64,000 bases of DNA, taken from the NCBI RefSeq assembly GCF_001679785.1, contig NZ_CP016290.1, positions 1 to 64,000 on the forward strand, in the 5' to 3' direction. The stretch's first letter is position 1. Every line of letters starts with the position of its first letter. The notes below the pieces were generated by a model. That model searched no databases, was not told the origin of the DNA, and was given only the letters and a program-made list of their open reading frames with translations. This DNA is from Rhizobium leguminosarum (GTDB taxonomy: Bacteria > Pseudomonadota > Alphaproteobacteria > Rhizobiales > Rhizobiaceae). The translations under genes and the position numbers were made by a program. This document shows, in pieces, positions 1-64,000 of this stretch.

Positions 1-1
1 G

Positions 2-67
2 GGGCAGGTCACGTATGAAGCGACAGGAAGAGTTATCAGCGAGAAGCTTGAGAAGGTGCCGCGATGA
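2..67 (+). CDS. 3' end of an unidentified upstream gene (partial)
   Basis: An open frame enters from the left edge of the window and stops at TGA 65-67, so only about 21 C-terminal residues are visible. Its stop overlaps the ATG of the RelA/SpoT gene at 64 in an ATGA junction. That junction suggests the two genes were translationally coupled in one operon. Too little sequence is present to name a family. Confidence 0.4.
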   Translation, partial: GQVTYEATGRVISEKLEKVPR

Positions 68-155
68 CGGTAGAGGAGGAATATCGGGCACGCTACAACG
101 CGGTGTTGGTGCCGCTTTCCGCTTCACTTGCCGAACTGTTGACGGAGCACCTAGG

Positions 156-1157
156 TGTTTAGTCCCGGCATTTGATGGTGCATTATTTTCCTTAGAATGG
201 AGGGAGGCACTATGGGCCAGGTTCTACACGGGAGCGCCACAACGACAGAGGCAATCCGTCGAGCAATACAAAATAGTGAAGAGAGCCTGAGAGCGCTTTC
301 AAAGCGGTATGGGGTCAATCAGAAGACAATAGCCAAATGGAAGAGACGGACATCATTGGCCGATCTTCCGACAGGCCCGAAGGACCCGCATTCGACAATC
401 CTCTCCCTTGAAGAAGAAGCCGTCATCGTCGCCTTTCGCAGGCATACATTGCTGCCTCTTGATGACTGCCTCTATGCCCTTCAACCGACGATCCCGCATC
501 TGACACGTTCGTCCCTGCACAGGTGTCTGCAGCGCCACGGCATTTCACGCCTGCCGGAAGTGAAAGGCGACAAAGAACCGAAGAAAAAGTTCAAAAGCTA
601 CCCGATCGGCTACTTCCACGTCGATATTGCCGAGGTGCAGACGGCTGAGGGCAAGCTCTATCTCTTCGTGGCGATTGATCGCACGTCCAAGTTCGCCTTC
701 GCTGAGCTCTATGCCAAAGCTGGCAAGATGAATGCCGCCCAGTTCCTGCGCAACCTGATCGCGGCGGTGCCCTACACCATCCATACTATCCTGACCGATA
801 ATGGCATCCAGTTCACCAACCGGGCCTGTGACCAAAATGCCTTCCAGCACATCTTCGACCGAGTCTGTGAGGAATACGAGATCGAGCATCGCCTGACAAA
901 GGTTAAGCACCCATGGACCAATGGGCAGGTCGAGCGGATGAACCGGACGATCAAGGAAGCGACTGTCAAGCGCTTCCACTACGACGATCACGCACAACTG
1001 AAAAAGCATCTCGCCGACTTCATCGACGCCTACAATTTTGGGCGCAGGCTCAAGACACTAAAGGGCCTCACCCCCTACGAGTTCATCTGCAAAAGGTGGA
1101 CTTCCGAGCCAGATCGATTCATCATCGATCCTATCCATCAAATGCCGGGACTAAACA
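156..1157 (+). mobile_element. IS481-family insertion sequence, about 1.0 kb
   Basis: Terminal inverted repeats of 23 bp match exactly: 156-178 (TGTTTAGTCCCGGC...) and the reverse complement at 1135-1157. The element is flanked by 6-bp direct repeats CCTAGG at 150-155 and 1158-1163. That fits the NCTAGN target preference and 6-bp duplication known for IS481. It encodes a single DDE transposase. Perfect ends and an intact transposase suggest a recent insertion. Confidence 0.9.
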
Positions 1158-1162
1158 CCTAG
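212..1162 (+). CDS. IS481-family DDE transposase
   Basis: This is a 316-residue transposase with an N-terminal helix-turn-helix region (SLRALSKRYGVNQKTIAKWK) followed by an rve integrase core. The likely catalytic acids are the Asp in YFHVDIAEV, the Asp in LTDNGIQFT and the Glu in NGQVERMNRTIKE. The start at 212 follows a strong GGAGGGAGG ribosome binding site; a longer frame from 197 lacks this support. The reading frame runs through the right inverted repeat. Its TAG stop at 1160-1162 is supplied by the duplicated CCTAGG target, so the element itself has no stop codon. Confidence 0.9.
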   Translation: MGQVLHGSATTTEAIRRAIQNSEESLRALSKRYGVNQKTIAKWKRRTSLADLPTGPKDPHSTILSLEEEAVIVAFRRHTLLPLDDCLYALQPTIPHLTRSSLHRCLQRHGISRLPEVKGDKEPKKKFKSYPIGYFHVDIAEVQTAEGKLYLFVAIDRTSKFAFAELYAKAGKMNAAQFLRNLIAAVPYTIHTILTDNGIQFTNRACDQNAFQHIFDRVCEEYEIEHRLTKVKHPWTNGQVERMNRTIKEATVKRFHYDDHAQLKKHLADFIDAYNFGRRLKTLKGLTPYEFICKRWTSEPDRFIIDPIHQMPGLNT

Positions 1163-1695
1163 GTGGCCGCGAGCGGGTCGACCGGATCAGCTCGCGGCCC
1201 AAAAGCATCGACCGTTTTGTCGCCAAGGCTGGGAAAATGACGGATCGGGGTGTTCCGAAGTATGAGCATCCGCTCGCCCAAATCCAAGACCAAATCGGCG
1301 CCCGTGTCACCGTATTCTACAAGTCCGACGTCGAGAGCATCCGTGAAGTGCTAATGCGTTACTTACGGCCGGTTGAGTCAAGGGATCTCGTTCCGGCATC
1401 GGAATGGGAGTTCGGGTATTTTGGTTGGCACTCGGTGTGCCTCTTTCCGGCGGAACTGATGATGCCGGATTGGCCTACTGAGCACGTCCCGAACTTCTTC
1501 GAGCTCCAGGTTAAGACGTTGTTCCAGCACGCGTGGTCGGAGGCAAACCACGACCTTGGCTATAAGCCCGAAAGAGGCGGATTATCGCCTGATCAAAACC
1601 GCATGCTAGCGTTTGCCTCGGCTCAAGCATGGGGCGCCGACCGCGCATTCGAAGAGTTGTTTTGTGAATTGCACGATCCGGCGAAGGCGACCTGA

Positions 1696-2014
1696 CGTCC
1701 GAGACGACGGGGTGCTCTGAGACCGAAGATTGGACCGCCTATCGTTGGCGTTTCCGGGCACTTTCATCGCAGCTTTCTACGATGCTGAATGGACGGCGGC
1801 TTTCAGGATCGGCAGCTTGGCCGATGAACGGCAGAGATGACGGCGCAAAGCAGCCAAAGCTCTCGACGCCGACTGGAGGTTCGTTCGGCCTGGAAGCGCT
1901 CTACCCACTCCAAGCTCTTGAAGGGATCTAAACCGGCGGCGCCTCAACTCAGTAAGCTAAGTGCCTGATAAACCGAAATTCACAGCATAACGGGCATTAT
2001 GGGGGGGGTGTTAC
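1696..2014. other. Intergenic, no gene recognised
   Basis: About 320 bp between the RelA/SpoT relic and the KAP ATPase gene. I found no supported coding frame or repeat. A run of eight G residues just before 2010 sits where the ribosome binding site of the next gene would be. Confidence 0.5.
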
Positions 2015-4580
2015 ATGGTATCGATAAAGAACACATTCAACAGTAAAGAATTAGAGGGCGGCGAAAGCGGTTCTTCCGCGCAGTCTGCAACGCCCGCGAT
2101 GGAGACCTCCACGGCCATCGGGCGAGGCCCGGAGGAGACCTTTAAACTTCCCGACGACGATCCCCGCGCCTGGATACTGCAATACGCGCCCGACGACCGC
2201 GTGGCGCGGTGGACAAGGGAGGCAACGTCCGGGTCCATTCTGGCCTGGAAATCCGGCAAGGCCCTGCCCAAGGCGATGCGGGCGGGCGACCCTGTCGTAT
2301 ACTGGCGGGCGATCGATCCGGACAACCACAAGGACCGTGGCGGACTGGTCGGCGTCGGCCGAGTGATTTCGATAGACACGGAAGACCAGGACGGAATTCT
2401 CCGATTTCCGACGCAAGTCACCGCTTTCAATGACGACACTCCATTGCCCCGCGACGAGGTGATCCGCGAGGCGGGCATTACCCGGCGCAACTGGCGCGGG
2501 GCGGTGCTGGTCCTGAGGCCGGAAGAGACGGAGCGCCTCGACGCCTTCCTGCGTTCCCGGGGTATGCACGGGCTTATCGAGGATGTTCCGCGGCAGCCCC
2601 GCTTTGTCGAAACCCACGACACCGACTATGTTTCCGACCGGCCGGAGACGGACAGGGATTTCCTAAACCGGGTCCCGCTCGCCTTCGCGCTGGCGTACAA
2701 CATCAACAAGATCTGGACCGTACAGACGATAGCGAAGGAACCGCGAGGCTGGGGCCGGAGACTGCTCGACTGGCTGCATTTCGAGCGGCTCAATCGGCAA
2801 ACGCGGGAGCCGGACGAGGCGGCCTTCATCCTTCATCTCGACGCGCCCTGGGGTGGCGGCAAGACCACCTTCGCGAACTTTGTCGCGCGCATCCTGAACC
2901 CGGCCGCTCATGGCTACGATATGGGCGAGAAGAAAAAGCTCAAGGGCACGCTGCTGGGCGAATTGCCGCTCAACGACCCGAGCTACTGGAACCGGGAGTT
3001 TTCGGAGCGGCGTTGGTTCGTGGTGGATTTCAACGCCTGGCAAAACGAGCATGTCAGCCCGCCCTGGTGGAATTTCTACGAGACGATCCGCCGTCAATGC
3101 CTGCGCGCGATCCTGTTCGAACCGGGCCGGTTTGGCGGCATTTGGCGGGGTAGAATTCTCCGGCGGGTGTTCTCCTGGTACCGGTTCCAGATCACCGAAG
3201 TGATCTGGAGAGTGGGGACCCCGGAGATGCGCAACACGCTGCTGCTGCTTCTGGCCGGCGGCTTGCTGCTGTACTGGGTGACCTATTCGGACTGGTTCAT
3301 CACTTTGATGAAGCCTCCAAAGGAAGGCACCCAGGCGACCGACTTCTCGCCGATGCTTAAGGGCATGTTCAGCCTGGCCGGTATCGCGGGTCACCGGCGG
3401 CGCCGGCCTCGCGCTCGTCAATGCGTTCCGCTCGGGCTTGACGACCATCATCGACAGTGCCGGCAAGTCTGCCAATGCCTCATCACTCGGCGAGGCAGAT
3501 CCGATCCAGAAATTTCGGCGGCATTTTTCCTGGTTCGTCAGCCAGCTCGACGAACCTGTTCTGGTGATTGTCGATGACCTCGACCGCTGCTCGCCGAAAT
3601 ATGTGGTCGAACTGGTGCGTGGCCTGCTGACCATCTTCCGCTCGCCTAGGGTGGTGTTCGTGCTGCTTGGGGACAAGGACTGGATCGAAACCGCCTTCGC
3701 GAAGGTCCACAAGGAGATGGCCGATGTCCACACCGACGCACAGATAACTTTCGGGGGACGCTTCGCCGAAAAGGCGATCCAGCTTTCCTTCCTGCTGCCG
3801 GAATCCGATCAGGACGCCAGAGAGGCCTACCTAACCGCCATTTTGGCAACGGGTGAGGACGCGGTTCCGGAAGACTTGAAGGAAACCGTCGAAGCGCTGC
3901 AGAAGGTCGAGGCCCGGGCGCGTGCCGACCTCGCCGAGACCGACCGCGCGGAGGACCAGGAAGCTGCGGCGCAAAAGACGGAAAGCCTTATACGCGAGGT
4001 CAGTGCCCAGACGGCATCTGAGCATCGCGACGTGTTTGAGAAGGCGGCGACGCGCATCCTCAATCGCGAGCGCATGCTGAGGGCCGCCACTGCACGTTCG
4101 ACCGAGACAGTCGTCCGGCAACACGGGCTCAAGCCGTTGAAGCATTTTCTGCCGGCCAATCCGCGCCGGATCAAGCGGATCATCAATATGGTGAGCGCCT
4201 ATCAGGCGAGCGCCCAGTCGACGCAAGGGGTCAAGCAGGGGTCTGACAAGTGGAAGCAACTGGTGATCTGGGTCGTGATGATGTCGGAATATCCGCAGAT
4301 CTGGAAAATGCTCGTGACCGATCCCGACCGGTCTGCACAGCTTCTCGATCTCATCAAGGCGTCGAAGAAGGGAGAAGCGATTGTCCCGCCCGGGCTTCCC
4401 GAAGACGCGTCCGACACCGACAAAGTCCGGCATATCGCGCTTACCGCGCTATTGGCCACACCCGGATTGACACCACTGTTACGCGGCGATCCGTTTACGG
4501 GGGACGAAGACACACACTCACCGGCGTGCATCGACACTGACGCAAGCGAATGGCTCCGGCGACTTACACCCATCGACTAG
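2015..4580 (+). pseudogene. EVE/PUA-like domain fused to KAP-family P-loop NTPase, +1 frameshifted
   Basis: The first frame (2015 to about 3388) opens with an EVE/PUA-like domain, residues about 45-185 (WILQYAPDD, GDPVVYWRA, GLVGVGRVISI), the fold that reads modified bases. A KAP-type P-loop NTPase follows, with Walker A APWGGGKTTF (Lys 283), DFNAWQNE and a membrane segment LLLLLAGGLLLYW. The Walker B LVIVDDLDRC and the rest of the ATPase lie in the next frame, continuous from about 3390 (TGGAGLALVNAFRSG) to 4580. One extra base in GCGGG at 3386-3390 explains the break; without it the product is about 854 residues. KAP NTPases are membrane-associated and frequent in phage-defence loci. The gene is either inactivated, frameshifts during expression, or contains a sequencing error; I cannot tell which. 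Confidence 0.8.
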
Positions 4581-5079
4581 GCGCAGAACTCGTTGGAAGC
4601 ACCTCGTTCCGCATTAGCCATCCCTCTGCAGGGGACTGTGCAAGTGACCAGCTCCCTGTTATCGAATCACCCCGGGTCGGAAATTCCCGATTGTAGGGCT
4701 CAGAGGGCGGGAGCCACCTGAAATTCGATTTTTGGTTTTCTCTCAAGGATGCTTTTGAGATCGGTAATCCAGGCGGCTTCCCAGTAGCACAAGAGGGTCC
4801 GCTTTTGGGAAATACTATGGGTAGCCTGAACGACCGAAAGGAGGGCGCAAAGCAGCCAGCGACGGGCGTCCGGATCCTCCATTTCGGTATGGCTTGAATT
4901 CCGCTGGCGTGACCGACGTTGCCAACAGACATTACAACACCAAGGTATCCCTCCGCGAAACCATTCCTCTCCCTTCAGAGCGGAAATTGCTTCAGGGGAC
5001 CAAGGGGAAGGCCTACAACACGATGAATTCCGCAGCTATTCGTCTTCGAATTTTCAACGCGTAGCGCGGCAGCCATCAA
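4581..5079. other. Intergenic, no gene recognised
   Basis: About 500 bp between the KAP gene and the peptidoglycan-binding gene on the other strand. Short open frames on the minus strand (4564-4932, 4700-4882) have no recognisable domain and no convincing start signal. I treat the stretch as non-coding or decayed. Confidence 0.45.
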
Positions 5080-5640
5080 CTACCGGCCCGATTTGTCTCC
5101 AACCTTGGATCGAACCGGCTGCACGCTGCTTTTTCTTGATTTTCTCCGGAAGAAAAGGAAGGCCACTATCATGAGGAATACGACGACGAGGTAACCGGAA
5201 CTGTCTCCGCTCTCGCTACCGTTTCGGTTTGCGACGGGGATGGCGGGAGCCGGCGGCGACACTTGCGGCGAAAAGCTCACCGGCTCGGAAGAAAGGACCT
5301 CAGGCTTTGGATCGACCGAAGGCACGATGGGTGCCGCAACCACATCCACCGGCAGCGCGGCAGGCTGCGCATCGGCAATCGAACTCGGAAATAGCGCCTT
5401 CAGCGAATCCTGGGTCACGACGCCGGAAGGCGTGAGCCCATGGGCCCGCTGAAACCCCTTGAGCGCGGCGACCGATTTCGATCCCCAGATCCCGTCTGGC
5501 GTGCCGGCGTCGAAACCCTGATCGGCAAGCGCCTTCTGGACGTCGCGAACCGGTCTGATTTCTCCGTGGACCTGTCCTGTCGAGATCGCGCAAAACATGC
5601 ACACCATCGCTAATGCCGAGAATTTCGCTTGGATCGTCAT
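5080..5640 (-). CDS. Secreted peptidoglycan-binding protein with C-terminal membrane anchor
   Basis: This 186-residue protein starts at MTIQAKFSALAMVC (ATG 5640), which gives a clean signal peptide ending near GQVHG. A peptidoglycan_binding_1 domain follows at residues about 30-85 (VQKALADQGFDAGTPDGIWG, TQDSLKALFP). Then come a Pro/Val-rich linker of about 60 residues, a transmembrane helix (YLVVVFLMIVAFLFF) and a basic tail. A longer frame from 5715 would hide the signal peptide. The gene is divergent from the Hxs operon about 200 bp away. Its wall-binding domain is of the same class as the C-terminus of HxsA, so a shared role at the envelope is plausible but inferred. Confidence 0.75.
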   Translation of the reverse strand: MTIQAKFSALAMVCMFCAISTGQVHGEIRPVRDVQKALADQGFDAGTPDGIWGSKSVAALKGFQRAHGLTPSGVVTQDSLKALFPSSIADAQPAALPVDVVAAPIVPSVDPKPEVLSSEPVSFSPQVSPPAPAIPVANRNGSESGDSSGYLVVVFLMIVAFLFFRRKSRKSSVQPVRSKVGDKSGR

Positions 5641-5740
5641 GTCACTCGTCCCCCGAGACGGGTGACTATACACCGCTGGGTTGACGCGCCAATGCTCCCG
5701 ACCCTCCCGCAACACCGGTCACTACAACTTTTCTAACCTG

Positions 5741-5770
5741 TTGGCACAAAGTCCAAAAAAAGTCTGTATC
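5741..5770 (+). promoter_or_regulatory. Possible promoter of the Hxs operon
   Basis: TTGGCA at 5741-5746 and TGTATC at 5765-5770 are separated by 18 bp and lie about 70 bp upstream of hxsD in the divergent intergenic region. The -10 match is weak, so this is only a candidate. Confidence 0.25.
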
Positions 5771-5839
5771 AACTTCGGCGTTCAGATTCAGGAATCACCG
5801 CAACCGATCTATGCTATCACCTTCTGGTTGCTCCTCAGG

Positions 5840-6076
5840 ATGACACAAGTGAACCTGGACATCGCGCCGATCTTTCGGCCCTACCTCGATGAAGCCATAG
5901 CGCGCTTCTCCTATCTGCATCCCGAGGTGGCCGTCACGACCACGGAGAGCGGCGTCGAGGTGAGCAGTTCCGACCTCGATCTGATCGCCGCATTTCGGCA
6001 CACGCTTTATCGCCAGAAGATCCATCGTGAGACCGATATGCTTCGCCGGGCAGTCATAGAAAGACTGCTGCGATGA
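5840..6076 (+). CDS. hxsD: His-Xaa-Ser system protein HxsD
   Basis: This small protein of 78 residues (MTQVNLDIAPIFRPYLDEAI...) begins the operon. Its size and position directly before HxsB match HxsD of the His-Xaa-Ser system, a small accessory protein of unknown biochemical role conserved with two radical SAM maturases. The start at 5840 follows CTCCTCAGG. Its TGA stop overlaps the hxsB start in an ATGA junction at 6073-6076. The identification rests mainly on context plus the family-like sequence. Confidence 0.8.
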   Translation: MTQVNLDIAPIFRPYLDEAIARFSYLHPEVAVTTTESGVEVSSSDLDLIAAFRHTLYRQKIHRETDMLRRAVIERLLR

Positions 6077-7473
6077 CCGTGATGCCGCTGAAGTTCCGGC
6101 CGATCGGCACGGAAGGCTTCATCTTTTGCGACGACGCCGGGGGATTCTTTCGTTCCAACGGAACGTTCCTCGATCGCTACGTAGAGGACAGGCTGGCGCC
6201 CGGCGATGAGGCGTTTCTCAAGACGAACGGGCATGCTTTCGAAAAGATCGACGACCTCGGCTATGGTGCCTTCGCCTACCGATGGGCCAAGCGTCTGCAC
6301 GCCCCTTCCGAGCTCGACTACGTCATTCTCGTGCCCACACTTCGCTGCAATCTCTCCTGCGCTTACTGCCAGGTCAGCCGTGTCAACGAAGACAGCCCCG
6401 GACATGATTGGGATGCGGCAACGCTCAATGCCGTCCTCAGCTTCCTCGACGGGCTCTCGACGAGAACGATCAAGATCGAATTCCAGGGCGGCGAGCCCCT
6501 CCTTCGACTGGACGTTCTAAAGGAGGTCCGCGCCTTCGCGCGGCAGCGCTTCGAGAAGGCGCAATTCGTAGTCTGTACCAATCTTCAGGAGGTGAGCGAG
6601 GAGGCCTGGGATTTCCTGTCGTCGCAAGATACCTCCATCAGCACCTCGCTCGATCCCACAATCGACCTGCACCAACGTCACCGGACCGAGAGCGCTGCGA
6701 CGACGCAGCGGTTCCTCGGGAACCTGGCGCGTGCGACGGACGCCTGGCCCGAGCGGGTATCAGCACTGCCAACCTTCGACCTCGATGCCCTGCCCGATCC
6801 CTGCGACGTCATCGACCTCTACTCTTCCTTTGGCTTCCGGTCGATCTATCTGCGCCCGGTCAATCATCAGGGCTTTGCCCGAAAACGCTTCCGGACAAAA
6901 GACGTCGCCGGTCGCTGGAGCGACTATGTCCGGCGCTTCATCATGACGCTTATCGACCATAACGCGACATCGGAACAGACGATGGAGGAGTTCTACTTCT
7001 CCCACTGTCTACGGCGCGTCGTTCGCGGCGGTCATGACAATCATGTCGACCTCAGGAACCCCAACATCGTCGGCAGAAGTTATTTGGTGATTGATCACGA
7101 CGGTTCGTTCTACCCGACCGACGAGGCGCGCATGATCAGCCGGCTCGGTCAGATCGATCTGCGCATGGGCGACGTCCGACTGGATCGGACAATCGTCGAT
7201 GCTCTCAATATGGAGGCACTTAATCTCTTCGACGCTGACTGCGTGCACTGTCCCTATCAGGCCTTCTGCGGCGTCGACCTCATTGACGACCTCTCCAGAC
7301 ATGGGCGGATCGACCTGCCCCGCCACCAGACCGACTTCTGCCAGCGGCATACGGCGATCTTCGATCTCGTTTTCGACCTGCTTTTTTCCGACGACCCGAA
7401 GGTGCGGAGATCGATGGCGCTATGGTCGGGCCTGGAGGAGATCGATCCGGTATTGACGAAGGTCCACACATGA
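6073..7473 (+). CDS. hxsB: His-Xaa-Ser system radical SAM maturase HxsB
   Basis: This 466-residue radical SAM enzyme carries the [4Fe-4S]/SAM motif CNLSCAYC at Cys 92, 96 and 99, preceded by a strand-like VILVPTLR segment. A GGEP-type motif (FQGGEPLLRL) contacts SAM. The C-terminal Cys cluster (CVHCPYQAFCG, then DFC) is SPASM-like and probably binds auxiliary Fe-S clusters. HxsB is one of two paired radical SAM proteins thought to modify the His-Xaa-Ser repeat protein HxsA; the product of that modification is unknown. The gene overlaps hxsD and hxsC by four bases each, so all are probably made from one transcript. Confidence 0.9.
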   Translation: MTVMPLKFRPIGTEGFIFCDDAGGFFRSNGTFLDRYVEDRLAPGDEAFLKTNGHAFEKIDDLGYGAFAYRWAKRLHAPSELDYVILVPTLRCNLSCAYCQVSRVNEDSPGHDWDAATLNAVLSFLDGLSTRTIKIEFQGGEPLLRLDVLKEVRAFARQRFEKAQFVVCTNLQEVSEEAWDFLSSQDTSISTSLDPTIDLHQRHRTESAATTQRFLGNLARATDAWPERVSALPTFDLDALPDPCDVIDLYSSFGFRSIYLRPVNHQGFARKRFRTKDVAGRWSDYVRRFIMTLIDHNATSEQTMEEFYFSHCLRRVVRGGHDNHVDLRNPNIVGRSYLVIDHDGSFYPTDEARMISRLGQIDLRMGDVRLDRTIVDALNMEALNLFDADCVHCPYQAFCGVDLIDDLSRHGRIDLPRHQTDFCQRHTAIFDLVFDLLFSDDPKVRRSMALWSGLEEIDPVLTKVHT

Positions 7474-8555
7474 TCGACCTGCGCATCAAGGTCGAGCCGC
7501 TTCCGATCGTGGATCCTCTCATCGTCAGACTGCGGAACGAGGCAGACGATCTCGGGCCGAATGACGCTGTCCTGATCGGGACCGATGGAGCTCGGCGGGA
7601 ATACGACTTCCAGGGCTTCTCGCTCACTCTCCATGCGTCGGACGGTGTCGCGCTCGACAACGACGTCATCATGATCCTGCCGGGACAGGCAAGCGCCCGG
7701 CGGCTGATCAGGGCGGATTCGCAGCACAACACGTTTCTGATCACCGAGCAGTGCGACCAGCTGTGCCTCATGTGTTCGCAGCCGCCGAAGAAGAACCATG
7801 TCGACCTTTTTGCGGAACTCGAGACCGCCGCCTCGCTCGCGCCGACGAATGCCTATATCGGCCTCTCCGGCGGCGAGCCTCTCCTTTACAAGGGCAAGCT
7901 CTTCGGCATGCTGCTGTCGCTGGCAAAGACCCGGCCCGACCTAAAATTCCATATCCTGTCGAACGGCCAGCATTTCGATGAAGTGGACATCGCCACGCTT
8001 CAAGAGCTCGGCCCCGGGCGCATCCTCTGGGGCATTCCGCTTTATGCGGCTGAGGAAGAACTCCACGATGCCATCGTCAAGAAGCAGGGTGCCTTCGACC
8101 GGCTCATCCAATCCTTCGCTATCCTGTTCGAGGCAGGTGCCGCCATCGAGCTTCGAACGGTCGTTATGCGGCAGAACGACGTCAACCTACCTGCGCTGGC
8201 CGCCTTCGTCGGCACCGCCCTCCCCTTCGTCGAACGCTGGGCCATCATGCAGCTCGAAAACATCGGCTTCGGCCGCATGAACTGGGATTTGAGCTTCAAG
8301 GACACCTCGACGGATTTCGACAATCTCGCGCGCGCCATCAATATCGCAACCGCAAGAGACGTACCTGTCCAGCTCTATAATTTCCCGCTCTGTTCGGTCC
8401 CGGAGCGCTACCGCCACCTCGCGGCAGCGTCGATTTCAGACTGGAAGAACAAGCAGGAGCCCTTCTGCACAAACTGCTCCGCGCGGCAGCGATGCGGAGG
8501 TTTCTTCGAATGGTACGATCACAGGAAAGGTTTCAGGGGGCTGGGGCCGATATGA
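7470..8555 (+). CDS. hxsC: His-Xaa-Ser system radical SAM maturase HxsC
   Basis: This is the second radical SAM enzyme of the operon, 361 residues. The cluster motif CDQLCLMC lies at Cys 95, 99 and 102, followed by LSGGEPLLYKG. A short C-terminal Cys set (CTNCSARQRCGGFF) resembles a truncated SPASM/twitch region. The start at 7470 overlaps the hxsB stop (ATGA); a longer frame from 7422 would overlap hxsB by 52 bases and has no better start signal. Its stop overlaps the hxsA start. HxsB and HxsC always occur as a pair and are presumed to act in sequence or together on HxsA. Confidence 0.9.
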   Translation: MIDLRIKVEPLPIVDPLIVRLRNEADDLGPNDAVLIGTDGARREYDFQGFSLTLHASDGVALDNDVIMILPGQASARRLIRADSQHNTFLITEQCDQLCLMCSQPPKKNHVDLFAELETAASLAPTNAYIGLSGGEPLLYKGKLFGMLLSLAKTRPDLKFHILSNGQHFDEVDIATLQELGPGRILWGIPLYAAEEELHDAIVKKQGAFDRLIQSFAILFEAGAAIELRTVVMRQNDVNLPALAAFVGTALPFVERWAIMQLENIGFGRMNWDLSFKDTSTDFDNLARAINIATARDVPVQLYNFPLCSVPERYRHLAAASISDWKNKQEPFCTNCSARQRCGGFFEWYDHRKGFRGLGPI

Positions 8556-9133
8556 AACGACGCGTATTTCTCATCCCGTCGCTGCTTGCGGCAGGTTTCC
8601 TGCCGGTAAAGACCGACGCCATGCCGCTTGATCCGATCGTCAAGAAACCAGACCCGCATTCGATTCTCGAGCGGCTGAAGATCAAGCATCTCTATTCGCT
8701 CGCCGGCCACCGCTCCCATTCGAGCCACAGCTCGCACAGTTCCCATTCCAGCCACCGGTCGGGCAGTGGCGGCGGCTACCTGCCGAGCACGACCTACAGT
8801 GAACCCTCGCCACCGCCGCCACCTCGCTACACCGCGCCAACCTATTCCCCACCGGCAGCTCTGATTGCACCGACGCCCGCCCCTGCGCCGGCCGCTCCGC
8901 AGCAGATGGCACCCGCGAAGACACTTCCCGGAAACTCGAACAAGTTCAGGCGGATCGTCATCCAGGTGCAGTCGGGATTGACGGCCTACGGCTATTACGC
9001 TGGCGCCCTGACTGGCGTCGTCGACGAGGACACGCGCGCGGCGCTGAGCCAGATGCAGAAGGACAACAACCTCAAGATAACCGGCACGGTTACGACAGAG
9101 GTGTTGAATGCATTCGGGATTGCAGCACAATAG
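8552..9133 (+). CDS. hxsA: His-Xaa-Ser repeat protein HxsA (presumed RiPP-like substrate)
   Basis: The predicted 193-residue protein has an N-terminal signal-like segment (RRVFLIPSLLAAGFLP). Six uninterrupted His-Xaa-Ser triplets follow at residues 53-70, then a Gly- and Pro-rich linker and a C-terminal peptidoglycan-binding-type domain (residues about 135-190, YYAGALTGVVDEDTRAALSQ). The HxS tract is the presumed site of modification by HxsB and HxsC. The wall-binding domain suggests the product is exported to the periplasm or cell wall. The ATG at 8552 overlaps the hxsC stop, which fixes the start; a frame from 8492 would lie inside hxsC. Confidence 0.9.
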   Translation: MKRRVFLIPSLLAAGFLPVKTDAMPLDPIVKKPDPHSILERLKIKHLYSLAGHRSHSSHSSHSSHSSHRSGSGGGYLPSTTYSEPSPPPPPRYTAPTYSPPAALIAPTPAPAPAAPQQMAPAKTLPGNSNKFRRIVIQVQSGLTAYGYYAGALTGVVDEDTRAALSQMQKDNNLKITGTVTTEVLNAFGIAAQ

Positions 9134-9276
9134 CCATTGGAATGCAGTTCCGTTCTATGCGCAGCGCTTGGCAGGCTACCAGCTTCTGAAACCAGTTGAT
9201 GGCCAATCCCACCAGGTGTCTTCGATTTGAAGGTTGGCTGCATCATCGTCTGCGCGCTTCACGATTGGGAGGACAC

Positions 9277-10386
9277 GTGCTTTATCTCGACATCTTGATC
9301 CTCATCATTACAGGAGTCGGAGCGATCTACGGAATCTGGTCCGGCGACAATCTCAACAAGAAAAAGGCGACTATCTCTACGATCATCACGGTTTGCGGTG
9401 TTACCGCGACACTCTCCCTGTCCGTGTGGAAATATCTTGATGATCGAAAGAGCGCGGTCATTGCGGCACGGCTGCGCACCGACGAGCTTCTGACCACGCT
9501 CGCGGCGACCGAATTGCGCAACGTGGACGTTGCATGGACGTTCGACAATGTTCCGCCAGGGGCGTTGCAGTTGCTCGATATCGGCGACGCTCTTGTGGAT
9601 AGCTATTTTCTTGCTAACGAAGACGTTGATCGACTGCCGGCCGACGAACGCCGCAAAGTGGACATGGCCGAACGAATCGATACGACCGTCGAACCCATGC
9701 TCGGCCTTATCGCAAGCGGCACGTCCGATCCCTCCGGTCTTTTCGAGGGCGAGGATATTGGGATCGCCTTGGCACGGTTTAAAAATGACCCCAAAGGATG
9801 GGTCGACGGGCTCGGCACAGCGCTTCACTACAAGGGCGGGAACTACGAACTCCTATTTCCGCTCAACCCCAATTCTGACGCCATCCTGTCCCTCGGCAAA
9901 CCAGGCGACGATCCGGTGTCGGATGAGCCGAGCGCTTGGCAACAGGATACCAACCTCTTCGCCAAGACCAACTTTGCCTTCAAGGTCGGAGCCACCAGCG
10001 CCGAAGGCTCGGTCACGCTTCACTGGATCTATGATCGCGGATCGCTGAACCGAGCAGCCGAGCGCCCCACGGACGGAGAGTTGAGCGGCGGATTTGGCAA
10101 GGTATTTTCCTTTCTCATCGTGCATCGGCGGCTGGAACGAACGTCTTATCTGAACGAGTTGACATCGCGGCTTTCGGCCTTGCCGCCTGAACGCGCGGCC
10201 GGCGGCGGATGGGCGGACCATTCTACCCTGCAGATCTCCGTCAACGGACTAGCCAATCCCCACTATGTCTATGATGTGACCTATGCAGGCACACATTCCT
10301 ATGCGCCGAACAGAGGCGCCTACGACGCACCCGTTGAGGAGTTTGCCTATACCCGTTTCGATTGCCGGCTTCGAGCATTGGACTGA
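9277..10386 (+). CDS. Membrane-anchored protein of unknown function
   Basis: I do not recognise a family. The protein is about 369 residues. It has two N-terminal membrane helices (LYLDILILIITGVGAIYGIW and ISTIITVCGVTATLSLSVW) joined by a short charged turn. A short basic stretch (KYLDDRKSAVIAARLR) leads into a soluble, largely beta-rich region of about 300 residues. I chose the GTG at 9277 because GGGAGGA lies just upstream; ATGs at 9196/9199 lack such a site and would add a poor extension. The gene lies 143 bp after hxsA and opens the run of co-directional hydrolase and membrane-protein genes. A sensor or anchoring role for that cluster is only a guess. Confidence 0.6.
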   Translation: MLYLDILILIITGVGAIYGIWSGDNLNKKKATISTIITVCGVTATLSLSVWKYLDDRKSAVIAARLRTDELLTTLAATELRNVDVAWTFDNVPPGALQLLDIGDALVDSYFLANEDVDRLPADERRKVDMAERIDTTVEPMLGLIASGTSDPSGLFEGEDIGIALARFKNDPKGWVDGLGTALHYKGGNYELLFPLNPNSDAILSLGKPGDDPVSDEPSAWQQDTNLFAKTNFAFKVGATSAEGSVTLHWIYDRGSLNRAAERPTDGELSGGFGKVFSFLIVHRRLERTSYLNELTSRLSALPPERAAGGGWADHSTLQISVNGLANPHYVYDVTYAGTHSYAPNRGAYDAPVEEFAYTRFDCRLRALD

Positions 10387-10811
10387 GGCAATCAATCGAG
10401 GCGGAAAGAGCTAAGCGAGGCGATTTCTCGTGGTGGATGGTGGTTCCCGTCAAACGGTGGGTTCGCGAAATGCAGATCGACCGAATGATTGAGCCTCTTT
10501 TCCAAGGCCATGATCGGGCAGACCACGGCGGCAGTCTGGCATGAGGCCATTGAAAGGGCGCCCAGACGGGATACCAACAAGAATTCAGCGTTCAAACTGA
10601 AGGGTAAAAGCTTCCTTTCATCGAGGCGCGTTTATTTTTCATCAGAAAGTCAAAGAAAGAAAATCCGTTTTCTAATTCACCAAACCATTGCTGTACGAAA
10701 ACACCACCCCACCTTGCACTCTTTAAAGTTTTAGTCTTGCCAAAAAGCAATCAGCAAAGTATCTTCTGACACTTCCTAAATTTCAGTATTTGCAGATTCT
10801 TGCGGGGGCGG
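10387..10811. other. Intergenic, relatively AT-rich; likely promoter region
   Basis: About 425 bp without a supported gene. It is noticeably richer in A and T from 10600 to 10800 than its surroundings, which fits a promoter region for the downstream cluster. I cannot define -35 and -10 boxes with confidence. Confidence 0.35.
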
Positions 10812-11714
10812 ATGATGCTACACAAACTGAAAGCACGCGAATACAAGCTGCTTCTGAAGCCGGACCGATTCTCTGAGTCGGCGTTGGAAAAAGTCGAGCA
10901 TTTCTGGAATGATAGGATGAAGCGGCTCATCGACGATGAGCTTGGCCAAGACAATCGGGGCATGCCGCGACACGAAGGACGCTTCTCTCCTACGGAAGAG
11001 CGCGTTGTTAGATATTGGGACACGGCTGACTGTCTTCTAACCCGCGCCCACTTGACATTGCGAGAGCGTCGGCAGATCGACAAGCTGGCAAAATCGGACG
11101 AGTGTCAAATCACGTTGAAGTTGCGCATGCCCGACATGTTCGTCGTCGCCGATGCGGATCTCGGCGCAGGCAGTGCCGATCCGGACACCAAGTTTGAAGA
11201 AGACATCGCCCCACTTGAGGTCGACAATCCGGCAGGTGACGGGCAACCGGTTAGCATTTCCCCTTCCCGCTCCATCCGCAGCCGGTTTTCGCTTTCGACC
11301 ACGAAGGACAGGCAATGGAGCGAGCCGATCGCCAATCTTGGCAACGCACAGCGCATCTTCTCGAAACTTGCCGACCATCTGCCGTTCGGAACGAACTTTG
11401 AACCTCAAAGGGCATTGATCGCCGGTCCGTCTATCCGCGAAGAAGTCTTTGAGAACGCCCGGGTGCGGCTTGGCGCAAACGTGACAGGAAAGTTTGCGCT
11501 GACACTATGGTATTTCGACCGGACGGCCCCTCAAGTTGCGGAAATATCTTTCAAATCTAAACCTGCTAACGGCGAAATGCCTGGAACGGCGGCGCGGCGC
11601 GCCCTGAAGCTCTTCATCGGCATGCAAAACCAGCTTAGCGACTGGATAAATGCAGACTACTCGAGCAAGACGGCGCTCGCTTTGCCAGGCAACTGCGGCA
11701 AATCGAGCGAATAG
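10812..11714 (+). CDS. Soluble protein of unknown function
   Basis: A 300-residue protein with no family I recognise. It starts at one of two adjacent ATGs (10812/10815) after GCGGGGGCG. The N-terminal 100 residues are charged and helical (FSESALEKVEHFWNDRMKRL). A Ser-rich stretch (SISPSRSIRSRFSLS) sits mid-protein, and the C-terminal part looks beta-rich. It has no signal peptide or membrane helix. It is followed 52 bp later by the PLD-like gene and probably shares its transcript. Mixed hydrophilic composition and a good ribosome binding site support it being real. Confidence 0.6.
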   Translation: MMLHKLKAREYKLLLKPDRFSESALEKVEHFWNDRMKRLIDDELGQDNRGMPRHEGRFSPTEERVVRYWDTADCLLTRAHLTLRERRQIDKLAKSDECQITLKLRMPDMFVVADADLGAGSADPDTKFEEDIAPLEVDNPAGDGQPVSISPSRSIRSRFSLSTTKDRQWSEPIANLGNAQRIFSKLADHLPFGTNFEPQRALIAGPSIREEVFENARVRLGANVTGKFALTLWYFDRTAPQVAEISFKSKPANGEMPGTAARRALKLFIGMQNQLSDWINADYSSKTALALPGNCGKSSE

Positions 11715-11766
11715 CAATACCGTTGATCGATCACCCGCGCGATTGCGCGACCAAGGGAGGGGTATA

Positions 11767-13464
11767 ATGAGAGTTCCAGCGACAAATGCGATCATGCGCG
11801 CCCGTGCCATTGCGGGCACCTACGTCGTCACGCTTGCCTGGGACTTTCAGCCAGGCCAGGAAGGCAAGTGTGACGGCCTTATGGGATTTGCCATCGAACG
11901 CTCCGAACTAAGAGAAGGGACCGTCGTCGAACGCTACTGGATGCGCGGCATCAAGCGATTTCGCGACAAGGACCGGGGTCTTGCGCCCGGTACACCCGTC
12001 AGCACGGCAGATCACCCGATCCAATCGTTTCAATGGGCCGACTACACGGCCGAGACGGATCACCACTATCGCTATCGCATTGTGCCTGTCTACGGCGCCG
12101 TGAAAAATCTCACACTCGACGAAGCCTCGGCCATTTCCCTCGACATCGATACTGAAGTCGAGTTCCTCCTGAAGTCCGATGTAGACAATGCGTCGGCACG
12201 CCATGATGTCTATTTCAATCGAGGCGTCATCGGCTCGCAGGCTTTTGCCCGCCGCTTCGGCAATGCCAATCCCAAGGATAAAAGCCCGACATCGGAAGAA
12301 ATGAGATGGTTGTCGCGCGGCCTCTACGAAGCGCTTGTGACATTCATCGGACTTGCGACGGATCATCGCTTCGCCCTGCGCGCAGCCCTCTATGAATTCC
12401 ACTATCAACCGGTCGCCAATACTTTCGCCAAGGCGGTCCAAGCGGGTGCGGACGTCAAGATCGTCTATGACGGCGAGAGTTCCTACAAGACGGAAAACGA
12501 ACGGACCATCGCCAATGCCGGGCTCGACCAGATGGGCGCGGTCAAGGCGCGGACCGTCAGCGAAGGCATCCGCCACAACAAGTTTATTGTATTGATCAAA
12601 GACGGTCAGCCTATCGCAGTCTGGACAGGCTCCACCAACGTCTCGGAGGGTGGCATATTCGGTCATTCGAATGTCGGCCACATCGTCTGGGACCGGACGG
12701 TCGCCGAAGCCTACCTTCACTACTGGGAGCGGCTGGCCGAAAACCTCACGCCGACCCAGATCCGCCAGCCGAACCGGGCCGCTTCCCCGCTCCCAGCGGG
12801 ACGTCCGGCGCCAGACAGCGTCACACCAGTCTTCAGCGCGCGGGACGACAAGACCAGCAGTGCTACGCTGCAGTGGTATGCCGACCGCATGGCCGAGGCG
12901 GAAGAAATCGTCTGCTTCACAGTGGCATTCAACATCGATAAGGTCTTTCAGCAGGTCCTGAACCAGCAAAACGACGTGCTTCGCTATGTCGTCAAGGACG
13001 ACGATCTCGGCGACGGCGAAATCATCAAGGTGGACAATGACGTGCTTTTTGCCGCCGGTGGTTATCTCGGCGACGGGGCGCTGGCAAACTTCCTCAAGGA
13101 ACGCGACAACCCGCTCAACAGCAACGACTACATCCACGACAAGTTCATGCTGGTCGACCCGTTGGGCGACGAGCCCATAGTCGTCTCGGGGTCGGCGAAC
13201 TTCTCTCAGCCCTCGCAGCGCGTCAATGACGAGAACATGCTCGTCATCCGCGGCGACACCCGCGTGGCCGACATCTATTTCGGCGAGTTCATGCGCATTT
13301 TCGACCACCACTACGCGCGCTACCTCGTCAAGAAGCTGACGGAGACGGGCAAACACGATCCCGATGCCGGCTACCTGAAGGTAAAGTCAGAGGACTGGAT
13401 CACTTCGCACTTTAACCCTCAAAGCTACAAGTCCAAGCGCAGGCGCTATTTCCTCGGGATCTAG
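11767..13464 (+). CDS. Phospholipase D-family protein with N-terminal FN3-like domain
   Basis: A 565-residue protein starting at ATG 11767 behind GGGAGGGG. Residues about 10-125 look like a fibronectin-III fold (TYVVTLAWDFQP, GFAIERS, HYRYRIVPVYG). Two PLD half-sites follow. The second is canonical, HDKFMLVD from His 457 to Asp 464, with GSANFSQPS behind it. The first, HNKFIVLIKD at His 270 followed by VWTGSTNVSEGG, has its Asp two residues later than the HxKx4D spacing. PLD enzymes hydrolyse or transfer phosphodiester bonds in lipids or nucleic acids through a phosphohistidine. There is no signal peptide. The pairing with nuclease genes downstream makes a nuclease role as likely as a lipase role. 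Confidence 0.8.
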   Translation: MRVPATNAIMRARAIAGTYVVTLAWDFQPGQEGKCDGLMGFAIERSELREGTVVERYWMRGIKRFRDKDRGLAPGTPVSTADHPIQSFQWADYTAETDHHYRYRIVPVYGAVKNLTLDEASAISLDIDTEVEFLLKSDVDNASARHDVYFNRGVIGSQAFARRFGNANPKDKSPTSEEMRWLSRGLYEALVTFIGLATDHRFALRAALYEFHYQPVANTFAKAVQAGADVKIVYDGESSYKTENERTIANAGLDQMGAVKARTVSEGIRHNKFIVLIKDGQPIAVWTGSTNVSEGGIFGHSNVGHIVWDRTVAEAYLHYWERLAENLTPTQIRQPNRAASPLPAGRPAPDSVTPVFSARDDKTSSATLQWYADRMAEAEEIVCFTVAFNIDKVFQQVLNQQNDVLRYVVKDDDLGDGEIIKVDNDVLFAAGGYLGDGALANFLKERDNPLNSNDYIHDKFMLVDPLGDEPIVVSGSANFSQPSQRVNDENMLVIRGDTRVADIYFGEFMRIFDHHYARYLVKKLTETGKHDPDAGYLKVKSEDWITSHFNPQSYKSKRRRYFLGI

Positions 13465-13559
13465 TCACCGGCCCCCCGCTGACGAACGGTCCGGACGCGT
13501 TTACCCTTAACAACAGGCTCTGGACCGGAAATCCAAGGCCGATTAGATCAGAGGTTCCG

Positions 13560-14435
13560 ATGACATCATTCCCTGTTTTGATGGTTGCGGCGTCCCTTTC
13601 GATGCTAGCCTGCGCCGATGCTCTTGCCTGGGGTGAGAGCGGTCATTCCATTGTCGCGGAACTTGCGCAGAGGCGCCTGTCAGAACAGACGAGAATTGCG
13701 GTGGCTGACCTTCTGGGCGACGGCACATCGCTCGCCTCGATCTCGAGCTGGGCCGATGATTTCAGGGCGACAAAACCCGGCAAGAAGACCACGCGGTGGC
13801 ACTTTATCGATATCGACGTGAAGAAGCCGGACGCGGGTCATGCCTGCGAACTCGATCCAGTCGAAGGAGATTGCATCGTCGCTGCGCTAAAGCGTGAGAT
13901 CGCGGTGTTGGCAGATCGAGGCGCTGGCCGGACCGCCCGCACCGACGCCCTGAAATTTGTCGTCCATCTGGTCGGCGATATCCACCAGCCGCTGCATTGC
14001 TCAGAGCGCGACGGAGATCGCGGCGGCAATAGCCTCGAAGTGACCCTTCAGGGTATAGGCCCGGACAACAAGCCACGCACTGCCGATGTCAATTTCCACA
14101 AACTTTGGGACGAGACGCTGATCGGTGCTCACGCCTTCAGCTGGGGCGCTTATGCAAGCGAACTCGAGACATCCGTCATGCCCGGCATGGCGGCCGGCAT
14201 GCTTCAGGGCGAATACACTGCAGGCTGGGCAAACGAATGCTTCCAACAGGCAGTCCAGGTCTACGACAAGGTGCCCACCGGAACGGCCAGCAATGGTCGG
14301 ATCCTCATCGACGAGACCTATCAGGCATTCGCCCAGCCGATCCTCGACCGGGAACTCGTGCTTGGCGGATTGCGTCTGGCCGCCGTTCTCAATGACACAC
14401 TTGGCAAGAGACCGGGTGAAGCGGAAGGAAAGTAA
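13560..14435 (+). CDS. Secreted S1/P1-family nuclease
   Basis: A 291-residue precursor. The signal peptide MTSFPVLMVAASLSMLACAD ends at ALA, so the mature protein begins with Trp 24 of WGESGHSIVAELA. In P1 nuclease an N-terminal Trp and His coordinate the trinuclear zinc site. Further zinc-ligand blocks are visible: WADD, WHFIDI, HLVGDIHQPLHC and NFHKLWDE. The family cleaves single-stranded DNA and RNA and removes 3' phosphates. The product is probably periplasmic or secreted. The next gene starts six bases after its stop, so the two are very likely cotranscribed. Confidence 0.9.
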   Translation: MTSFPVLMVAASLSMLACADALAWGESGHSIVAELAQRRLSEQTRIAVADLLGDGTSLASISSWADDFRATKPGKKTTRWHFIDIDVKKPDAGHACELDPVEGDCIVAALKREIAVLADRGAGRTARTDALKFVVHLVGDIHQPLHCSERDGDRGGNSLEVTLQGIGPDNKPRTADVNFHKLWDETLIGAHAFSWGAYASELETSVMPGMAAGMLQGEYTAGWANECFQQAVQVYDKVPTGTASNGRILIDETYQAFAQPILDRELVLGGLRLAAVLNDTLGKRPGEAEGK

Positions 14436-14441
14436 GAGAGG

Positions 14442-16451
14442 ATGGCCCGCATCGTATCACCGCTCGGGACGGCAAGCCCTGACGCTCTAGTTTTCGCCTC
14501 GAAGGCGGCAATCGTCGAACAAAGACCAATGCAGGAAGCCGACAAGACGCTGACGGCGGCGCCTGCTTCCCCACCACAGACCATGAGCGTGGAAGAGCCC
14601 TCACGCACGACGGCGCGCATGGCGATGCTCAACCGAAAGGATCCCAACGCACTCGAGCGGATTATCGGCAGCCGCGACATTGTCAGCATCAATTTCTTCG
14701 AACGTGGGCTAGCGGTCGCAAAGGCGATTTGCCGTATCAAGATCCTCGGACGGCCGGCAACACCGCCTGATTATGGCACCGGCTTTTTGATAACGCCCGG
14801 TCTGCTGATAACCAACAATCACGTTCTTCCCGACTTCGAGACGGCATCTTATAGCCTAGCCGAATTCGCCTATGAGCTTGATCGGAACTTCGTTGAGAGG
14901 CGCGGCCATATCTTCCCCTTTGCGCCATATGAGGCGTTCTATACAAGTGTCGAACTCGACTTCACAATCGTTGCCATTCGACCGGTGGGGCACGATGGGA
15001 CGCCGATTACCGATTTTGGCGCGCTGCCCCTAAATCCGGTGAGCGGCAAAGGCATCGCCGGCGAACATGTGTCGCTGATCCAGCATCCGGGCGGTGGCAC
15101 CAAACAGGTCGTTGTCCGCGAAAACCGCATCATAGCACTCGACCCAGCGCGATTTCCGAGCGTCAGTCCAGCGGCAATCCATTATCAGGCCGACACCGAG
15201 GCCGGATCGTCGGGGGCGGCGGTCTTCAACGATCAGTGGGATCTCGTCGCGATCCATCATCTGGCGATTGCCGACCGGGACGATCAGGGACGAATTTTGA
15301 ACAGGCGTGGACAGGTCTGGGATGAAATGGAGGGCGACGAAGCCAAGCGCTGGATCGCCAACGAAGGCGTCCGCGTCAGCGCGATTTGGGAGGACTTGCG
15401 CAAGGCCAGCGTCTTCAACGCCAGCGCGGCAAAGATCATGGCGATGCTCGTCCATGATCCTCGCACCAACCATCAACCAATGCCGACAGTCGCGACGGAT
15501 TCCAAACCAAAAAAATGGCAGACACTTCCAGATGTTGGCGAAGCGCCGGCGTTCGAGAGCACCCGTTTTGAAGACCCGAAATTTTTAGGTTCCATAGGCT
15601 ACAGGCCCGACTTCCTCGGAGCCGATCTCATCGTCGAGCTTCCGCGCACGGCGGAAACGTTCAAAGGCCGGCTTGCCGTCAATACGATCACGAACGGCAA
15701 TGTCTTCGATTACACGCATTTCTCTCTCGCCATGCACGCTGACCGGCGGCTGGCGCTCTGGACTGCAGTCAATATCGACGGCGCTAAGCTAAAATCGGCA
15801 AAGTCGCCGGCTTGGCGACGCGACGATCGCTTGCCGGCAAACGAACAGACACTCGCAGAGATCTACGGCAAAGTCCCCGGGAAGGCCATTCAGATCGATC
15901 GCGGACATCTGGTGCGCCGTCTCGATCCGGTCTGGGGCGATCAGGAAGTTGCCGACCGCGCCGGGAACGACACCTTCCACTATACGAACGCTGCGCCGCA
16001 GGAACACATTTACAATAGTGAAATCTGGGGCAATCTCGAGGACTTCGTGCTCGCTCGGGCCGACAAGCGCTCGCAGAAGGCAACCGTGATGACCGGGCCG
16101 GTGCTGCGGCCTGACGACGACTTCTTCGGCGAAGGCATGCGCGGCGGCCCCTGGCAGATTCCATGGTCATTCTGGAAAATTGCTGTCTTCAAACGTCCAG
16201 ATGGGAGCGTTTCGGTCACAGGTTTCATCGTCGAGCAAACGTCCGATATCGCACCACTCTTCGAAACTACCCGCTACAATCCCTATACGGTCGAGGAAGC
16301 CCGCGTCTATCAACGGCCGATCGCACTCATCGAACAACTGACCGGACTGGACTTCGGCATCCTGCGCAGCATGGACAAAATGGGCACTGTTGAGACGACA
16401 TCGATCGCATCGGCCCGACCGATCCGCGGCGAAGACGACATCAACTTCTAA
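14442..16451 (+). CDS. Trypsin-like serine protease fused to a NUC1 (DRGH) non-specific endonuclease
   Basis: A 669-residue two-enzyme fusion. The protease domain spans residues about 95-290, with the catalytic triad visible as His 127 in TNNHVL, Asp 173 in ELDFTIVAI and Ser 257 in AGSSGAAVF. A linker follows, then a DNA/RNA non-specific endonuclease (NUC1) domain from about 385 to 620. That domain holds the hallmark DRGH at 486-489 (AIQIDRGHLVRR) and the metal-site region NAAPQEHIYNSEIW. No signal peptide is visible, so the protein may be cytosolic unless exported with a partner. The start at 14442 follows AAGAGAGG. By analogy with protease-linked effectors, the trypsin domain could activate the nuclease by self-cleavage or cut another cluster product; this is inference. 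Confidence 0.88.
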   Translation: MARIVSPLGTASPDALVFASKAAIVEQRPMQEADKTLTAAPASPPQTMSVEEPSRTTARMAMLNRKDPNALERIIGSRDIVSINFFERGLAVAKAICRIKILGRPATPPDYGTGFLITPGLLITNNHVLPDFETASYSLAEFAYELDRNFVERRGHIFPFAPYEAFYTSVELDFTIVAIRPVGHDGTPITDFGALPLNPVSGKGIAGEHVSLIQHPGGGTKQVVVRENRIIALDPARFPSVSPAAIHYQADTEAGSSGAAVFNDQWDLVAIHHLAIADRDDQGRILNRRGQVWDEMEGDEAKRWIANEGVRVSAIWEDLRKASVFNASAAKIMAMLVHDPRTNHQPMPTVATDSKPKKWQTLPDVGEAPAFESTRFEDPKFLGSIGYRPDFLGADLIVELPRTAETFKGRLAVNTITNGNVFDYTHFSLAMHADRRLALWTAVNIDGAKLKSAKSPAWRRDDRLPANEQTLAEIYGKVPGKAIQIDRGHLVRRLDPVWGDQEVADRAGNDTFHYTNAAPQEHIYNSEIWGNLEDFVLARADKRSQKATVMTGPVLRPDDDFFGEGMRGGPWQIPWSFWKIAVFKRPDGSVSVTGFIVEQTSDIAPLFETTRYNPYTVEEARVYQRPIALIEQLTGLDFGILRSMDKMGTVETTSIASARPIRGEDDINF

Positions 16452-16478
16452 CGGCAGGGCTTTACCGAGGTGACCGAT

Positions 16479-17534
16479 ATGCGCGCATATCTCGCTGAAA
16501 AATGGACGAAGACCAGGCCCTATATCCTCCCTGGCTTGATCTTTGCCGCGCCGATCCTCGTGGTCTGGCTTGCGCGCTTCATCTTCGAGGACATCATCGA
16601 AGTCGGACGCATCGACGTCGGATTTCTGCCGGGCACTGAAACGAGCGCATCTTATCCACTCACCTTTATCCCGGCCCAGGCGATCTCATCGCTCTACAAC
16701 TTCGGCTTCGCCTTATGCGCCGCCATGGTGTTTGCCGTCGCGCTCGCTACTTACGGCTCAGTGGTTGTCTGGATGGCAGCGCTCAGCGGGTGGCTGAAAG
16801 CCGGATATTTGCTGATGCTCCTGGTGGCGTTTGTGCTCGTCGCGTTCAATTTCTCAAAGATCAGCCTTACGGATGATCACATCCTCTCCAAGATCCGTCT
16901 TGCGGATGATCACATACCGACAGAGATCTCCAGAAACCTCATCGACAAGACCCTTTATTATCTTCCGACCTGCGAAGGAAAAGAGCTTCCCATCCTGCCG
17001 GCCTGCGCCAGCGGCGATATCGGCAACACGGGAAACAGTCTCAAACGGGTCGTCGCGCTCGGTATAGCGGTCTTGCTTGTCGCGGGTCTTGCTTACTTGA
17101 CGGCCATTGCCGTGGTCGCGGGTTCGACGGCCGTGTCCGTTGAGGACAGAATCGCGCGGATCAAGAATATCACTTTGCTTGCAGCGATAACATTTCTTCT
17201 GACAATCGTGGCAGTCCACCTGCTGTTCCAGCCCGGCGCAGATATGATCGCGGCAGCCTATCATCCCAAAAAACCAGAGGAGATCAGACAACTACTGGAC
17301 TACGGCAGTCTGCGCGGCGCCATGACGCTCTACTGGGCGACGATTTTCTCGCTGGCGCTCGGAACCGCCTACTTCTGTTCGGTGACCTTCATCCAAGGGG
17401 AGGCAAATAAGCTTGTTGATTTCGGCAGCATTTGGAATGTGGTCAAGGCGCTCTTGACGGTCATGTCGCCCCTGATCGCCGACTGGGCGCTCAAAATTGG
17501 CGAAATCTTCGCCGGCGTGCTCGGCACCCAATGA
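16479..17534 (+). CDS. Multi-pass membrane protein of unknown function
   Basis: A protein of about 351 residues with five or six predicted membrane helices: LPGLIFAAPILVVWLARFIF, ALCAAMVFAVALATYGSVVV, YLLMLLVAFVLVAF, VVALGIAVLLVAGLAYLTAI, ITLLAAITFLLTIVAVHLLF and MTLYWATIFSLALGTAYF. A short internal repeat, LTDDHILSKIR / LADDHIPTEIS, lies after the third helix and is visible in the DNA at about 16865-16920. The ATG at 16479 has CGAGG nine bases upstream; an alternative GTG at 16470 overlaps that site. It starts 27 bp after the protease-nuclease fusion, so it may form a membrane channel, anchor or target for it. No family recognised. Confidence 0.65.
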   Translation: MRAYLAEKWTKTRPYILPGLIFAAPILVVWLARFIFEDIIEVGRIDVGFLPGTETSASYPLTFIPAQAISSLYNFGFALCAAMVFAVALATYGSVVVWMAALSGWLKAGYLLMLLVAFVLVAFNFSKISLTDDHILSKIRLADDHIPTEISRNLIDKTLYYLPTCEGKELPILPACASGDIGNTGNSLKRVVALGIAVLLVAGLAYLTAIAVVAGSTAVSVEDRIARIKNITLLAAITFLLTIVAVHLLFQPGADMIAAAYHPKKPEEIRQLLDYGSLRGAMTLYWATIFSLALGTAYFCSVTFIQGEANKLVDFGSIWNVVKALLTVMSPLIADWALKIGEIFAGVLGTQ

Positions 17535-17710
17535 TCGGCACCGAAGGGAAGAACCGATGTGGACACCGGTCGCTCGTCAATGAGCCTGGGAAGGCCACCC
17601 ACATTGGATGGATACCACCCTCAACCTAAATAATGAGGTGAACACTCGCGCAAAAACTGTATCGTATGATGGTTACAATGCGCTGGAACTGAATAGATAT
17701 CCAAGGTGAG

Positions 17711-20092
17711 ATGATGGGCAACCCACCGTCAACTGGATTCAACTTCTTAGAATTCATCCGGTCGCATCGCGGGTCAGCGGCGGCGCTCCCGGATTTGCTC
17801 TCCCGGCTAAAGTTGGACGACGCGGGGCTCCAGGAGTATCTGAATTCCGAGGACCCGGTCCTCCGGCTTTTTGGTGTTGTAAGAATGTGCGCCATGGCGA
17901 GCGTCGGACCACGCCCCGAAATCGCGCTCCAACTCGCTCTTCCCGTTTGGGATGCAATGGCGGAGAGCCTCCCGGCAGAGCTCCAACTTACTGGCTCCCT
18001 CATCGAGACGATTTGTCAAAGCATCGCAATTTCAATCGGTGAAGCTGCCATTGGCTGCGGTGAAGCGGATGCTGCCATTCGCATCGCAGATCTCGTCAAA
18101 GGTCGTTTTGAAAACGGAGCTCCCAGCATCGAAGAAAATGCGATCCGCGGTTTGATCCAGAAACTTCGCCTCGCTGAGGCGCGTGAGCGATATGCCCGCA
18201 TTCCCTCATCTCCAGATCTCGATCGTCTATTGCGTGATTGGCGTCCCGTGACGCGGCCGGATGATATCTTGAGGCCAATGCCGATAGACACGCGATCGCA
18301 CCGAGAACGACTGGACACAGCGGCGCGCGAAGCCGCCAAGGCCTGGATCCCGGATCAGCGGCGCCTGCAGCGAGCGCAGGACACATTTCGCAGCGAGCTG
18401 CGTTCCGCGAGCGACATCGCCGAATTCGACGCAGCGCGTGCAGAGATGGACGCGGTTCTCGATCTCGTCGAAGTGCAAGTCGCAAACGAGGTTGCCGACA
18501 ACGCCAACGAAATTTTCCATCAACAGATATTCCGCTACCAAGTCGCTGCGCGCCGCGTTGAACGTCTTGTGCCAACCGAGGTCGGCAATCATCAGCAGGC
18601 ACGCCACGCGGTCAATTTTGCTGCCTCCGTGCTGTCGAACACAGCCAGAACCGAAGAAATGCTACGCGCGGCTCTGTCCGATTTGCAATCGGCCCTGGCA
18701 TGGTTTGTGTTAAAGGCAAACATTTCAGGTACCGCCGAGGCAAATTGGGCGCTAGGCTTAGTCCATGAAGAGCTCAATGAGGGGCCGGAAGCACTCGCCT
18801 GTTATCAAACGGTCCTGGACATCCTCATTTCCGCAGCCCATGACCTTCATGATCCCGCGGCGCGGGCAGCCACGATGCGGAGTTTTCCGAACGTCTATCC
18901 GAAGATCGTGCGCCTCGGACTCCGTTACGGAAAAGTTGGCATAGCATTTAACGCGTCCGAGGTTCTGCGCGGCACGGCCTATCTTCGTTCAGCCGGGCCG
19001 GCGTTTCGAGCAGAAGACACACCTATCGTTGGCTGGCATTATCTCTCGACTTTCGTCGATGACGAAGGATGCGTCGTTTTTCTGCGTCTCGGCGACGGAA
19101 CGCTTTATGCGCACCGGCCCCAGATCGGTCGCGAGGAATTGGATGCCCTGACCAGCCGCGTGCCACCTGCCGACTGGCATAGGAGTCGCCTCCGCGATGC
19201 GGGATCGCCGCGTGGGCCACTTTCGTCACTGCTACTGCCGCTCAGGCACGCATTCTCCGACGGTCGCATGCAAAGCGGAGATCATCTTGCCGTTGCGCTC
19301 GATTATCCGCTGAACCTGGTGCCGCTGCACTATCTGGATGTTCTCAACCGACCTATTGTTCACGATTTGAGTTTCTCGCGGGTTGCATCGCTGGGTGATG
19401 CGATCGATATCGATCGTGCAATCGTCGGCGGCCCTGTTGCCTCAGCATGCCTTGTGGTGATCCCCGCTGCCGACAATGCCGATCGGGAGCTTCACATGCA
19501 AAGCGCCGAAGAGGCTATTGACCCGATCCGTGAAATGGTGACCTTGCGCCGGATTAAAGAGGACGACACTGACAAGTCGAGCGTGCAATACGCCCTTCGG
19601 AACGCGCAGCTCGTTCATATCCAAGCGCATGGCTTCTTTCCACTCGCATCACCGGCAGAGACAGTGGACCCGCTTCTACAGGCAGGATTGCTCGTCTCTT
19701 CCAACGGGGAGTGGCCAGATCGATCGCGACCCGAACTTTATCTGATGTCGGCGCGAGAAATCATCGACGGCGGCCCGTCCGGCGCAATGCACGTTTCGTT
19801 GGCTGCCTGTGTAAGTGGGCTCGGTCGTCCGGGGTCGGCAGGTGACATGCTGGGTACGGAATTCGCACTCAGAAGCCTTGGGGTGGCGTCGGTCACCGCC
19901 AGCCACTGGCATGTCGACCTCGAGACAGCATCAAGTTTTCATGCGGCATTTTATCGATCCTGGATCGTTGAGGGGAAAAGTCGGGCTGCGGCCTGGCGAT
20001 CGGCAGTCTTGAGTTTGATGGCTGCTTATGGAGCAAATGAACGGGACTGGGCACGCGCTTGCGCATTTAGCCTTTATGGGAGTTGGAGATGA
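17711..20092 (+). CDS. CHAT-domain (caspase-like) protease
   Basis: A 793-residue protein with a helical N-terminal half that includes a TPR-like stretch (TAEANWALGLVHEELNEGPE) and a C-terminal CHAT peptidase. The likely catalytic dyad is His 640 in LVHIQAHGFF and Cys 700 in SLAACVSGLG, each at the end of a hydrophobic strand. CHAT proteases are caspase relatives; in bacteria they include effectors such as the Craspase protease, where a sensor releases proteolysis of a partner. The ATG at 17711 follows CCAAGGTGAG. Its stop overlaps the start of the next gene (ATGA), so that small protein is the most likely partner, regulator or substrate. Confidence 0.85.
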   Translation: MMGNPPSTGFNFLEFIRSHRGSAAALPDLLSRLKLDDAGLQEYLNSEDPVLRLFGVVRMCAMASVGPRPEIALQLALPVWDAMAESLPAELQLTGSLIETICQSIAISIGEAAIGCGEADAAIRIADLVKGRFENGAPSIEENAIRGLIQKLRLAEARERYARIPSSPDLDRLLRDWRPVTRPDDILRPMPIDTRSHRERLDTAAREAAKAWIPDQRRLQRAQDTFRSELRSASDIAEFDAARAEMDAVLDLVEVQVANEVADNANEIFHQQIFRYQVAARRVERLVPTEVGNHQQARHAVNFAASVLSNTARTEEMLRAALSDLQSALAWFVLKANISGTAEANWALGLVHEELNEGPEALACYQTVLDILISAAHDLHDPAARAATMRSFPNVYPKIVRLGLRYGKVGIAFNASEVLRGTAYLRSAGPAFRAEDTPIVGWHYLSTFVDDEGCVVFLRLGDGTLYAHRPQIGREELDALTSRVPPADWHRSRLRDAGSPRGPLSSLLLPLRHAFSDGRMQSGDHLAVALDYPLNLVPLHYLDVLNRPIVHDLSFSRVASLGDAIDIDRAIVGGPVASACLVVIPAADNADRELHMQSAEEAIDPIREMVTLRRIKEDDTDKSSVQYALRNAQLVHIQAHGFFPLASPAETVDPLLQAGLLVSSNGEWPDRSRPELYLMSAREIIDGGPSGAMHVSLAACVSGLGRPGSAGDMLGTEFALRSLGVASVTASHWHVDLETASSFHAAFYRSWIVEGKSRAAAWRSAVLSLMAAYGANERDWARACAFSLYGSWR

Positions 20093-20832
20093 GTGCCGAT
20101 ATCGATTCCAAAGCCGTTCAGCAGCGCGTTCAAGCGCTTTCCGATTTCGCATTGATCGCAACAGTCGAACGATGGGTGCGGTATTGTGAGGAGCATCTGG
20201 ATCCGCAGCAATTTGCCGGGATCGTGGGCGGCGTGCCGAGCCGCGATCTCGAAAACATGATCGCGGACGTGCGGCGTGCTGATCGTTCTCTGAACCGCTT
20301 GCGATCCGTCGTGGTGGCACGGTTGATTCTGGTTTCCGCATTGGCGGATCCCACTTGGCGAAATGCCGTTCTGGCAGTGTTGGATGCGCCGGACGATCAA
20401 CTCAAGGCAGGTGCCGCCTTGAGGTTTGGAACGGTCGGGATCGCTCTATTACTTCTCTCCGTTTCGCTGCAAGGTGATACTGCCACTCCGAATGGAGCGT
20501 CCTTTTCCGAGAGCACCGTTTGCGGGGTCGTGGCGCAGGCTCTTTCGCAGGAGGAATCCTCACCCCAGCCTGATCCTGAGGATCTCCGCATATGGGACGC
20601 GCTGAAGTGGCTGACATCGGTTCTGAATGCCTCAGAGATCACGGCACTAATCAATGCCGTGGAATTGTGGGGCTTTGGCGCGACCGGGGTAGCGATCCTC
20701 CTGAAGATGCGTAAAAAAGCCGGCACCATGTATCTTGTATTGCCCGACGGCCGCGAGGTGGAGATACCGCCAGATAAGCAGGCCTCTGTGGAACGCTTGA
20801 TCGCGGTGCCCAAGAAGTCCCGGCGAAAATGA
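20089..20832 (+). CDS. Unknown protein translationally coupled to the CHAT protease
   Basis: A 247-residue protein with no family I recognise. The first 100 residues are helical and charged (DFALIATVERWVRYCEEHLD). Two hydrophobic stretches follow, TVGIALLLLSVSL and a milder one near VELWGFGATGVAILL. The protein ends in a short basic segment (AVPKKSRRK) preceded by a beta-hairpin-like TMYLVLPDGREVEI. The ATG at 20089 overlaps the CHAT stop codon and has GGGAGTTGGAG upstream. Obligate coupling suggests it works with the CHAT protease, for instance as inhibitor, membrane adaptor or cleavage target; the sequence does not decide between these. Confidence 0.65.
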   Translation: MSADIDSKAVQQRVQALSDFALIATVERWVRYCEEHLDPQQFAGIVGGVPSRDLENMIADVRRADRSLNRLRSVVVARLILVSALADPTWRNAVLAVLDAPDDQLKAGAALRFGTVGIALLLLSVSLQGDTATPNGASFSESTVCGVVAQALSQEESSPQPDPEDLRIWDALKWLTSVLNASEITALINAVELWGFGATGVAILLKMRKKAGTMYLVLPDGREVEIPPDKQASVERLIAVPKKSRRK

Positions 20833-21045
20833 CACGATAGCGTCGTCCCGAGACATCAGACGCACTCGACCACTGAGATCGACTGCGAACCAATGAGGCG
20901 ATTTCGGGCTTTTCAGCAGAGACGGGGTATCGGCTTCGCGCCCCATCCTCGCCGACCGGAAAGGAAGGTGCTTCGCTCCGAGCCGTGATACCAATCTTGC
21001 AGCCGTCTCTCAGCGCCACCTGATACGCCTTGCCCATCATCGCGC

Positions 21046-21413
21046 GACGCGGTTGGGTCTTCCTTGCTCCAGGCAACGCCGAGCCCGATCCGGAAGTCGA
21101 TGCCCCTGACCGCCTTCAGCTCGAAGGCCCGGTTCGGCAGACCCTCGGTCCATTCCGGCGCAAAGCCGATGCCAAGCCCGGCCGAGACCAGCGACACCAG
21201 CGAATAGGTGTCGTCGCAGCTATAGGCGATGTTGCGGGTCAGATCGTATTCTTCGAACTTCTCGTTGAAGTGCTGTTCGGTGTAGCGATTGAAGGCGATG
21301 ATCTTTTCCGAGCGCAGATCATCGATGGCCATCTCTCCTTCGTCCGCCAGCCGGTTGGTGCGGGAAACCGCCAGCAGATAACGGTCATGGGCGATCGAGG
21401 AGAGCGCGATCTA
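21046..21413 (-). pseudogene. Fragment of a LysR-type regulator (substrate-binding domain)
   Basis: The minus-strand frame reads IAHDRYLLAVSRTNRLADEG, then DDTYSLVSLVSAGLGIGFAP and FRIGLGVAWSKEDPTA. This is the C-terminal part of a LysR-family effector-binding domain. There is no N-terminal winged-helix region and no start, and the frame runs into unrelated sequence at its 3' end. It is a relic. A 190-bp part of it recurs at 27456-27644. Confidence 0.7.
21051..21240. repeat. Direct repeat copy 1 (LysR relic), partner at 27456-27644
   Basis: About 190 bp closely similar by eye to 27456-27644 and in the same orientation. It runs from GGTTGGGTCTTCCTTG to GATGTTGCGGGTC. The two copies bracket the DyP peroxidase, EEP-fold and lyase-like genes. 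Confidence 0.8.
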
Positions 21414-21951
21414 ATGACGTTGCGGCGCTGGTTCTCATCGGGACGCAGGCGAGGCACCGACCTGATCCGATCCTTCACTTTGGTTGAGACACGGTTGGAA
21501 TCGGCGGTGGAAACTTTCTCCACCTCTACGGAGGGCCACCGATTGCGTGGCGACGATCTCATTCTGGCTATCTGACGCTTCTGGATCCTTTTCCATGCCT
21601 TGGTCCCCATTGTTGAATGAAGATGGTGGATGCGCGGCAGTTGGACGGCGAGGCGATGGTTGCGGCGCTCCGGATTTCGCACAAGACTATTGAATCATAT
21701 TCACGTTAAACGCGAATACGCTTTCGCACCATGGACTATTAACTTCCTCGATAATTTTGCCGTTCAACGTAACAACTTGATGAAATTCGAATTGATGCGG
21801 TTATTTTCGAGCTTTCTACTTGTGACTCGGCGAATAAAATGAAACAAATATTGCACGTCAGACGCGAGGATAGGTACGAGCGTGACGGGGAAAGCGTAAA
21901 TGTGCAGTAGGGGATAGTTTGCGACGGGCTTCGTCGGGCTGGAGGACAGGC
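21414..21951. other. Gene-free stretch upstream of the DyP peroxidase
   Basis: About 540 bp. The left half is decayed sequence with only short open frames. The right half (about 21690-21900) is AT-rich compared with its neighbours and is the natural place for the promoter of the downstream three-gene set. I cannot assign boxes securely. Confidence 0.4.
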
Positions 21952-24882
21952 ATGACCCAATCGCTAGTAACGAGTGCGATCCCTTTCGACGCCGAGAAGG
22001 CCGATCTCGTCGATGCAAAGCTCAAGGAATTCCGGCCTCAACTGTTCGGCAAAGAAGGGCTCGTTCGCAGTGCCCTGCGCGATCAGGGTATGCATTTCAT
22101 GTCGATCACCGTGGTTCGTGGCGATGTTGGAGAGCCGACGCATCTGGTTTTCGAAATGTCGGTAGACGGCGAGCCGCAACACGCCTTCGATACGGTCGGC
22201 ACGAAGCTCGCATCATTCGTCAGCGACACCCTGTCGGTGGCAGCTATTCAATCGCCAGGCTCGCTTAGCCAACTTCTCGCATCTCACCATGTTCGCACCG
22301 GCCAAGGCCTGCTCGATGTCCCGGGCCTCGACTTCTGCGGCACGCCTGGCATGACAGTGGCGCGGATCAAGCGCGAATATCTGCTCGCACGCGAACTCCG
22401 TTCCTATTTCGACACCCACCCGGCCGCCGGCGCACCGCTAGCCACCGTTGCGCGCGTGCGCGATTTCGTCAAAGGCAATGCCGACCTGGCATCGTTGCTG
22501 GATCCCGAGCCATTTCCCCGCCTTGCCGCCGAAGAGCCGCCTCGTCTTGATTTCGGCTTCATACTGTCTCTTGCATTTCGGGGGCTGCTCAAGTTTTTCT
22601 GGCCGGTTCTTTGTCTGCTCGGGCTTTTCGTTGTCGCCGCGACGATCGCTGCTGGGCTTTCGCAAGGGTTCACGGTCGGAGTGATCGCCTTCTTCCTGTC
22701 GGCCATCATCGCCGCCTTGGCCGTCGTGGTGACCGTCGTGAGCGTCTACCTTGGCCTGCGCCGCCTTGAGGTCGCCAACACGCCGATCGACACCTTGGTC
22801 AATCCGGACGTGATGGCGGCACTAACAGAGGCTGAAAATCTCAAAGACACGCAGCAGAACCATCTTGCCGGCATCTCGATCATGCAGGCTGGGTTGTTGC
22901 GGGGCATGCCCCTCAGAATAGCGTTCTGGGTGATCGGGCAGATGGCAACGAGGCGCTTTCGGCCCGGATTTCTCGGCGGTATCAGCACGATCCACTATGC
23001 CCGCTGGCTGCGACTGCCGAAGACAAACAAGCTTCTGTTTTTCTCGAACTACGGTGGCAGTTGGGAAAGCTATCTGGAGGATTTCATCACCAAGGCGTCA
23101 GGCGGCCTCACCGCCGTATGGAGTAATACGGTTGGTTTTCCACGCACCGAAAACCTGTTCTTCAAGGGAGCGACAGATGGCGACCGTTTCAAGCGCTGGG
23201 CGCGCCGCCAGCAGCAGCCGACATGGTTCTGGTACAGCGCCTATCCACACTTGACGACCGCACGCATTCGCACCAACGCCGCTATCCGCCAAGGGCTTGG
23301 AACAGTATCAACCGAAGACGAGGCCGCGGCGTGGCTCGGACTGTTCGGCTCAAAGGTGAGGCCGGCGACGTTGATCGAGACCTTCGAGGTCCAGACGCTG
23401 CTGTACGGCGGCTTGAGCAAACACCCCTACGCGACATGCCTCGCGATCAGGTTATCCGACGACCCCAAGCAAGCATGTGCCTGGCTGAAGTCGATCGAGG
23501 ATCAGATCACCTTCGGAGATCAGCCACCCGCCGACAAGGTCTTAATCTGTGCGCTGACAGGAGATGGCCTAAGACGGTTGGGCTTGCCCTCGGATGTCCA
23601 GGATGCCTTCCCGCCTGCATTTCGTCTGGGCATGGGTTCGCCCGGTCGGGCCAACCTGCTTGCCGATACCGGCGACGACCAGGCCAGGCAATGGCTGTGG
23701 GGCGGCCCGGAAAACGCAGTCGATGCTACACTGCTCCTCTATGCAGACTCTGAACCTACACTGGCCTCATACGCCGGGGAACTGATCTCAGGCATCGATG
23801 TCGCAGGCGGACAGGTGATACATCGGGTCACACCGACGCCGCTGCCACGGCCAGGGCCAGGTGAAACGGCGGCGCAGACGGTGCGGGAGCCGTTTGGCTT
23901 CGCCGACGGGATTTCGCAGCCAATCATCAAGGGAACGCGACGCTGGATGCGCCGGTCGGACGCTATCCATGCGGTCGAGCCGGGGGAGTTCTTGCTGGGC
24001 TATCCCGACACGCGTGGCTTCTTCCCGCCGTCGCCACAGGTGCCGGCTGCGATGGATCCCGGCAATCTTTTGCCGCTCGCTGAGCCTACGCACTCACGTG
24101 GCGCATTCCAGCCTGATTTTGGCAGCAACTGCGCCGCCGCCGCGCGCGACCTCGGACGGAACGGCACGTTCCTGGTCATCCGTCAACTTGCGCAATATGT
24201 CGATGTCTTCAACGACTATGTGGGCGAGGCGGCCAAACGCTACGCCGATCATCCAGCCGTGCCCGATCAACTCGATCCAGAGCTTTTAGCGGAGTGGATC
24301 GGCGCCAAGATGGTTGGCCGTTGGAAGGATGGCTCTTCGCTGGTGCGCTACCCGCATGGTCCAGCGACCAGAAAGCAGAGCGGGGGACATTTTCGGCCCG
24401 ACAATGATTTCCTGCCTGGCGCAGAGGATCCGCTCGGTGAGCGCTGTCCCCTCGGGGCTCACATTCGCCGGTCAAATCCTCGCGATAGTCTGGCCCCGGC
24501 CTCAATGGATGAACTTTCAATCGTCAATCGTCATCGCATCCTGCGTGTGGGGCGCGGTTTCGACGCCGTTGGCGCCAATGATCCGGAGGAACAAAAACCC
24601 GGCCTTCTCTTCATGTGCCTAAATGCCGACATCGAACGCCAATTCGAATTCGTTCAGCAGACCTGGGCCACGGCTTGGCAGTTTCACGGATTGGAAAACG
24701 AGGTCGATCCCATCACCGGCCGTGGTGGCGGCATGGGACGGCTGACGATACCCTCTCCGCGCGGCCCGCTGAACCTCGCCGGAATAAAGGATTTCGTGCG
24801 GATGCGCGGGGGAGCTTATCTGTTCATGCCAAGCAGGAGCGCGGTCCGGTTTCTCGCACGTCTTAGCAGCAACGGGCGCTAA
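21952..24882 (+). CDS. Large membrane-linked DyP-type peroxidase
   Basis: A 976-residue protein. An N-terminal region of about 200 residues of unknown fold precedes two membrane helices at residues about 205-270 (FFWPVLCLLGLFVVAATIAA; GVIAFFLSAIIAALAVVVTV). A mid region follows, then a C-terminal Dyp_perox domain from about residue 520. The GxxDG signature is GFADGISQP with Asp 652. The predicted proximal heme ligand is His 837 in CPLGAHIRRSNPRD. DyP enzymes use peroxide and heme to oxidise dyes, phenols or lignin-like substrates. Typical members are 300-500 residues, so this one is about twice the usual length. The ATG at 21952 has GGAGGACAGG upstream. There is no TAT signal, unlike secreted DyPs; the membrane helices seem to provide the location. 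Confidence 0.85.
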   Translation: MTQSLVTSAIPFDAEKADLVDAKLKEFRPQLFGKEGLVRSALRDQGMHFMSITVVRGDVGEPTHLVFEMSVDGEPQHAFDTVGTKLASFVSDTLSVAAIQSPGSLSQLLASHHVRTGQGLLDVPGLDFCGTPGMTVARIKREYLLARELRSYFDTHPAAGAPLATVARVRDFVKGNADLASLLDPEPFPRLAAEEPPRLDFGFILSLAFRGLLKFFWPVLCLLGLFVVAATIAAGLSQGFTVGVIAFFLSAIIAALAVVVTVVSVYLGLRRLEVANTPIDTLVNPDVMAALTEAENLKDTQQNHLAGISIMQAGLLRGMPLRIAFWVIGQMATRRFRPGFLGGISTIHYARWLRLPKTNKLLFFSNYGGSWESYLEDFITKASGGLTAVWSNTVGFPRTENLFFKGATDGDRFKRWARRQQQPTWFWYSAYPHLTTARIRTNAAIRQGLGTVSTEDEAAAWLGLFGSKVRPATLIETFEVQTLLYGGLSKHPYATCLAIRLSDDPKQACAWLKSIEDQITFGDQPPADKVLICALTGDGLRRLGLPSDVQDAFPPAFRLGMGSPGRANLLADTGDDQARQWLWGGPENAVDATLLLYADSEPTLASYAGELISGIDVAGGQVIHRVTPTPLPRPGPGETAAQTVREPFGFADGISQPIIKGTRRWMRRSDAIHAVEPGEFLLGYPDTRGFFPPSPQVPAAMDPGNLLPLAEPTHSRGAFQPDFGSNCAAAARDLGRNGTFLVIRQLAQYVDVFNDYVGEAAKRYADHPAVPDQLDPELLAEWIGAKMVGRWKDGSSLVRYPHGPATRKQSGGHFRPDNDFLPGAEDPLGERCPLGAHIRRSNPRDSLAPASMDELSIVNRHRILRVGRGFDAVGANDPEEQKPGLLFMCLNADIERQFEFVQQTWATAWQFHGLENEVDPITGRGGGMGRLTIPSPRGPLNLAGIKDFVRMRGGAYLFMPSRSAVRFLARLSSNGR

Positions 24883-25023
24883 AACGCCGCCGGCGCGTGG
24901 GGCCATTCCCGCGACAAGGAGACCTTGCTGAGCAAGAAAGACGGACGTGATGGACTCATCGATGACATGCACTTCGCTGCAAATCGCTGCACCGCAGGAC
25001 TATCCATGAACCCGGAGGAGAAA

Positions 25024-26121
25024 ATGCTGACACGTTCGATATGCATAATGCTCATTTCGATCGTCTTACCAATGCCGGCAGTGGCGGCGGAATTCACACT
25101 CGGCAACTGGAACATTCAAACGCTGGTCTACCCAGGCGATCCCAAGACCGTCTTTCCCGATGACCATATCCGCTCCAGCCAAGACTATGCCGACCTTAAA
25201 CACTGGCGTGATGCAATATCTGCGGACGTTATGTTTCTTCAAGAGGTGACCAGCCCGGCCGCGCTGGACGCCGTCTTCCCGGTGGCCGAGGGATGGGAAC
25301 ATTGCATCAGCGGTCAATTCGCGGAGGCCGAGGGCCAAACCATCGCTCCAGTTTGTACCAAGAGCGGCATGACCGCCGTAAGGCCGACGACCGCGACACG
25401 CGTACAATATCCGGCAGTGGCCTTGCGGCCGAACGCAGTGCTGGAGATCATCTCCGCCGCAGACTATAAGCCACTCGATGTCACCTTTGACGACAACGGA
25501 ACGATCCGCCGGATCCGATGGGGCCTGGACGTCACGATCCGGTCGCCGGCCGGGTCGACACTGCGGGTCCTCGATGTTCATCTCAAGAGCGGCTGCTTCG
25601 ACGACTTCATCAGTTTCAGGCTATGGAACACGGATCCGGCGGCCGGACCGCCGGCCAGCCGGGCATGTGATACCCTCGGACAGCAGATGTATCCGCTTCG
25701 CAAATGGATCGAGGCGCGCGAAACCGCAGGCGAAGCTTGGATGATTGTCGGAGACTTCAATCGTCGTCTCGACGCGCAGCCAGGCGCGATCCCAGATGAA
25801 GTCTGGATTGCACTGAGCGGCTATAGTGCCGATAAGAGTGGTCATGACAGGGATCCGCGGTCCGATATCCAACTCTTCCGTCAGCCCTATGAAAACATGT
25901 CGACATGCTGGCGCGAGTTTCGCCAGCCGAACCCGTCCGGTATCGCTAACCCTGACGCCTATAACATTCTCCCCATCGAGTTCTTCATTTATGGCACACG
26001 GGCCGCGACCATGATTGTGCCAGAGTCGGAAAAACAGTTTCCCTGGCCCAACCCGACGCCGGCCGACAAGGTGCGTCTATCCGATCATTGCCCCAGCGGT
26101 TTAACCATCAAGATGGATTAG
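25024..26121 (+). CDS. Secreted endonuclease/exonuclease/phosphatase-fold enzyme
   Basis: A 365-residue precursor starting at ATG 25024 after CGGAGGAG. The signal peptide is MLTRSICIMLISIVLPMPAV with AlaXAla-like cleavage before EFTLGNWNIQTL. EEP-fold motifs appear in order: GNWNIQ (Asn), MFLQEVTS (metal-binding Glu), DVHLKSGC (His), VGDFNRR (Asp/Asn) and the terminal LSDHCP (Asp-His). The fold covers DNase I-like nucleases, sphingomyelinases and inositol phosphatases; the sequence does not settle the substrate. A longer frame from 24925 would mask the signal peptide. It sits 141 bp after the DyP gene and 11 bp before the lyase-like gene. Confidence 0.85.
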   Translation: MLTRSICIMLISIVLPMPAVAAEFTLGNWNIQTLVYPGDPKTVFPDDHIRSSQDYADLKHWRDAISADVMFLQEVTSPAALDAVFPVAEGWEHCISGQFAEAEGQTIAPVCTKSGMTAVRPTTATRVQYPAVALRPNAVLEIISAADYKPLDVTFDDNGTIRRIRWGLDVTIRSPAGSTLRVLDVHLKSGCFDDFISFRLWNTDPAAGPPASRACDTLGQQMYPLRKWIEARETAGEAWMIVGDFNRRLDAQPGAIPDEVWIALSGYSADKSGHDRDPRSDIQLFRQPYENMSTCWREFRQPNPSGIANPDAYNILPIEFFIYGTRAATMIVPESEKQFPWPNPTPADKVRLSDHCPSGLTIKMD

Positions 26122-26132
26122 GAGGACCAGCC

Positions 26133-27173
26133 ATGAACATGCGATGGAACTGCGCACTGGCCGTTATGCTGGCGGTGGTCGGAGCCCCACAGGCGAACGC
26201 GGCGTCGCCGACGATCCGGGACGAGTTCGATGCCACCAGTGTTTCGGACAATTGGTTCTCATGCAGCCGGGACGAAAACATTTTCACCTTCGGCAAATTA
26301 GCAGGCGACGCCAGATCTGCCGCAACACAGGTCGTCAGGAGCCTGCCGCAAAACAACGTGCTGGCCTTTGCCTGGCACCCGAAAGGATGTGCGCGGGAAG
26401 ATGGTTCCTATGACCGCGATGGCAGCGAACGCTCCGAATTATGGGAAGCAGAGAAAATCCTGGCGCCGATCGGAACCGATCTTTGGTACCGGTTTGATAT
26501 GTTCATCGACGACAGCATAACGCCGACCACCGGACGATTTGTCATCGGCCAGTGGAAGCAAACGAATTCTCCGAAAGACGCTCCTGTCCTTGCCCAGCGT
26601 TTCAACGGCCGCGCCTTTACCGTCTCCCTCGAGCAGGACAATGCCGATCCGGACCGCGACCCGAAGAACGTCCTCTGCCGCGTCTTCATTGCCTCGCAAG
26701 AGACAGCCCCGGTCGAACCTGGATTCGGCAATCCACATACGCTCGTCAAGCCTGCGCAGGTCTTCTCCTTGATGAAGACTGAGACGCTGTCGATCGGACA
26801 CGACACCGACGATCTCGCCCATGGAACGGCACCGCTATCGCTCCCGGGCTTAACCGGCTGTGCGCGAGGGTTGTCGGTCACCCGCTATAATTCGCTGCCC
26901 GATCCGTTCGGGAAATGGACCACGATGGTCTACCACCTGCGCCTGGTTTCGGACCAAACAGGTCTGATCGAAATCTGGGCTGACGGCAAAAAGATCTCCA
27001 AGACCGAGGGCATCGTTGGATTCAAGCCGTTTCTGGCAAAGGAGAGCCAGTATTTCAAATTCGGCTCGTATCGCAACCATGCCGAATTCGCAACGGTGAC
27101 ACGCCTGGATCACTATGTCCGTAGCGAGCAAAAGGCGGATGTCGATCCTGACGGTACCCTTGCGCCGCCATGA
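26133..27173 (+). CDS. Secreted polysaccharide-lyase-like protein (heparin lyase I type fold)
   Basis: A 346-residue precursor with signal peptide MNMRWNCALAVMLAVVGAPQ ending at ANA. The mature part resembles the Polysacc_lyase (PF14099) jelly-roll proteins: WYRFDMFIDD, RFVIGQWKQTN, KWTTMVYHLRL, GLIEIWADGKKI and a final FKFGSYR. These proteins cleave uronic-acid-containing glycans by beta-elimination or bind them. The ATG at 26133 follows AGGAGGACCAGCC. It is the last gene of the DyP-EEP-lyase set, which suggests action on an extracellular polymer. Confidence 0.75.
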   Translation: MNMRWNCALAVMLAVVGAPQANAASPTIRDEFDATSVSDNWFSCSRDENIFTFGKLAGDARSAATQVVRSLPQNNVLAFAWHPKGCAREDGSYDRDGSERSELWEAEKILAPIGTDLWYRFDMFIDDSITPTTGRFVIGQWKQTNSPKDAPVLAQRFNGRAFTVSLEQDNADPDRDPKNVLCRVFIASQETAPVEPGFGNPHTLVKPAQVFSLMKTETLSIGHDTDDLAHGTAPLSLPGLTGCARGLSVTRYNSLPDPFGKWTTMVYHLRLVSDQTGLIEIWADGKKISKTEGIVGFKPFLAKESQYFKFGSYRNHAEFATVTRLDHYVRSEQKADVDPDGTLAPP

Positions 27174-27205
27174 GAAATTTCTTTGGCCAGAGGGCCGCGA
27201 CACGG

Positions 27206-27270
27206 CCGCTCTTCCAAACGATGAGCATACCAGGCGAAGGCGCGTCCGCGCCGGCGCCAGTTCGCGCACA
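27206..27270. repeat. Short direct repeat copy A, partner at 29972-30030
   Basis: 65 bp (CCGCTCTTCCAAACGATGAG...) matching 29972-30030 with three substitutions and a 6-bp gap. Together the copies flank the restriction-modification genes. The repeat is probably a remnant of an element, but I cannot name it. Confidence 0.7.
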
Positions 27271-27439
27271 GCTTGACCGGTTAAAAGGGCAGCCGCAGGA
27301 GGGTTAGCGAAGCGCCGTTCGGAACGAGCGGAACCCGGGACCGACTGCCCCCGCAAGCTGTTCCGCTTAGGGCGCACCACCCATGGTGCCCCCTCACCTC
27401 ACCTGCCGGGCCGCGCCAATGAGCGGGCGATATCGACGA

Positions 27440-27645
27440 TGTCGTTGCGCGAAGCGGTTGGGTCCTCTTTATTCCAGGCAACGCCAAGCCCGATCCGGAA
27501 GTCGATGCCCCTGACCGCCTTCAGCTCGAAGGCCCGGTTCGGTAGGCCCTCGGTCCATTCCGGCGCAAAGCCGATGCCAAGGCCTGCCAAGAGCAGCGGC
27601 ACCAGCAATAGGTGTCGTCGCAGCTATAGGCGACGTTGCGGGTCA
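27440..27645 (-). pseudogene. Second LysR-regulator fragment
   Basis: A shorter copy of the LysR effector-domain relic seen at 21046-21413. It again encodes AGLGIGFAPEWTEGLPNRAF and FRIGLGVAWNKEDPTA, but it is broken by small deletions (for example near CAGCAATAGGTG) and has no usable start. Confidence 0.7.
27456..27644. repeat. Direct repeat copy 2 (LysR relic), partner at 21051-21240
   Basis: 189 bp, same orientation and closely similar to 21051-21240. It marks the right boundary of the segment carrying the DyP, EEP-fold and lyase-like genes. Confidence 0.8.
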
Positions 27646-27893
27646 TCCTCGAACTTGGCGGCACCAGGATCGCCTTTCCTCGCGTACGGACTGTGCTGAC
27701 CTTTTCGCTGAGGCGTGTTGAGCTTTAAACAATCACGGATATGAAAACGGTGTACTCCATCCCGCCCTACATCCTAAGCCGCCTGACACCGCTACGACGC
27801 CTTTGATCAAGCCTCTCATATCGGCTACACCGGATTTGCCCAGCCGACTGATCGATTCTCCGGTCAGTCACCCTAAAACGAGGCCGATTAATT

Positions 27894-29000
27894 ATGAGTG
27901 AAATGCTCAACGTGAAACTGGCGTCCAACGTAGTGCCGCTTCGAGCCCGCGCCCACGTTGAAAATCAACCGGCGATCCCGGCCCGCGCGACACGTTACCC
28001 TGATCTGCGTTACATGGGGTCCAAGTCACGACTGTTACCATGGATCTTCGAAACGTTGAACGCGGTCGACTTTGACAGCGTTCTCGATCCATTTTCCGGC
28101 ACTGGATGCGTCGGATATCTTTTTAAGTCCATGGATCGACGCGTCGTTGCTTCAGATTTCATGAACTTTTCGAGCTTGGTCGCCCGTGCCACGATCGCAA
28201 ACAACAAGGTCCATCTTGATGGGAAGGCGATCCGCCAACTGATCGATGGTACGCCGCCTGCCCATAATTTCATCGAAAAGAACTTCAGTGGCGTCTTTTA
28301 CAAGCAGGAAGACCTCAAGTTCCTAGATAGAGTCTCAGGCAACATCCGTCAGCTACAGGACCCTTACGAGCAGGCGCTGGCTTTTGCGGCCTTATTCCGC
28401 TCTTGCCTGAAGCGGCAGCCACGCGGTGTCTTCACCATCTCAGGCGATCTGTCGCATTACGATGACGGACGCCGCGATCTCAGGCTTTCAATTGAAGAGC
28501 ACTTTCTCGAGCAGATCGAAGTCTACAACAATGCGGTTTTCGATAACGGCCGCAGGAACAAGGCGCTTCGATCGGACATTTTCGAACTGTCGAATGAGAG
28601 GGTCGATCTTGTCTATCTTGACCCCCCTTATGTGCCGAGATCAGACGACAATTGCTACACCAAGCGGTACCACTTTCTAGAGGGCCTCTCCTGCTATTGG
28701 CAGGGATTGCCGATCGACCAAAACACCAAAGTCAAGAAGATTGCCAAGCGGTACACGCCATTCAGCTATCGAAGAGAGGCGGTCGAAGCCTTTGACCGTA
28801 TGTTTGCCCGTTTTGCAAAAAGCAAGATTGCCCTTTCTTACAGCTCGAATGGCTTTCCGGATCTTCAGCAGCTTGTAGAATTGATGGGCAAGCATAAGAA
28901 GACGGTCACGGTTTTCGAAAAGCCGCATCGCTATCATTTCGGCACCCATAGCAAGGTCGAACGTGCTTCGGTCACTGAATACCTGATTGTGGGGCAGTGA
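27894..29000 (+). CDS. D12-class DNA N6-adenine methyltransferase
   Basis: A 368-residue protein with SAM-binding motif I as DPFSGTGCVGYLF, an upstream RYMGSKSRLLPWI block typical of Dam/D12 enzymes, and catalytic motif IV as VYLDPPYVPRSD. It methylates adenine N6 in a short target. The start at 27894 has GAGG upstream; ATG 27903 is an alternative. Its stop overlaps the endonuclease start (TGATG), so the pair is a type II restriction-modification unit. Direct repeats on both sides suggest it arrived as a module. Confidence 0.9.
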   Translation: MSEMLNVKLASNVVPLRARAHVENQPAIPARATRYPDLRYMGSKSRLLPWIFETLNAVDFDSVLDPFSGTGCVGYLFKSMDRRVVASDFMNFSSLVARATIANNKVHLDGKAIRQLIDGTPPAHNFIEKNFSGVFYKQEDLKFLDRVSGNIRQLQDPYEQALAFAALFRSCLKRQPRGVFTISGDLSHYDDGRRDLRLSIEEHFLEQIEVYNNAVFDNGRRNKALRSDIFELSNERVDLVYLDPPYVPRSDDNCYTKRYHFLEGLSCYWQGLPIDQNTKVKKIAKRYTPFSYRREAVEAFDRMFARFAKSKIALSYSSNGFPDLQQLVELMGKHKKTVTVFEKPHRYHFGTHSKVERASVTEYLIVGQ

Positions 29001-29836
29001 TGCAGTCGAAGGATCAAACCCTCGATCAGGTCGTTGAAAGTCTCAGCCCGCTCGCTGTTGACTGGATGGATGACACAGCAGCGGAAGCGATCGCAGCTTT
29101 AACGGAACCGCCGAAGAAACAGGCCTACGCTCGCTCGGACATAGAAGCACTCCTGGACGAGCATTTCGAACGGGGTTTGCTATGCTGCCGGCTGTTTCTT
29201 GCGCTATCAAAAGACAGCATGGAAGCGGAGCTGACGCGAATTCTCGGAAAGGGTGGGATTGGCGCCAAGCGGTTCAAATCCGATCGGGACGCTTTCCTTG
29301 CAGCCTTGGAGAGCCTTCAGGTTGGTGAGGCGATGGCCACCACCATCAATTACGTGCCGGTTTGGAGCGATATTCTCGTCGAACGCCTGCGCTCCGGTCG
29401 AGGATCTGCCATCCAGGGGCAGCGGCGCGGACGTGGCCTCGAGGACTTCGCGGAAGCGATGGTCAAAGAGGTTTTTGGAGACACCTACGAAACACGCTGT
29501 ACCTTCACCGGTGCCGATAATAAGACGGCGAAATGCGATGTCGCTGTACCCGATAGAAACCGGCCCCGCATCGTGATTGAGGTCAAGGGATACGGTGCGA
29601 CCGGCTCGAAGATGACTGACATCATCGGCGATCTCGATGCAATTATCGACGCCATGCGCCGTGACACATATCTGCTTTTCATAACCGATGGAATGACGTG
29701 GAAGAACCGGCTTTCAGATCTAAAGAAGATCGTCGATCGGCAGAACCAGGGGAAGATTGCACGTATTTACACGACAAAAATGCGCGACGAACTTCTGCAG
29801 GATCTAAAAGATCTAAAGACAATCATCGGGCTATGA
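29000..29836 (+). CDS. Type II restriction endonuclease, DpnII-like
   Basis: A 278-residue protein coupled to the methyltransferase. The C-terminal nuclease core shows GRGLEDFAEAMVKEVFG, then a PD-(D/E)xK site with the Asp in AKCDVAVPD and the ExK in IVIEVKGYGA, followed by SKMTDIIGDLDAII. This arrangement resembles DpnII-family enzymes, which cut GATC, but recognition cannot be read from the sequence. The GTG at 28997 is an alternative start; ATG 29000 overlaps the methyltransferase stop by one base. Confidence 0.8.
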   Translation: MQSKDQTLDQVVESLSPLAVDWMDDTAAEAIAALTEPPKKQAYARSDIEALLDEHFERGLLCCRLFLALSKDSMEAELTRILGKGGIGAKRFKSDRDAFLAALESLQVGEAMATTINYVPVWSDILVERLRSGRGSAIQGQRRGRGLEDFAEAMVKEVFGDTYETRCTFTGADNKTAKCDVAVPDRNRPRIVIEVKGYGATGSKMTDIIGDLDAIIDAMRRDTYLLFITDGMTWKNRLSDLKKIVDRQNQGKIARIYTTKMRDELLQDLKDLKTIIGL

Positions 29837-30140
29837 CAGCTTGATTGCGTCTCCAAACGGCGCAACAATATCACCTTTGCTCATAGTCTCGGTCGCCAAA
29901 CATCGTATCCCGCCGCGGTTTTGCCGCCAACGCCTCTATTCTCGCGCGACGTCGCGCCCGCTACGGCGAAGCCGCTCCTCCAAACAATGAGCATACCAGG
30001 CGAAGGCGCGCCGGCGCCAGTTCGTGCACAAAATCTCTGAATATCCTGAAGCCAGGCGGCCACCTCGTCTCGACGTTGTGCTACATTGATCGAGCGCGCT
30101 TAGGCTACTCTTGTGTCTTTACGGACGTGGCGAAAGTAGG
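29837..30140. other. Gene-free remnant stretch containing repeat copy B
   Basis: About 300 bp between the restriction enzyme and the IS66 element. It holds the short direct repeat at 29972-30030. A minus-strand open frame here (29881-30063) has no recognisable domain. Confidence 0.5.
29972..30030. repeat. Short direct repeat copy B, partner at 27206-27270
   Basis: 59 bp (CCGCTCCTCCAAACAATGAG...) in the same orientation as copy A at 27206-27270. Confidence 0.7.
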
Positions 30141-30205
30141 CTCATCCGTATCCATCCGAGGTGGGCCGCAGGACTTAATGGGGTTCGCGTGGTAACGTCG
30201 GGTTC

Positions 30206-30451
30206 ATGGAGATCGATGAGGACAAGATCGACGATGCCGTTTTGGCGCTGTTGTGGCTAACGCTGCATAACGAGCGTTGTGCCTGGAAGGGCTTTGACTG
30301 GGCAACGACGGATCGCTTGCATCAGAAGGGCATGATCGGCGACCCGGTGAACAAGTCGAAGTCGCTGGTGCTGACGGACGAGGGTCTGCGGCGGTCGGAG
30401 GAGCTGTTTCGGACGCTGTTTACGCGGCAACCGATATCGCCACCGCCTTGA
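30206..30451 (+). CDS. DUF6429 family protein, IS66 passenger
   Basis: An 81-residue protein, MEIDEDKIDDAVLALLWLTL, then CAWKGFDWATTDRLHQKGMI and a terminal LTDEGLRRSEELF. The pattern resembles a small winged-helix protein and matches the DUF6429 proteins that accompany IS66 elements in rhizobia. It is convergent with tnpC, and the two 3' ends overlap by 32 bp. Its function is unknown; regulation of the element is a guess. Confidence 0.75.
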   Translation: MEIDEDKIDDAVLALLWLTLHNERCAWKGFDWATTDRLHQKGMIGDPVNKSKSLVLTDEGLRRSEELFRTLFTRQPISPPP

Positions 30452-32063
30452 TCCTCTTCCATTCCCAAGGCAAGAGCTCACGCAGGCGGGAGACGGGAAG
30501 ATCTGCGATGCGCGTCAGCACATCTGCGAGCCAAGCCTTCGGGTCGATGTCGTTGAGGCGGGCCGTCGTAATAAGGGTCAGCATGATGGCCGCCCGGTCG
30601 GCGCCCCGCTCGGATCCGGCGAAGCTCCAGTTTTTTCTTCCACATGCAACCCCGCGCAGGGCTCTTTCCGCCGCGTTATTCGTCATGCAGATCCTGCCGT
30701 CGTCGGCGTATCTGGCAAAGTCGGCCCAGCGCGACAGCATATAGTTGATGGGTTCAATCACCGGTGAGGATCGCGACAGGCCTTCGAGTTCCAGCCTGAA
30801 CCAAGCCTCCAGTTCGTCGAGCAGCGGCTTGCTCTTTTCCTGGCGCACGGCAAGGCGCTCTTCGGCGCTTTTGCCGTTGATGTCGCGCTCGATGTCAAAC
30901 AGCGCATCGATGCGTTTGACCGCTTCCAGCGCCGTCGCAGAGACAGGCCTCAAGCCCTTGCCCCGCCGGGCACTGCGAGAGACATCGGCCAGCTCGAAGA
31001 ACTTTCGCCGCGCATGGGCAAAACAGAAGGCTGGCGTTACCGGGATTTGTTTCCTGCTCCGGTCGAAGAGCGGATTGAAGCCATTGTAGCAATCGGCCTG
31101 CAGGATGCCGGTGAACTCGGCCAAATGTCGTTGCGGATGTTCGCCACGCCGGTCGCTGGAGGCGTAGAAGACGGCAGCCGGCGGCGACTGCCCGCCAAAT
31201 GGCCGGTCGTCGCAAACGTAAGTCCATATGCGGCCGGTAATGCACTGCCCCTTGGCCAGGATCGGGATGGTGGTGTCATCGCCGTGGAGGCGCTCGGCCG
31301 CAAACACGTGGGTTTCGATCATATCGAAGAGTGGCTTGACGGCGGCGCTGACGTAGCCAACCTGGTCGGCGAGCGTCTGGGTTGACAGATCAATCCCCTC
31401 GCTGCGGAACCGGCGACTTTGGCGGTTCAGGGGCTGATGCTCGGAGAATTTGTCGAAGACGATCGTGGAAAGAAGGTTGGGGCCAAGGAAGCCGCGCGAC
31501 GTGGCATGGAAAGGCGCCGGCGCCTGGCTGATGCAGCCACAGTCCCGGCAGGTAAATTTCTCCCGGACGGTTTCGACGATCTTGAAGCGGCGCGGGACCT
31601 CCTCCAGCGTCTCGGTAGTATCCTCACCAAGCTTCGACAGACGCTCGCTGCCACAATGGGTGCAGGCGGTCGGCGCGTCGACGACGAGACGTTCGCGCTC
31701 AATATTTTCTGGCCAGGGTTTGCGCACCGGGCGCTTGCGGGTGAAGGCACGAACGGTCTGTGTTTTCGCTGAGGCCGCCTCTGACGCAAGCTCATCCTCG
31801 GTCGCATCAGCGACCAGTTCCTCAAGCTGCAATTCCATCTGGTCGATCAGCCGCTGGGTGCGCTCCCGGCTCGGACCGTGTTTGTCGCGCTCCAACTTGG
31901 CGATCAGCAATTGCAGATGGGCGTTGAGCGCCTCAATGCCGGAAAGTTTTGCTTTTGCACTGCTCGCTTCAGCCTCAGCGCGTATCCGCGCCTCGCGTTC
32001 CGCCAGCAACGCGGCGTGGGCGCTGGCAAGATCGTCCGGCAGTGAGAGAGGCGGTAACGACAT
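30420..32063 (-). CDS. tnpC: IS66 transposase TnpC
   Basis: A 547-residue IS66 transposase. A coiled-coil leader (residues 10-95) and a zinc-finger-like CTHCGSE...CRDCGC region precede the DDE core. The core includes ERLHGDDTTIPIL (Asp), LQADCYNGFNPLF (Asp) and the late TNNAAERALRGVACGRKNW (Glu). Length and order are normal for IS66, and no frameshift is seen, so the element may be active. Confidence 0.92.
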   Translation of the reverse strand: MSLPPLSLPDDLASAHAALLAEREARIRAEAEASSAKAKLSGIEALNAHLQLLIAKLERDKHGPSRERTQRLIDQMELQLEELVADATEDELASEAASAKTQTVRAFTRKRPVRKPWPENIERERLVVDAPTACTHCGSERLSKLGEDTTETLEEVPRRFKIVETVREKFTCRDCGCISQAPAPFHATSRGFLGPNLLSTIVFDKFSEHQPLNRQSRRFRSEGIDLSTQTLADQVGYVSAAVKPLFDMIETHVFAAERLHGDDTTIPILAKGQCITGRIWTYVCDDRPFGGQSPPAAVFYASSDRRGEHPQRHLAEFTGILQADCYNGFNPLFDRSRKQIPVTPAFCFAHARRKFFELADVSRSARRGKGLRPVSATALEAVKRIDALFDIERDINGKSAEERLAVRQEKSKPLLDELEAWFRLELEGLSRSSPVIEPINYMLSRWADFARYADDGRICMTNNAAERALRGVACGRKNWSFAGSERGADRAAIMLTLITTARLNDIDPKAWLADVLTRIADLPVSRLRELLPWEWKRIKAVAISVAA

Positions 32064-32110
32064 GCTGTCATAGAAGCATATTTATCCAACAAATTCAATG
32101 CAAAAGACGT

Positions 32111-32461
32111 TCAAACCCGCGTCGGGCGCCAGGTTTCCTGAGGGGCTCGCCAGTCAATTCCGGACAGCAAATAAGAAAGCTGCGCCGGCGTGATTGCCAC
32201 CGCGCCGCCCTCTACATTCGGCCAGATAAACCGGCCGCGTTCCAATTTTTTCGTGAACAGGCATGCGCCCTGGCCATCATGCCAGATCAATTTTACCAGA
32301 TCACCTCGGCGGCCCCGGAAGCAGAACAGATGACCGCCCAGCGGGTCATGCTTCAACACTTCCTGCACCCGAAGGGCTAGCGAAGGAAAGCCGCACCGCA
32401 TGTCTGTATGTCCGGTCGACAACCAAACCTTGACACCCGTTCCCATCGGAAACGGGTTCAT
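32111..32461 (-). CDS. tnpB: IS66 accessory protein TnpB (IS66 Orf2)
   Basis: A 116-residue IS66 Orf2 protein with the family blocks VWLSTGHTDMRCGFPSLAL, LFCFRGRRGDLVKLIWHDGQ and KLERGRFIWP. It is required together with TnpA and TnpC for IS66 transposition. Its start overlaps the tnpA stop by four bases. Confidence 0.92.
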   Translation of the reverse strand: MNPFPMGTGVKVWLSTGHTDMRCGFPSLALRVQEVLKHDPLGGHLFCFRGRRGDLVKLIWHDGQGACLFTKKLERGRFIWPNVEGGAVAITPAQLSYLLSGIDWRAPQETWRPTRV

Positions 32462-32886
32462 CGCAACGTCTCCAGACCCCGCATAATCCGCAGCAGGACG
32501 TCCACGTCGACATCCCGACCGACGATCACACGCCGGTCGTTCGCACTCACCACCTCCATGCGACCGTGGTCGCTGACAGGCGGCGGCACAGCGACAGTCG
32601 CCGCAGGTGGCGTGTTCGCAACAACCGGCTCGGCAACGACGATCGCTGGAACAAACCCGTTTGTCGAGCGGTGGACAAGCCGTCCTTCCCGGGCGGCCCT
32701 GCGCCAGGCATTCAACTGCCAGCGCGTGATCCCATGACGCTGCGCCGTGGCCGTCACCTGCCGCGGGCCGTTATAACTCTCAGCCACAATCGCTAGCTTC
32801 CCTTCATCCGTGAAACGCCGGCGACGCCCGCTATCGACAATCTCCATCCGGCTAAAATGCCCGGTGAGATCATTCATCAAGTCCAT
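32458..32886 (-). CDS. tnpA: IS66 protein TnpA
   Basis: A 142-residue TnpA with an N-terminal helix-turn-helix of the transposase_8/IS3-like type (RRRFTDEGKLAIVAESYNG, ITRWQLNAWRR). It is the first gene of the element, downstream of the right-end repeat, and overlaps tnpB. Confidence 0.88.
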   Translation of the reverse strand: MDLMNDLTGHFSRMEIVDSGRRRRFTDEGKLAIVAESYNGPRQVTATAQRHGITRWQLNAWRRAAREGRLVHRSTNGFVPAIVVAEPVVANTPPAATVAVPPPVSDHGRMEVVSANDRRVIVGRDVDVDVLLRIMRGLETLR

Positions 32887-33012
32887 GTGTGAAGCACCGT
32901 CTATATTGCCGTCTATATAGACAGAGCATCCACACTCTCACTCACTCCACAATGCGGCCCAACTCGGATGCGTACGCTCATCCGTGTCGTGGCGGCGACC
33001 TAGGCCGTGTTT

Positions 33013-35679
33013 CTAAATAGTCTCCGCCTTGGGAGGCTTTTCGAACGCAGCGCGCCGCTCTTCATTTGCTTTCCTGCGTTTCGCAACTTCCGTACGGAAC
33101 TCCTCAATCGCGTCGAGATCGCTCTTCATTTCGAGAAGCGTTGGTGTCTGGAGAATTTTCCCAGCGGCCATGTCGTGCCCCGAACGTTCGGAAACACGCT
33201 TCATAGCCCAATATACGCGCTTATAATCTTCGTCCTCCACTGAGACGACCTTTAAGCTCTGGGTTCTCACGTCAGTGTTGAACCGTTCCACAACCTTACC
33301 GAGCAGTACTTCCTCCACGAGGCGTTCCCAGCTCTCGCGAAGATCGGTGTAAAAATCTTTTGCAAGACGCCTCCACGACTCGTCCGTCTGGTTGGCAATT
33401 TCCTTGAATGCCTTCAAGCGGTCCCGAAGAGTCGCGATCCGCTTAGTGACAGGCTGCGCGATCCATGGTTCGTCGGTCTCGCTGATAATCCCGAATCCGG
33501 ATGCTTCGTTCTTGCTGATATAGTTCCGCACGATCGGAACCGGGGGCATGCTCTGAGCGGCCGCATCTACGACCTCGTTGAAAAATAGAAGGTTATGCGT
33601 AAAAATGATCACTTGTCTCCCGTTTGCGGCTTCACCCACCAAGCGGGAAGCCACCTTTCGCACACGCAAGTGGTCAAGCGAGGAGACCGGGTCGTCGATG
33701 ATCAGACCATGGCGAGATGTGTCGCCACCTGCCTCCGCAAGGAAGCAGGCTAAAGCCAGGGCTCGCTGCTCGCCTTCGCTGAGCACGCGGTTGTTTGCCG
33801 TGGCCTTCTGTGCCGCAAGCCCAACCTCGAAGTAGCTCTGGCCATCCTGACTACGATCATTCACCGAGAACGGGATGTGCGAGAGGCCTAGCGACTGAAT
33901 CTCATCGAGGATTCTGTTTTCGAGGTGTTCCATGACCAGACTCCGTCTAAGCGCGGTCATCTGCCGCGAGACTGAGCCTGTCTCGACTGCCTCACAGCAC
34001 TCCAACAGCTTGAGCCGCTCTTCAAGGTCGTCCAAACGAGCAAGGACGATGGCCAAATCAGCGCCAAGTTTCTTCCGGTCTGTCAACTCGTCGCGCCGTT
34101 TCCTCGTTGCGGCGCGAGTGGTATCGTCTTTTGCTGCGTTGTCATCGTCGCTGGCTTCAGCAGCCAATTGAGCACATTGCTCGCTTATTGTTGCGGCAAG
34201 GGATGGGGCGAGCGGCGTTTCCGAAGCAGCTGAAGCGACAAACAACGATCGGCGGTTCGCCGCTATAGCAAAATAATTGATGATAACTGCGATCACCTCT
34301 TTCCTTGCAAGTGAGAGATCGCCGAACTCGCCCAGCGCTGCCTGGATTTCGTCGCCATCAGGGATGTTGAGGTCAACAATGGCCTTCTGCGATGCGTGGA
34401 GCGTTGTCGCCGCCTTTTGGGCCGCCATATTCGCCGCTCCTGTCACGAATGCATTAAACGACGACATCCGCTCGGCAGCCTCTGCAGTCAAGGGTTCTTG
34501 GCAAAGAAGGCAGGGGTCACCTTCCTTGGATGGTACGTGTTGATGGTCGCCCCCGAGGGTCGCGGCATAGGCACGAGCGTAATCGAACATCAGACGCCAC
34601 GGTGCTTGCCCTACGTCGGCCAGCGGTAACGTCTTGAACGCTGACGCTGCGGCGAGCTTGGCTGCAGATGCCGTTGATCCCGCCGCCGCGATCTGTTCCG
34701 CTAACGTCGCCCAAGCACCGTCCGAGAGGCGCGCTTCGACTAGAAGAGCTGCGGCGGCGATCTTTTCCAGCGCGGCTTTCGCTCGACGACGCTTGGTAGC
34801 CATTGTGGACGGGTCGCTAGCCAACAGAATTGCTAACTGTCCGAGTTCCGTATTGTCGGCGTCCGAAAATTCGGCTTGAGCTTTGATTTGAGATTTGGAA
34901 GGCAGCGAAACCTTCGACTTGGGATCAAGACGTGCGAGGAGAGCAGCCACCGTTCCAGTTGGCGAATATCCTCCAGGCATCGGGGTCTTCAGTTTGGCTT
35001 CGAGCGCCTTTATTTCGGCGCGGAACTCGGCCTCCAATTCGCCGCGGCGAGTACCATGCCGCTCAAGAATAGCGATGTCAGCGGGGAGAAACCCTATCCG
35101 GTTCTGTTTGTCGACGTACAAGCGTGCGTTGGCAGAGTCAAATACCGATATTCGTGAAATAGGCTGCGGCGTCGGCGTCCCGTCGATCCAGACGACTTCC
35201 TGCGGTTCTACCGCGCCTTCTTCGATGAATCGGACCTGAACCTCAGCCGGCGGTTTCGTGCCGGCTTCGAACACGTTTCCCAACAGTTCGTCCGATGTCA
35301 AACTCCGACAGAGTTTTTTAGTGATTCGGCAGTACCCGCTTTTGCCGCTCCCATTGTCACCATAAATTAGTGTCAGGCCGTTAAGCGCAAATTTTAGCGT
35401 CTGTCCCTCTGCAAGGCGGTTCAGATTTCGTACTGACCCCAAGGAGCAAAGGATTGCGCGAGGCTCCTTCGCCGCAGCGGATTTCAGATGACTGGAACCA
35501 AGCGCTTCATGGTCTGGGACAGGGTCTATTGCGTACCCTGCAACAAGACGAACACCTGTCCGGACGTGCTTTTTGTGTTCATCGCTCAACGAGAACCCTC
35601 CATGTTGAGCATGTCTTCTGAGCGCGTCGCGAACCCAGTCGGCCTGCTTGTCCGCCCATTCCAACAATCCGTCCGCCAT
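33013..35679 (-). CDS. Rad50/PrrC-like AAA ATPase (AAA_13), candidate RNA-targeting defence protein
   Basis: An 888-residue protein starting at MADGLLEWADKQ (ATG 35679) behind AGGAGGGG. It has Walker A YGDNGSGKSGY (Lys 113), a long helical middle with a zinc-hook-like CLLC at Cys 390/393, the ABC signature LSEGEQRALALACFL, Walker B HGLIIDDPVSSLD and the H-loop IIFTHNLLFF. A tail of about 180 residues follows. Its layout resembles AAA_13 proteins such as PrrC and RloC, whose tail is an anticodon nuclease with an Arg-Glu-His triad. Here the tail has RESWERLVEE (RxxxE) and a later GHD, which could be a divergent version, but this is inference. It is isolated between IS66 and gene relics. Confidence 0.8.
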   Translation of the reverse strand: MADGLLEWADKQADWVRDALRRHAQHGGFSLSDEHKKHVRTGVRLVAGYAIDPVPDHEALGSSHLKSAAAKEPRAILCSLGSVRNLNRLAEGQTLKFALNGLTLIYGDNGSGKSGYCRITKKLCRSLTSDELLGNVFEAGTKPPAEVQVRFIEEGAVEPQEVVWIDGTPTPQPISRISVFDSANARLYVDKQNRIGFLPADIAILERHGTRRGELEAEFRAEIKALEAKLKTPMPGGYSPTGTVAALLARLDPKSKVSLPSKSQIKAQAEFSDADNTELGQLAILLASDPSTMATKRRRAKAALEKIAAAALLVEARLSDGAWATLAEQIAAAGSTASAAKLAAASAFKTLPLADVGQAPWRLMFDYARAYAATLGGDHQHVPSKEGDPCLLCQEPLTAEAAERMSSFNAFVTGAANMAAQKAATTLHASQKAIVDLNIPDGDEIQAALGEFGDLSLARKEVIAVIINYFAIAANRRSLFVASAASETPLAPSLAATISEQCAQLAAEASDDDNAAKDDTTRAATRKRRDELTDRKKLGADLAIVLARLDDLEERLKLLECCEAVETGSVSRQMTALRRSLVMEHLENRILDEIQSLGLSHIPFSVNDRSQDGQSYFEVGLAAQKATANNRVLSEGEQRALALACFLAEAGGDTSRHGLIIDDPVSSLDHLRVRKVASRLVGEAANGRQVIIFTHNLLFFNEVVDAAAQSMPPVPIVRNYISKNEASGFGIISETDEPWIAQPVTKRIATLRDRLKAFKEIANQTDESWRRLAKDFYTDLRESWERLVEEVLLGKVVERFNTDVRTQSLKVVSVEDEDYKRVYWAMKRVSERSGHDMAAGKILQTPTLLEMKSDLDAIEEFRTEVAKRRKANEERRAAFEKPPKAETI

Positions 35680-36005
35680 GACCCCTCCTGATTTCTTGCA
35701 ACTCCTGCCCCTTTGGAGATGCAATGCACGCACTGGTTTTGATTATCAGACGGATCGCGGCATCGCCACACGCCCGACTTGGGTTGTGGTAGGGATGGTG
35801 TGTTTATTAACAGCTGCGTCGCTCACGCCGACACGAGATCGGCAGTGTCTGCGTGAGCAACGCTTTTTCCTGTTAAGGGCGCTCGAATATCCGGCTTCCC
35901 TCGGACGAAAAGTCACGCGCTCGTAAAGTGATAGGAACGCACCGGAACCAATACCCGGACGCTTCGCCCGCTTGTGGCGCAGAGGAGAGGAGGTGGGCAG
36001 AGCAC
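35680..36005. other. Intergenic, no gene recognised
   Basis: About 325 bp upstream of the AAA_13 ATPase. It should contain that gene's promoter, but no boxes stand out. The remainder looks like decayed sequence leading into an oxidoreductase fragment. Confidence 0.4.
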
Positions 36006-36198
36006 GTTGATTTCAGGCCCGCCGAACCCGAGCTTTGCCGAAGCTCTCGGGCTGAACCCGCTGCTAAAGAGCCGCGGCGTGCAGTATTCCTTCCTGTTGA
36101 TGCGCGCCGATGGCCGGCAACTGCAGGAAATCGCCGGGTTGATCGATAGCGCCGCCCTCCGCCCCGTCGAAGGGCAAGGTCGTGATCAAATGCAGTAG
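36006..36198 (+). pseudogene. C-terminal fragment of a zinc-type/quinone oxidoreductase (MDR family)
   Basis: The plus frame reads ISGPPNPSFAEALGLNPLLK, GVQYSFLLMRADGRQLQEIA and GLIDSAALRPV. This is the typical end of NADPH:quinone reductase-like medium-chain dehydrogenases. The N-terminal catalytic and Rossmann parts are missing, and the normal C-terminus is lost by a frameshift after RPV. It is a relic. Confidence 0.6.
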
Positions 36199-36391
36199 CC
36201 GTAGCGGAGAGGCCGCAATCCTGAAGCGGGCATACTTTTCCATAGCCCGCTTCAGTAGTCATCGGATAGCTCGTTCGAGCCCATATTGCTCGGCAGCTTC
36301 AGTTCCAGGCTTAGGAAGGCGTCAAACGTGTTGCCCGTTGAAAGATTTCCGACGCCTTTACCACACAATGAAAGAGCGACCGACTTCCGTT

Positions 36392-36634
36392 CTACGAGAG
36401 TTCACGCATCACCGCGATCGGCACGGCGGCAAAGGCTTCGTTGATCTCGATGCGCTCGATGTCCGCGAGGGTCCATCCCGCTTTGTCGAGCGCCTTGCGA
36501 ACGGCCGGAACAGGCACGAGACCGAACAATCCCCGCTCGACGGCGGCAACGCCATAACCTGCGAAGCGGTGGGCCATCATCGAGCTGTGCAAAATGCCCG
36601 CCTTGAACGATGTGAGAGGCCTACACCTGATAAC
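36392..36634 (-). pseudogene. Fragment of an acetyl-CoA acetyltransferase (thiolase)
   Basis: The minus strand encodes LVPVPAVRKALDKAGWTLAD followed by IERIEINEAFAAVPIAV, the conserved thiolase stretch around NEAFA. It then stops early at 36392. The catalytic C-terminal His and Cys regions are absent. Its upstream 90 bp (36545-36634) are repeated at 63276-63365. Confidence 0.65.
36545..36634. repeat. 90-bp direct repeat copy 1, partner at 63276-63365
   Basis: GGCAACGCCATAACCTGCGA... through ...CTACACCTGATAAC matches 63276-63365 with two mismatches in 90 bp and the same orientation. It ends one base before the stop codon of the ribokinase-like gene, so the metabolic block begins abruptly at its edge. 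Confidence 0.85.
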
Positions 36635-36635
36635 C

Positions 36636-37526
36636 TCATCCAAGTCGGTCCGCTTCAGGTGTGCCAACGAGTTTGGCCGCATCCATATTCGCCTTTTTAA
36701 GCGCGTCGTTTATCGTTTTACCAGACGCAATTTCGGCAGCTAGGACGCCGATAAACTCGTCTCCGGCCCCATGCGTACTTTCAACTTTCACCTTCACAGC
36801 CGCAATGATGGTCTCCTCTCCATCGCGATTTGCGTAGGCGACACCGGCACCACCTGCGGTGACTACGACCTCGGGGAAGGTCCGCACAAGTTTCCGTGCG
36901 GCCTCAAGCGCGCCATCGAGTGTTTCAACGACGGGAACCCCTCCCAGCATTTCAGCTTCGATCGCGTTCACAACGATAATATCGATGAGCGGCTGAAGAT
37001 CGGCCGATAGCGGGCGCGCGGGCGCGGCATTGATGAGGACACGCCCTCCGGCCTGTTTCACTGCTCTCGCCGCTGCGACATTGGCGGCATCCGGGATTTC
37101 GCTCTGCAGAACAAGCAGCGTTGTCCTTTCCAGAAGATCCCGGGCCGCTGCGACATCGCCATCGCCAAGGGTAAGATTGCTTCCGGAGACGATGACTGCG
37201 CCATAGTCTCCTTCGGCATCGAAGATCGCCACACTCATGCCGGTAGATTGCGACGCGGTGCGCCGAACGAAGGTGTGATCAACCCTTCTACGATCGAGAT
37301 TGTCGATAAGAAACCGCCCGAATTCGTCATCGGCAACCGCCCCTATCATCGACGTCGCAATACCCGTGCGTGCCGATGAAACGGCCTGGTTGCCACCCTT
37401 GCCACCACTTTTCGGATGCCATGATGTTCCCGTCACTGTTTCGCCCTTGCGCGGCCGGGCCGGTCCCATCACGGCGATGTCGTAGTGGAGGCTGCCAAAG
37501 ACGGTGACGAGGGGTGCAGTTATCAT
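36636..37526 (-). CDS. PfkB-family carbohydrate kinase (ribokinase-like)
   Basis: A 296-residue sugar kinase. PfkB signature 1 is visible as GGKGGNQAVSSARTG. The ATP/anion-hole motif is HGAGDEFIG, with the catalytic Asp in GAGD. The N-terminal VFGSLHYDIAV replaces the usual GxxNxD. It phosphorylates a pentose or related sugar at the expense of ATP. It is the last gene of a six-gene operon and overlaps the regulator stop (ATGA). The C-terminus ends in EADRLG right at the 90-bp repeat, so the extreme 3' end may have been altered by the rearrangement. Confidence 0.85.
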   Translation of the reverse strand: MITAPLVTVFGSLHYDIAVMGPARPRKGETVTGTSWHPKSGGKGGNQAVSSARTGIATSMIGAVADDEFGRFLIDNLDRRRVDHTFVRRTASQSTGMSVAIFDAEGDYGAVIVSGSNLTLGDGDVAAARDLLERTTLLVLQSEIPDAANVAAARAVKQAGGRVLINAAPARPLSADLQPLIDIIVVNAIEAEMLGGVPVVETLDGALEAARKLVRTFPEVVVTAGGAGVAYANRDGEETIIAAVKVKVESTHGAGDEFIGVLAAEIASGKTINDALKKANMDAAKLVGTPEADRLG

Positions 37527-38398
37527 GGGAGTCGATCTTTTCGTTTGGACGTGACGGCGGACATGGTCCGCTCGAGATTACGTTCGGCAGCTTTGTAGTC
37601 ACGCTGGGCAACGGCAACGAACACGGCGTCAAGGATGTTGAGCTGCGCGATACGTGCGGCGGCATTTTCCCCCATCAAAGGAGAACCCTGCGCGGTGGAA
37701 CAAAGCACCACGTCGGCCGCCTGCGCCAACGCGGAGGAGTTATAGTTGGTGATGGCGATCGTGCGAGCGCCGTTTCGCCGGGCAAGCTGGATCGCCTCGA
37801 TCACCGCCGTGGTATTACCCGAATGGGAAAAGCCGATCGCAATGTCTCCGTCGACCAGCAGCGACGCCGACATCAGCATCATGTGCGAGTCATCGAAAAC
37901 GCTGGCCCGAACGCCGATCCGCAGAAATTTGTGCGACACGTCCCGTGCAATCTGAGCGGAGCCGCCCACACCATAGAAATCACGATTTTTGGCCCGGTGG
38001 ATCAGATCCGCCGCCCTGTCGAATGCCTCCATGTCGAGTATCGACAACGTTTCTTCCAGGGCATTGATGGAGGTGCGAAAGACCTTTTGCACGATCTCCT
38101 GCGACGTATCATCGACCGAGAGCTCCTGATGCATTTCGGCCGTGGGCTGGCGGTTATACTGGCTGACCGCAGCGCGGAAATCGCGATAGCCGGCAAAACC
38201 GAGTTTCTTGGTTATCTTCACCACCATGGCTTCCGAAACGCCGGCATCGTCGGCAATCTGTTTCAGCGATGTATCATCGCTGAAGTCGCGCAGCGCAAAA
38301 ACCGTATCGACTACTTTTGCTTCAAGTGGCGTCAGCAAAGGCATCATCATGCGGATGCGAGGGCCAACGGCCTTCGTGTCGAAGTTTTCGGAATTCAT
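37523..38398 (-). CDS. RpiR/MurR-family transcriptional regulator with SIS domain
   Basis: A 291-residue regulator starting at MNSENFDTKAVG (38398). The N-terminal helix-turn-helix of the HTH_6/RpiR type is LKQIADDAGVSEAMVVKITK. The C-terminal SIS domain has FYGVGGSAQIARDVSHKF and IGFSHSGNTTAVIEAI and would bind a phosphosugar. It probably controls its own sugar-uptake operon in response to the kinase product. It overlaps both neighbours by four bases. A much longer open frame upstream in the same phase (to 39589) is a shadow of the permease gene. Confidence 0.9.
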   Translation of the reverse strand: MNSENFDTKAVGPRIRMMMPLLTPLEAKVVDTVFALRDFSDDTSLKQIADDAGVSEAMVVKITKKLGFAGYRDFRAAVSQYNRQPTAEMHQELSVDDTSQEIVQKVFRTSINALEETLSILDMEAFDRAADLIHRAKNRDFYGVGGSAQIARDVSHKFLRIGVRASVFDDSHMMLMSASLLVDGDIAIGFSHSGNTTAVIEAIQLARRNGARTIAITNYNSSALAQAADVVLCSTAQGSPLMGENAAARIAQLNILDAVFVAVAQRDYKAAERNLERTMSAVTSKRKDRLP

Positions 38399-39375
38399 TC
38401 TCGTCCCCTTGTCGCGCGATCGATCATCATCGCGACGAGGATTATAAGACCGGTCGCCAGGAGTTGATAGAAGGCCTGGACGTTCATCAACGTAAGACCA
38501 TTGCGCATTGTGCCGAGGATGATAGCGCCCAGGATCGTTCCCAGAATGCTGCCCTTGCCGCCCATCAGCGAGGCTCCGCCGATGGCCGCGGCAGCAATCG
38601 CGTCGAGCTCCCAGAGATTGCCGAGGATCGGTTCGGCGGCGCCCAGGCGCCCGATCAGGATCAGGGAAGCAAGAGCTGCAAGTCCGCCGGAGATCACGTA
38701 AGCCGTGATCTTGGTACGAGCGATCGGAACGCCGGCGACGTAGGCCGCTTCTTCGTTGCCGCCGACGGCCAGGAGATACTCGCCGATCGGCGTTTTCTTG
38801 AGCAGGATCCAGGCGGCCAGCGCCACGACGGCAACGATCAGAACAGGTGCCGGAATACCCAACAGGTTTCCATTGAAGAGCGATCGAAAACCCGCCGGGA
38901 TGCCAAGAACAGGATTGCCGCCCGTATAGATCAGCGCGAGCGCGCGGTACGTGCTCAACGTCCCGAGTGTTACGATGAAGGGCTGCAGACCGACATAGGC
39001 AACTAGGATACCGTTTATGAGCCCGCAGGCCATGCCAATCCCGAGGCCAGCCAGTATCGCAAGCGGGACCGGAGCTCCGGAAAGAAGCAGGGTCGCCGTG
39101 ATGACCGCCGATATCGCGGCGGTAGGCCCAACGGACAGATCGATACCGCCCGAGATGATCACCAATGTCATGCCAAGCGCCAAACAGGCGTTGATGCTGG
39201 ATTGCTGCAGGATATTGACGAGGTTGCGCTCGGATATGAAACCGGGAACCAATGTCGCAAACACCGCCATGATGACGACGAGGCCGATCAGCGTGCCGGC
39301 GTCTCTCAAAGAAAACGAGAAGCGGCCGAATGCGGGCGAAAGTTTCGTGTCGGCGGTAGTCGGTGAGTTGCTCAT
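38395..39375 (-). CDS. Ribose-type ABC transporter permease
   Basis: A 326-residue RbsC-like permease with 8-10 membrane helices (for example IGLVVIMAVFATLVPGF, LAGLGIGMACGLINGILVAY). It has the family signature SGGIDLSVG and the cytoplasmic loop AVGGNEEAAYVAGVP, which contacts the ATPase. I chose MSNSPTT at 39375, preceded by AAAGGA, over the upstream in-frame start at 39399. It is cotranscribed with the ATPase and binding protein. Confidence 0.9.
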   Translation of the reverse strand: MSNSPTTADTKLSPAFGRFSFSLRDAGTLIGLVVIMAVFATLVPGFISERNLVNILQQSSINACLALGMTLVIISGGIDLSVGPTAAISAVITATLLLSGAPVPLAILAGLGIGMACGLINGILVAYVGLQPFIVTLGTLSTYRALALIYTGGNPVLGIPAGFRSLFNGNLLGIPAPVLIVAVVALAAWILLKKTPIGEYLLAVGGNEEAAYVAGVPIARTKITAYVISGGLAALASLILIGRLGAAEPILGNLWELDAIAAAAIGGASLMGGKGSILGTILGAIILGTMRNGLTLMNVQAFYQLLATGLIILVAMMIDRATRGRE

Positions 39376-39401
39376 AACGTGTTCCTTTATGTCGTCCACG
39401 C

Positions 39402-40919
39402 CTAGGCGGCCGGAGCTGGCGTGCGGCCGGTATTTGCACCGGGAATGGCATGCGCCACGATGGTGCTTTCGGTGAGATCGGCGCGCGCGATTTCCGCGGC
39501 AATCTGCCCGTCCCGCATGACAAGGACCCTATCGGAAAGCCGGATGATTTCCGGCAGTTCGGAGGACACGACGACGATGGAATGTCCATCAGCTGCCAAG
39601 GCCTCGATCAGGTGATAGATTTCCGCCTTGGCGCCGACATCGATGCCGCGGGTCGGCTCGTCGAACAGGAGAATCTGCGATTTGCTTGCCAGCCAGCGGG
39701 CGATGATCGCTTTCTGCTGATTGCCACCGCTGAAGAGCCGGATCGGTCTGTCCAACTGGAAAGGCCTGAGATTGACCCGGCGCAGCAGGTCCTGAGCCGT
39801 GTTGCGCAACTTGCCGCCCTGAATGATGCCGGCTTTGGAAAAGCTGCCGAGCGAGGCAAGAGCCATGTTGATGGTGACCGAGCGCACCGGGATGATTCCT
39901 TCGCGTTTGCGCTCTTCAGGAACGAGACCAATGCCGGCGGAGATGGCATCGCGAGGATTGCGCAGGTTGACTGTTTTGCCGTCTATGTCGATCGTGCCTG
40001 CCGTCAATCTGTCAGCTCCCGCCAGAAGACGCAGGAGTTCCGTCCGGCCGGATCCGACAAGCCCGGCAATGCCGAGAACCTCGCCACGGTGAAGTTTGAA
40101 CGATGCATCCCTGATTTTCGTCAGCGACGAGAGCCCCCGTGCCTCGAGTTTCACCGTCGCGGTCGCGTGTGAGACATGCTGCTCCTGCATCAACTCACGC
40201 CCCACCATCATTGTGATGACATCCTGATGGGAAGCCGTCTGTACATCCACCGCACCGACAAGCTTGCCGTCGCGCATGACACTGGCGCGCTGGCAGATGC
40301 GGAACACTTCGTCCATCTTGTGCGAGACATAGATTATCGACACGCCGCTTGCCGCTAGCTTCATTATGACCTCGGCCAGCCGTTCGAACTCACTGGGCGT
40401 CAGACTTGATGTCGGTTCATCCATGGCGATGATCCTGGCGCGGTCGAGCAATGCCCGGGCAATCTCGACGATCTGGCGCTGCGCCACCTTGAGCGAAGAG
40501 ATCGGGGCCGCAGGATCGATGTGGGGTTCGATCATCGACAATGCTTCGGCAGCCCGCCGCTCCTGCTCGCGCCTCGAGACGAACAGCCCGCCCACGGTCG
40601 TCAGCGGATGGCCAAGGAACATGTTCTGCGCGACACTCAGATGCGGTACCTGCTGCAGTTCCTGGTGGATCATGGCGATGCCGGCACCGCGCGCATCCAT
40701 CGGTTTGCGAAAGAAGACATTTTCGCCGTCGACAAACATGGACCCGGAGGTTGGACGAAAGACGCCGGACAGAATGCGCAGCAACGTCGATTTTCCCGCG
40801 CCGTTTTCACCGAGGAGCCCATGGATTTCGCCGGGCGCGACGTCGAAGGAGACGTCGGACAATGCGTTCACGCCCGGGAAGCTCTTGGATATCGCTTCGA
40901 ATCTCAGTCTCGGTGTCAT
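39402..40919 (-). CDS. Ribose-type ABC transporter ATP-binding protein (two ATPase domains)
   Basis: A 505-residue RbsA-like double ATPase. The first domain has LLGENGAGKSTLLR and the Q-loop IHQEL. Its signature region is degenerate (SSLKVAQRQ), followed by IAMDEPTSSL. The second domain has a non-canonical GLVGSGRTELLR instead of Walker A, the signature LFSGGNQQK and LLFDEPTRGID. This asymmetry is normal for the family. The start MTPRLRFE at 40919 follows GGAGGGTGACGCA. It powers import with the permease at 38395. Confidence 0.92.
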   Translation of the reverse strand: MTPRLRFEAISKSFPGVNALSDVSFDVAPGEIHGLLGENGAGKSTLLRILSGVFRPTSGSMFVDGENVFFRKPMDARGAGIAMIHQELQQVPHLSVAQNMFLGHPLTTVGGLFVSRREQERRAAEALSMIEPHIDPAAPISSLKVAQRQIVEIARALLDRARIIAMDEPTSSLTPSEFERLAEVIMKLAASGVSIIYVSHKMDEVFRICQRASVMRDGKLVGAVDVQTASHQDVITMMVGRELMQEQHVSHATATVKLEARGLSSLTKIRDASFKLHRGEVLGIAGLVGSGRTELLRLLAGADRLTAGTIDIDGKTVNLRNPRDAISAGIGLVPEERKREGIIPVRSVTINMALASLGSFSKAGIIQGGKLRNTAQDLLRRVNLRPFQLDRPIRLFSGGNQQKAIIARWLASKSQILLFDEPTRGIDVGAKAEIYHLIEALAADGHSIVVVSSELPEIIRLSDRVLVMRDGQIAAEIARADLTESTIVAHAIPGANTGRTPAPAA

Positions 40920-40942
40920 TGCGTCACCCTCCATCGGCAAGA

Positions 40943-40967
40943 GATGCCGGCCAGAGCGGCCGGCATC
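40943..40967 (-). other. Intercistronic stem-loop between binding protein and ATPase genes
   Basis: Perfect 10-bp inverted repeat GATGCCGGCC / GGCCGGCATC with a 5-base loop, 16 bp downstream of the binding-protein stop. Such hairpins often stabilise the upstream mRNA and reduce read-through, giving more binding protein than ATPase. Confidence 0.7.
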
Positions 40968-40982
40968 TTTGTCAGTTGGCGA

Positions 40983-42047
40983 TCACTTCGCCGCAGCTGC
41001 GTCTTCCATCAGCACGGCGCGGACATCGACGCCCTCGCCCTGGTAGCGCGCGACATTGTCCTTGGTGATGAGCGCCTGCGGCGTGGCGACGACGCGGGGC
41101 AGTTTCTGGCCGGCAACAAGACGCAAGGCGGCTTCGAGAGCTACCTCGCCGGTCAGCACCGGGAAGCTGTCGACGGTGCCTGTCAACTCTCCAGCCTTGA
41201 TCGACGTATAGGCATCGGAGATGCCGTCCGTGCCGAATACGGCAACTTTGTCCTGAAGACCGGCTGCCTTGACCGCCTCGACGATGCCGAGCGCCATGCC
41301 GTCATTGTTGGCATAAAAGCCGATCAGGTCGGGATGCTGCTGCAGGATGTTGGTGGCGGCGTCATAGGATGTCTGGCGATCCCAGTTGCCCGGAACGCTG
41401 GCGACGACTTCGAACTTGCCGCCTTCGCTGATTGTCGACTTGAACCCATCGGTACGCTGGACGGCGGCGTAGACACCAGCCTGCCCTTCGACGATCGCAA
41501 CCTTGCCGCCTTCCGGCCGGTTCTCGATGAACCATTTCGCCACGCGCACGCCATTGTCGCGCTGCACGTTGCCGACATAGTGCTCCGCCTGCGGAATGAC
41601 GGCATCGTTGACGTTGACGACGGGCACGCCGGCCGCCTTTGCCTGCTCGATCACGGGCTGGAGATTGGCGTCGGTCTGCGGCGAGACCAGCAGGACATTG
41701 TATCCCTGGGTGATCAGGCCTTCGGCGATCGTTAGCTGACCCAACTGATCGCCTTCGCTCTGTGCCGCCTGGTAGACAACCGGCACGCCGACTTTGTCGC
41801 CAAACTTCTTGTAGCCATCACCCAGAGAGCGCCAGTATTCGTTGGTCAGCGTCTTGGATACGGCCCCGGCCTTAGTACCTTCCGGCAGCTTGGGAAACGC
41901 GCCGAGCTTGGCTTCCAATTCGGACCAGTCCATGCGGTCCTTTTCGGTGTCGGAGTTGAGTGGTGCAAGTTCCTGCGCGACGGCGGCGCTGAACAGGAAA
42001 CTGGCGGCCAGACCTGCGGCGACAGTCATCTTCAAAAATGTCTTCAT
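40983..42047 (-). CDS. Periplasmic sugar-binding protein of the ribose-type ABC importer
   Basis: A 354-residue precursor beginning MKTFLKMTVAAGLAASFLFS (ATG 42047, GGGAGGAACCG upstream) with signal peptidase cleavage near AVA-QEL. It is a Peripla_BP_4 / type I binding fold: YGKKF-like repeats, VLLVSPQTDANLQPVIEQA, GVPVVNVND and IGFYANNDGMALGIVEAV. The ligand is probably a pentose, polyol or related sugar. The in-frame extension to 42107 is not supported. Confidence 0.9.
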   Translation of the reverse strand: MKTFLKMTVAAGLAASFLFSAAVAQELAPLNSDTEKDRMDWSELEAKLGAFPKLPEGTKAGAVSKTLTNEYWRSLGDGYKKFGDKVGVPVVYQAAQSEGDQLGQLTIAEGLITQGYNVLLVSPQTDANLQPVIEQAKAAGVPVVNVNDAVIPQAEHYVGNVQRDNGVRVAKWFIENRPEGGKVAIVEGQAGVYAAVQRTDGFKSTISEGGKFEVVASVPGNWDRQTSYDAATNILQQHPDLIGFYANNDGMALGIVEAVKAAGLQDKVAVFGTDGISDAYTSIKAGELTGTVDSFPVLTGEVALEAALRLVAGQKLPRVVATPQALITKDNVARYQGEGVDVRAVLMEDAAAAK

Positions 42048-42060
42048 CGGTTCCTCCCGA

Positions 42061-42075
42061 GTGTGAAATTCACAC
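42061..42075. promoter_or_regulatory. Palindrome just upstream of the binding-protein gene
   Basis: GTGTGAAATTCACAC is an inverted repeat with 7-bp arms around a central A. It lies 14 bp before the start codon at 42047, between the isomerase-like gene and the binding protein. It could be an operator for the RpiR regulator or an RNA hairpin covering the start region. Confidence 0.45.
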
Positions 42076-42103
42076 GCCGTCTGGCGTGCTGCGGTGTTGG
42101 AGT

Positions 42104-43093
42104 TCAAGCCCTCGCGCCAAGCATCACTTCTTGAATGATCGCCTGGGCGGAGACGGCATCCTGACGGTCAATCGCACCAGACAGGCGATTGTCCTGCTCA
42201 AGGCGGTCCACGACATCAAGCATGCGCTTGACGGTCTGGATGTTCACCTCGCATTCGTGGACCGGATCGAGACCGGTCATATCCGGGAATGTGTCGAAAT
42301 AGATCGCGCCGTCATAACCGTCCTTGCGGATCTGGCGCAGCAGTTCGATCGTCTGTTGTGTATGAACGGCGCCGACCATCAGCCCATCGTCACGCTTGGC
42401 GTAGCCGTCGTTCAGATGAACGCCGAGCACCCGGCTGTAGCGCGCGATCAGTGCCGCCGCGAAGGCCGGCTGCTCATCGGCATAGAGCACATGGGCGAAG
42501 TCCAGCGTCACGCCAAGATTGGGCAGACCGACTTCCTTGATGGCCAGCAGCGTCGTGGCGCAGTCAGGCATCAGGCTGTAGGAGCGGGGCTCGTTCGGCT
42601 TGTACTCGATGCTGATCTGGCAATCGGGATCATGCTCGCAAACTTCACGAATGCCTGAAATCTCGTGTTGCCACAAGGTTGCATAGTCGGCCTGGAACGC
42701 GTAATCGAACCCATCCTGCCCGAGCCAGATGGTCATCAGATTGCTGCCGGCCTCGCGGGTCGCGTCGATGCCCTTCTTCGTCAGGTCGATGGCTTCACGG
42801 CGAACCGCTGCGTCAGGGTTGGTGAAGGCGCCAATCTTGAAAGCGGGATTGGTGTAGTAACGCATCGCAAAGCCGTTGATCGCAAGGCCCATATCCCCGA
42901 TCTGCCGTGCCAATTCGCGCGGATCTGCGGAGACGTGATCGGGATAATTGAGGTCGAGATCCGTCAAACCATCGACCTTTGCAGCGCGGGCCACCATCTG
43001 CGCGACACTCGGCTTCCCGGAAAGATCAGGCCATTCGGCCTGCGGCCGGGAGGCGAAGGAGTTAAGGCGGGTGGCGAATTTCAATGGGGTCAC
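42104..43093 (-). CDS. Sugar phosphate isomerase/epimerase (xylose isomerase-like TIM barrel)
   Basis: A 329-residue AP_endonuc_2/TIM-barrel protein. Candidate metal ligands lie in SIEYKPNEPR (Glu), VTLDFAHVLYA (Asp/His), VLGVHLNDGYAKRDD (His) and YFDTFPD. The family isomerises or epimerises keto-sugars. As first gene of the operon it probably converts the imported sugar to the form phosphorylated by the PfkB kinase. The exact sugar is not readable. Confidence 0.82.
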   Translation of the reverse strand: MTPLKFATRLNSFASRPQAEWPDLSGKPSVAQMVARAAKVDGLTDLDLNYPDHVSADPRELARQIGDMGLAINGFAMRYYTNPAFKIGAFTNPDAAVRREAIDLTKKGIDATREAGSNLMTIWLGQDGFDYAFQADYATLWQHEISGIREVCEHDPDCQISIEYKPNEPRSYSLMPDCATTLLAIKEVGLPNLGVTLDFAHVLYADEQPAFAAALIARYSRVLGVHLNDGYAKRDDGLMVGAVHTQQTIELLRQIRKDGYDGAIYFDTFPDMTGLDPVHECEVNIQTVKRMLDVVDRLEQDNRLSGAIDRQDAVSAQAIIQEVMLGARA

Positions 43094-43227
43094 TGGATCA
43101 GGCTCATATCGTTTGGCGTTGCGATAGACTTCACATAATAATTGACTTCTGTAAAGTTATGAAATGTTGTGCGGCGCACCATTTCGCGCGATCATACCCG
43201 TCCTGGGTCGGCAAAGGAGGCGCCGCG
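43094..43227 (-). promoter_or_regulatory. Likely promoter region of the isomerase-ABC-RpiR-kinase operon
   Basis: The 134-bp gap between the MalG-like permease and the isomerase gene is AT-rich at 43128-43165. On the minus strand it contains TTCATAACTTTACAGAAG followed by TCAATTATTATGTGAA, an imperfect inverted repeat with TTCA.../...TGAA ends. This is a plausible regulator site overlapping the promoter. Confidence 0.4.
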
Positions 43228-44190
43228 CTATTTCACCGCGCCCGCCGTCAGGCCCTTAACGATGTAGCGCTCGAGGAATATGCCGATGAGCACGAGCGGC
43301 AGAATGGCGGCACTGGCGATCGCTGCCATGGACCACCAGTTGATACCCTGCGATCCGGTCTGGCTTGCGACCATCACCGGAAGTGTCTTGGCATCGGTGC
43401 TGGTCAGAAGAGCTGCGAAGAAATACTCGTTCCAGCAGAGAATAACGGACAGGATGAAGGCTGCGACCATGCCGGGCAGCGCAATGGGCAGCACGATCCG
43501 CAGGAACGCGCCCCAGATCGAGCAGCCATCGACAAGCGCTGCCTGCTCCAGCTCCAGAGGGATCGTGTCGAACTGGTCGCGCATGATCCAGATGACGATG
43601 GGCAGCACCATCAGCGTGTAGACCAGGATGAGGCCGACAAGCGAGTCCAGCAGCATCAGTTGCTTGTAGAGAACCAGGAAAGGCATCGCGAGCACCACCG
43701 GTGGCAGGATGAGCTGCGACAGGAAGAAGAAGGAGATGTCCTTGTTGCGCATCCAGAGGAATTTGTAGGAGAACCGGCTGAGGCCGTAAGCCGCGAGCGA
43801 TCCGATGACGACAGCGAGAAGCGAGGCGCCTGCCGAGGCGACGATGCTGTTGAAGAACCGGCGAATGAATTCGTCGCGTACGGTCGATTGCTCAAAAATC
43901 GTGTCGGGCGACAGGCCGAGCGAACGCCAACCTTTCCAGTCCGGTGTAAAATCCACAAAGGGAATGAGATGGCCCTGCGTGACGTTCACGGCGGTCTTGA
44001 ACGACGTCGTCACCGTCCAGTAAATCGGAAACAGGGAAACGAAGGCCCAAAAGACCAGGGCGGCGTAGATCAGCATGCTACGGGTCATGAAGCTGGGCAG
44101 CGCGAAGCTGCGACGTGCGGGCGCTTTTGGACGTATTGCCCCATGTGCTGTCGACATCGTGTCAGCCCTCAGTTTGTTCTTTGCATCCAT
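43228..44190 (-). CDS. Carbohydrate ABC transporter permease (MalG type)
   Basis: A 320-residue inner-membrane permease with six helices, starting MDAKNKLRADTM at 44190 after AAAGGGGCAAGCCG. A second possible start is MSTAHG at 44157. The EAA loop that docks on the ATPase reads LELEQAALVDGCSIWGAFLR. Its start overlaps the end of the MalF-type gene by 22 bp. A longer in-frame extension to 44934 is a shadow of that gene. Confidence 0.9.
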   Translation of the reverse strand: MDAKNKLRADTMSTAHGAIRPKAPARRSFALPSFMTRSMLIYAALVFWAFVSLFPIYWTVTTSFKTAVNVTQGHLIPFVDFTPDWKGWRSLGLSPDTIFEQSTVRDEFIRRFFNSIVASAGASLLAVVIGSLAAYGLSRFSYKFLWMRNKDISFFFLSQLILPPVVLAMPFLVLYKQLMLLDSLVGLILVYTLMVLPIVIWIMRDQFDTIPLELEQAALVDGCSIWGAFLRIVLPIALPGMVAAFILSVILCWNEYFFAALLTSTDAKTLPVMVASQTGSQGINWWSMAAIASAAILPLVLIGIFLERYIVKGLTAGAVK

Positions 44191-45287
44191 CGGCTTGCCC
44201 CTTTCAGGATAAGCGCGACGAAAATGATGATGATGACGAGATAGACTTCGGCGAGCATGGTGCCGTAGCCGACGTTGGAACGGTCCCGGTATTCCCGGAA
44301 GATGAAACTCGACACCGTGTCGGTCGCGCCACCCGGGCCGCCTGCCGTGACATTGATGACGATATCGGCGAGTTTCAGCTCGAATATGATGCGCAGGATC
44401 AAGGCGGTCATGCTCACCGGCAGCATCAGGGGGAAGGTGATTTCCTTGAACGATTGCCAGCCGGTGGCGCCATCGACCCGTGCCGCCTCCTTGATTTCCG
44501 CTGGCAACGCCTGCAGGCCTGCCAGCAGCAGAACCATCATGAAGGGAATGGAGACCCAGGCATCCATGGCCATGATCGACAATCGCGCCAGCCAGGGGGT
44601 CGAGAAGAAGGCGGGATTGTCCCAACCCAGATAGCGTGCCAGCGTCGCTGCGGGACCGAAGCGGTACTCCATCAACGACTTGCCGATCATCCAGCTGACG
44701 GCGACCGGACTCAGCATCAACGGCAAAAGAAAAGCGACGCGGAAGAACTTGCGTGCCTTGATCTCCGCGTTGAGCAGAAGGGCCAGGCCGAAGGCGATCG
44801 CATATTGAACGAGAACCGCCAGAACATAGTAGACCATGTTCAAGAGCGCATTCCAGAAATAGGCATCCGCCAAGAGCGTGCGCAGATTGTCGACGCCGTT
44901 GAAGCGTCGTCCCTCCACCGCACTGAGGTTCCAATCGGTAAACGCGATGTAGAGGCCGAAGATGGTCGGAAAGATCACCATGGCGACGGTAAAAAGAACC
45001 GCCGGAAGGACGAAGGCCGCGCGCTCGCCAGCCTCACCGCGGATCATCACCTGGGAGACGCCGAAGACCACCGCCCAGATGAGATAGACGTAGAGCAGAG
45101 GGCGCCAGCTCTGAAAGCCCAATGCGATGACACCCATGGCATCGAGCGACTGAAGCGCCAGGACCGCGATGAAAGCGACGGTCGCGAATGCCAACAGAGC
45201 CCTGCCTAGCAGGACATGCTTTCCAGCAGGGGTAGCACGGCGCGCTGCGAACGGTGCGTTCGTGACCAGCGGCATTAACTGAGACAT
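44169..45287 (-). CDS. Carbohydrate ABC transporter permease (MalF type)
   Basis: A 372-residue permease with eight or so helices. The EAA loop is ALPAEIKEAARVDGATGWQS. It carries an N-terminal extension with extra helices (LLAFATVAFIAVLALQSL) before the conserved core. It forms the heterodimeric channel with the MalG-type partner. Confidence 0.9.
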   Translation of the reverse strand: MSQLMPLVTNAPFAARRATPAGKHVLLGRALLAFATVAFIAVLALQSLDAMGVIALGFQSWRPLLYVYLIWAVVFGVSQVMIRGEAGERAAFVLPAVLFTVAMVIFPTIFGLYIAFTDWNLSAVEGRRFNGVDNLRTLLADAYFWNALLNMVYYVLAVLVQYAIAFGLALLLNAEIKARKFFRVAFLLPLMLSPVAVSWMIGKSLMEYRFGPAATLARYLGWDNPAFFSTPWLARLSIMAMDAWVSIPFMMVLLLAGLQALPAEIKEAARVDGATGWQSFKEITFPLMLPVSMTALILRIIFELKLADIVINVTAGGPGGATDTVSSFIFREYRDRSNVGYGTMLAEVYLVIIIIFVALILKGASRWMQRTN

Positions 45288-45330
45288 GGCAGCAGACCCT
45301 CACGGCCGAAGTTTGAAAAATTGTTTCTGC

Positions 45331-45367
45331 GGTTCCGGCGACATGGGAGAAACATGCCGCCGGAACC
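45331..45367 (-). other. Intercistronic stem-loop after the binding-protein gene
   Basis: GGTTCCGGCG at 45331-45340 pairs with CGCCGGAACC at 45358-45367, and the stem can extend through inner CATG/CATG. It lies 30 bp downstream of the binding-protein stop and before the permease gene, as in many binding-protein operons. It may act as mRNA stabiliser or partial terminator. Confidence 0.65.
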
Positions 45368-45396
45368 CTGCAGGTGGGCCTTTGAGGCGATTGATC

Positions 45397-47058
45397 TCAG
45401 ACGCCGAGCGATGCCTTGTAGAGGGCTATCTGCTTGTCTCGGCCCAGCTGATCGGTGATCTTCTCCCAGGCAACGGCTATCGCATCCGCCCCCTTCTGGG
45501 CTGTCATCTGGCCGGCGAACACCTTGGCCAACTCGTCTTCCGCGACGCTGTAATACTGGAAGATGCCGGGGATGCGCGGCTCAATGGCAGCATTGGGGTG
45601 GTTGTACGAGTTCGACTGCGAGGCAAGGTAGTTTGAGATGAAGGCCTCGTCGTAGCCGGCCTCGACCCATTCCTTGGTGTCGAACTGGCTCTTGCGATAG
45701 CACTGGAAGCCCGACGGATATGCCGCCATCCACAGAGCCAGGTCCTTGCCGCCGAGATGGGCAGCCGCGCTCCAGGCTGCCTTCTTCTTTTTTTCGTCGC
45801 TGTCGACCCGGGCCATGACGTAAACGCCCCATCCGAGGTAAGCCATGTTCGGGGCGTGGTTCGGACCGCTCGGCAACTTGTCCCACTGACCGGTCTTCGA
45901 ATTGTAGACGTCGTCCGAGCCAGGCAGGATATCGAAGGCGACAGTGTCGCCGATCACCGACGTGTCGCTGGTGCGCGCGCCGGAGCCGACATCGCCCCAC
46001 CAGGAAACCATGGATCCGGTACCAGCCAGGAACTGCTGGAAGGCGGTGGTGCCGGGGTCCGCGTTGAGCTGATCGCCAGACTCCGACGGCAGCGCGTCGA
46101 TCACGTCTTGAATGGCCCGGACCCAGGCCGGGTTGTTGATCCGCGGCTTCATCGTATCAACGTCGAAGAGCCAGGCCTTGTCGTCCGGATGCTTGGCATA
46201 GGCGGTGGCGCGGCTGCCGAGGAAGTAGAAGCCGAAGCCACCCCAGGCTTTCGGCGCATCGAGATAGCCGATCGCTTCCATGCCGCCGATCGTCTTGCCC
46301 TTAAGGAACTTGGTGACTTCCTGAACCTTCTGCCAGGTCTTGGGCACCTCCCACTCGCCCTTGTGCCCCTCGTCCTTCCAGGCCTTTGCCAGATCGGCAT
46401 CGGTGAAGTAGTCGGCGCGGTAATTGAAGTTGTGGCAATCGCCATCAACCGAGATGCGATACGTCTTGCCATCCCAGGTTCCAACCGGCGCCTTGAGGTA
46501 GTCGACATAATCGTCCATGTCGATCTGGGCCTTGACCCAGTCCGGCATTTCGGATGCGAGCCCCTTGCCGCAGACGTCGCCTTCGAAAGGCGCCCCCATC
46601 TCCAGGATATCGAAATCCACCGTCCCGGTGGCGATCGCCTGCTGCAGACGCGGATTGTAGTCTGCCTGCGCCAGATCAATCCACGAAATCTTGGCGCCGG
46701 TGTAGTCTTCCCAGGATTTGAGGAAGCCGCGGAAGATCACATTGTGAAGATTCTGGTTGTTGAGACCCATGAACGACAGTTGGACGCCGGCGAATTCGCC
46801 CTGCTTCACGCTGCGCTTGGTCGCGCCGAGGCAAAGTTCCCCGACCTTCTGCCAATCCGCATCGGTCGGCGACCCCTTGCCGACGCCGGGAATCTGCAGG
46901 ATCTGGCTGCGCAAGGAGGCGTCCTGCGCGTTGGCGCTGCCGACAGCACCGAGAATGGTGCCGGTGGCCGCAAGAGCCCCCAGACTGGCGCCGGTCTTCA
47001 AAATGGCGCGGCGGCTCAGGCCGATCGCCATCATTCTTTCGAAATCACTGACTTTCAT
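45397..47058 (-). CDS. Extracellular solute-binding protein family 1, TAT-exported
   Basis: A 553-residue precursor with a twin-arginine signal (GLSRRAILKTGASLGALAAT) and cleavage near SANA. The mature protein is an SBP_bac_1 fold, at about 520 residues longer than most, with DFDILEMGAPFEGDV, KTWQKVQEVTKFLKG and TAFQQFLAGTGSMVSWWGDV. TAT export suggests folding or cofactor binding in the cytoplasm. The ligand is probably an oligosaccharide or polyol; the nearby FucU-like mutarotase hints at a fucose- or ribose-like sugar. Confidence 0.88.
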   Translation of the reverse strand: MKVSDFERMMAIGLSRRAILKTGASLGALAATGTILGAVGSANAQDASLRSQILQIPGVGKGSPTDADWQKVGELCLGATKRSVKQGEFAGVQLSFMGLNNQNLHNVIFRGFLKSWEDYTGAKISWIDLAQADYNPRLQQAIATGTVDFDILEMGAPFEGDVCGKGLASEMPDWVKAQIDMDDYVDYLKAPVGTWDGKTYRISVDGDCHNFNYRADYFTDADLAKAWKDEGHKGEWEVPKTWQKVQEVTKFLKGKTIGGMEAIGYLDAPKAWGGFGFYFLGSRATAYAKHPDDKAWLFDVDTMKPRINNPAWVRAIQDVIDALPSESGDQLNADPGTTAFQQFLAGTGSMVSWWGDVGSGARTSDTSVIGDTVAFDILPGSDDVYNSKTGQWDKLPSGPNHAPNMAYLGWGVYVMARVDSDEKKKKAAWSAAAHLGGKDLALWMAAYPSGFQCYRKSQFDTKEWVEAGYDEAFISNYLASQSNSYNHPNAAIEPRIPGIFQYYSVAEDELAKVFAGQMTAQKGADAIAVAWEKITDQLGRDKQIALYKASLGV

Positions 47059-47143
47059 AATTCACTCCTCCCGTTGAATAAATCACCACACGTGATGGGT
47101 ATCGACCGAGCCCCTGCGTCGCAGGGCATCGGCGAAGCGGCTT

Positions 47144-48205
47144 TCAATCGAGCCGCAATCCGGTTTTCAGATCGAAAAGGTTCACGGATGCCGGGTTTGG
47201 CGTCATCGCCATCGGCTGGCCGGATTGATCCTCCACCCGGTCGCGAAAGACACCGATGACCTTCTGGTTGCCGATCCGGGCAAAGACCTGTGTCTCTGAT
47301 CCCGTCGTCTCCACGACAGTGACGTTGGCCGTCACTTCGCCGCCAAGTGCGAAATGCTCCGGCCGGATGCCGTAGAAGGCGGGTCGACCGTCGGAGCCTT
47401 CGGGTGCACGAACAAGCGGCAACCGGATACTGTCGTCGGTCTCGAAAAAGGGTGCCCCGGACGCCCGGATGTGGCCTTTGAGCAGGTTCATCGACGGCGA
47501 GCCTATGAAACCGGCAACGAAAGTGTTGGCCGGCTTGTCATAAAGTTCGAGCGGTGAACCAATCTGTTCGACGCGTCCGTCCCGCAGGACAACGATGCGA
47601 TCCGCCATCGTCATCGCCTCGACCTGGTCATGGGTGACATAGATCATCGTGGTCGCAAGCCGCCGCTGCAATTCCTTGATCTCGGCGCGCATCTGCACTC
47701 GCAGCTTCGCATCCAGATTGGAAAGCGGTTCATCGAACAGAAAAACCTTGGGATCGCGCACGATCGCCCGTCCCATGGCGACACGTTGTCTCTGGCCCCC
47801 GGAGAGTTGACGCGGATAGCGTGCGAGATAAGGAACCAGATCGAGAATCTCGGCCGCTTTCTTCACACGGTCATCGATATCCGCCTTAGGCTCTCCGCGC
47901 ATTTTCAAGGCGAAGCCCATGTTCTCGGCGACGGTCTTGTGGGGATAGAGAGCGTAGCTCTGGAAGACCATCGCAATGTCGCGATCTTTTGGTGGCAGAT
48001 CGTTCACCACCTGGCCGTCGATGCGGATATCGCCGAATGTGATCGGCTCCAGGCCCGCCACCATGCGCAGAAGCGTGGATTTGCCGCAGCCCGAAGGGCC
48101 AACCAGAACCACGAACTCGCCATCGGGTATTTCCACCGAAACCCCGTGAATAACGGTCAGGCTTCCGTAGGCTTTGCCGACGTTCACGATATTCATGGAT
48201 GCCAA
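47144..48205 (-). CDS. MalK/UgpC-type ABC transporter ATP-binding protein
   Basis: A 353-residue ATPase with Walker [14 protein letters not shown]-loop [10 protein letters not shown], signature [15 protein letters not shown], Walker [13 protein letters not shown] and switch His in [13 protein letters not shown]-terminal TOBE-type regulatory domain follows ([11 protein letters not shown]). I place the start at TTG 48205, reading [14 protein letters not shown]. It has GGGAGG at good spacing and matches the usual MASV... start of the family; ATG 48196 is the alternative. It is the first gene of the operon and serves the MalF/MalG-type permeases. Confidence 0.9.
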
Positions 48206-48566
48206 TGCGTATTCCTCCCGGTGCGTCGCGCTCCCCACGACGTTTGATCGTCCCTCCAGAAGGCGGCGGCGGGGCGTCGCATCCAGCAACACCGCCGCCG
48301 CCCGGTCCGCCCTGGGAGGGACATCATTTCGGTGAACCACTTCACATACGAACATATTGTTGTACAGTCGTTCATTCGATGAGTTCGGAATTATTTTATT
48401 CCACCGCTCATTTTCCCCGCCTCTTTCGGCATTACGCTGAGAATAGCCGGACGACCCGCCCTACGCCAGATGGACATGCGCTGCATATCGCTCAAAGCTC
48501 GATTTGCAAACATCACGACACACATATACTCTGTGAAGATATGCCTGCAGCTAAGGGAGGCACTAG
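48206..48566. promoter_or_regulatory. Divergent control region with GC-rich leader hairpin
   Basis: This 361-bp stretch separates the MalK-type operon from the divergent FucU-like gene. A strong GC hairpin (48262-48273 with 48292-48303, GGCGGCGGCGGG pairing with CCGCCGCCGCCC) lies in the leader of the ATPase gene. Around 48345-48380 there is an AT-rich segment, ACATATTGTTGTACAGTCG, that could hold the promoters and an operator. I cannot assign the regulator. Confidence 0.45.
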
Positions 48567-49007
48567 ATGCTAAAAAGAATCGATCCGGTCATCACCGCTG
48601 AACTGATCCACGCGTTGATGTTGATGGGACACGGGGACCAATTGGTCTTGTGCGATGTCAACCATCCCGCCCAGACCATCGCCCGGAACACCACCTACGG
48701 CCGCCTCATTGACGTCTCCGGCTGCGGTCTTGAGCGTACAGCGGAAGCAATCCTCAAACTTTATCCGCTCGACACATTCGTCGACGCCCCCGTGAAACGG
48801 ATGCAGGTTGTCGGCGACCCCGAAAAGCAGATGCCAATCTTTTCCGCGATGCAGACGGTTGTCGATCGCGCGGAAGCGCGGCCGATCAAGATGGATGCAT
48901 TGGAACGTTTCGCATTTTACGAGGCGGCTAAAAACTCATTTGCAATTGTCAGAACCTCGGACCCGGGACCTTATGGGTGCTTCATTTTCAGCAAAGGCAT
49001 TATTTAG
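48567..49007 (+). CDS. RbsD/FucU-family sugar mutarotase
   Basis: A 146-residue protein with the FucU/RbsD pattern: MLKRIDPVITAELIHALMLM, MGHGDQLVLCDVNHPA with the catalytic His region, and the terminal FAIVRTSDPGPYGCFIFSKG with the Tyr/Lys cluster. The family interconverts alpha and beta anomers of fucose or ribose after uptake. The ATG at 48567 follows AAGGGAGG. It is divergent from the MalK-type operon and probably works with one of the two sugar importers. Confidence 0.88.
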   Translation: MLKRIDPVITAELIHALMLMGHGDQLVLCDVNHPAQTIARNTTYGRLIDVSGCGLERTAEAILKLYPLDTFVDAPVKRMQVVGDPEKQMPIFSAMQTVVDRAEARPIKMDALERFAFYEAAKNSFAIVRTSDPGPYGCFIFSKGII

Positions 49008-49172
49008 TCAGCCTGGCGCAGCGGCACAAAGCGGACAGCCGGACATACATCCGACAGACCACGCCGTCCAACGCGTTCCGCCGCGCCGATGCCTGAACGG
49101 ACCTGCGCATGGGATCGTAGAGCATGCGAAAGAAGGCATCCGCCATCTCATAGGCAAGATCCGGTTCCAACC

Positions 49173-50294
49173 AGCACTGTTGCATGGATCAGACTTTGGA
49201 CGAGGCAACCCTATCCACTGCATTTTTCATGCAACGCGCTCGAACTTAGGCCGGCCAAGTTCTGTCATCCGGTTAAGAACACGGACGCCAATCTTCGCTT
49301 CAGTCTTCTGATTGTCAAAATGTCGGGCTTTGAGTTTGGGCCCGATCACAGCCTTCCATCGACCCATCTGGGTCTCAGCGCGACTGCGCTTGTTGTAGCC
49401 GGTGGATTTCTGCCATGCCATCCGCCCTTTGGTCTGGATTTCTGCAATATGGCGATCGCGGACAGATGGAACCAGCACCGATTGAGGGCTGGCAACGGCA
49501 GTCTTGGGAGGTGGGATAATAATCTCCACGATCTCACCAAAGCGTGTCGCCAGAAGATCTCGGCTTGGCGTTCCATCATAGGCGCCGTCGGCAATGAACT
49601 TCTCGACGGGGCCACCGATCTGGTCCAGAAGTCCTGGTAACGCTGTCGGATCGCCGACATCATCCACGGTCAGATCGGAACAAACAATCTCACCACTGAC
49701 AAGATTGAGACCAAGGTGCAGTTTGCGCCATCTTTTGCGTTTGGCCTTGGTTTTATGCTTGTTTTCCAGCCACTCGCCCGAGCCGAAGACCTTCAAGCCG
49801 GGGCTGTCGACAACCAGATGGACCGGACCTGATGTTGTGGCTCGGGACTTTGTCGACGGCAACGCCAGCCCTTTGCTCCGGCGAGACAGGGTGGAGACGT
49901 CAGGCACGGCAATATCGAACCCCATCAGCGCCGCGACACTGCGCATCAAGCCTTGGGTCTGGCGTAGCGCCAGCCCGTAGACGACGCGCAGGGTCAAGCA
50001 CAACGTAATCGCCAGATCCGAGTATTTCGGCTGACCACCCCGCGATGTCCGCCTCCGCGCCGTCCATAAAGACAGGGCCTCATCCTTCACCCAGATGGTC
50101 AAATCACCACGTTGACGCAGGCTTTCATTATATGCCGGCCAATTCGTCACTTGATATTTCTGCTTGGCAATCTTGTCCCGCCGATCGGCATTGAACGTGT
50201 GCGGCATCGTCGAAATCCACATCAGGAGACTGAAAACTTGAGACTGAAAACCACCGCTCAATATCAGTCGACGGGTGATCCACGCAACAACGCC
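49173..50294 (-). mobile_element. IS5-family element (IS903-like), about 1.1 kb
   Basis: Imperfect inverted ends resemble IS903-type termini. The left end, 49173-49191, contains CTGTTGCATGGATCA; the right end, 50276-50294 read in reverse, is GGCGTTGTTGCGTGGATCA. They share TGTTGC-TGGATCA. I see no 9-bp target duplication, so the ends may have been rearranged or the insertion is old. Confidence 0.7.
49227..50207 (-). CDS. IS5-family transposase
   Basis: A 326-residue DDE transposase starting MPHTFNADRRDKIAKQKYQV (ATG 50207; ATG 50222 is possible). It has the DDE_Tnp_1 core with LVVDSPGLKVFG (first Asp), VEKFIADGAYDGTPSR (second Asp) and the YNKRSRAETQMGRWK block (Glu). It shows no frameshift. 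The extension to 50303 crosses the terminal repeat and is not part of the gene. Confidence 0.88.
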   Translation of the reverse strand: MPHTFNADRRDKIAKQKYQVTNWPAYNESLRQRGDLTIWVKDEALSLWTARRRTSRGGQPKYSDLAITLCLTLRVVYGLALRQTQGLMRSVAALMGFDIAVPDVSTLSRRSKGLALPSTKSRATTSGPVHLVVDSPGLKVFGSGEWLENKHKTKAKRKRWRKLHLGLNLVSGEIVCSDLTVDDVGDPTALPGLLDQIGGPVEKFIADGAYDGTPSRDLLATRFGEIVEIIIPPPKTAVASPQSVLVPSVRDRHIAEIQTKGRMAWQKSTGYNKRSRAETQMGRWKAVIGPKLKARHFDNQKTEAKIGVRVLNRMTELGRPKFERVA

Positions 50295-50742
50295 CAATTC
50301 CACGGTGTAGATCCCCTTGTCCCTCCTGCGTTCAATGCAGAAGGAAGATAGGTGGCCGGATTCTACTCCGCCCCTACGGCGAGATTATCGCGCCGTTACC
50401 GTGGCCGACTTTTGCACCGGCGCTCTCAAACGTTATCTTCATCTGGTTCACTCGCCGGAGTTTCAGCTTGTACACGGCGCACCTGAACATCAGTCCGGCG
50501 TCTGATCCTTTCGTCTGGTCACCTCCTCAACTCCGATGTCTTCTGTCGCAATTGCGAAGGGGTAGGCGAAGGGGATCGGGTTCGCAGGATCGCGCCGTCG
50601 GCAATCGGCGCACCCGGCAGCCTTCGCCGGCGCTGTCTATCCTGCACGTGACGAGGAAGGGGCTGGCCGAAGACGAACAGCCCGGCATCTGCGATCCACG
50701 CTGATGCCGGCCGAGATCGGCGGAACTTGGCAGGGGAAAAAG
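50295..50742. other. Gene-free stretch after the IS5-type element
   Basis: About 450 bp with only short open frames and no recognisable protein, RNA or repeat. It is probably decayed sequence. Confidence 0.45.
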
Positions 50743-51087
50743 CTATCCGTGGATATAGGCAGCGGACAACGGTCCGAGCTGCGCCGAGATCTGTCGCCAC
50801 CTCGCCGGCTGCGCGCCGGTGCGGGAAATCATCGCTTCGATCAAGCCGGTCGATACCGCATGCTTCAGTTTGGGGTCACCGCTTCGCATGCCGAGCTCGA
50901 TCAGCTCGAATACCCTCTGGCGGTCTTCAAGCGATGAAAAACGCTCGGCGATCAGCCATCCTATATCCGAATAGAGGGCGTGCATGGCGGAGAGATCGAT
51001 CGGCTGGCCGGTTGTCGATCCTGCTTCCAGGGCCGGCGCCCCAGGTATGTTCTGCGTCAGTTCGGATGTGATTGTGCTGGTATCCAT
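50743..51087 (-). CDS. Small hypothetical protein downstream of an XRE regulator
   Basis: A 114-residue protein, MDTSTITSELTQNIPGAPAL then SAMHALYSDIGWLIAERFSS and DRQRVFELIELGMRSGDPKL. I do not recognise it. It appears helical after residue 30 and soluble. The ATG at 51087 has CAAGGA upstream. It lies 49 bp after the XRE gene and may be its partner; an antitoxin-toxin relation is possible but has no direct support. Confidence 0.5.
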   Translation of the reverse strand: MDTSTITSELTQNIPGAPALEAGSTTGQPIDLSAMHALYSDIGWLIAERFSSLEDRQRVFELIELGMRSGDPKLKHAVSTGLIEAMISRTGAQPARWRQISAQLGPLSAAYIHG

Positions 51088-51136
51088 CGATGTCGTTCCT
51101 TGTCCTGCTGAAATCGTTTGGCGCGGCCGTTGGCCG

Positions 51137-51427
51137 TCAGTCCGGACGAAAGGCAGAAACGTTGTCACTGGTGATCCAGGTTGGCCCTTCGCCACGTCCG
51201 CTGACGAGCCACGCCAGGCTGACCCCGAGCGCTTCGGCAATCATCACGAGGCGGTCGGGGAAGGGAGCGTCACGATCGTTTTCCCAGTCGATCCAAGTGC
51301 CTGCCGCGATGCCGATTGCGAGGGCGGCGGCTTCGACCGACAGGCCGTTCGCGTCGCGCGCCAGCGATATCCGGCCGCCGATGGTGTCGTCAGTCGTGTA
51401 GAATGTGTCCGGGCTGTCGATATACAA
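51137..51427 (-). CDS. XRE-family helix-turn-helix regulator
   Basis: A 96-residue protein with a Cro/C1-type HTH: GGRISLARDANGLSVEAAAL, AIGIAAGTWIDWENDRDAPF and MIAEALGVSLAWLVSG. The start is probably TTG 51427, since GGAGCGACAG precedes it and no ATG lies nearby. It sits 70 bp downstream of the betaine-type binding-protein gene on the same strand and may control the small gene after it. Confidence 0.75.
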   Translation of the reverse strand: MYIDSPDTFYTTDDTIGGRISLARDANGLSVEAAALAIGIAAGTWIDWENDRDAPFPDRLVMIAEALGVSLAWLVSGRGEGPTWITSDNVSAFRPD

Positions 51428-51497
51428 CTGTCGCTCCTGCTCGATCTTGCGAAGATGCTCACCAGCACGATGGTGCTGGGGAGCATGATGTCGGAGA

Positions 51498-52370
51498 TCA
51501 GCCTTCCTCGCCGATCCAGCTCTTCACCTGGTCGGGGTGGTCGGCAATGTACTTGTCGACTGCTTCATCATAGGAGCTCTGCTGCGCGGTAAACATCGCC
51601 GCTTCCAGATCGGGAATCGGCAGCTTCATGCGCGACAGGAAGTCGGCAACCTTGGGATTTTCCGACTTGAAGTCCTTGCGCGCCAGAATGTCGACGTGCT
51701 CGGCTTCACCCAGCGACTTTTTCGGGTCGTCGAGGTAGCGCAGCTGGTGCTTGCCGAACATCCAGTGCGGGCTCCAGGCGGTGGCCACGAACCACTTTTC
51801 GCCGCGCACGGCGCGATCGACGGTGGTCAGCATGCCGGCTTCGCTGGAGATCTGCAGCTTGTAGCTGCCCAGCCCGTAATCCTTCTCGGCCTTCTCCGAA
51901 AGGCGCGTTAGGCCGGCGCCGGGGTCGATGCCCTGGATGGTGCCGGAGAGCTTCTTCTGGACGTCTTCCTTCTTGAGATCCTCGATCGAGCCGATCTGGT
52001 CTGCGGGAATGTAGTCCGGGACGACCCAGCCGAGCTTGGCGCCGTCATAGACGGTGCCGAGCGTCTCGACCTTCTCCTTGACCTTGGCATAATAGTCTGC
52101 ATGGGTCTGCGGCAGCCAGGCCATCATCATCGCATCGAGATCGCCGCGGCCGACACCCTGGTAGAGCGGCGCCACGTCTGCCTGCACAAGCTCGACCTTC
52201 TGGTTGAGCTTGGTCTCGATCAGCCTGGCAGCGAGCTTAGTGACGAATTCGGCGTCGGACCATGCGGCCCAGCCGATCTTCACCGGCTTGGCATCCGCAG
52301 CCATGGTCGCTGTGACGGTACCAACGAGAAGGGCGGCGGCGAGGCCGAGGGTTGCGAGTGTTTTGAACAT
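51498..52370 (-). CDS. Glycine betaine/choline-type ABC substrate-binding protein
   Basis: A 290-residue precursor starting MFKTLATLGLAAALLVGTVT (52370) with AAAAGGAGCACAT upstream and cleavage near TMAA-DAK. It is an OpuAC-type fold with aromatic residues suited to quaternary ammonium binding: IGWAAWSDAEF, MMMAWLPQTHADYY, GWVVPDYIP and TAWSPHWMF. The in-frame extension to 52589 lies outside the natural start. Last gene of a three-gene importer operon. Confidence 0.88.
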   Translation of the reverse strand: MFKTLATLGLAAALLVGTVTATMAADAKPVKIGWAAWSDAEFVTKLAARLIETKLNQKVELVQADVAPLYQGVGRGDLDAMMMAWLPQTHADYYAKVKEKVETLGTVYDGAKLGWVVPDYIPADQIGSIEDLKKEDVQKKLSGTIQGIDPGAGLTRLSEKAEKDYGLGSYKLQISSEAGMLTTVDRAVRGEKWFVATAWSPHWMFGKHQLRYLDDPKKSLGEAEHVDILARKDFKSENPKVADFLSRMKLPIPDLEAAMFTAQQSSYDEAVDKYIADHPDQVKSWIGEEG

Positions 52371-52434
52371 ATGTGCTCCTTTTGTGAAGGTTCGCATTAG
52401 ACGGGTCGTTGCCCGCAATGGTCTGACGCGGGGG

Positions 52435-53316
52435 TCAGGCGGTAGCGGTCGCCAGTTCCTCGCGCTCGGTCTTGCGGAACAGTCCCAGCCAGAAGGCGGC
52501 GCGGGGCTTTCCGAGGCTCTGGGTGATCCGGTCGAGAATGACGGCCAGGATGACAACGGCGATACCGCCTTCGAAGCCGGTGCCGACATCGAGACGCTGG
52601 ATGCCCGTCAGTACCGTGTTGCCGATGCCGCCGGCACCGATCATCGAGGCGATCACCACCATCGACAGCGACAGCATGATCGTCTGGTTGATGCCGGCCA
52701 TGATCGAGGGCAGGGCATTCGGCAACTGCACCTTGAAGAGCAACTGCGTGGCGGTGCAGCCGAAGGCATTGCCGGCCTCGATGAATTCGCCATCCACTTG
52801 GCGGATGCCGAGATTGGTGAGGCGGGCCACCGGTGGCATCGAGAAGATCACCGTGGCGATCGCGCCGGGTACGGCACCGAGGCCGAAGAACATCGCGGCC
52901 GGGATCAGGTAGACGAAGGCCGGCATGGTCTGCATCAGGTCCAGAACAGGGCGCACGAAGGCGGCGACGGAATCCTTGCGCGCCATGGAGATGCCGAGCG
53001 GCAGGCCGACCAGCATGGCGATCAGCGTCGAGGCGATCACCAGCGACAGCGTCTCCATCATCGGGCCCCAGAGGGCGATGTGATTGACGAGCAGCAGGCC
53101 GAGCGCGGTGAAGACCGCAAAGCCGATGCCGACACGCCAGAGCGACAGGATCACGAAGATCGCGATGCCGACAGGCATGGGGATAGCCAGCAGGGCATTC
53201 TGGATGCCATCCGTGACGAAGCCGATGGTCGCGGCGATGGCGTCCAGCAGCGGTGAGAAATTGTCGAGGACGTAATTGACGGCAGCGTCGATGCCGTTTC
53301 CGATATCGAAGTTCAT
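52435..53316 (-). CDS. proW: Glycine betaine/proline-type ABC permease
   Basis: A 293-residue ProW/OpuAB-like permease. Six or seven helices are visible (MPVGIAIFVILSLWRVGIGF, LSLVIASTLIAMLVGLPLGI), with the BPD_transp_1 loop GEFIEAGNAFGCTATQLLFK. It lies between the ATPase and binding-protein genes with short gaps, so it is part of one operon for osmoprotectant or choline uptake. Confidence 0.88.
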   Translation of the reverse strand: MNFDIGNGIDAAVNYVLDNFSPLLDAIAATIGFVTDGIQNALLAIPMPVGIAIFVILSLWRVGIGFAVFTALGLLLVNHIALWGPMMETLSLVIASTLIAMLVGLPLGISMARKDSVAAFVRPVLDLMQTMPAFVYLIPAAMFFGLGAVPGAIATVIFSMPPVARLTNLGIRQVDGEFIEAGNAFGCTATQLLFKVQLPNALPSIMAGINQTIMLSLSMVVIASMIGAGGIGNTVLTGIQRLDVGTGFEGGIAVVILAVILDRITQSLGKPRAAFWLGLFRKTEREELATATA

Positions 53317-53338
53317 AGTATATCCGATGTGTTTGGGG

Positions 53339-54571
53339 TCAGCTGGCGCGGTCGAGCGTTTCGAGCAGCGCCGACTTGCTGATGGAGCCGATATAGCGGT
53401 TGCGATCGCAGACGACGGGTACCGGCCATGGGCTGGCGGCGACCTTGCCGAGCACGTTCGACAAAGGCTCGGAAGCCGGAATGGCCTGGATCTCGGTCAG
53501 GAAAGCGCCGCGATAGGGGTCGGCTGCCTTGGCCCGCATCTTCTCGATCAGCGAAGTTTGGCTGATCATGCCGTGATAGGTCTTGTCGCGGCCGAGGATG
53601 ATCGCGTATTCACGATCGTAGTTCTTCATCCGCTCAAGCGCTGCGGCAGCGGACACGCCTTCGCGCTCGATGATCGTCACCTGCGACTTGCGGGCAACAT
53701 CGCCGGCCTTGAAGACATGGGCGACATCGACATTGCGGAAGAACGAGCGAACATAGTCGTTGGCCGGCTGGGTGACGATTTCGTCGGGCGTGCCGACCTG
53801 CACGACATTGCCGTTCTGCATGATGCAGATCCGGTCGCCGATGCGCATCGCCTCGTCGAGATCGTGGCTGACGAAAACGATGGTGCGGCTGTGTTCCGAC
53901 TGCAGGCGAACCAGTTCGTCCTGCATTTCCGTGCGGATCAGCGGGTCGAGGGCCGAGAAGGCTTCGTCCATCAGCAGGATCGTCGGCTCGCTGGCCAGTG
54001 CGCGGGCAAGGCCGACGCGCTGCTTCATGCCACCGGAGAGCTGGTCCGGGCGGCTGTCGGCATAGCCATCGAGGCCGACGGCCTTCAGCGCCGCCAGTGC
54101 CTTCTGCTTGCGGCCGGCCTCGCCGACACCGGCGACTTCGAGACCGAAGGCGGCGTTGTTGAGGACCGTGCGGTTCGGCAGCAGTGCAACGGATTGGAAG
54201 ACCATGCTGATGTCGCGGCGGCGAAGCGCGATCAGCTCGCTGCGCGACATGCCGGTGATGTCGCGGCCATCAATCTCGATCGATCCGGAACTCGGTTCGA
54301 TCAGTCGGTTGAGAAGGCGCAGCAGCGTTGATTTGCCGGAGCCCGACAGGCCCATGATCACGAATATCTCGCCGGCACGAATATCGAAACTGGCGTCGTT
54401 GACGCCGATCGAGCAGCCCGTTGCTGCATGAATTTCAGACTTGGTCTTTCCGGCCCGCAGTAGTGCGAAGGCTTTTTTCGGATGCTCGCCGAAGACTTTG
54501 TAGATGTTCTTGAGGCTGATCTTGGTCGTTGCCGATTGTGTCGGCGCGTCTTTTTCAGTTGCAGAATTCAT
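53339..54571 (-). CDS. proV: Glycine betaine/proline-type ABC ATP-binding protein with CBS-like tail
   Basis: A 410-residue ProV-like ATPase: IMGLSGSGKSTLLRLLN (Walker A), VFQSVALLPN, QLSGGMKQRVGLARAL, ILLMDEAFSALD and FVSHDLDEA. The N-terminal KAFALLRAGKTKSEI segment is typical of ProV. The C-terminal 120 residues form a CBS pair that senses ionic strength in this family. First gene of the operon; its ribosome binding site is weak. Confidence 0.9.
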   Translation of the reverse strand: MNSATEKDAPTQSATTKISLKNIYKVFGEHPKKAFALLRAGKTKSEIHAATGCSIGVNDASFDIRAGEIFVIMGLSGSGKSTLLRLLNRLIEPSSGSIEIDGRDITGMSRSELIALRRRDISMVFQSVALLPNRTVLNNAAFGLEVAGVGEAGRKQKALAALKAVGLDGYADSRPDQLSGGMKQRVGLARALASEPTILLMDEAFSALDPLIRTEMQDELVRLQSEHSRTIVFVSHDLDEAMRIGDRICIMQNGNVVQVGTPDEIVTQPANDYVRSFFRNVDVAHVFKAGDVARKSQVTIIEREGVSAAAALERMKNYDREYAIILGRDKTYHGMISQTSLIEKMRAKAADPYRGAFLTEIQAIPASEPLSNVLGKVAASPWPVPVVCDRNRYIGSISKSALLETLDRAS

Positions 54572-55082
54572 ATAATTTGGGCGCCGAGCTCAAGAGGCCA
54601 GGCATTCTCCTTTTTTAGCCGACGCTTGTCGAGACGACAGTATTTGCTGCGCATTTCCAAGTGTCGGTTGTATTTTCAACGTAGCAAAGCGCTATTGATT
54701 TAATCATGTATCTGGCCATCCAAGTAATGGCGCTGCCATCACGGCAATCATCGACAGTAACGTTTGCGTTCGGCGCTTCATGTTCCATTCGAAACCAGCG
54801 CTTCGGCGGAGGAGTTGAACGTTATGTAGGTGGATATACGCTCGATGTCCATAAAAAAATGAAATTTATTGCCAGCGGGTCATTGTGATGGCGCAAAAGT
54901 GGGCTGTTTTGGGCTTCTGCGACCCTGGCGTTGTGGGCGGCTTCGGGTGCATCCAGCGCTGGGTTGCGAAACGGGCGTGTCGCAAAGCGGTCGGCCGAAT
55001 GCGTTGAGCTGAAATACGTTCTGCTCTTCACGCCTTATTGACCTTTTGAAGTCCGAAGAGACGTGCGAGCAGATCGTTCTGA
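54572..55082. other. Upstream region of the betaine-type operon plus decayed sequence
   Basis: About 510 bp. The first 150 bp next to the ATPase gene are AT-rich (54600-54710) and should contain its promoter. The remainder shows only short frames and looks like decay of the dehydrogenase relic beyond it. Confidence 0.4.
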
Positions 55083-55655
55083 TCATTGACGGTGTCGGAC
55101 GCCAGGGTCGCGCCATATGTGACAAAGCCGACAGAATTTTGGTCGCATGGGATGTTGGGATGCGCGCACGAAGGCTTTGTTTAATGGGTGACGGTAGGGT
55201 ACGTCCGTCACCGGCAGCGGCCTGTCGTTGCCGTGATAGATGCCAGCCGGCCGATCAATTCCCTTCGGCACGCCTGAAATACGGAAGAACCTCGGCGTAG
55301 CTCCAGCCATCGCAACCGGAAGTTGCCCCGTCGTCATAGTCCTTCCTGTCTCCACGAATGTAGATCATGCCGTTGATCGAGCTCCCGCCGCCCGGCATGA
55401 ACCTTGCGGAACATGGATGCGCCGCACGGCCAGACCCGGTTCCGGATCCGAGACGTAGGGGAAAGTGCGGTTGGTCCCGAACAGTTTGACGACACCACCC
55501 GGTGCACGACTGGCGATCACACGCTGGTCTGGCCCGGCCTCAAGCACAAGTATTCTCAGCCTTGGATCTTCCGACAGACGATTTGCCAACACTGAACCGG
55601 CCGAGCCCGCGCCGATGATGATGTAGTCAAATTCCTCGCCTGTGGCCTGGATCAC
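55083..55655 (-). pseudogene. N-terminal relic of a GMC oxidoreductase (choline dehydrogenase-like)
   Basis: The frame starts at GTG 55655 and reads [20 protein letters not shown] with the FAD-binding GxGxxG, then [18 protein letters not shown] and RRIHVPQG. A short deletion then breaks the frame. Further GMC pieces follow in other frames ([54 protein letters not shown]) before the gene dissolves. The C-terminal catalytic half is missing. Its start overlaps the stop of another GMC fragment (GTGA), so two tandem GMC genes once stood here. A link to the adjacent betaine/choline importer is likely by context. Confidence 0.75.
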
Positions 55656-55890
55656 GAAACCGCTGCTCCCAAGACCATATGGGCTGCCTTCTCGCCGATC
55701 ATGATGCTCGGCGCATTGGTGTTGCCACTGACGATGCGTGGCATGATCGAGGCATCCGCGACACGCAGGCCGGCAAGTCCGCGGAGCCGCAGTTGCTCGT
55801 CAACCACGGCTTCCGGACCGTGGCCCATGGCACATGTTCCGACGGGATGAAATGTCGTCCCACCGGCCTTACCAAGCCAGCGCCGAAAAT
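55652..55890 (-). pseudogene. C-terminal relic of a second GMC oxidoreductase
   Basis: The minus frame carries the GMC active-site region [20 protein letters not shown] and the C-terminal [36 protein letters not shown]. Upstream of about 55890 the sequence switches to an unrelated reading frame, so the N-terminal three quarters are gone. The junction appears to be an old recombination. Confidence 0.75.
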
Positions 55891-55951
55891 CCCTCCCCGA
55901 GAGACACGTATCGGTGAAACTCATGCTCGGACAGTCCGAAACGATTAGCTA

Positions 55952-57612
55952 GTTTCCGTCCATAAACGCTGGTTTTCTTGAGCTTGCAGCGCACTTGGGT
56001 TCCGCTTGGTGGCCGCTTTGAAGCCATGCGGTGTGGCTCATGGGTGCTAATTGCGGCGGCCAGGATTTCTGGTGGACATGCGCGCATTGGCAACTGCCGG
56101 CGTCACGCCGGTCCGGTTTTGGCTGGCGACATGGGATGTCAGGTCGGCCTGAGGCGGGCGAAGAGGGCGAGATTGTATGCGACCACCGAGGACCAGACAT
56201 AAGCCTTGAAGTGGTCGAGCCCACGCCAGGTGCAGCGCCCCAAGCCGTAGGCGCGTTTGAGGCAGGAGATGCCGGCCTCGATGCCGGCGCGGAAGTTGCG
56301 CAGCTTGCGATAGACCCAGCGGCTCTTGACCATGTCTTCGATCCTGAGGCCGCACTTCTTGTGGAAGGCCATGTCGCAGATGCCCCAGGCTTTGGCTCGG
56401 CTCAAATTATCGCGGCTGGCATAGCCGCCGTCGGCCGCCGCCTGACGCGGCGCCTCGCCCCAGATGCCGATGTGGCGTTCCAGCATCGGCAGCAAGCGCT
56501 CGCTGTCGGCCGGGTTGCCGGTTTCGACGACGAGGTCGAGGATCAGCCCGCTTGTGCCGGTGGTCAAATTGATCTTATGGCCATACTCGACGTCGCGGCT
56601 GCCTTTGACGATGATGTCGGCATGCGGCTCGAACAAACTGACCAGCTTGTCGCCAGCCGGCACCGCCTCGCCGGCCAGGACCCGCCGCTCGGTCTGGGCG
56701 ATGATCCGTTCGATCAGCGGCTTATAGTGGCGGAGTTGGGCCTGCCAGAGTTCGACCGCCGGGCCCGCCGCCAAGGGCAGTTGCGCCGCCGCCTGTTCGA
56801 GATAGCTCAAGGTGGTGCGCGTGATCCTGAGCAGCGCGCGATAGTGCTGAACTCGTTTCGGACGACCGCGGGTAAATTGGATCGCCCGGGATCGCTTCTT
56901 CGCCGCGCGGCAGTGATCGTGCCATGAGATGGCGCTGCCCAAGGAAGCCGCCTGCTGCAACAGCCGCACCATCACCCGCACGCAGTCCCACAAAAGACTA
57001 CTGTCGCTCGGTTCGTGCATCAGCGCCGAAGTGACGGTGCTGTCGATGCGCACGACCTTGCCGCGTTCCACCTTGTCCTGCCGGGCGCTCGTCAACAGCA
57101 CGCGATTGATCGCTTCAAAGGTCCCGGCCCGGATCGCGCTGATCGTCTTGTGCAAGACCGACTTCTTCGGGTTCCACCCCCACGGCAGCCGGGCAAAGGC
57201 CCGGAACGAGGCGGAATCTTCCAGATGAAAGGCCAACTCCTCATAACTCAACTGACGGTGTTGTTTGAGCAGGGCGCAACGCAGCACGGCCTCCGCCGGC
57301 AGGCCCTCGCGGCCGGTCTCCTTGACGCCGTGGCGGCGCAGGTCCTGCGCTACCAGCCCGAGCAGATCACGATGCTCATCCAGCCATTGCGACATGGCTT
57401 TCAGCTCGCGGCCGATCTCGTGTTCGGCGAAAAGATCGAATATATTGGCTTGGACGGTGCGTTCTTGGCGCATTGTCGGCTCCGGCGGTTGCGGGTTTGT
57501 CTTTAGAATCAATGGCTTGATCTAAAGTATACCTGAAACCGCCGGGCTTTGCCCGTCGCAATATCGCTATTCCTCCAATAATTTCAGTGGTTTACCGTTT
57601 GTGGACGGGCAC
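55952..57612 (-). mobile_element. ISNCY-family insertion sequence, about 1.66 kb
   Basis: Terminal repeats GTTTCCGTCCATAAACG at 55952-55968 and, reversed, GTGCCCGTCCACAAACG at 57596-57612 match at 14 of 17 positions. The flanks share TAGCTA (55946-55951 and 57613-57618) as a likely target duplication. The element carries one intact transposase. Confidence 0.75.
56139..57473 (-). CDS. ISNCY-family transposase
   Basis: A 444-residue transposase starting MRQERTVQANIFDLFAEHEI at 57473 (the frame extends to 57512). The blocks LPAEAVLRCALLKQHRQLSY, KVVRIDSTVTSALMHEPSDS (Asp), RDVEYGHKINLTTG and QAAADGGYASRDNL (Asp) form the DDE core, followed by AFHKKCGLRIEDMVKSRWVY. It appears intact. Confidence 0.85.
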   Translation of the reverse strand: MRQERTVQANIFDLFAEHEIGRELKAMSQWLDEHRDLLGLVAQDLRRHGVKETGREGLPAEAVLRCALLKQHRQLSYEELAFHLEDSASFRAFARLPWGWNPKKSVLHKTISAIRAGTFEAINRVLLTSARQDKVERGKVVRIDSTVTSALMHEPSDSSLLWDCVRVMVRLLQQAASLGSAISWHDHCRAAKKRSRAIQFTRGRPKRVQHYRALLRITRTTLSYLEQAAAQLPLAAGPAVELWQAQLRHYKPLIERIIAQTERRVLAGEAVPAGDKLVSLFEPHADIIVKGSRDVEYGHKINLTTGTSGLILDLVVETGNPADSERLLPMLERHIGIWGEAPRQAAADGGYASRDNLSRAKAWGICDMAFHKKCGLRIEDMVKSRWVYRKLRNFRAGIEAGISCLKRAYGLGRCTWRGLDHFKAYVWSSVVAYNLALFARLRPT

Positions 57613-57742
57613 TAGCTAGTTCAGCCGCTTCGAGGGTGAAATCGCCATTCGCATGTGATGAGACAAACATCAGGCCCGGATACTTCTTTTCTGAGTTAGG
57701 TGTTTTAGCATTTCCGTCGGGATCTGGTCGAATCCTTCAACA

Positions 57743-59929
57743 TCAAACACAACTGGTGCTCCCGCTTGGGCTGTAGGTGCCGCTTGCGACCGGATGACCG
57801 GGCATATCGGGAGGAATGGATACTGGCTGCTCGTCCGCTCGCCCGACATGCTTGGCGTAGTCGGAAATCGGGCGGGGGCGGCCCACCAGGTAGCCCTGCA
57901 CTTGATCGCACAACTCACGGGTCAAGAACGCCAGTTGATCCGTTGTTTCCACGCCTTCGGCGATAATCGGCAGATCCAGTCCGCGCCCAAGTCCGATCAC
58001 GGCTCGTATGATCGCCGAAGACTGGGAAAGCCCTATGTTGCGTACAAAAGACTGGTCAATCTTGATCTTATCGAACGGAAAGGACTGCAGATAGGATAGC
58101 GACGAATAACCGGTTCCGAAATCATCCATGGCGATGCGTACGCCCAGCGCCTTGAGGTGCCCCAACGTGGAAATGGCCCGTTCATGATCATCAATCAGCA
58201 CGCCTTCGGTGATCTCAAGCTCCAACCGTTCGGGCTCAAGTCCGGTTTCAATCAGCACTGACTTTACAAGCCCGGTCAGATCGCCATGCTTAAATTGCAC
58301 CGGAGAGAGGTTGACGGCGACCGAAAGCCTTCGCGGCCACGAGGCCGCCTCACGACAAGCCTCCCGCAACACCCACGCGCCAATCTCGATCATCAGACTG
58401 CTCTCTTCTGCAATCGGAATAAAGACGGACGGCGGGATATTGCCTTGGCTCGGATGATTCCACCGCAGCAAGGCTTCAAAACCAGTGACGTCCCCGCCGA
58501 TGTTAGCCTGTGGTTGATAAAAGACCGACAATTGTCGCTGCGAAATTGCAGCCTGCAGGTCACGCTGCAATGCTCTCCGTTCTCGCAGCCACTTATCCAT
58601 TTGCGGTTCGAAAAACCGGGCGACGCCTCGTGCGTCAGCTTTCGCGCGATAGAGAGCGGCGTCGGCGTTGCCCATGAGGTCGGCGGCACTGTCCCCATCG
58701 GCTGGATAGACTGCTACGCCAAGGCTCGTCCCCATTCGGATCCGGGTCCCGTCGATTTCGGCGTCCTCGCTCAGCGCGGAGATAATCAGGTCGGCGAGCT
58801 GCGCTATGGAATTGGCATCGGCTTCAACCAAGACCATGAACTCGTCACCGCCCAAGCGTGCGACGAAGGCACCCTGCGCGACCGCGCTCAGACGTTTGGC
58901 TGCCAGGCATAAAACCAGGTCTCCGACATTGTGGCCGAAGACGTCGTTGACCTCCTTGAAACGATCCAGGTCGAGGCACAGCACCGCAAACGGCGATCCT
59001 TGCGTCCGGTGCTGTTCGAGCATCGCGTCGAGTTTCTGCTTCAGTGCGGCACGGTTGGGCAGATCGGTTAGCGGATCATGCAGCGCCAGATGCGCTATTT
59101 TGCGTTCGGCGGTTCGGTGCTCGGTGATATCCTCGTGGGTAGAAACCCATCCACCATCGGATGTTCTTTCGTGGTGAACGCGAATGACCTTGCCCGACTT
59201 CAGCTCCATCGACCAGTCCTGGGACGATGAACTGGAATTGATCGAGTCGCACCAGGCCAGATACTCGTCGGACGCCACGGCGGGACAAGCGCCGACGGAA
59301 TAGCGCAGCTCGGTTATATCGCTTAAAGTCATTCCAGGCCGGATTATCTCCGGAGCAAGGCCATACACCTTGGCATAACGGCGATTGGACAGTACCAACC
59401 GCTGGTCAGCGTCGAACAAGCAGGCACCCTGACCTATACTTTCCAGTATGGTGGTGAATTGCATATTGCACTGGTCAAGCTGTTTCTGGGTCCGCAGCAA
59501 CTCGATACGGACCTTTATACGCGCGACTAGTTCTTCCAAGAGGATAGGTTTGACGACACAGTCCACCGCGCCGGCGGCGAATGCCGGTGCCCTGTCGGCG
59601 GCTGCCGAGACGAGATGAATCGCTGGAATGCCTTCAATCGCCTTGCGACGCTTTCCATCTCCCAGGAATGCGTCGGAGACGCCGCTATCTAGCAATAGGA
59701 GGTCCGGCTTGAGCAATCGCGCCTGTTGCTCGAAGGTCCGGTAATCTGGCGAGCAAACGCATGACCATCCTAATTCTCGAAGTCTGACGGCGACGGGCGC
59801 CGCCTCCTCAAAGTTGCCGGCGAGAATAATCAGGGGTTGCGAGGAACGAATAGGGCTGGCGGACTTAATCAAGGCGATGCTCCTCTTGCACTTATCGAAT
59901 GACGCCGAGTCGCCGGACCATCTGCCCAT
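57743..59929 (-). CDS. Receiver-like/PAS/GGDEF/EAL cyclic-di-GMP signalling protein
   Basis: About 730 residues. Domains in order: a receiver-like domain (PLIILAGNFEEAAPVAVRLR, LLLLDSGV, CVVKPILLEELVA), a PAS_7-type domain (GACLFDADQRLVLSNRRYAK), a GGDEF domain with intact RLGGDEFMVL and DLDRFKEVND, and an EAL domain with GFEALLRWNHPSQG, LELEITEGVL and DDFGTGYSSL. Both diguanylate cyclase and phosphodiesterase sites look intact, so it could make or degrade cyclic di-GMP. The start is uncertain: GTG 59971, ATG 59929, or a TTG behind AGAGGAGC slightly downstream. Confidence 0.88.
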   Translation of the reverse strand: MGRWSGDSASFDKCKRSIALIKSASPIRSSQPLIILAGNFEEAAPVAVRLRELGWSCVCSPDYRTFEQQARLLKPDLLLLDSGVSDAFLGDGKRRKAIEGIPAIHLVSAAADRAPAFAAGAVDCVVKPILLEELVARIKVRIELLRTQKQLDQCNMQFTTILESIGQGACLFDADQRLVLSNRRYAKVYGLAPEIIRPGMTLSDITELRYSVGACPAVASDEYLAWCDSINSSSSSQDWSMELKSGKVIRVHHERTSDGGWVSTHEDITEHRTAERKIAHLALHDPLTDLPNRAALKQKLDAMLEQHRTQGSPFAVLCLDLDRFKEVNDVFGHNVGDLVLCLAAKRLSAVAQGAFVARLGGDEFMVLVEADANSIAQLADLIISALSEDAEIDGTRIRMGTSLGVAVYPADGDSAADLMGNADAALYRAKADARGVARFFEPQMDKWLRERRALQRDLQAAISQRQLSVFYQPQANIGGDVTGFEALLRWNHPSQGNIPPSVFIPIAEESSLMIEIGAWVLREACREAASWPRRLSVAVNLSPVQFKHGDLTGLVKSVLIETGLEPERLELEITEGVLIDDHERAISTLGHLKALGVRIAMDDFGTGYSSLSYLQSFPFDKIKIDQSFVRNIGLSQSSAIIRAVIGLGRGLDLPIIAEGVETTDQLAFLTRELCDQVQGYLVGRPRPISDYAKHVGRADEQPVSIPPDMPGHPVASGTYSPSGSTSCV

Positions 59930-60997
59930 TCCACGATACAACGCACGATCTGGTTGCGAAACAGTATACACTAAAAAATTGTCGCGCTTCGACCCTTAGT
60001 CGAGTTTTGATAAAATTTTCGACTGATGCGATAGTAAAAATGGTGCCGCTCGGGCTCACCGAGTCGTCCGAACCCTCAGCATCTCTGCTTGCGGGCAATG
60101 ATTTGGCCACCTTCTTGCCGAACCCAGCTATGCGGGCACAATTGGGCCAGGTGTCCTTTCTGGATGTCGGTTGCGCCTTCGAGGAGCTCCTCTGGCATCA
60201 TTAGCTATAGGCAAATCCCTGCTGAACGGTGGGCCTTGTTACGCGCAGGCGTGCGGGGGCACATGCCGTCGGGCTCGTTGGGGACCGGAGACAAGCCGGA
60301 GGCGTCCTATGACGTCTATGCGATCCCCTCGGGGACCGGCGCGCCATACGTGTTCATGGTCCTGACCTTCGGTGCCACAGAGAGCAGCCGCGCCGCCCGG
60401 CGATCGATCTCGGCCGCAGAGCGCAACGCGGCGTCGACGGCATCGACCAGCGCCAAGCAGATTGCTTTAGGATACGCCGGCTCGCCCGATCGTGCCGTCC
60501 AGCGGTCCAGGTACATGACCCTTTGAGACCATGGCGCAAATGAGCGATGATCCGCAAATCAGTCTACCCGCTGTGGCACGCTGATATCCCTTCGGCTCCA
60601 AGTCGGAAAAGCACGGCCATCAGCCGAGACCTACACCACTTCCATGGACACGATCCATGACGGACCAGTCCATTTTCATAACAATCCATCGAGGGGTCTG
60701 CCGCAATAATGCGGAAGGACACGGCCTATGCCGATGCAACAACGGTTGGCTGGCTGCCGGATGAAATACCGGAACGCCTTGCTTCCGTCCGCAACCTGCG
60801 GGAATGGAGCTTCGCTATCAATGCCGCGATAAAATGGCCGGCTGGTCACATTGTTCTGGTCTGCGCTCCAGGAAACGAGACACTGGTCGCATTTGTTTTG
60901 CCAAATCAGATCACGAATGTTTCCAGCCGCACTCGACGCGGCGCAGAGAAAAGACTTGTCTCTTACCGTTTCGCAGTTCTGCCATATATTTCAAAAT
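59930..60997. other. About 1 kb without a supported gene
   Basis: Between the cyclic-di-GMP gene and nfeD there are several short open frames (60089-60526 and 60709-61119 on plus, 60316-60516 on minus). None has a recognisable domain or a convincing start. AT-rich sequence at 59960-60040 probably holds the promoter of the GGDEF-EAL gene. Confidence 0.4.
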
Positions 60998-62395
60998 ATG
61001 AGAGTCCGGCGGACGATTGTGTGGCGTTTGGAGCTTTGGCGGTGGATGCCGTCAATCCTTGCTTTGCTGCTGACGTTGTTCTCGGCTTTGGGCCTGGCGA
61101 CGCCCGCATCCGAAGCTGAGCGTGTCGCTATAGTCCTGAAGATGAACGGGGCGATTGGCCCGGCGACGGCCGACTATGTAAGACGCGGCCTTCAACGGGC
61201 CAACGAACGTGGCGCCAGCCTGGTTGTCCTGCAGATCGACACGCCCGGCGGTCTCGACACGTCGATGCGCGACATCATTCGTGCGATCCTTGCCTCCTCG
61301 ATACCGGTCGCGAGTTTCGTTGCACCCAGCGGAGCACGAGCCGCCAGCGCCGGCACCTATATTCTTTACGCAAGCCATATCGCGGCAATGGCACCGGGCA
61401 CCAATCTGGGTGCGGCGACGCCGATCGCACTTGGCGGCCGACCATCCGATGGTGACCGGAACGACAGCCCTGATACGACCGGCAAGCAGCGGCAAGTACC
61501 GCGCGATGCCGGCGAGGCGAAGGCGATCAACGATGCGGTGGCCTATATCCGCGGACTTGCGGAACTGCGCAATCGCAACGCCGACTGGGCGGAGCGCGCC
61601 GTGCGCGAGGCCGCGAGCCTTTCCTCCGCCGCAGCTCTGCGTGAGAAGGTCATAGATTTCGTGGCGACCGATATAAACGATCTGCTGGCACAGGCGCAGG
61701 GCCGGGTCGTGCGGGTCGGTCAAACGGATGTCCGGCTCGAAACATCGGGCCTCATCGTCCAGGAACTTGAACCGGACTGGCGAACCCGCCTGCTTTCGGT
61801 GATCACCGATCCGAACATCGCGCTGATCTTGATGATGGTCGGTATCTACGGCCTGATCTTTGAATTTCTGACGCCCGGGACGCTGGTGCCGGGAACGATC
61901 GGCGGCATCTGCCTGCTGCTTGGTCTCTATGCTCTGGCCTTGCTGCCGGTGAGTTTTGCGGGCCTCGGGCTGATCATTCTCGGCGTGGGTCTGACGGTGG
62001 CCGAGGCGCATTCGCCGTCCTTCGGCGCACTCGGCGTCGGCGGCGGCATCGCACTGGTGCTCGGCGCTACCATCTTGTTCGACACGGACATACCCGGGCT
62101 TAAGGTTTCCTGGTCGGTGCTTGGCGCAATCGCCGTCGCCTGCCTTGCTCTTAGCCTTGTCATTGCCCGTCTCGCCTTCATCTCGCGCTGGCACGATGTC
62201 GTCACCGGCGGCGAGCAGATGATCGGAATTTCAGGCAAGGTCGACAGCTGGACGGGCATCTCGGGCTACGTCATCGCCCATGGCGAGCGCTGGAAGGCCG
62301 TTTCAACTGAGCCGCTTGCCGCTGGCGACCGCGTGAAAGTGACCGGCCGGGATGGGTTGACGCTCGAAGTGGTCCGCAGTTCGCAGGAGGCCTAA
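60998..62395 (+). CDS. nfeD: NfeD-family membrane serine protease
   Basis: About 465 residues. A signal-like helix ([20 protein letters not shown]) leads to a ClpP/SppA-type protease domain (residues about 40-240) with [20 protein letters not shown] and [14 protein letters not shown], the Ser in SAGTY being the likely nucleophile. It also has [14 protein letters not shown]. Four or so membrane helices follow ([32 protein letters not shown]), then a C-terminal OB-like NfeD domain ending [12 protein letters not shown]. NfeD proteases pair with stomatin/SPFH proteins and cleave them. Start uncertain: ATG 60998 or 61046. Confidence 0.87.
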
Positions 62396-62423
62396 CGGCC
62401 TTCAGAATGCAGGAGGAAAAGTC

Positions 62424-63188
62424 ATGGGCATGTTTGCAGATCTCGCCTTCTATCTTGTGATCATCTTTATTCTGCTCGTCGTCGTAGCATCTGCGATCAA
62501 GATCCTGCGGGAATACGAACGCGGCGTGGTTTTCACGCTTGGCCGTTTCACCGGTGTCAAGGGGCCCGGCTTGATCCTGCTCATCCCCTATGTCCAGCAG
62601 ATGATGCGGGTCGACCTGCGCACGCGGCTACTCGACGTGCCCGGCCAGGATGTCATTTCGCATGACAATGTTTCGGTCCGCGTCAGCGCGGTGATCTATT
62701 TCAGGGTCGTCGATCCCGAGAGGTCGACGATCCAGGTCGAGGACTTCATGATGGCGACGAGCCAGCTCGCCCAGACGACACTGCGCTCGGTGCTCGGCAA
62801 GCATGACCTCGACGAGATGCTGGCGGAACGCGACAGGCTCAACATCGACATTCAGGAAATCCTCGACGCCCAAACCGATGCCTGGGGGATCAAGGTCGCC
62901 AATGTGGAGATCAAACATGTCGATATCAACGAATCGATGATCCGCGCAATTGCCCGTCAGGCGGAAGCCGAGCGCGAGCGGCGCGCCAAGATCATCAATG
63001 CCGAAGGCGAGCAGCAGGCTGCAGCCAAACTGCTTGAAGCAGCCGAAATCCTCGCCAGGCAACCCGAGGCCATGCAACTTCGTTATTTGAGTACATTGAA
63101 CGTCATCGCCGGCGAAAAGACCTCGACGATCATATTTCCTTTTCCGATGGAGTTCGGCAATTTGATGCCGCTCAAACCGGACCGATGA
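62424..63188 (+). CDS. Slipin (stomatin/SPFH-family membrane protein)
   Basis: A 254-residue SPFH protein: one N-terminal membrane hairpin ([20 protein letters not shown]), the SPFH core ([40 protein letters not shown]), and a helical tail rich in Ala/Glu ([20 protein letters not shown]). The tail normally assembles into rings. It starts 28 bp after nfeD behind AGGAGGAAAAG, forming the classical NfeD-slipin pair involved in membrane microdomain organisation. Confidence 0.92.
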
Positions 63189-63275
63189 CGACGCCTTGAA
63201 TGCGTTGTTTTTGCCGATGTAGCGATGGTCCTGCGGTCAGGGTGTCAGCTAGGAAGTGCGTTTGAGATCTTCATC

Positions 63276-63365
63276 GGCAACGCCATAACCTGCGAAGCGG
63301 TGGGCGATCATCGAGCCGTGCAAAATGCCCGCCTTGAACGATGTGAGAGGCCTACACCTGATAAC
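63276..63365. repeat. 90-bp direct repeat copy 2, partner at 36545-36634
   Basis: Matches 36545-36634 at 88 of 90 positions in the same orientation. It marks the right edge of the metabolic block. On the minus strand it encodes part of the same thiolase-adjacent relic (HRFAGYGVA). Confidence 0.85.
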
Positions 63366-63393
63366 TAAGTAACGAGATCCCGCGCTCCGAGCA

Positions 63394-63981
63394 TCACTTG
63401 AACGCAATACCAAGCGCGCTTAAAAACTCGAGCATGACGTCATTGACGGCACGCTGGCGCAAAATCCGGGCTTCTCTGATTTCCGTGTCGTCTGCAGCAC
63501 CTTCAATTTCGAACTGCGCCACGGCAACGTTGCCTTCGCGCAGGTAGCCTTCGTCTGGCTCCGGATCACAAAAACGGGTGAGCAATAGCGTCAGGGCACG
63601 TTCGATGACCTCCCGATCGTTGCCTTTCAGAGCCTCTTGGAATTTGGCGATTGCACCGGCGAGCCCGCCTTCTCCGTGTTCGAGGCAGTAGACGAGATCG
63701 TGCGCATCTTTGCGCTCACGCCGGTGATCAAAGGCAAACGCCTTGAGGCATGTGAATGCCACGATATCGGCGTAGGGGATGGATTCTGTCGAGCGGCCTT
63801 TTTCACCCAACAGATCAGCGGTGACTTCCATCCGATCGTGGTGCCCGAACACCAGCGACGCGTGAGGGATATTCACCGCAGAAACATTTCCTTCCGTCGG
63901 CAGTTCCTGCAATGCGCCACCCCGGAGCTTCGGATCGTCTGCCAAGAACTCCAGAATGACGAGAATGCCGTGCTCGGTCAT
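63394..63981 (-). CDS. Nucleotidyltransferase-like protein (AbiEii/AbiGii type?), possibly incomplete at the window edge
   Basis: A frame of 195 residues from ATG 63981; it stays open to the window edge, so the true start may lie beyond it. IPYADIVAFTCLKAFAFDHR followed by RRERKDAHDLVYCL is the Lys/KDxxDL block seen in AbiEii-type nucleotidyltransferase toxins and related proteins. The N-terminal GSxxD motif is not visible here and would be outside the window if present. The C-terminal 80 residues are acidic and helical. The identification is partial. Confidence 0.5.
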   Translation of the reverse strand: MTEHGILVILEFLADDPKLRGGALQELPTEGNVSAVNIPHASLVFGHHDRMEVTADLLGEKGRSTESIPYADIVAFTCLKAFAFDHRRERKDAHDLVYCLEHGEGGLAGAIAKFQEALKGNDREVIERALTLLLTRFCDPEPDEGYLREGNVAVAQFEIEGAADDTEIREARILRQRAVNDVMLEFLSALGIAFK

Positions 63982-64000
63982 GGACTGCCAACGCCAGTTG

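Follow-up and report, generated by a model that had tools for sequence, protein, structure and literature searches.

In most loci of its close clade, a constant gene, here called B, lies near enzyme sets that vary between strains. B is predicted to encode a protein of the CYTH / triphosphate-tunnel (TTM) fold, and in the locus described here it stands among eight genes, A to H, on a plasmid of Rhizobium. We give an even chance to the proposal that the locus holds a mobile, diversifying lysis or defence cassette that is deployed by proteolysis and headed or gated by B. Throughout, the window is the whole stretch of 64,000 nucleotides that was analysed; its positions 6000-27200 are 100% identical to the R. 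leguminosarum plasmid NZ_CP018229.1.

Gene layout and edges of the locus

Eight + strand open reading frames (ORFs) fill positions 9277-20832 (Table 1), in agreement with the eight co-directional genes of an earlier sequence-only reading. The phospholipase D-like (PLD), S1/P1, trypsin-NUC1 fusion and CHAT proteins which it had named were confirmed by Pfam (PLDc_2, S1-P1_nuclease, Trypsin_2 plus Endonuclease_NS, and CHAT). The 'mostly short gaps' of that reading hold for D-E (6 nt), E-F (18 nt) and G-H (an overlap of 10), but not for A-B (425 nt) or F-G (176 nt). The other gaps are 52 nt for B-C, counted from the later start of C, and 95 nt for C-D. This pattern fits one B-C-D-E-F unit, a second, overlapping G-H pair and a separate A; A, and perhaps also G-H, may have transcripts of their own.

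Table 1. Features of the A-H locus in window coordinates.
Feature	Position	Strand	Description
A	9277..10386	+	369 aa, one N-terminal transmembrane helix, without Pfam family
Promoter/operator-like element	10729..10751	+	TTTT-N3-CTTG[CT]-N6-[AG]CAAT, with TTGC-N6-GCAA inverted repeat, 60 nt 5' of B
B	10812..11714	+	CYTH / triphosphate-tunnel fold (predicted structure), proposed constant head gene
C	11650..13464	+	Phospholipase D-like, PLDc_2; real start probably ~11767
D	13560..14435	+	S1/P1 nuclease, likely signal peptide, mature N-terminus probably W24
E	14442..16451	+	Trypsin-like peptidase fused to NucA/NUC1 endonuclease, LypC-like
F	16470..17534	+	Multi-pass membrane protein, 354 aa
G	17711..20092	+	TPR-CHAT protease, near strain-specific addition
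H	20083..20832	+	249 aa, overlaps G, without assigned family

No Pfam family above cut-off was found for A, B, F or H. A crude hydropathy count gave one transmembrane stretch in A, five in F and none in B. The two membrane proteins called earlier are thus present, but D, G and H each have one stretch as well, which in D is the signal peptide. Of the 'two unknowns' of the same reading, H is still without a family, whereas B has gained a predicted fold.

An Hxs operon does precede the cluster, as had been noted, but it is a neighbour that lies outside the unit. The hxs homology with 10 other plasmid records stops at or before window position 9205 and never enters A, and Hxs was rejected as a system component. 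The right flank carries a LysR fragment (window 21040-21407), which lies 11.9 kb from the hxs end here and at most ~0.8 kb from it in NZ_CP030763.1, NZ_CP025015.1 and CP050515.1, the latter distance being an upper bound taken from the ends of joined matches that terminate inside the fragment. Because this distance is short in the three related plasmids, A-H look like a single insertion next to that operon. Since the LysR fragment exists in several copies, this evidence is good, not final.

Integrase and IS66 transposase genes flank the cassette on both sides, and defence genes lie near it, namely a Dam/DpnII-like restriction-modification system and a KAP NTPase. The former is a pair of adenine DNA methyltransferase and DpnII-like restriction enzyme genes adjoining the cassette (window 27894-29833), and the KAP-family NTPase (window 2015-4577) is apparently split across two overlapping frames. 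A second module, made up of a membrane gene, a Dyp-type peroxidase, an EEP nuclease and a polysaccharide lyase, occupies window 21919-27173 and is found at 82-90% DNA identity in three other plasmids. There it is divergent from a trypsin-NucA gene ~40% identical to E, which is absent beside the module here. In one of these loci (L023), the trypsin-NucA gene next to the second module is interrupted by a transposase.

Predicted fold and distribution of B

The AF2 model of B (pLDDT 91.4) has YgiF, AtTTM3 and putative class IV cyclases as its top matches (Foldseek, VIA-align), with Mediator Med18/20 and RNA triphosphatase at lower Z, and on this model B is predicted to be a CYTH / TTM protein. At the sequence level, Pfam CYTH was matched in 4 of 49 aligned B sequences (best E 0.0043) with no match in the window's own B, and a sequence-profile search of the PDB with B gave no match. 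We take ExExK to be the metal-binding motif of the CYTH / TTM superfamily and alignment position 8 of B to be its first Glu. Among the 49 sequences this position is Ala in 34, Gly in 11, Ser in 2, and Thr and Lys in 1 each. It is never Glu, and the intact motif is absent from these sequences, in which E10 and K12 are invariant. A domain common to A and B, guessed from their C-termini, was dropped after a search of A with the B profile came up empty at E<=1e-5.

A protein search with B returned 130 proteins, including the window's own, and its plasmid matches comprise 33 records of Sinorhizobium, Rhizobium, Mesorhizobium and Bradyrhizobium. B is rare among relatives' genomes, occurring in 14 of 399 with 10 of these matches weak (55-103 bits; 5 candidates scored per genome). 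None of the 32 pattern matches on viral contigs was confirmed. Six weak B loci, with 1-2 neighbours each, hold gamma-glutamyltranspeptidase, P450, sulfatase, DEAD helicase, cytochrome c or proteins of no family. As these are mostly ordinary chromosomal genes, the link with a hydrolase arsenal seems limited to the close, mostly plasmid-borne clade. P450 recurs in both the close clade and the weak-relative loci. Distant B relatives in three genera (L132, L133, L134) lie between cytochrome P450 and gamma-glutamyltranspeptidase genes.

A promoter-like element before B

For the close clade, 17 B loci were read (the window, L024, L026, L027, L118-L127, L129, L130 and L142). L120 has a broken and L127 a partial B, and L123 was taken from the annotation table and sequence. 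The element of Table 1 lies 56-78 nt 5' of the B start in seven of them (the window, L024, L118, L121, L122, L129 and L142, among which window/L122 and L024/L142 are close pairs); its absence from the other 10 counts against the reading of a B-headed cassette. Throughout the locus set (5.49 Mb, both strands counted) there are 8 matches, all 5' of B and two of them at the same place, and the single exact copy in the own genome (8.57 Mb) is the one 5' of B. The bare pattern itself is not rare: 57 of the 399 relatives contain it, at 73 places in all against ~12 for the backwards control, and only 3 of the 73 precede B. The element was therefore rejected as a genome-wide signature and serves as evidence by its position. 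Within the window, there is one exact element and one with 2 mismatches, equalled by 22 of 100 shuffles.

Enzyme sets around B

The neighbours of B include trypsin-NucA, EAD5-trypsin (in R. etli Mim1), S8 proteases, amidases, PLD, patatin, S1/P1, haem peroxidase, P450 and a papain-like protein. Also present are EndoU and DUF2278 proteins with a weak lamin-tail domain and a GDSL-like protein below the Pfam cut-off. Patatin and pYEATS genes surround B, C and E in Phyllobacterium KW56 and Mesorhizobium L-2-11, and ABC-3C and SIR2 defence genes occur in other B loci. In L120 (10291-10758), a predicted AAC(3) aminoglycoside-resistance call covers an ORF that clusters with the DUF2278/lamin-tail proteins, and the label looks doubtful for this reason.

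Degradative keywords were found for 27 of 118 coding sequences (CDS) near B in 10 annotated loci, compared with 4 of 105 control CDS (Fisher p 2.0e-5); the keywords also pick up commonplace annotations, HNH endonuclease and SOS-associated peptidase among them. Six annotated CDS per side were taken where available, and the controls were three 50-kb stretches from three of the same plasmids. At least one such neighbour is present in 9 of the 10 loci. The proximity of E or F had guided the choice of some of these loci; in L122-L126, where it had not, the count was 16 of 58 (p 2.0e-5). L120, where B is broken, had 0 of 12, and L130 has no arsenal and instead an ABC transporter and proteins of no assigned role. 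A profile of E gave matches in 9 of the 16 close B loci, and E was already known to be nearby when 6 of them were chosen. The rarity of B, the two loci L120 and L130 and this limited presence of E count against a B-headed cassette. In L124 and L125, which gave no E match, B lies near an S8 protease.

Other rhizobial loci, from several species, again bring B, C, D, E and F together, in varying order. The expectation that the genes travel together is therefore borne out for these five and finds little support for A, G and H, which have few or no relatives in the same context. The eight genes are not the right unit, and the recurrent head gene B had been overlooked. Chance accumulation, in which a plasmid hot spot gathers unrelated mobile genes that form no functional unit, would account for the isolation of A, G and H, for the two wide gaps and for the integrase and IS66 transposase genes on either side. 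We consider it improbable, given the recurrence of B to F across species, the hydrolase enrichment near B, the element before B and the tight D-E and E-F spacing.

Exchange between strains

When window 9000-22000 was compared with the corresponding locus of R. etli IE4803, only 10210-11724 was common (1515 bp, 91% DNA identity). This stretch runs from the last part of A through the promoter-like element and B, and stops 10 bp past B. Downstream of B, IE4803 carries an amidase-domain protein, a trypsin, a trypsin-PLD protein and a patatin, and none of C, D, E, F, G and H has a blastp match in the locus at E<=1e-3. Under looser clustering, the trypsin-PLD protein joins the family of E via other members.

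In Rhizobium sp. CC1099, identities to the window are 43% for B, 39% for C, 65% for D, 76% for E and 64% for F. Since the values for D, E and F are far above those for B and C, D-E-F look as if they had been transferred together, separately from B, and the uneven identities between strains imply block exchange.

The other genes of the cassette

A was matched beyond its own replicon in 2 plasmid records; in R. gallicum pRGM101a, a 53% relative, in two pieces, directly follows a trypsin-NucA gene. C (PLDc_2, E 2.1e-16) has HxK at 309 without the Asp and a full HxKx4D at 496. It also partially matches DrmC (3.4e-08), and no other DISARM protein was found among the ten proteins scanned. D is an S1/P1 nuclease (S1-P1_nuclease, 4.5e-54) with W24 behind the likely signal peptide. 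Relatives of F adjoin D-E in L024 and L025 and lie near B in L024, L120 and L121.

G (CHAT, 6.7e-24) has readable H640 and C700. CHAT proteins are distant caspase-like peptidases. A protein search with 8000 candidates scored found one other relative of G (59%), and elsewhere, in plasmids and 150 related genomes, there were partial matches to the CHAT region only (4 other genome matches, 29-35% identity). H was matched among plasmids only on its own replicon. A conserved CHAT-H module is accordingly without support, and the idea that H is an EACC1 relative, guessed from its C-terminus, found no Pfam match at E<=1.

E combines Trypsin_2 (2.3e-20) and Endonuclease_NS (1.1e-37) in one protein. The trypsin residues H127, D173 and S257 and the NucA motifs DRGH (486-489) and N516 are readable; as for the motif residues of D, G and C, we presume their catalytic roles. 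The structure predicted for E, at pLDDT 57, was too poor to be used. By eye, no signal peptide is evident in C, E or G. As D has a likely one and E does not, not all enzymes would act in one compartment.

E as a member of a large family

The E family is large, with at least 2684 proteins at E<=0.001 among 7999 scored, and some relatives sit among unrelated genes. On the Cupriavidus plasmid pRK1-2 (L110 9974-12100), a type II secretion operon carries a trypsin-NucA gene between its gspF and gspG. In R. sophoriradicis pCC511_1 (L022 1-9708), a cluster of ferritin-like, radical SAM, C25 peptidase, serine protease and Dyp-peroxidase genes is found near another trypsin-NucA gene. At the I-J-K loci, a different E paralogue accompanies a Dyp peroxidase and an EEP-type nuclease, and B was found there neither by tblastn nor, in L021-L023 and L117, by profile.

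The architecture of E has been named before, contrary to the sequence-only reading, which knew of no named system with this content. The available text of Kaur et al. 2020 (PMC7159879) describes the NucA-trypsin pair as the core of 'System 3', mostly alphaproteobacterial, and proposes a proteolytic cascade. The same architecture is that of LypC in the available text of Banks et al. 2026 (PMC13236601). For LypABC of Caulobacter, that text reports that the peptidase activity of LypC is needed for lysis, that the nuclease residues tested are dispensable and that overproduction of LypABC is toxic. It also names phospholipases and endonucleases as alternative death effectors.

The locus could thus be a plain System 3 / LypC variant, in which E and its partners act while B, C and D are accessory and share no joint mechanism. 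E has the defining fusion of a NucA/Endonuclease_NS domain and a trypsin-like peptidase and is alphaproteobacterial, and its homologues are widespread without B, both at the I-J-K loci and among unrelated genes. B, however, also accompanies other proteases at loci that gave no E match (the S8 loci), and some of its loci provide it with an element of its own. Moreover, neither a LypA-like CARD-trypsin-ATPase nor a LypB-like NLR was found in the cassette (Pfam E<=1, no ATPase domain; none by PADLOC). We regard such a variant as rather unlikely. The lack of an NLR, STAND or other sensor NTPase (Pfam, PADLOC) counts against the variant and against a B-headed cassette alike; the dispensable LypC nuclease was also counted against the latter.

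Proposed mechanism

In the B-headed cassette, B would be the constant component with its own promoter-like element, and the hydrolases behind or beside it would be exchangeable, with lipid, nucleic acid, protein and peptidoglycan as their putative targets. LypC-like E is the probable executioner protease in the window copy. It may stay quiet until a trigger arrives, presumably phage or other mobile DNA, and perhaps perceived through a nucleotide or polyphosphate ligand that the phage alters. B would read or destroy that ligand and so gate the effectors. By analogy with LypC and the System 3 proposal, E might then cleave and thereby release or activate the membrane protein F, a putative membrane partner, together with the PLD, the S1/P1 nuclease and CHAT; the outcome would be lysis or abortive death.

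A wider version is offered tentatively, as a possibility only. Here, such loci would represent a new class of diversifying immune or self-lysis system on rhizobial plasmids. B, with its altered metal site and its own operator, would act as their shared switch, sensing or producing a phosphate-based signal. Under its control would stand exchangeable sets of lipases, nucleases, proteases, peptidoglycan hydrolases and oxidative enzymes, deployed by proteases.

The S1/P1 nuclease, the PLD and the polysaccharide lyase could equally be explained as scavenging enzymes, a point counted against the B-headed cassette. The genes would then form a secreted depolymerase cluster that digests external polymers for phosphate and carbon, with B handling triphosphates or polyphosphate. 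The likely signal peptide of D, the EEP and polysaccharide lyase genes further right and the predicted fold of B, which is that of tripolyphosphatases, are all compatible with this. The lack of an evident signal peptide in E, C and G is not, and proteases, CHAT, EAD5-trypsin and peptidoglycan hydrolases are a poor fit; a role in conflict agrees better with the defence genes nearby and with the uneven identities seen around B. We therefore see scavenging as improbable.

Immune systems built from a constant and a variable part are a major theme of bacterial conflict. The link between a trypsin-NucA protein and programmed lysis, made in Caulobacter, is very recent. If the B-headed cassette is real, its CYTH / triphosphate-tunnel head gene would be a new type of switch, linking phosphate-based signalling to killing enzymes released by a protease. 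The locus is concrete and testable, in a symbiotic and genetically tractable genus.

Comparison with known systems

In the literature searched, we found neither a CYTH protein tied to phage defence nor this hydrolase set with B as head gene. In contrast to CYTH / TTM enzymes (YgiF, AtTTM3, ThTPase, class IV adenylyl cyclase), B lacks the first Glu of ExExK, and its clade is mostly plasmid-borne and tied to hydrolase arsenals.

The EACC1 two-gene 'System 4', in the available text of PMC7159879, has a domain with transmembrane helices and is mostly paired with a caspase. The locus resembles it in joining a constant component to a highly variable effector. Unlike EACC1, B has a predicted CYTH fold and no transmembrane stretch, and neither EACC1 nor caspase was matched by Pfam in the eight proteins at E<=1.

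With System 3, the locus shares the fusion in E and its alphaproteobacterial host, and the available text of PMC7159879 likewise describes other peptidases and effectors nearby, for which proteolytic deployment is proposed. Here, no STAND was matched, nor any EAD in the eight proteins (Pfam E<=1; EAD1 is optional and belongs to a subset of System 3 operons), and the recurrent head gene is B. CYTH, CHAT, pYEATS and patatin are not mentioned in the available main text of PMC7159879, where phospholipase appears only in a reference title.

Like LypC in its published description (available text of PMC13236601), E has a trypsin domain followed by an endonuclease. Unlike LypABC, the cassette encodes its hydrolases together with E, and the recurrent partner is B instead of an NLR.
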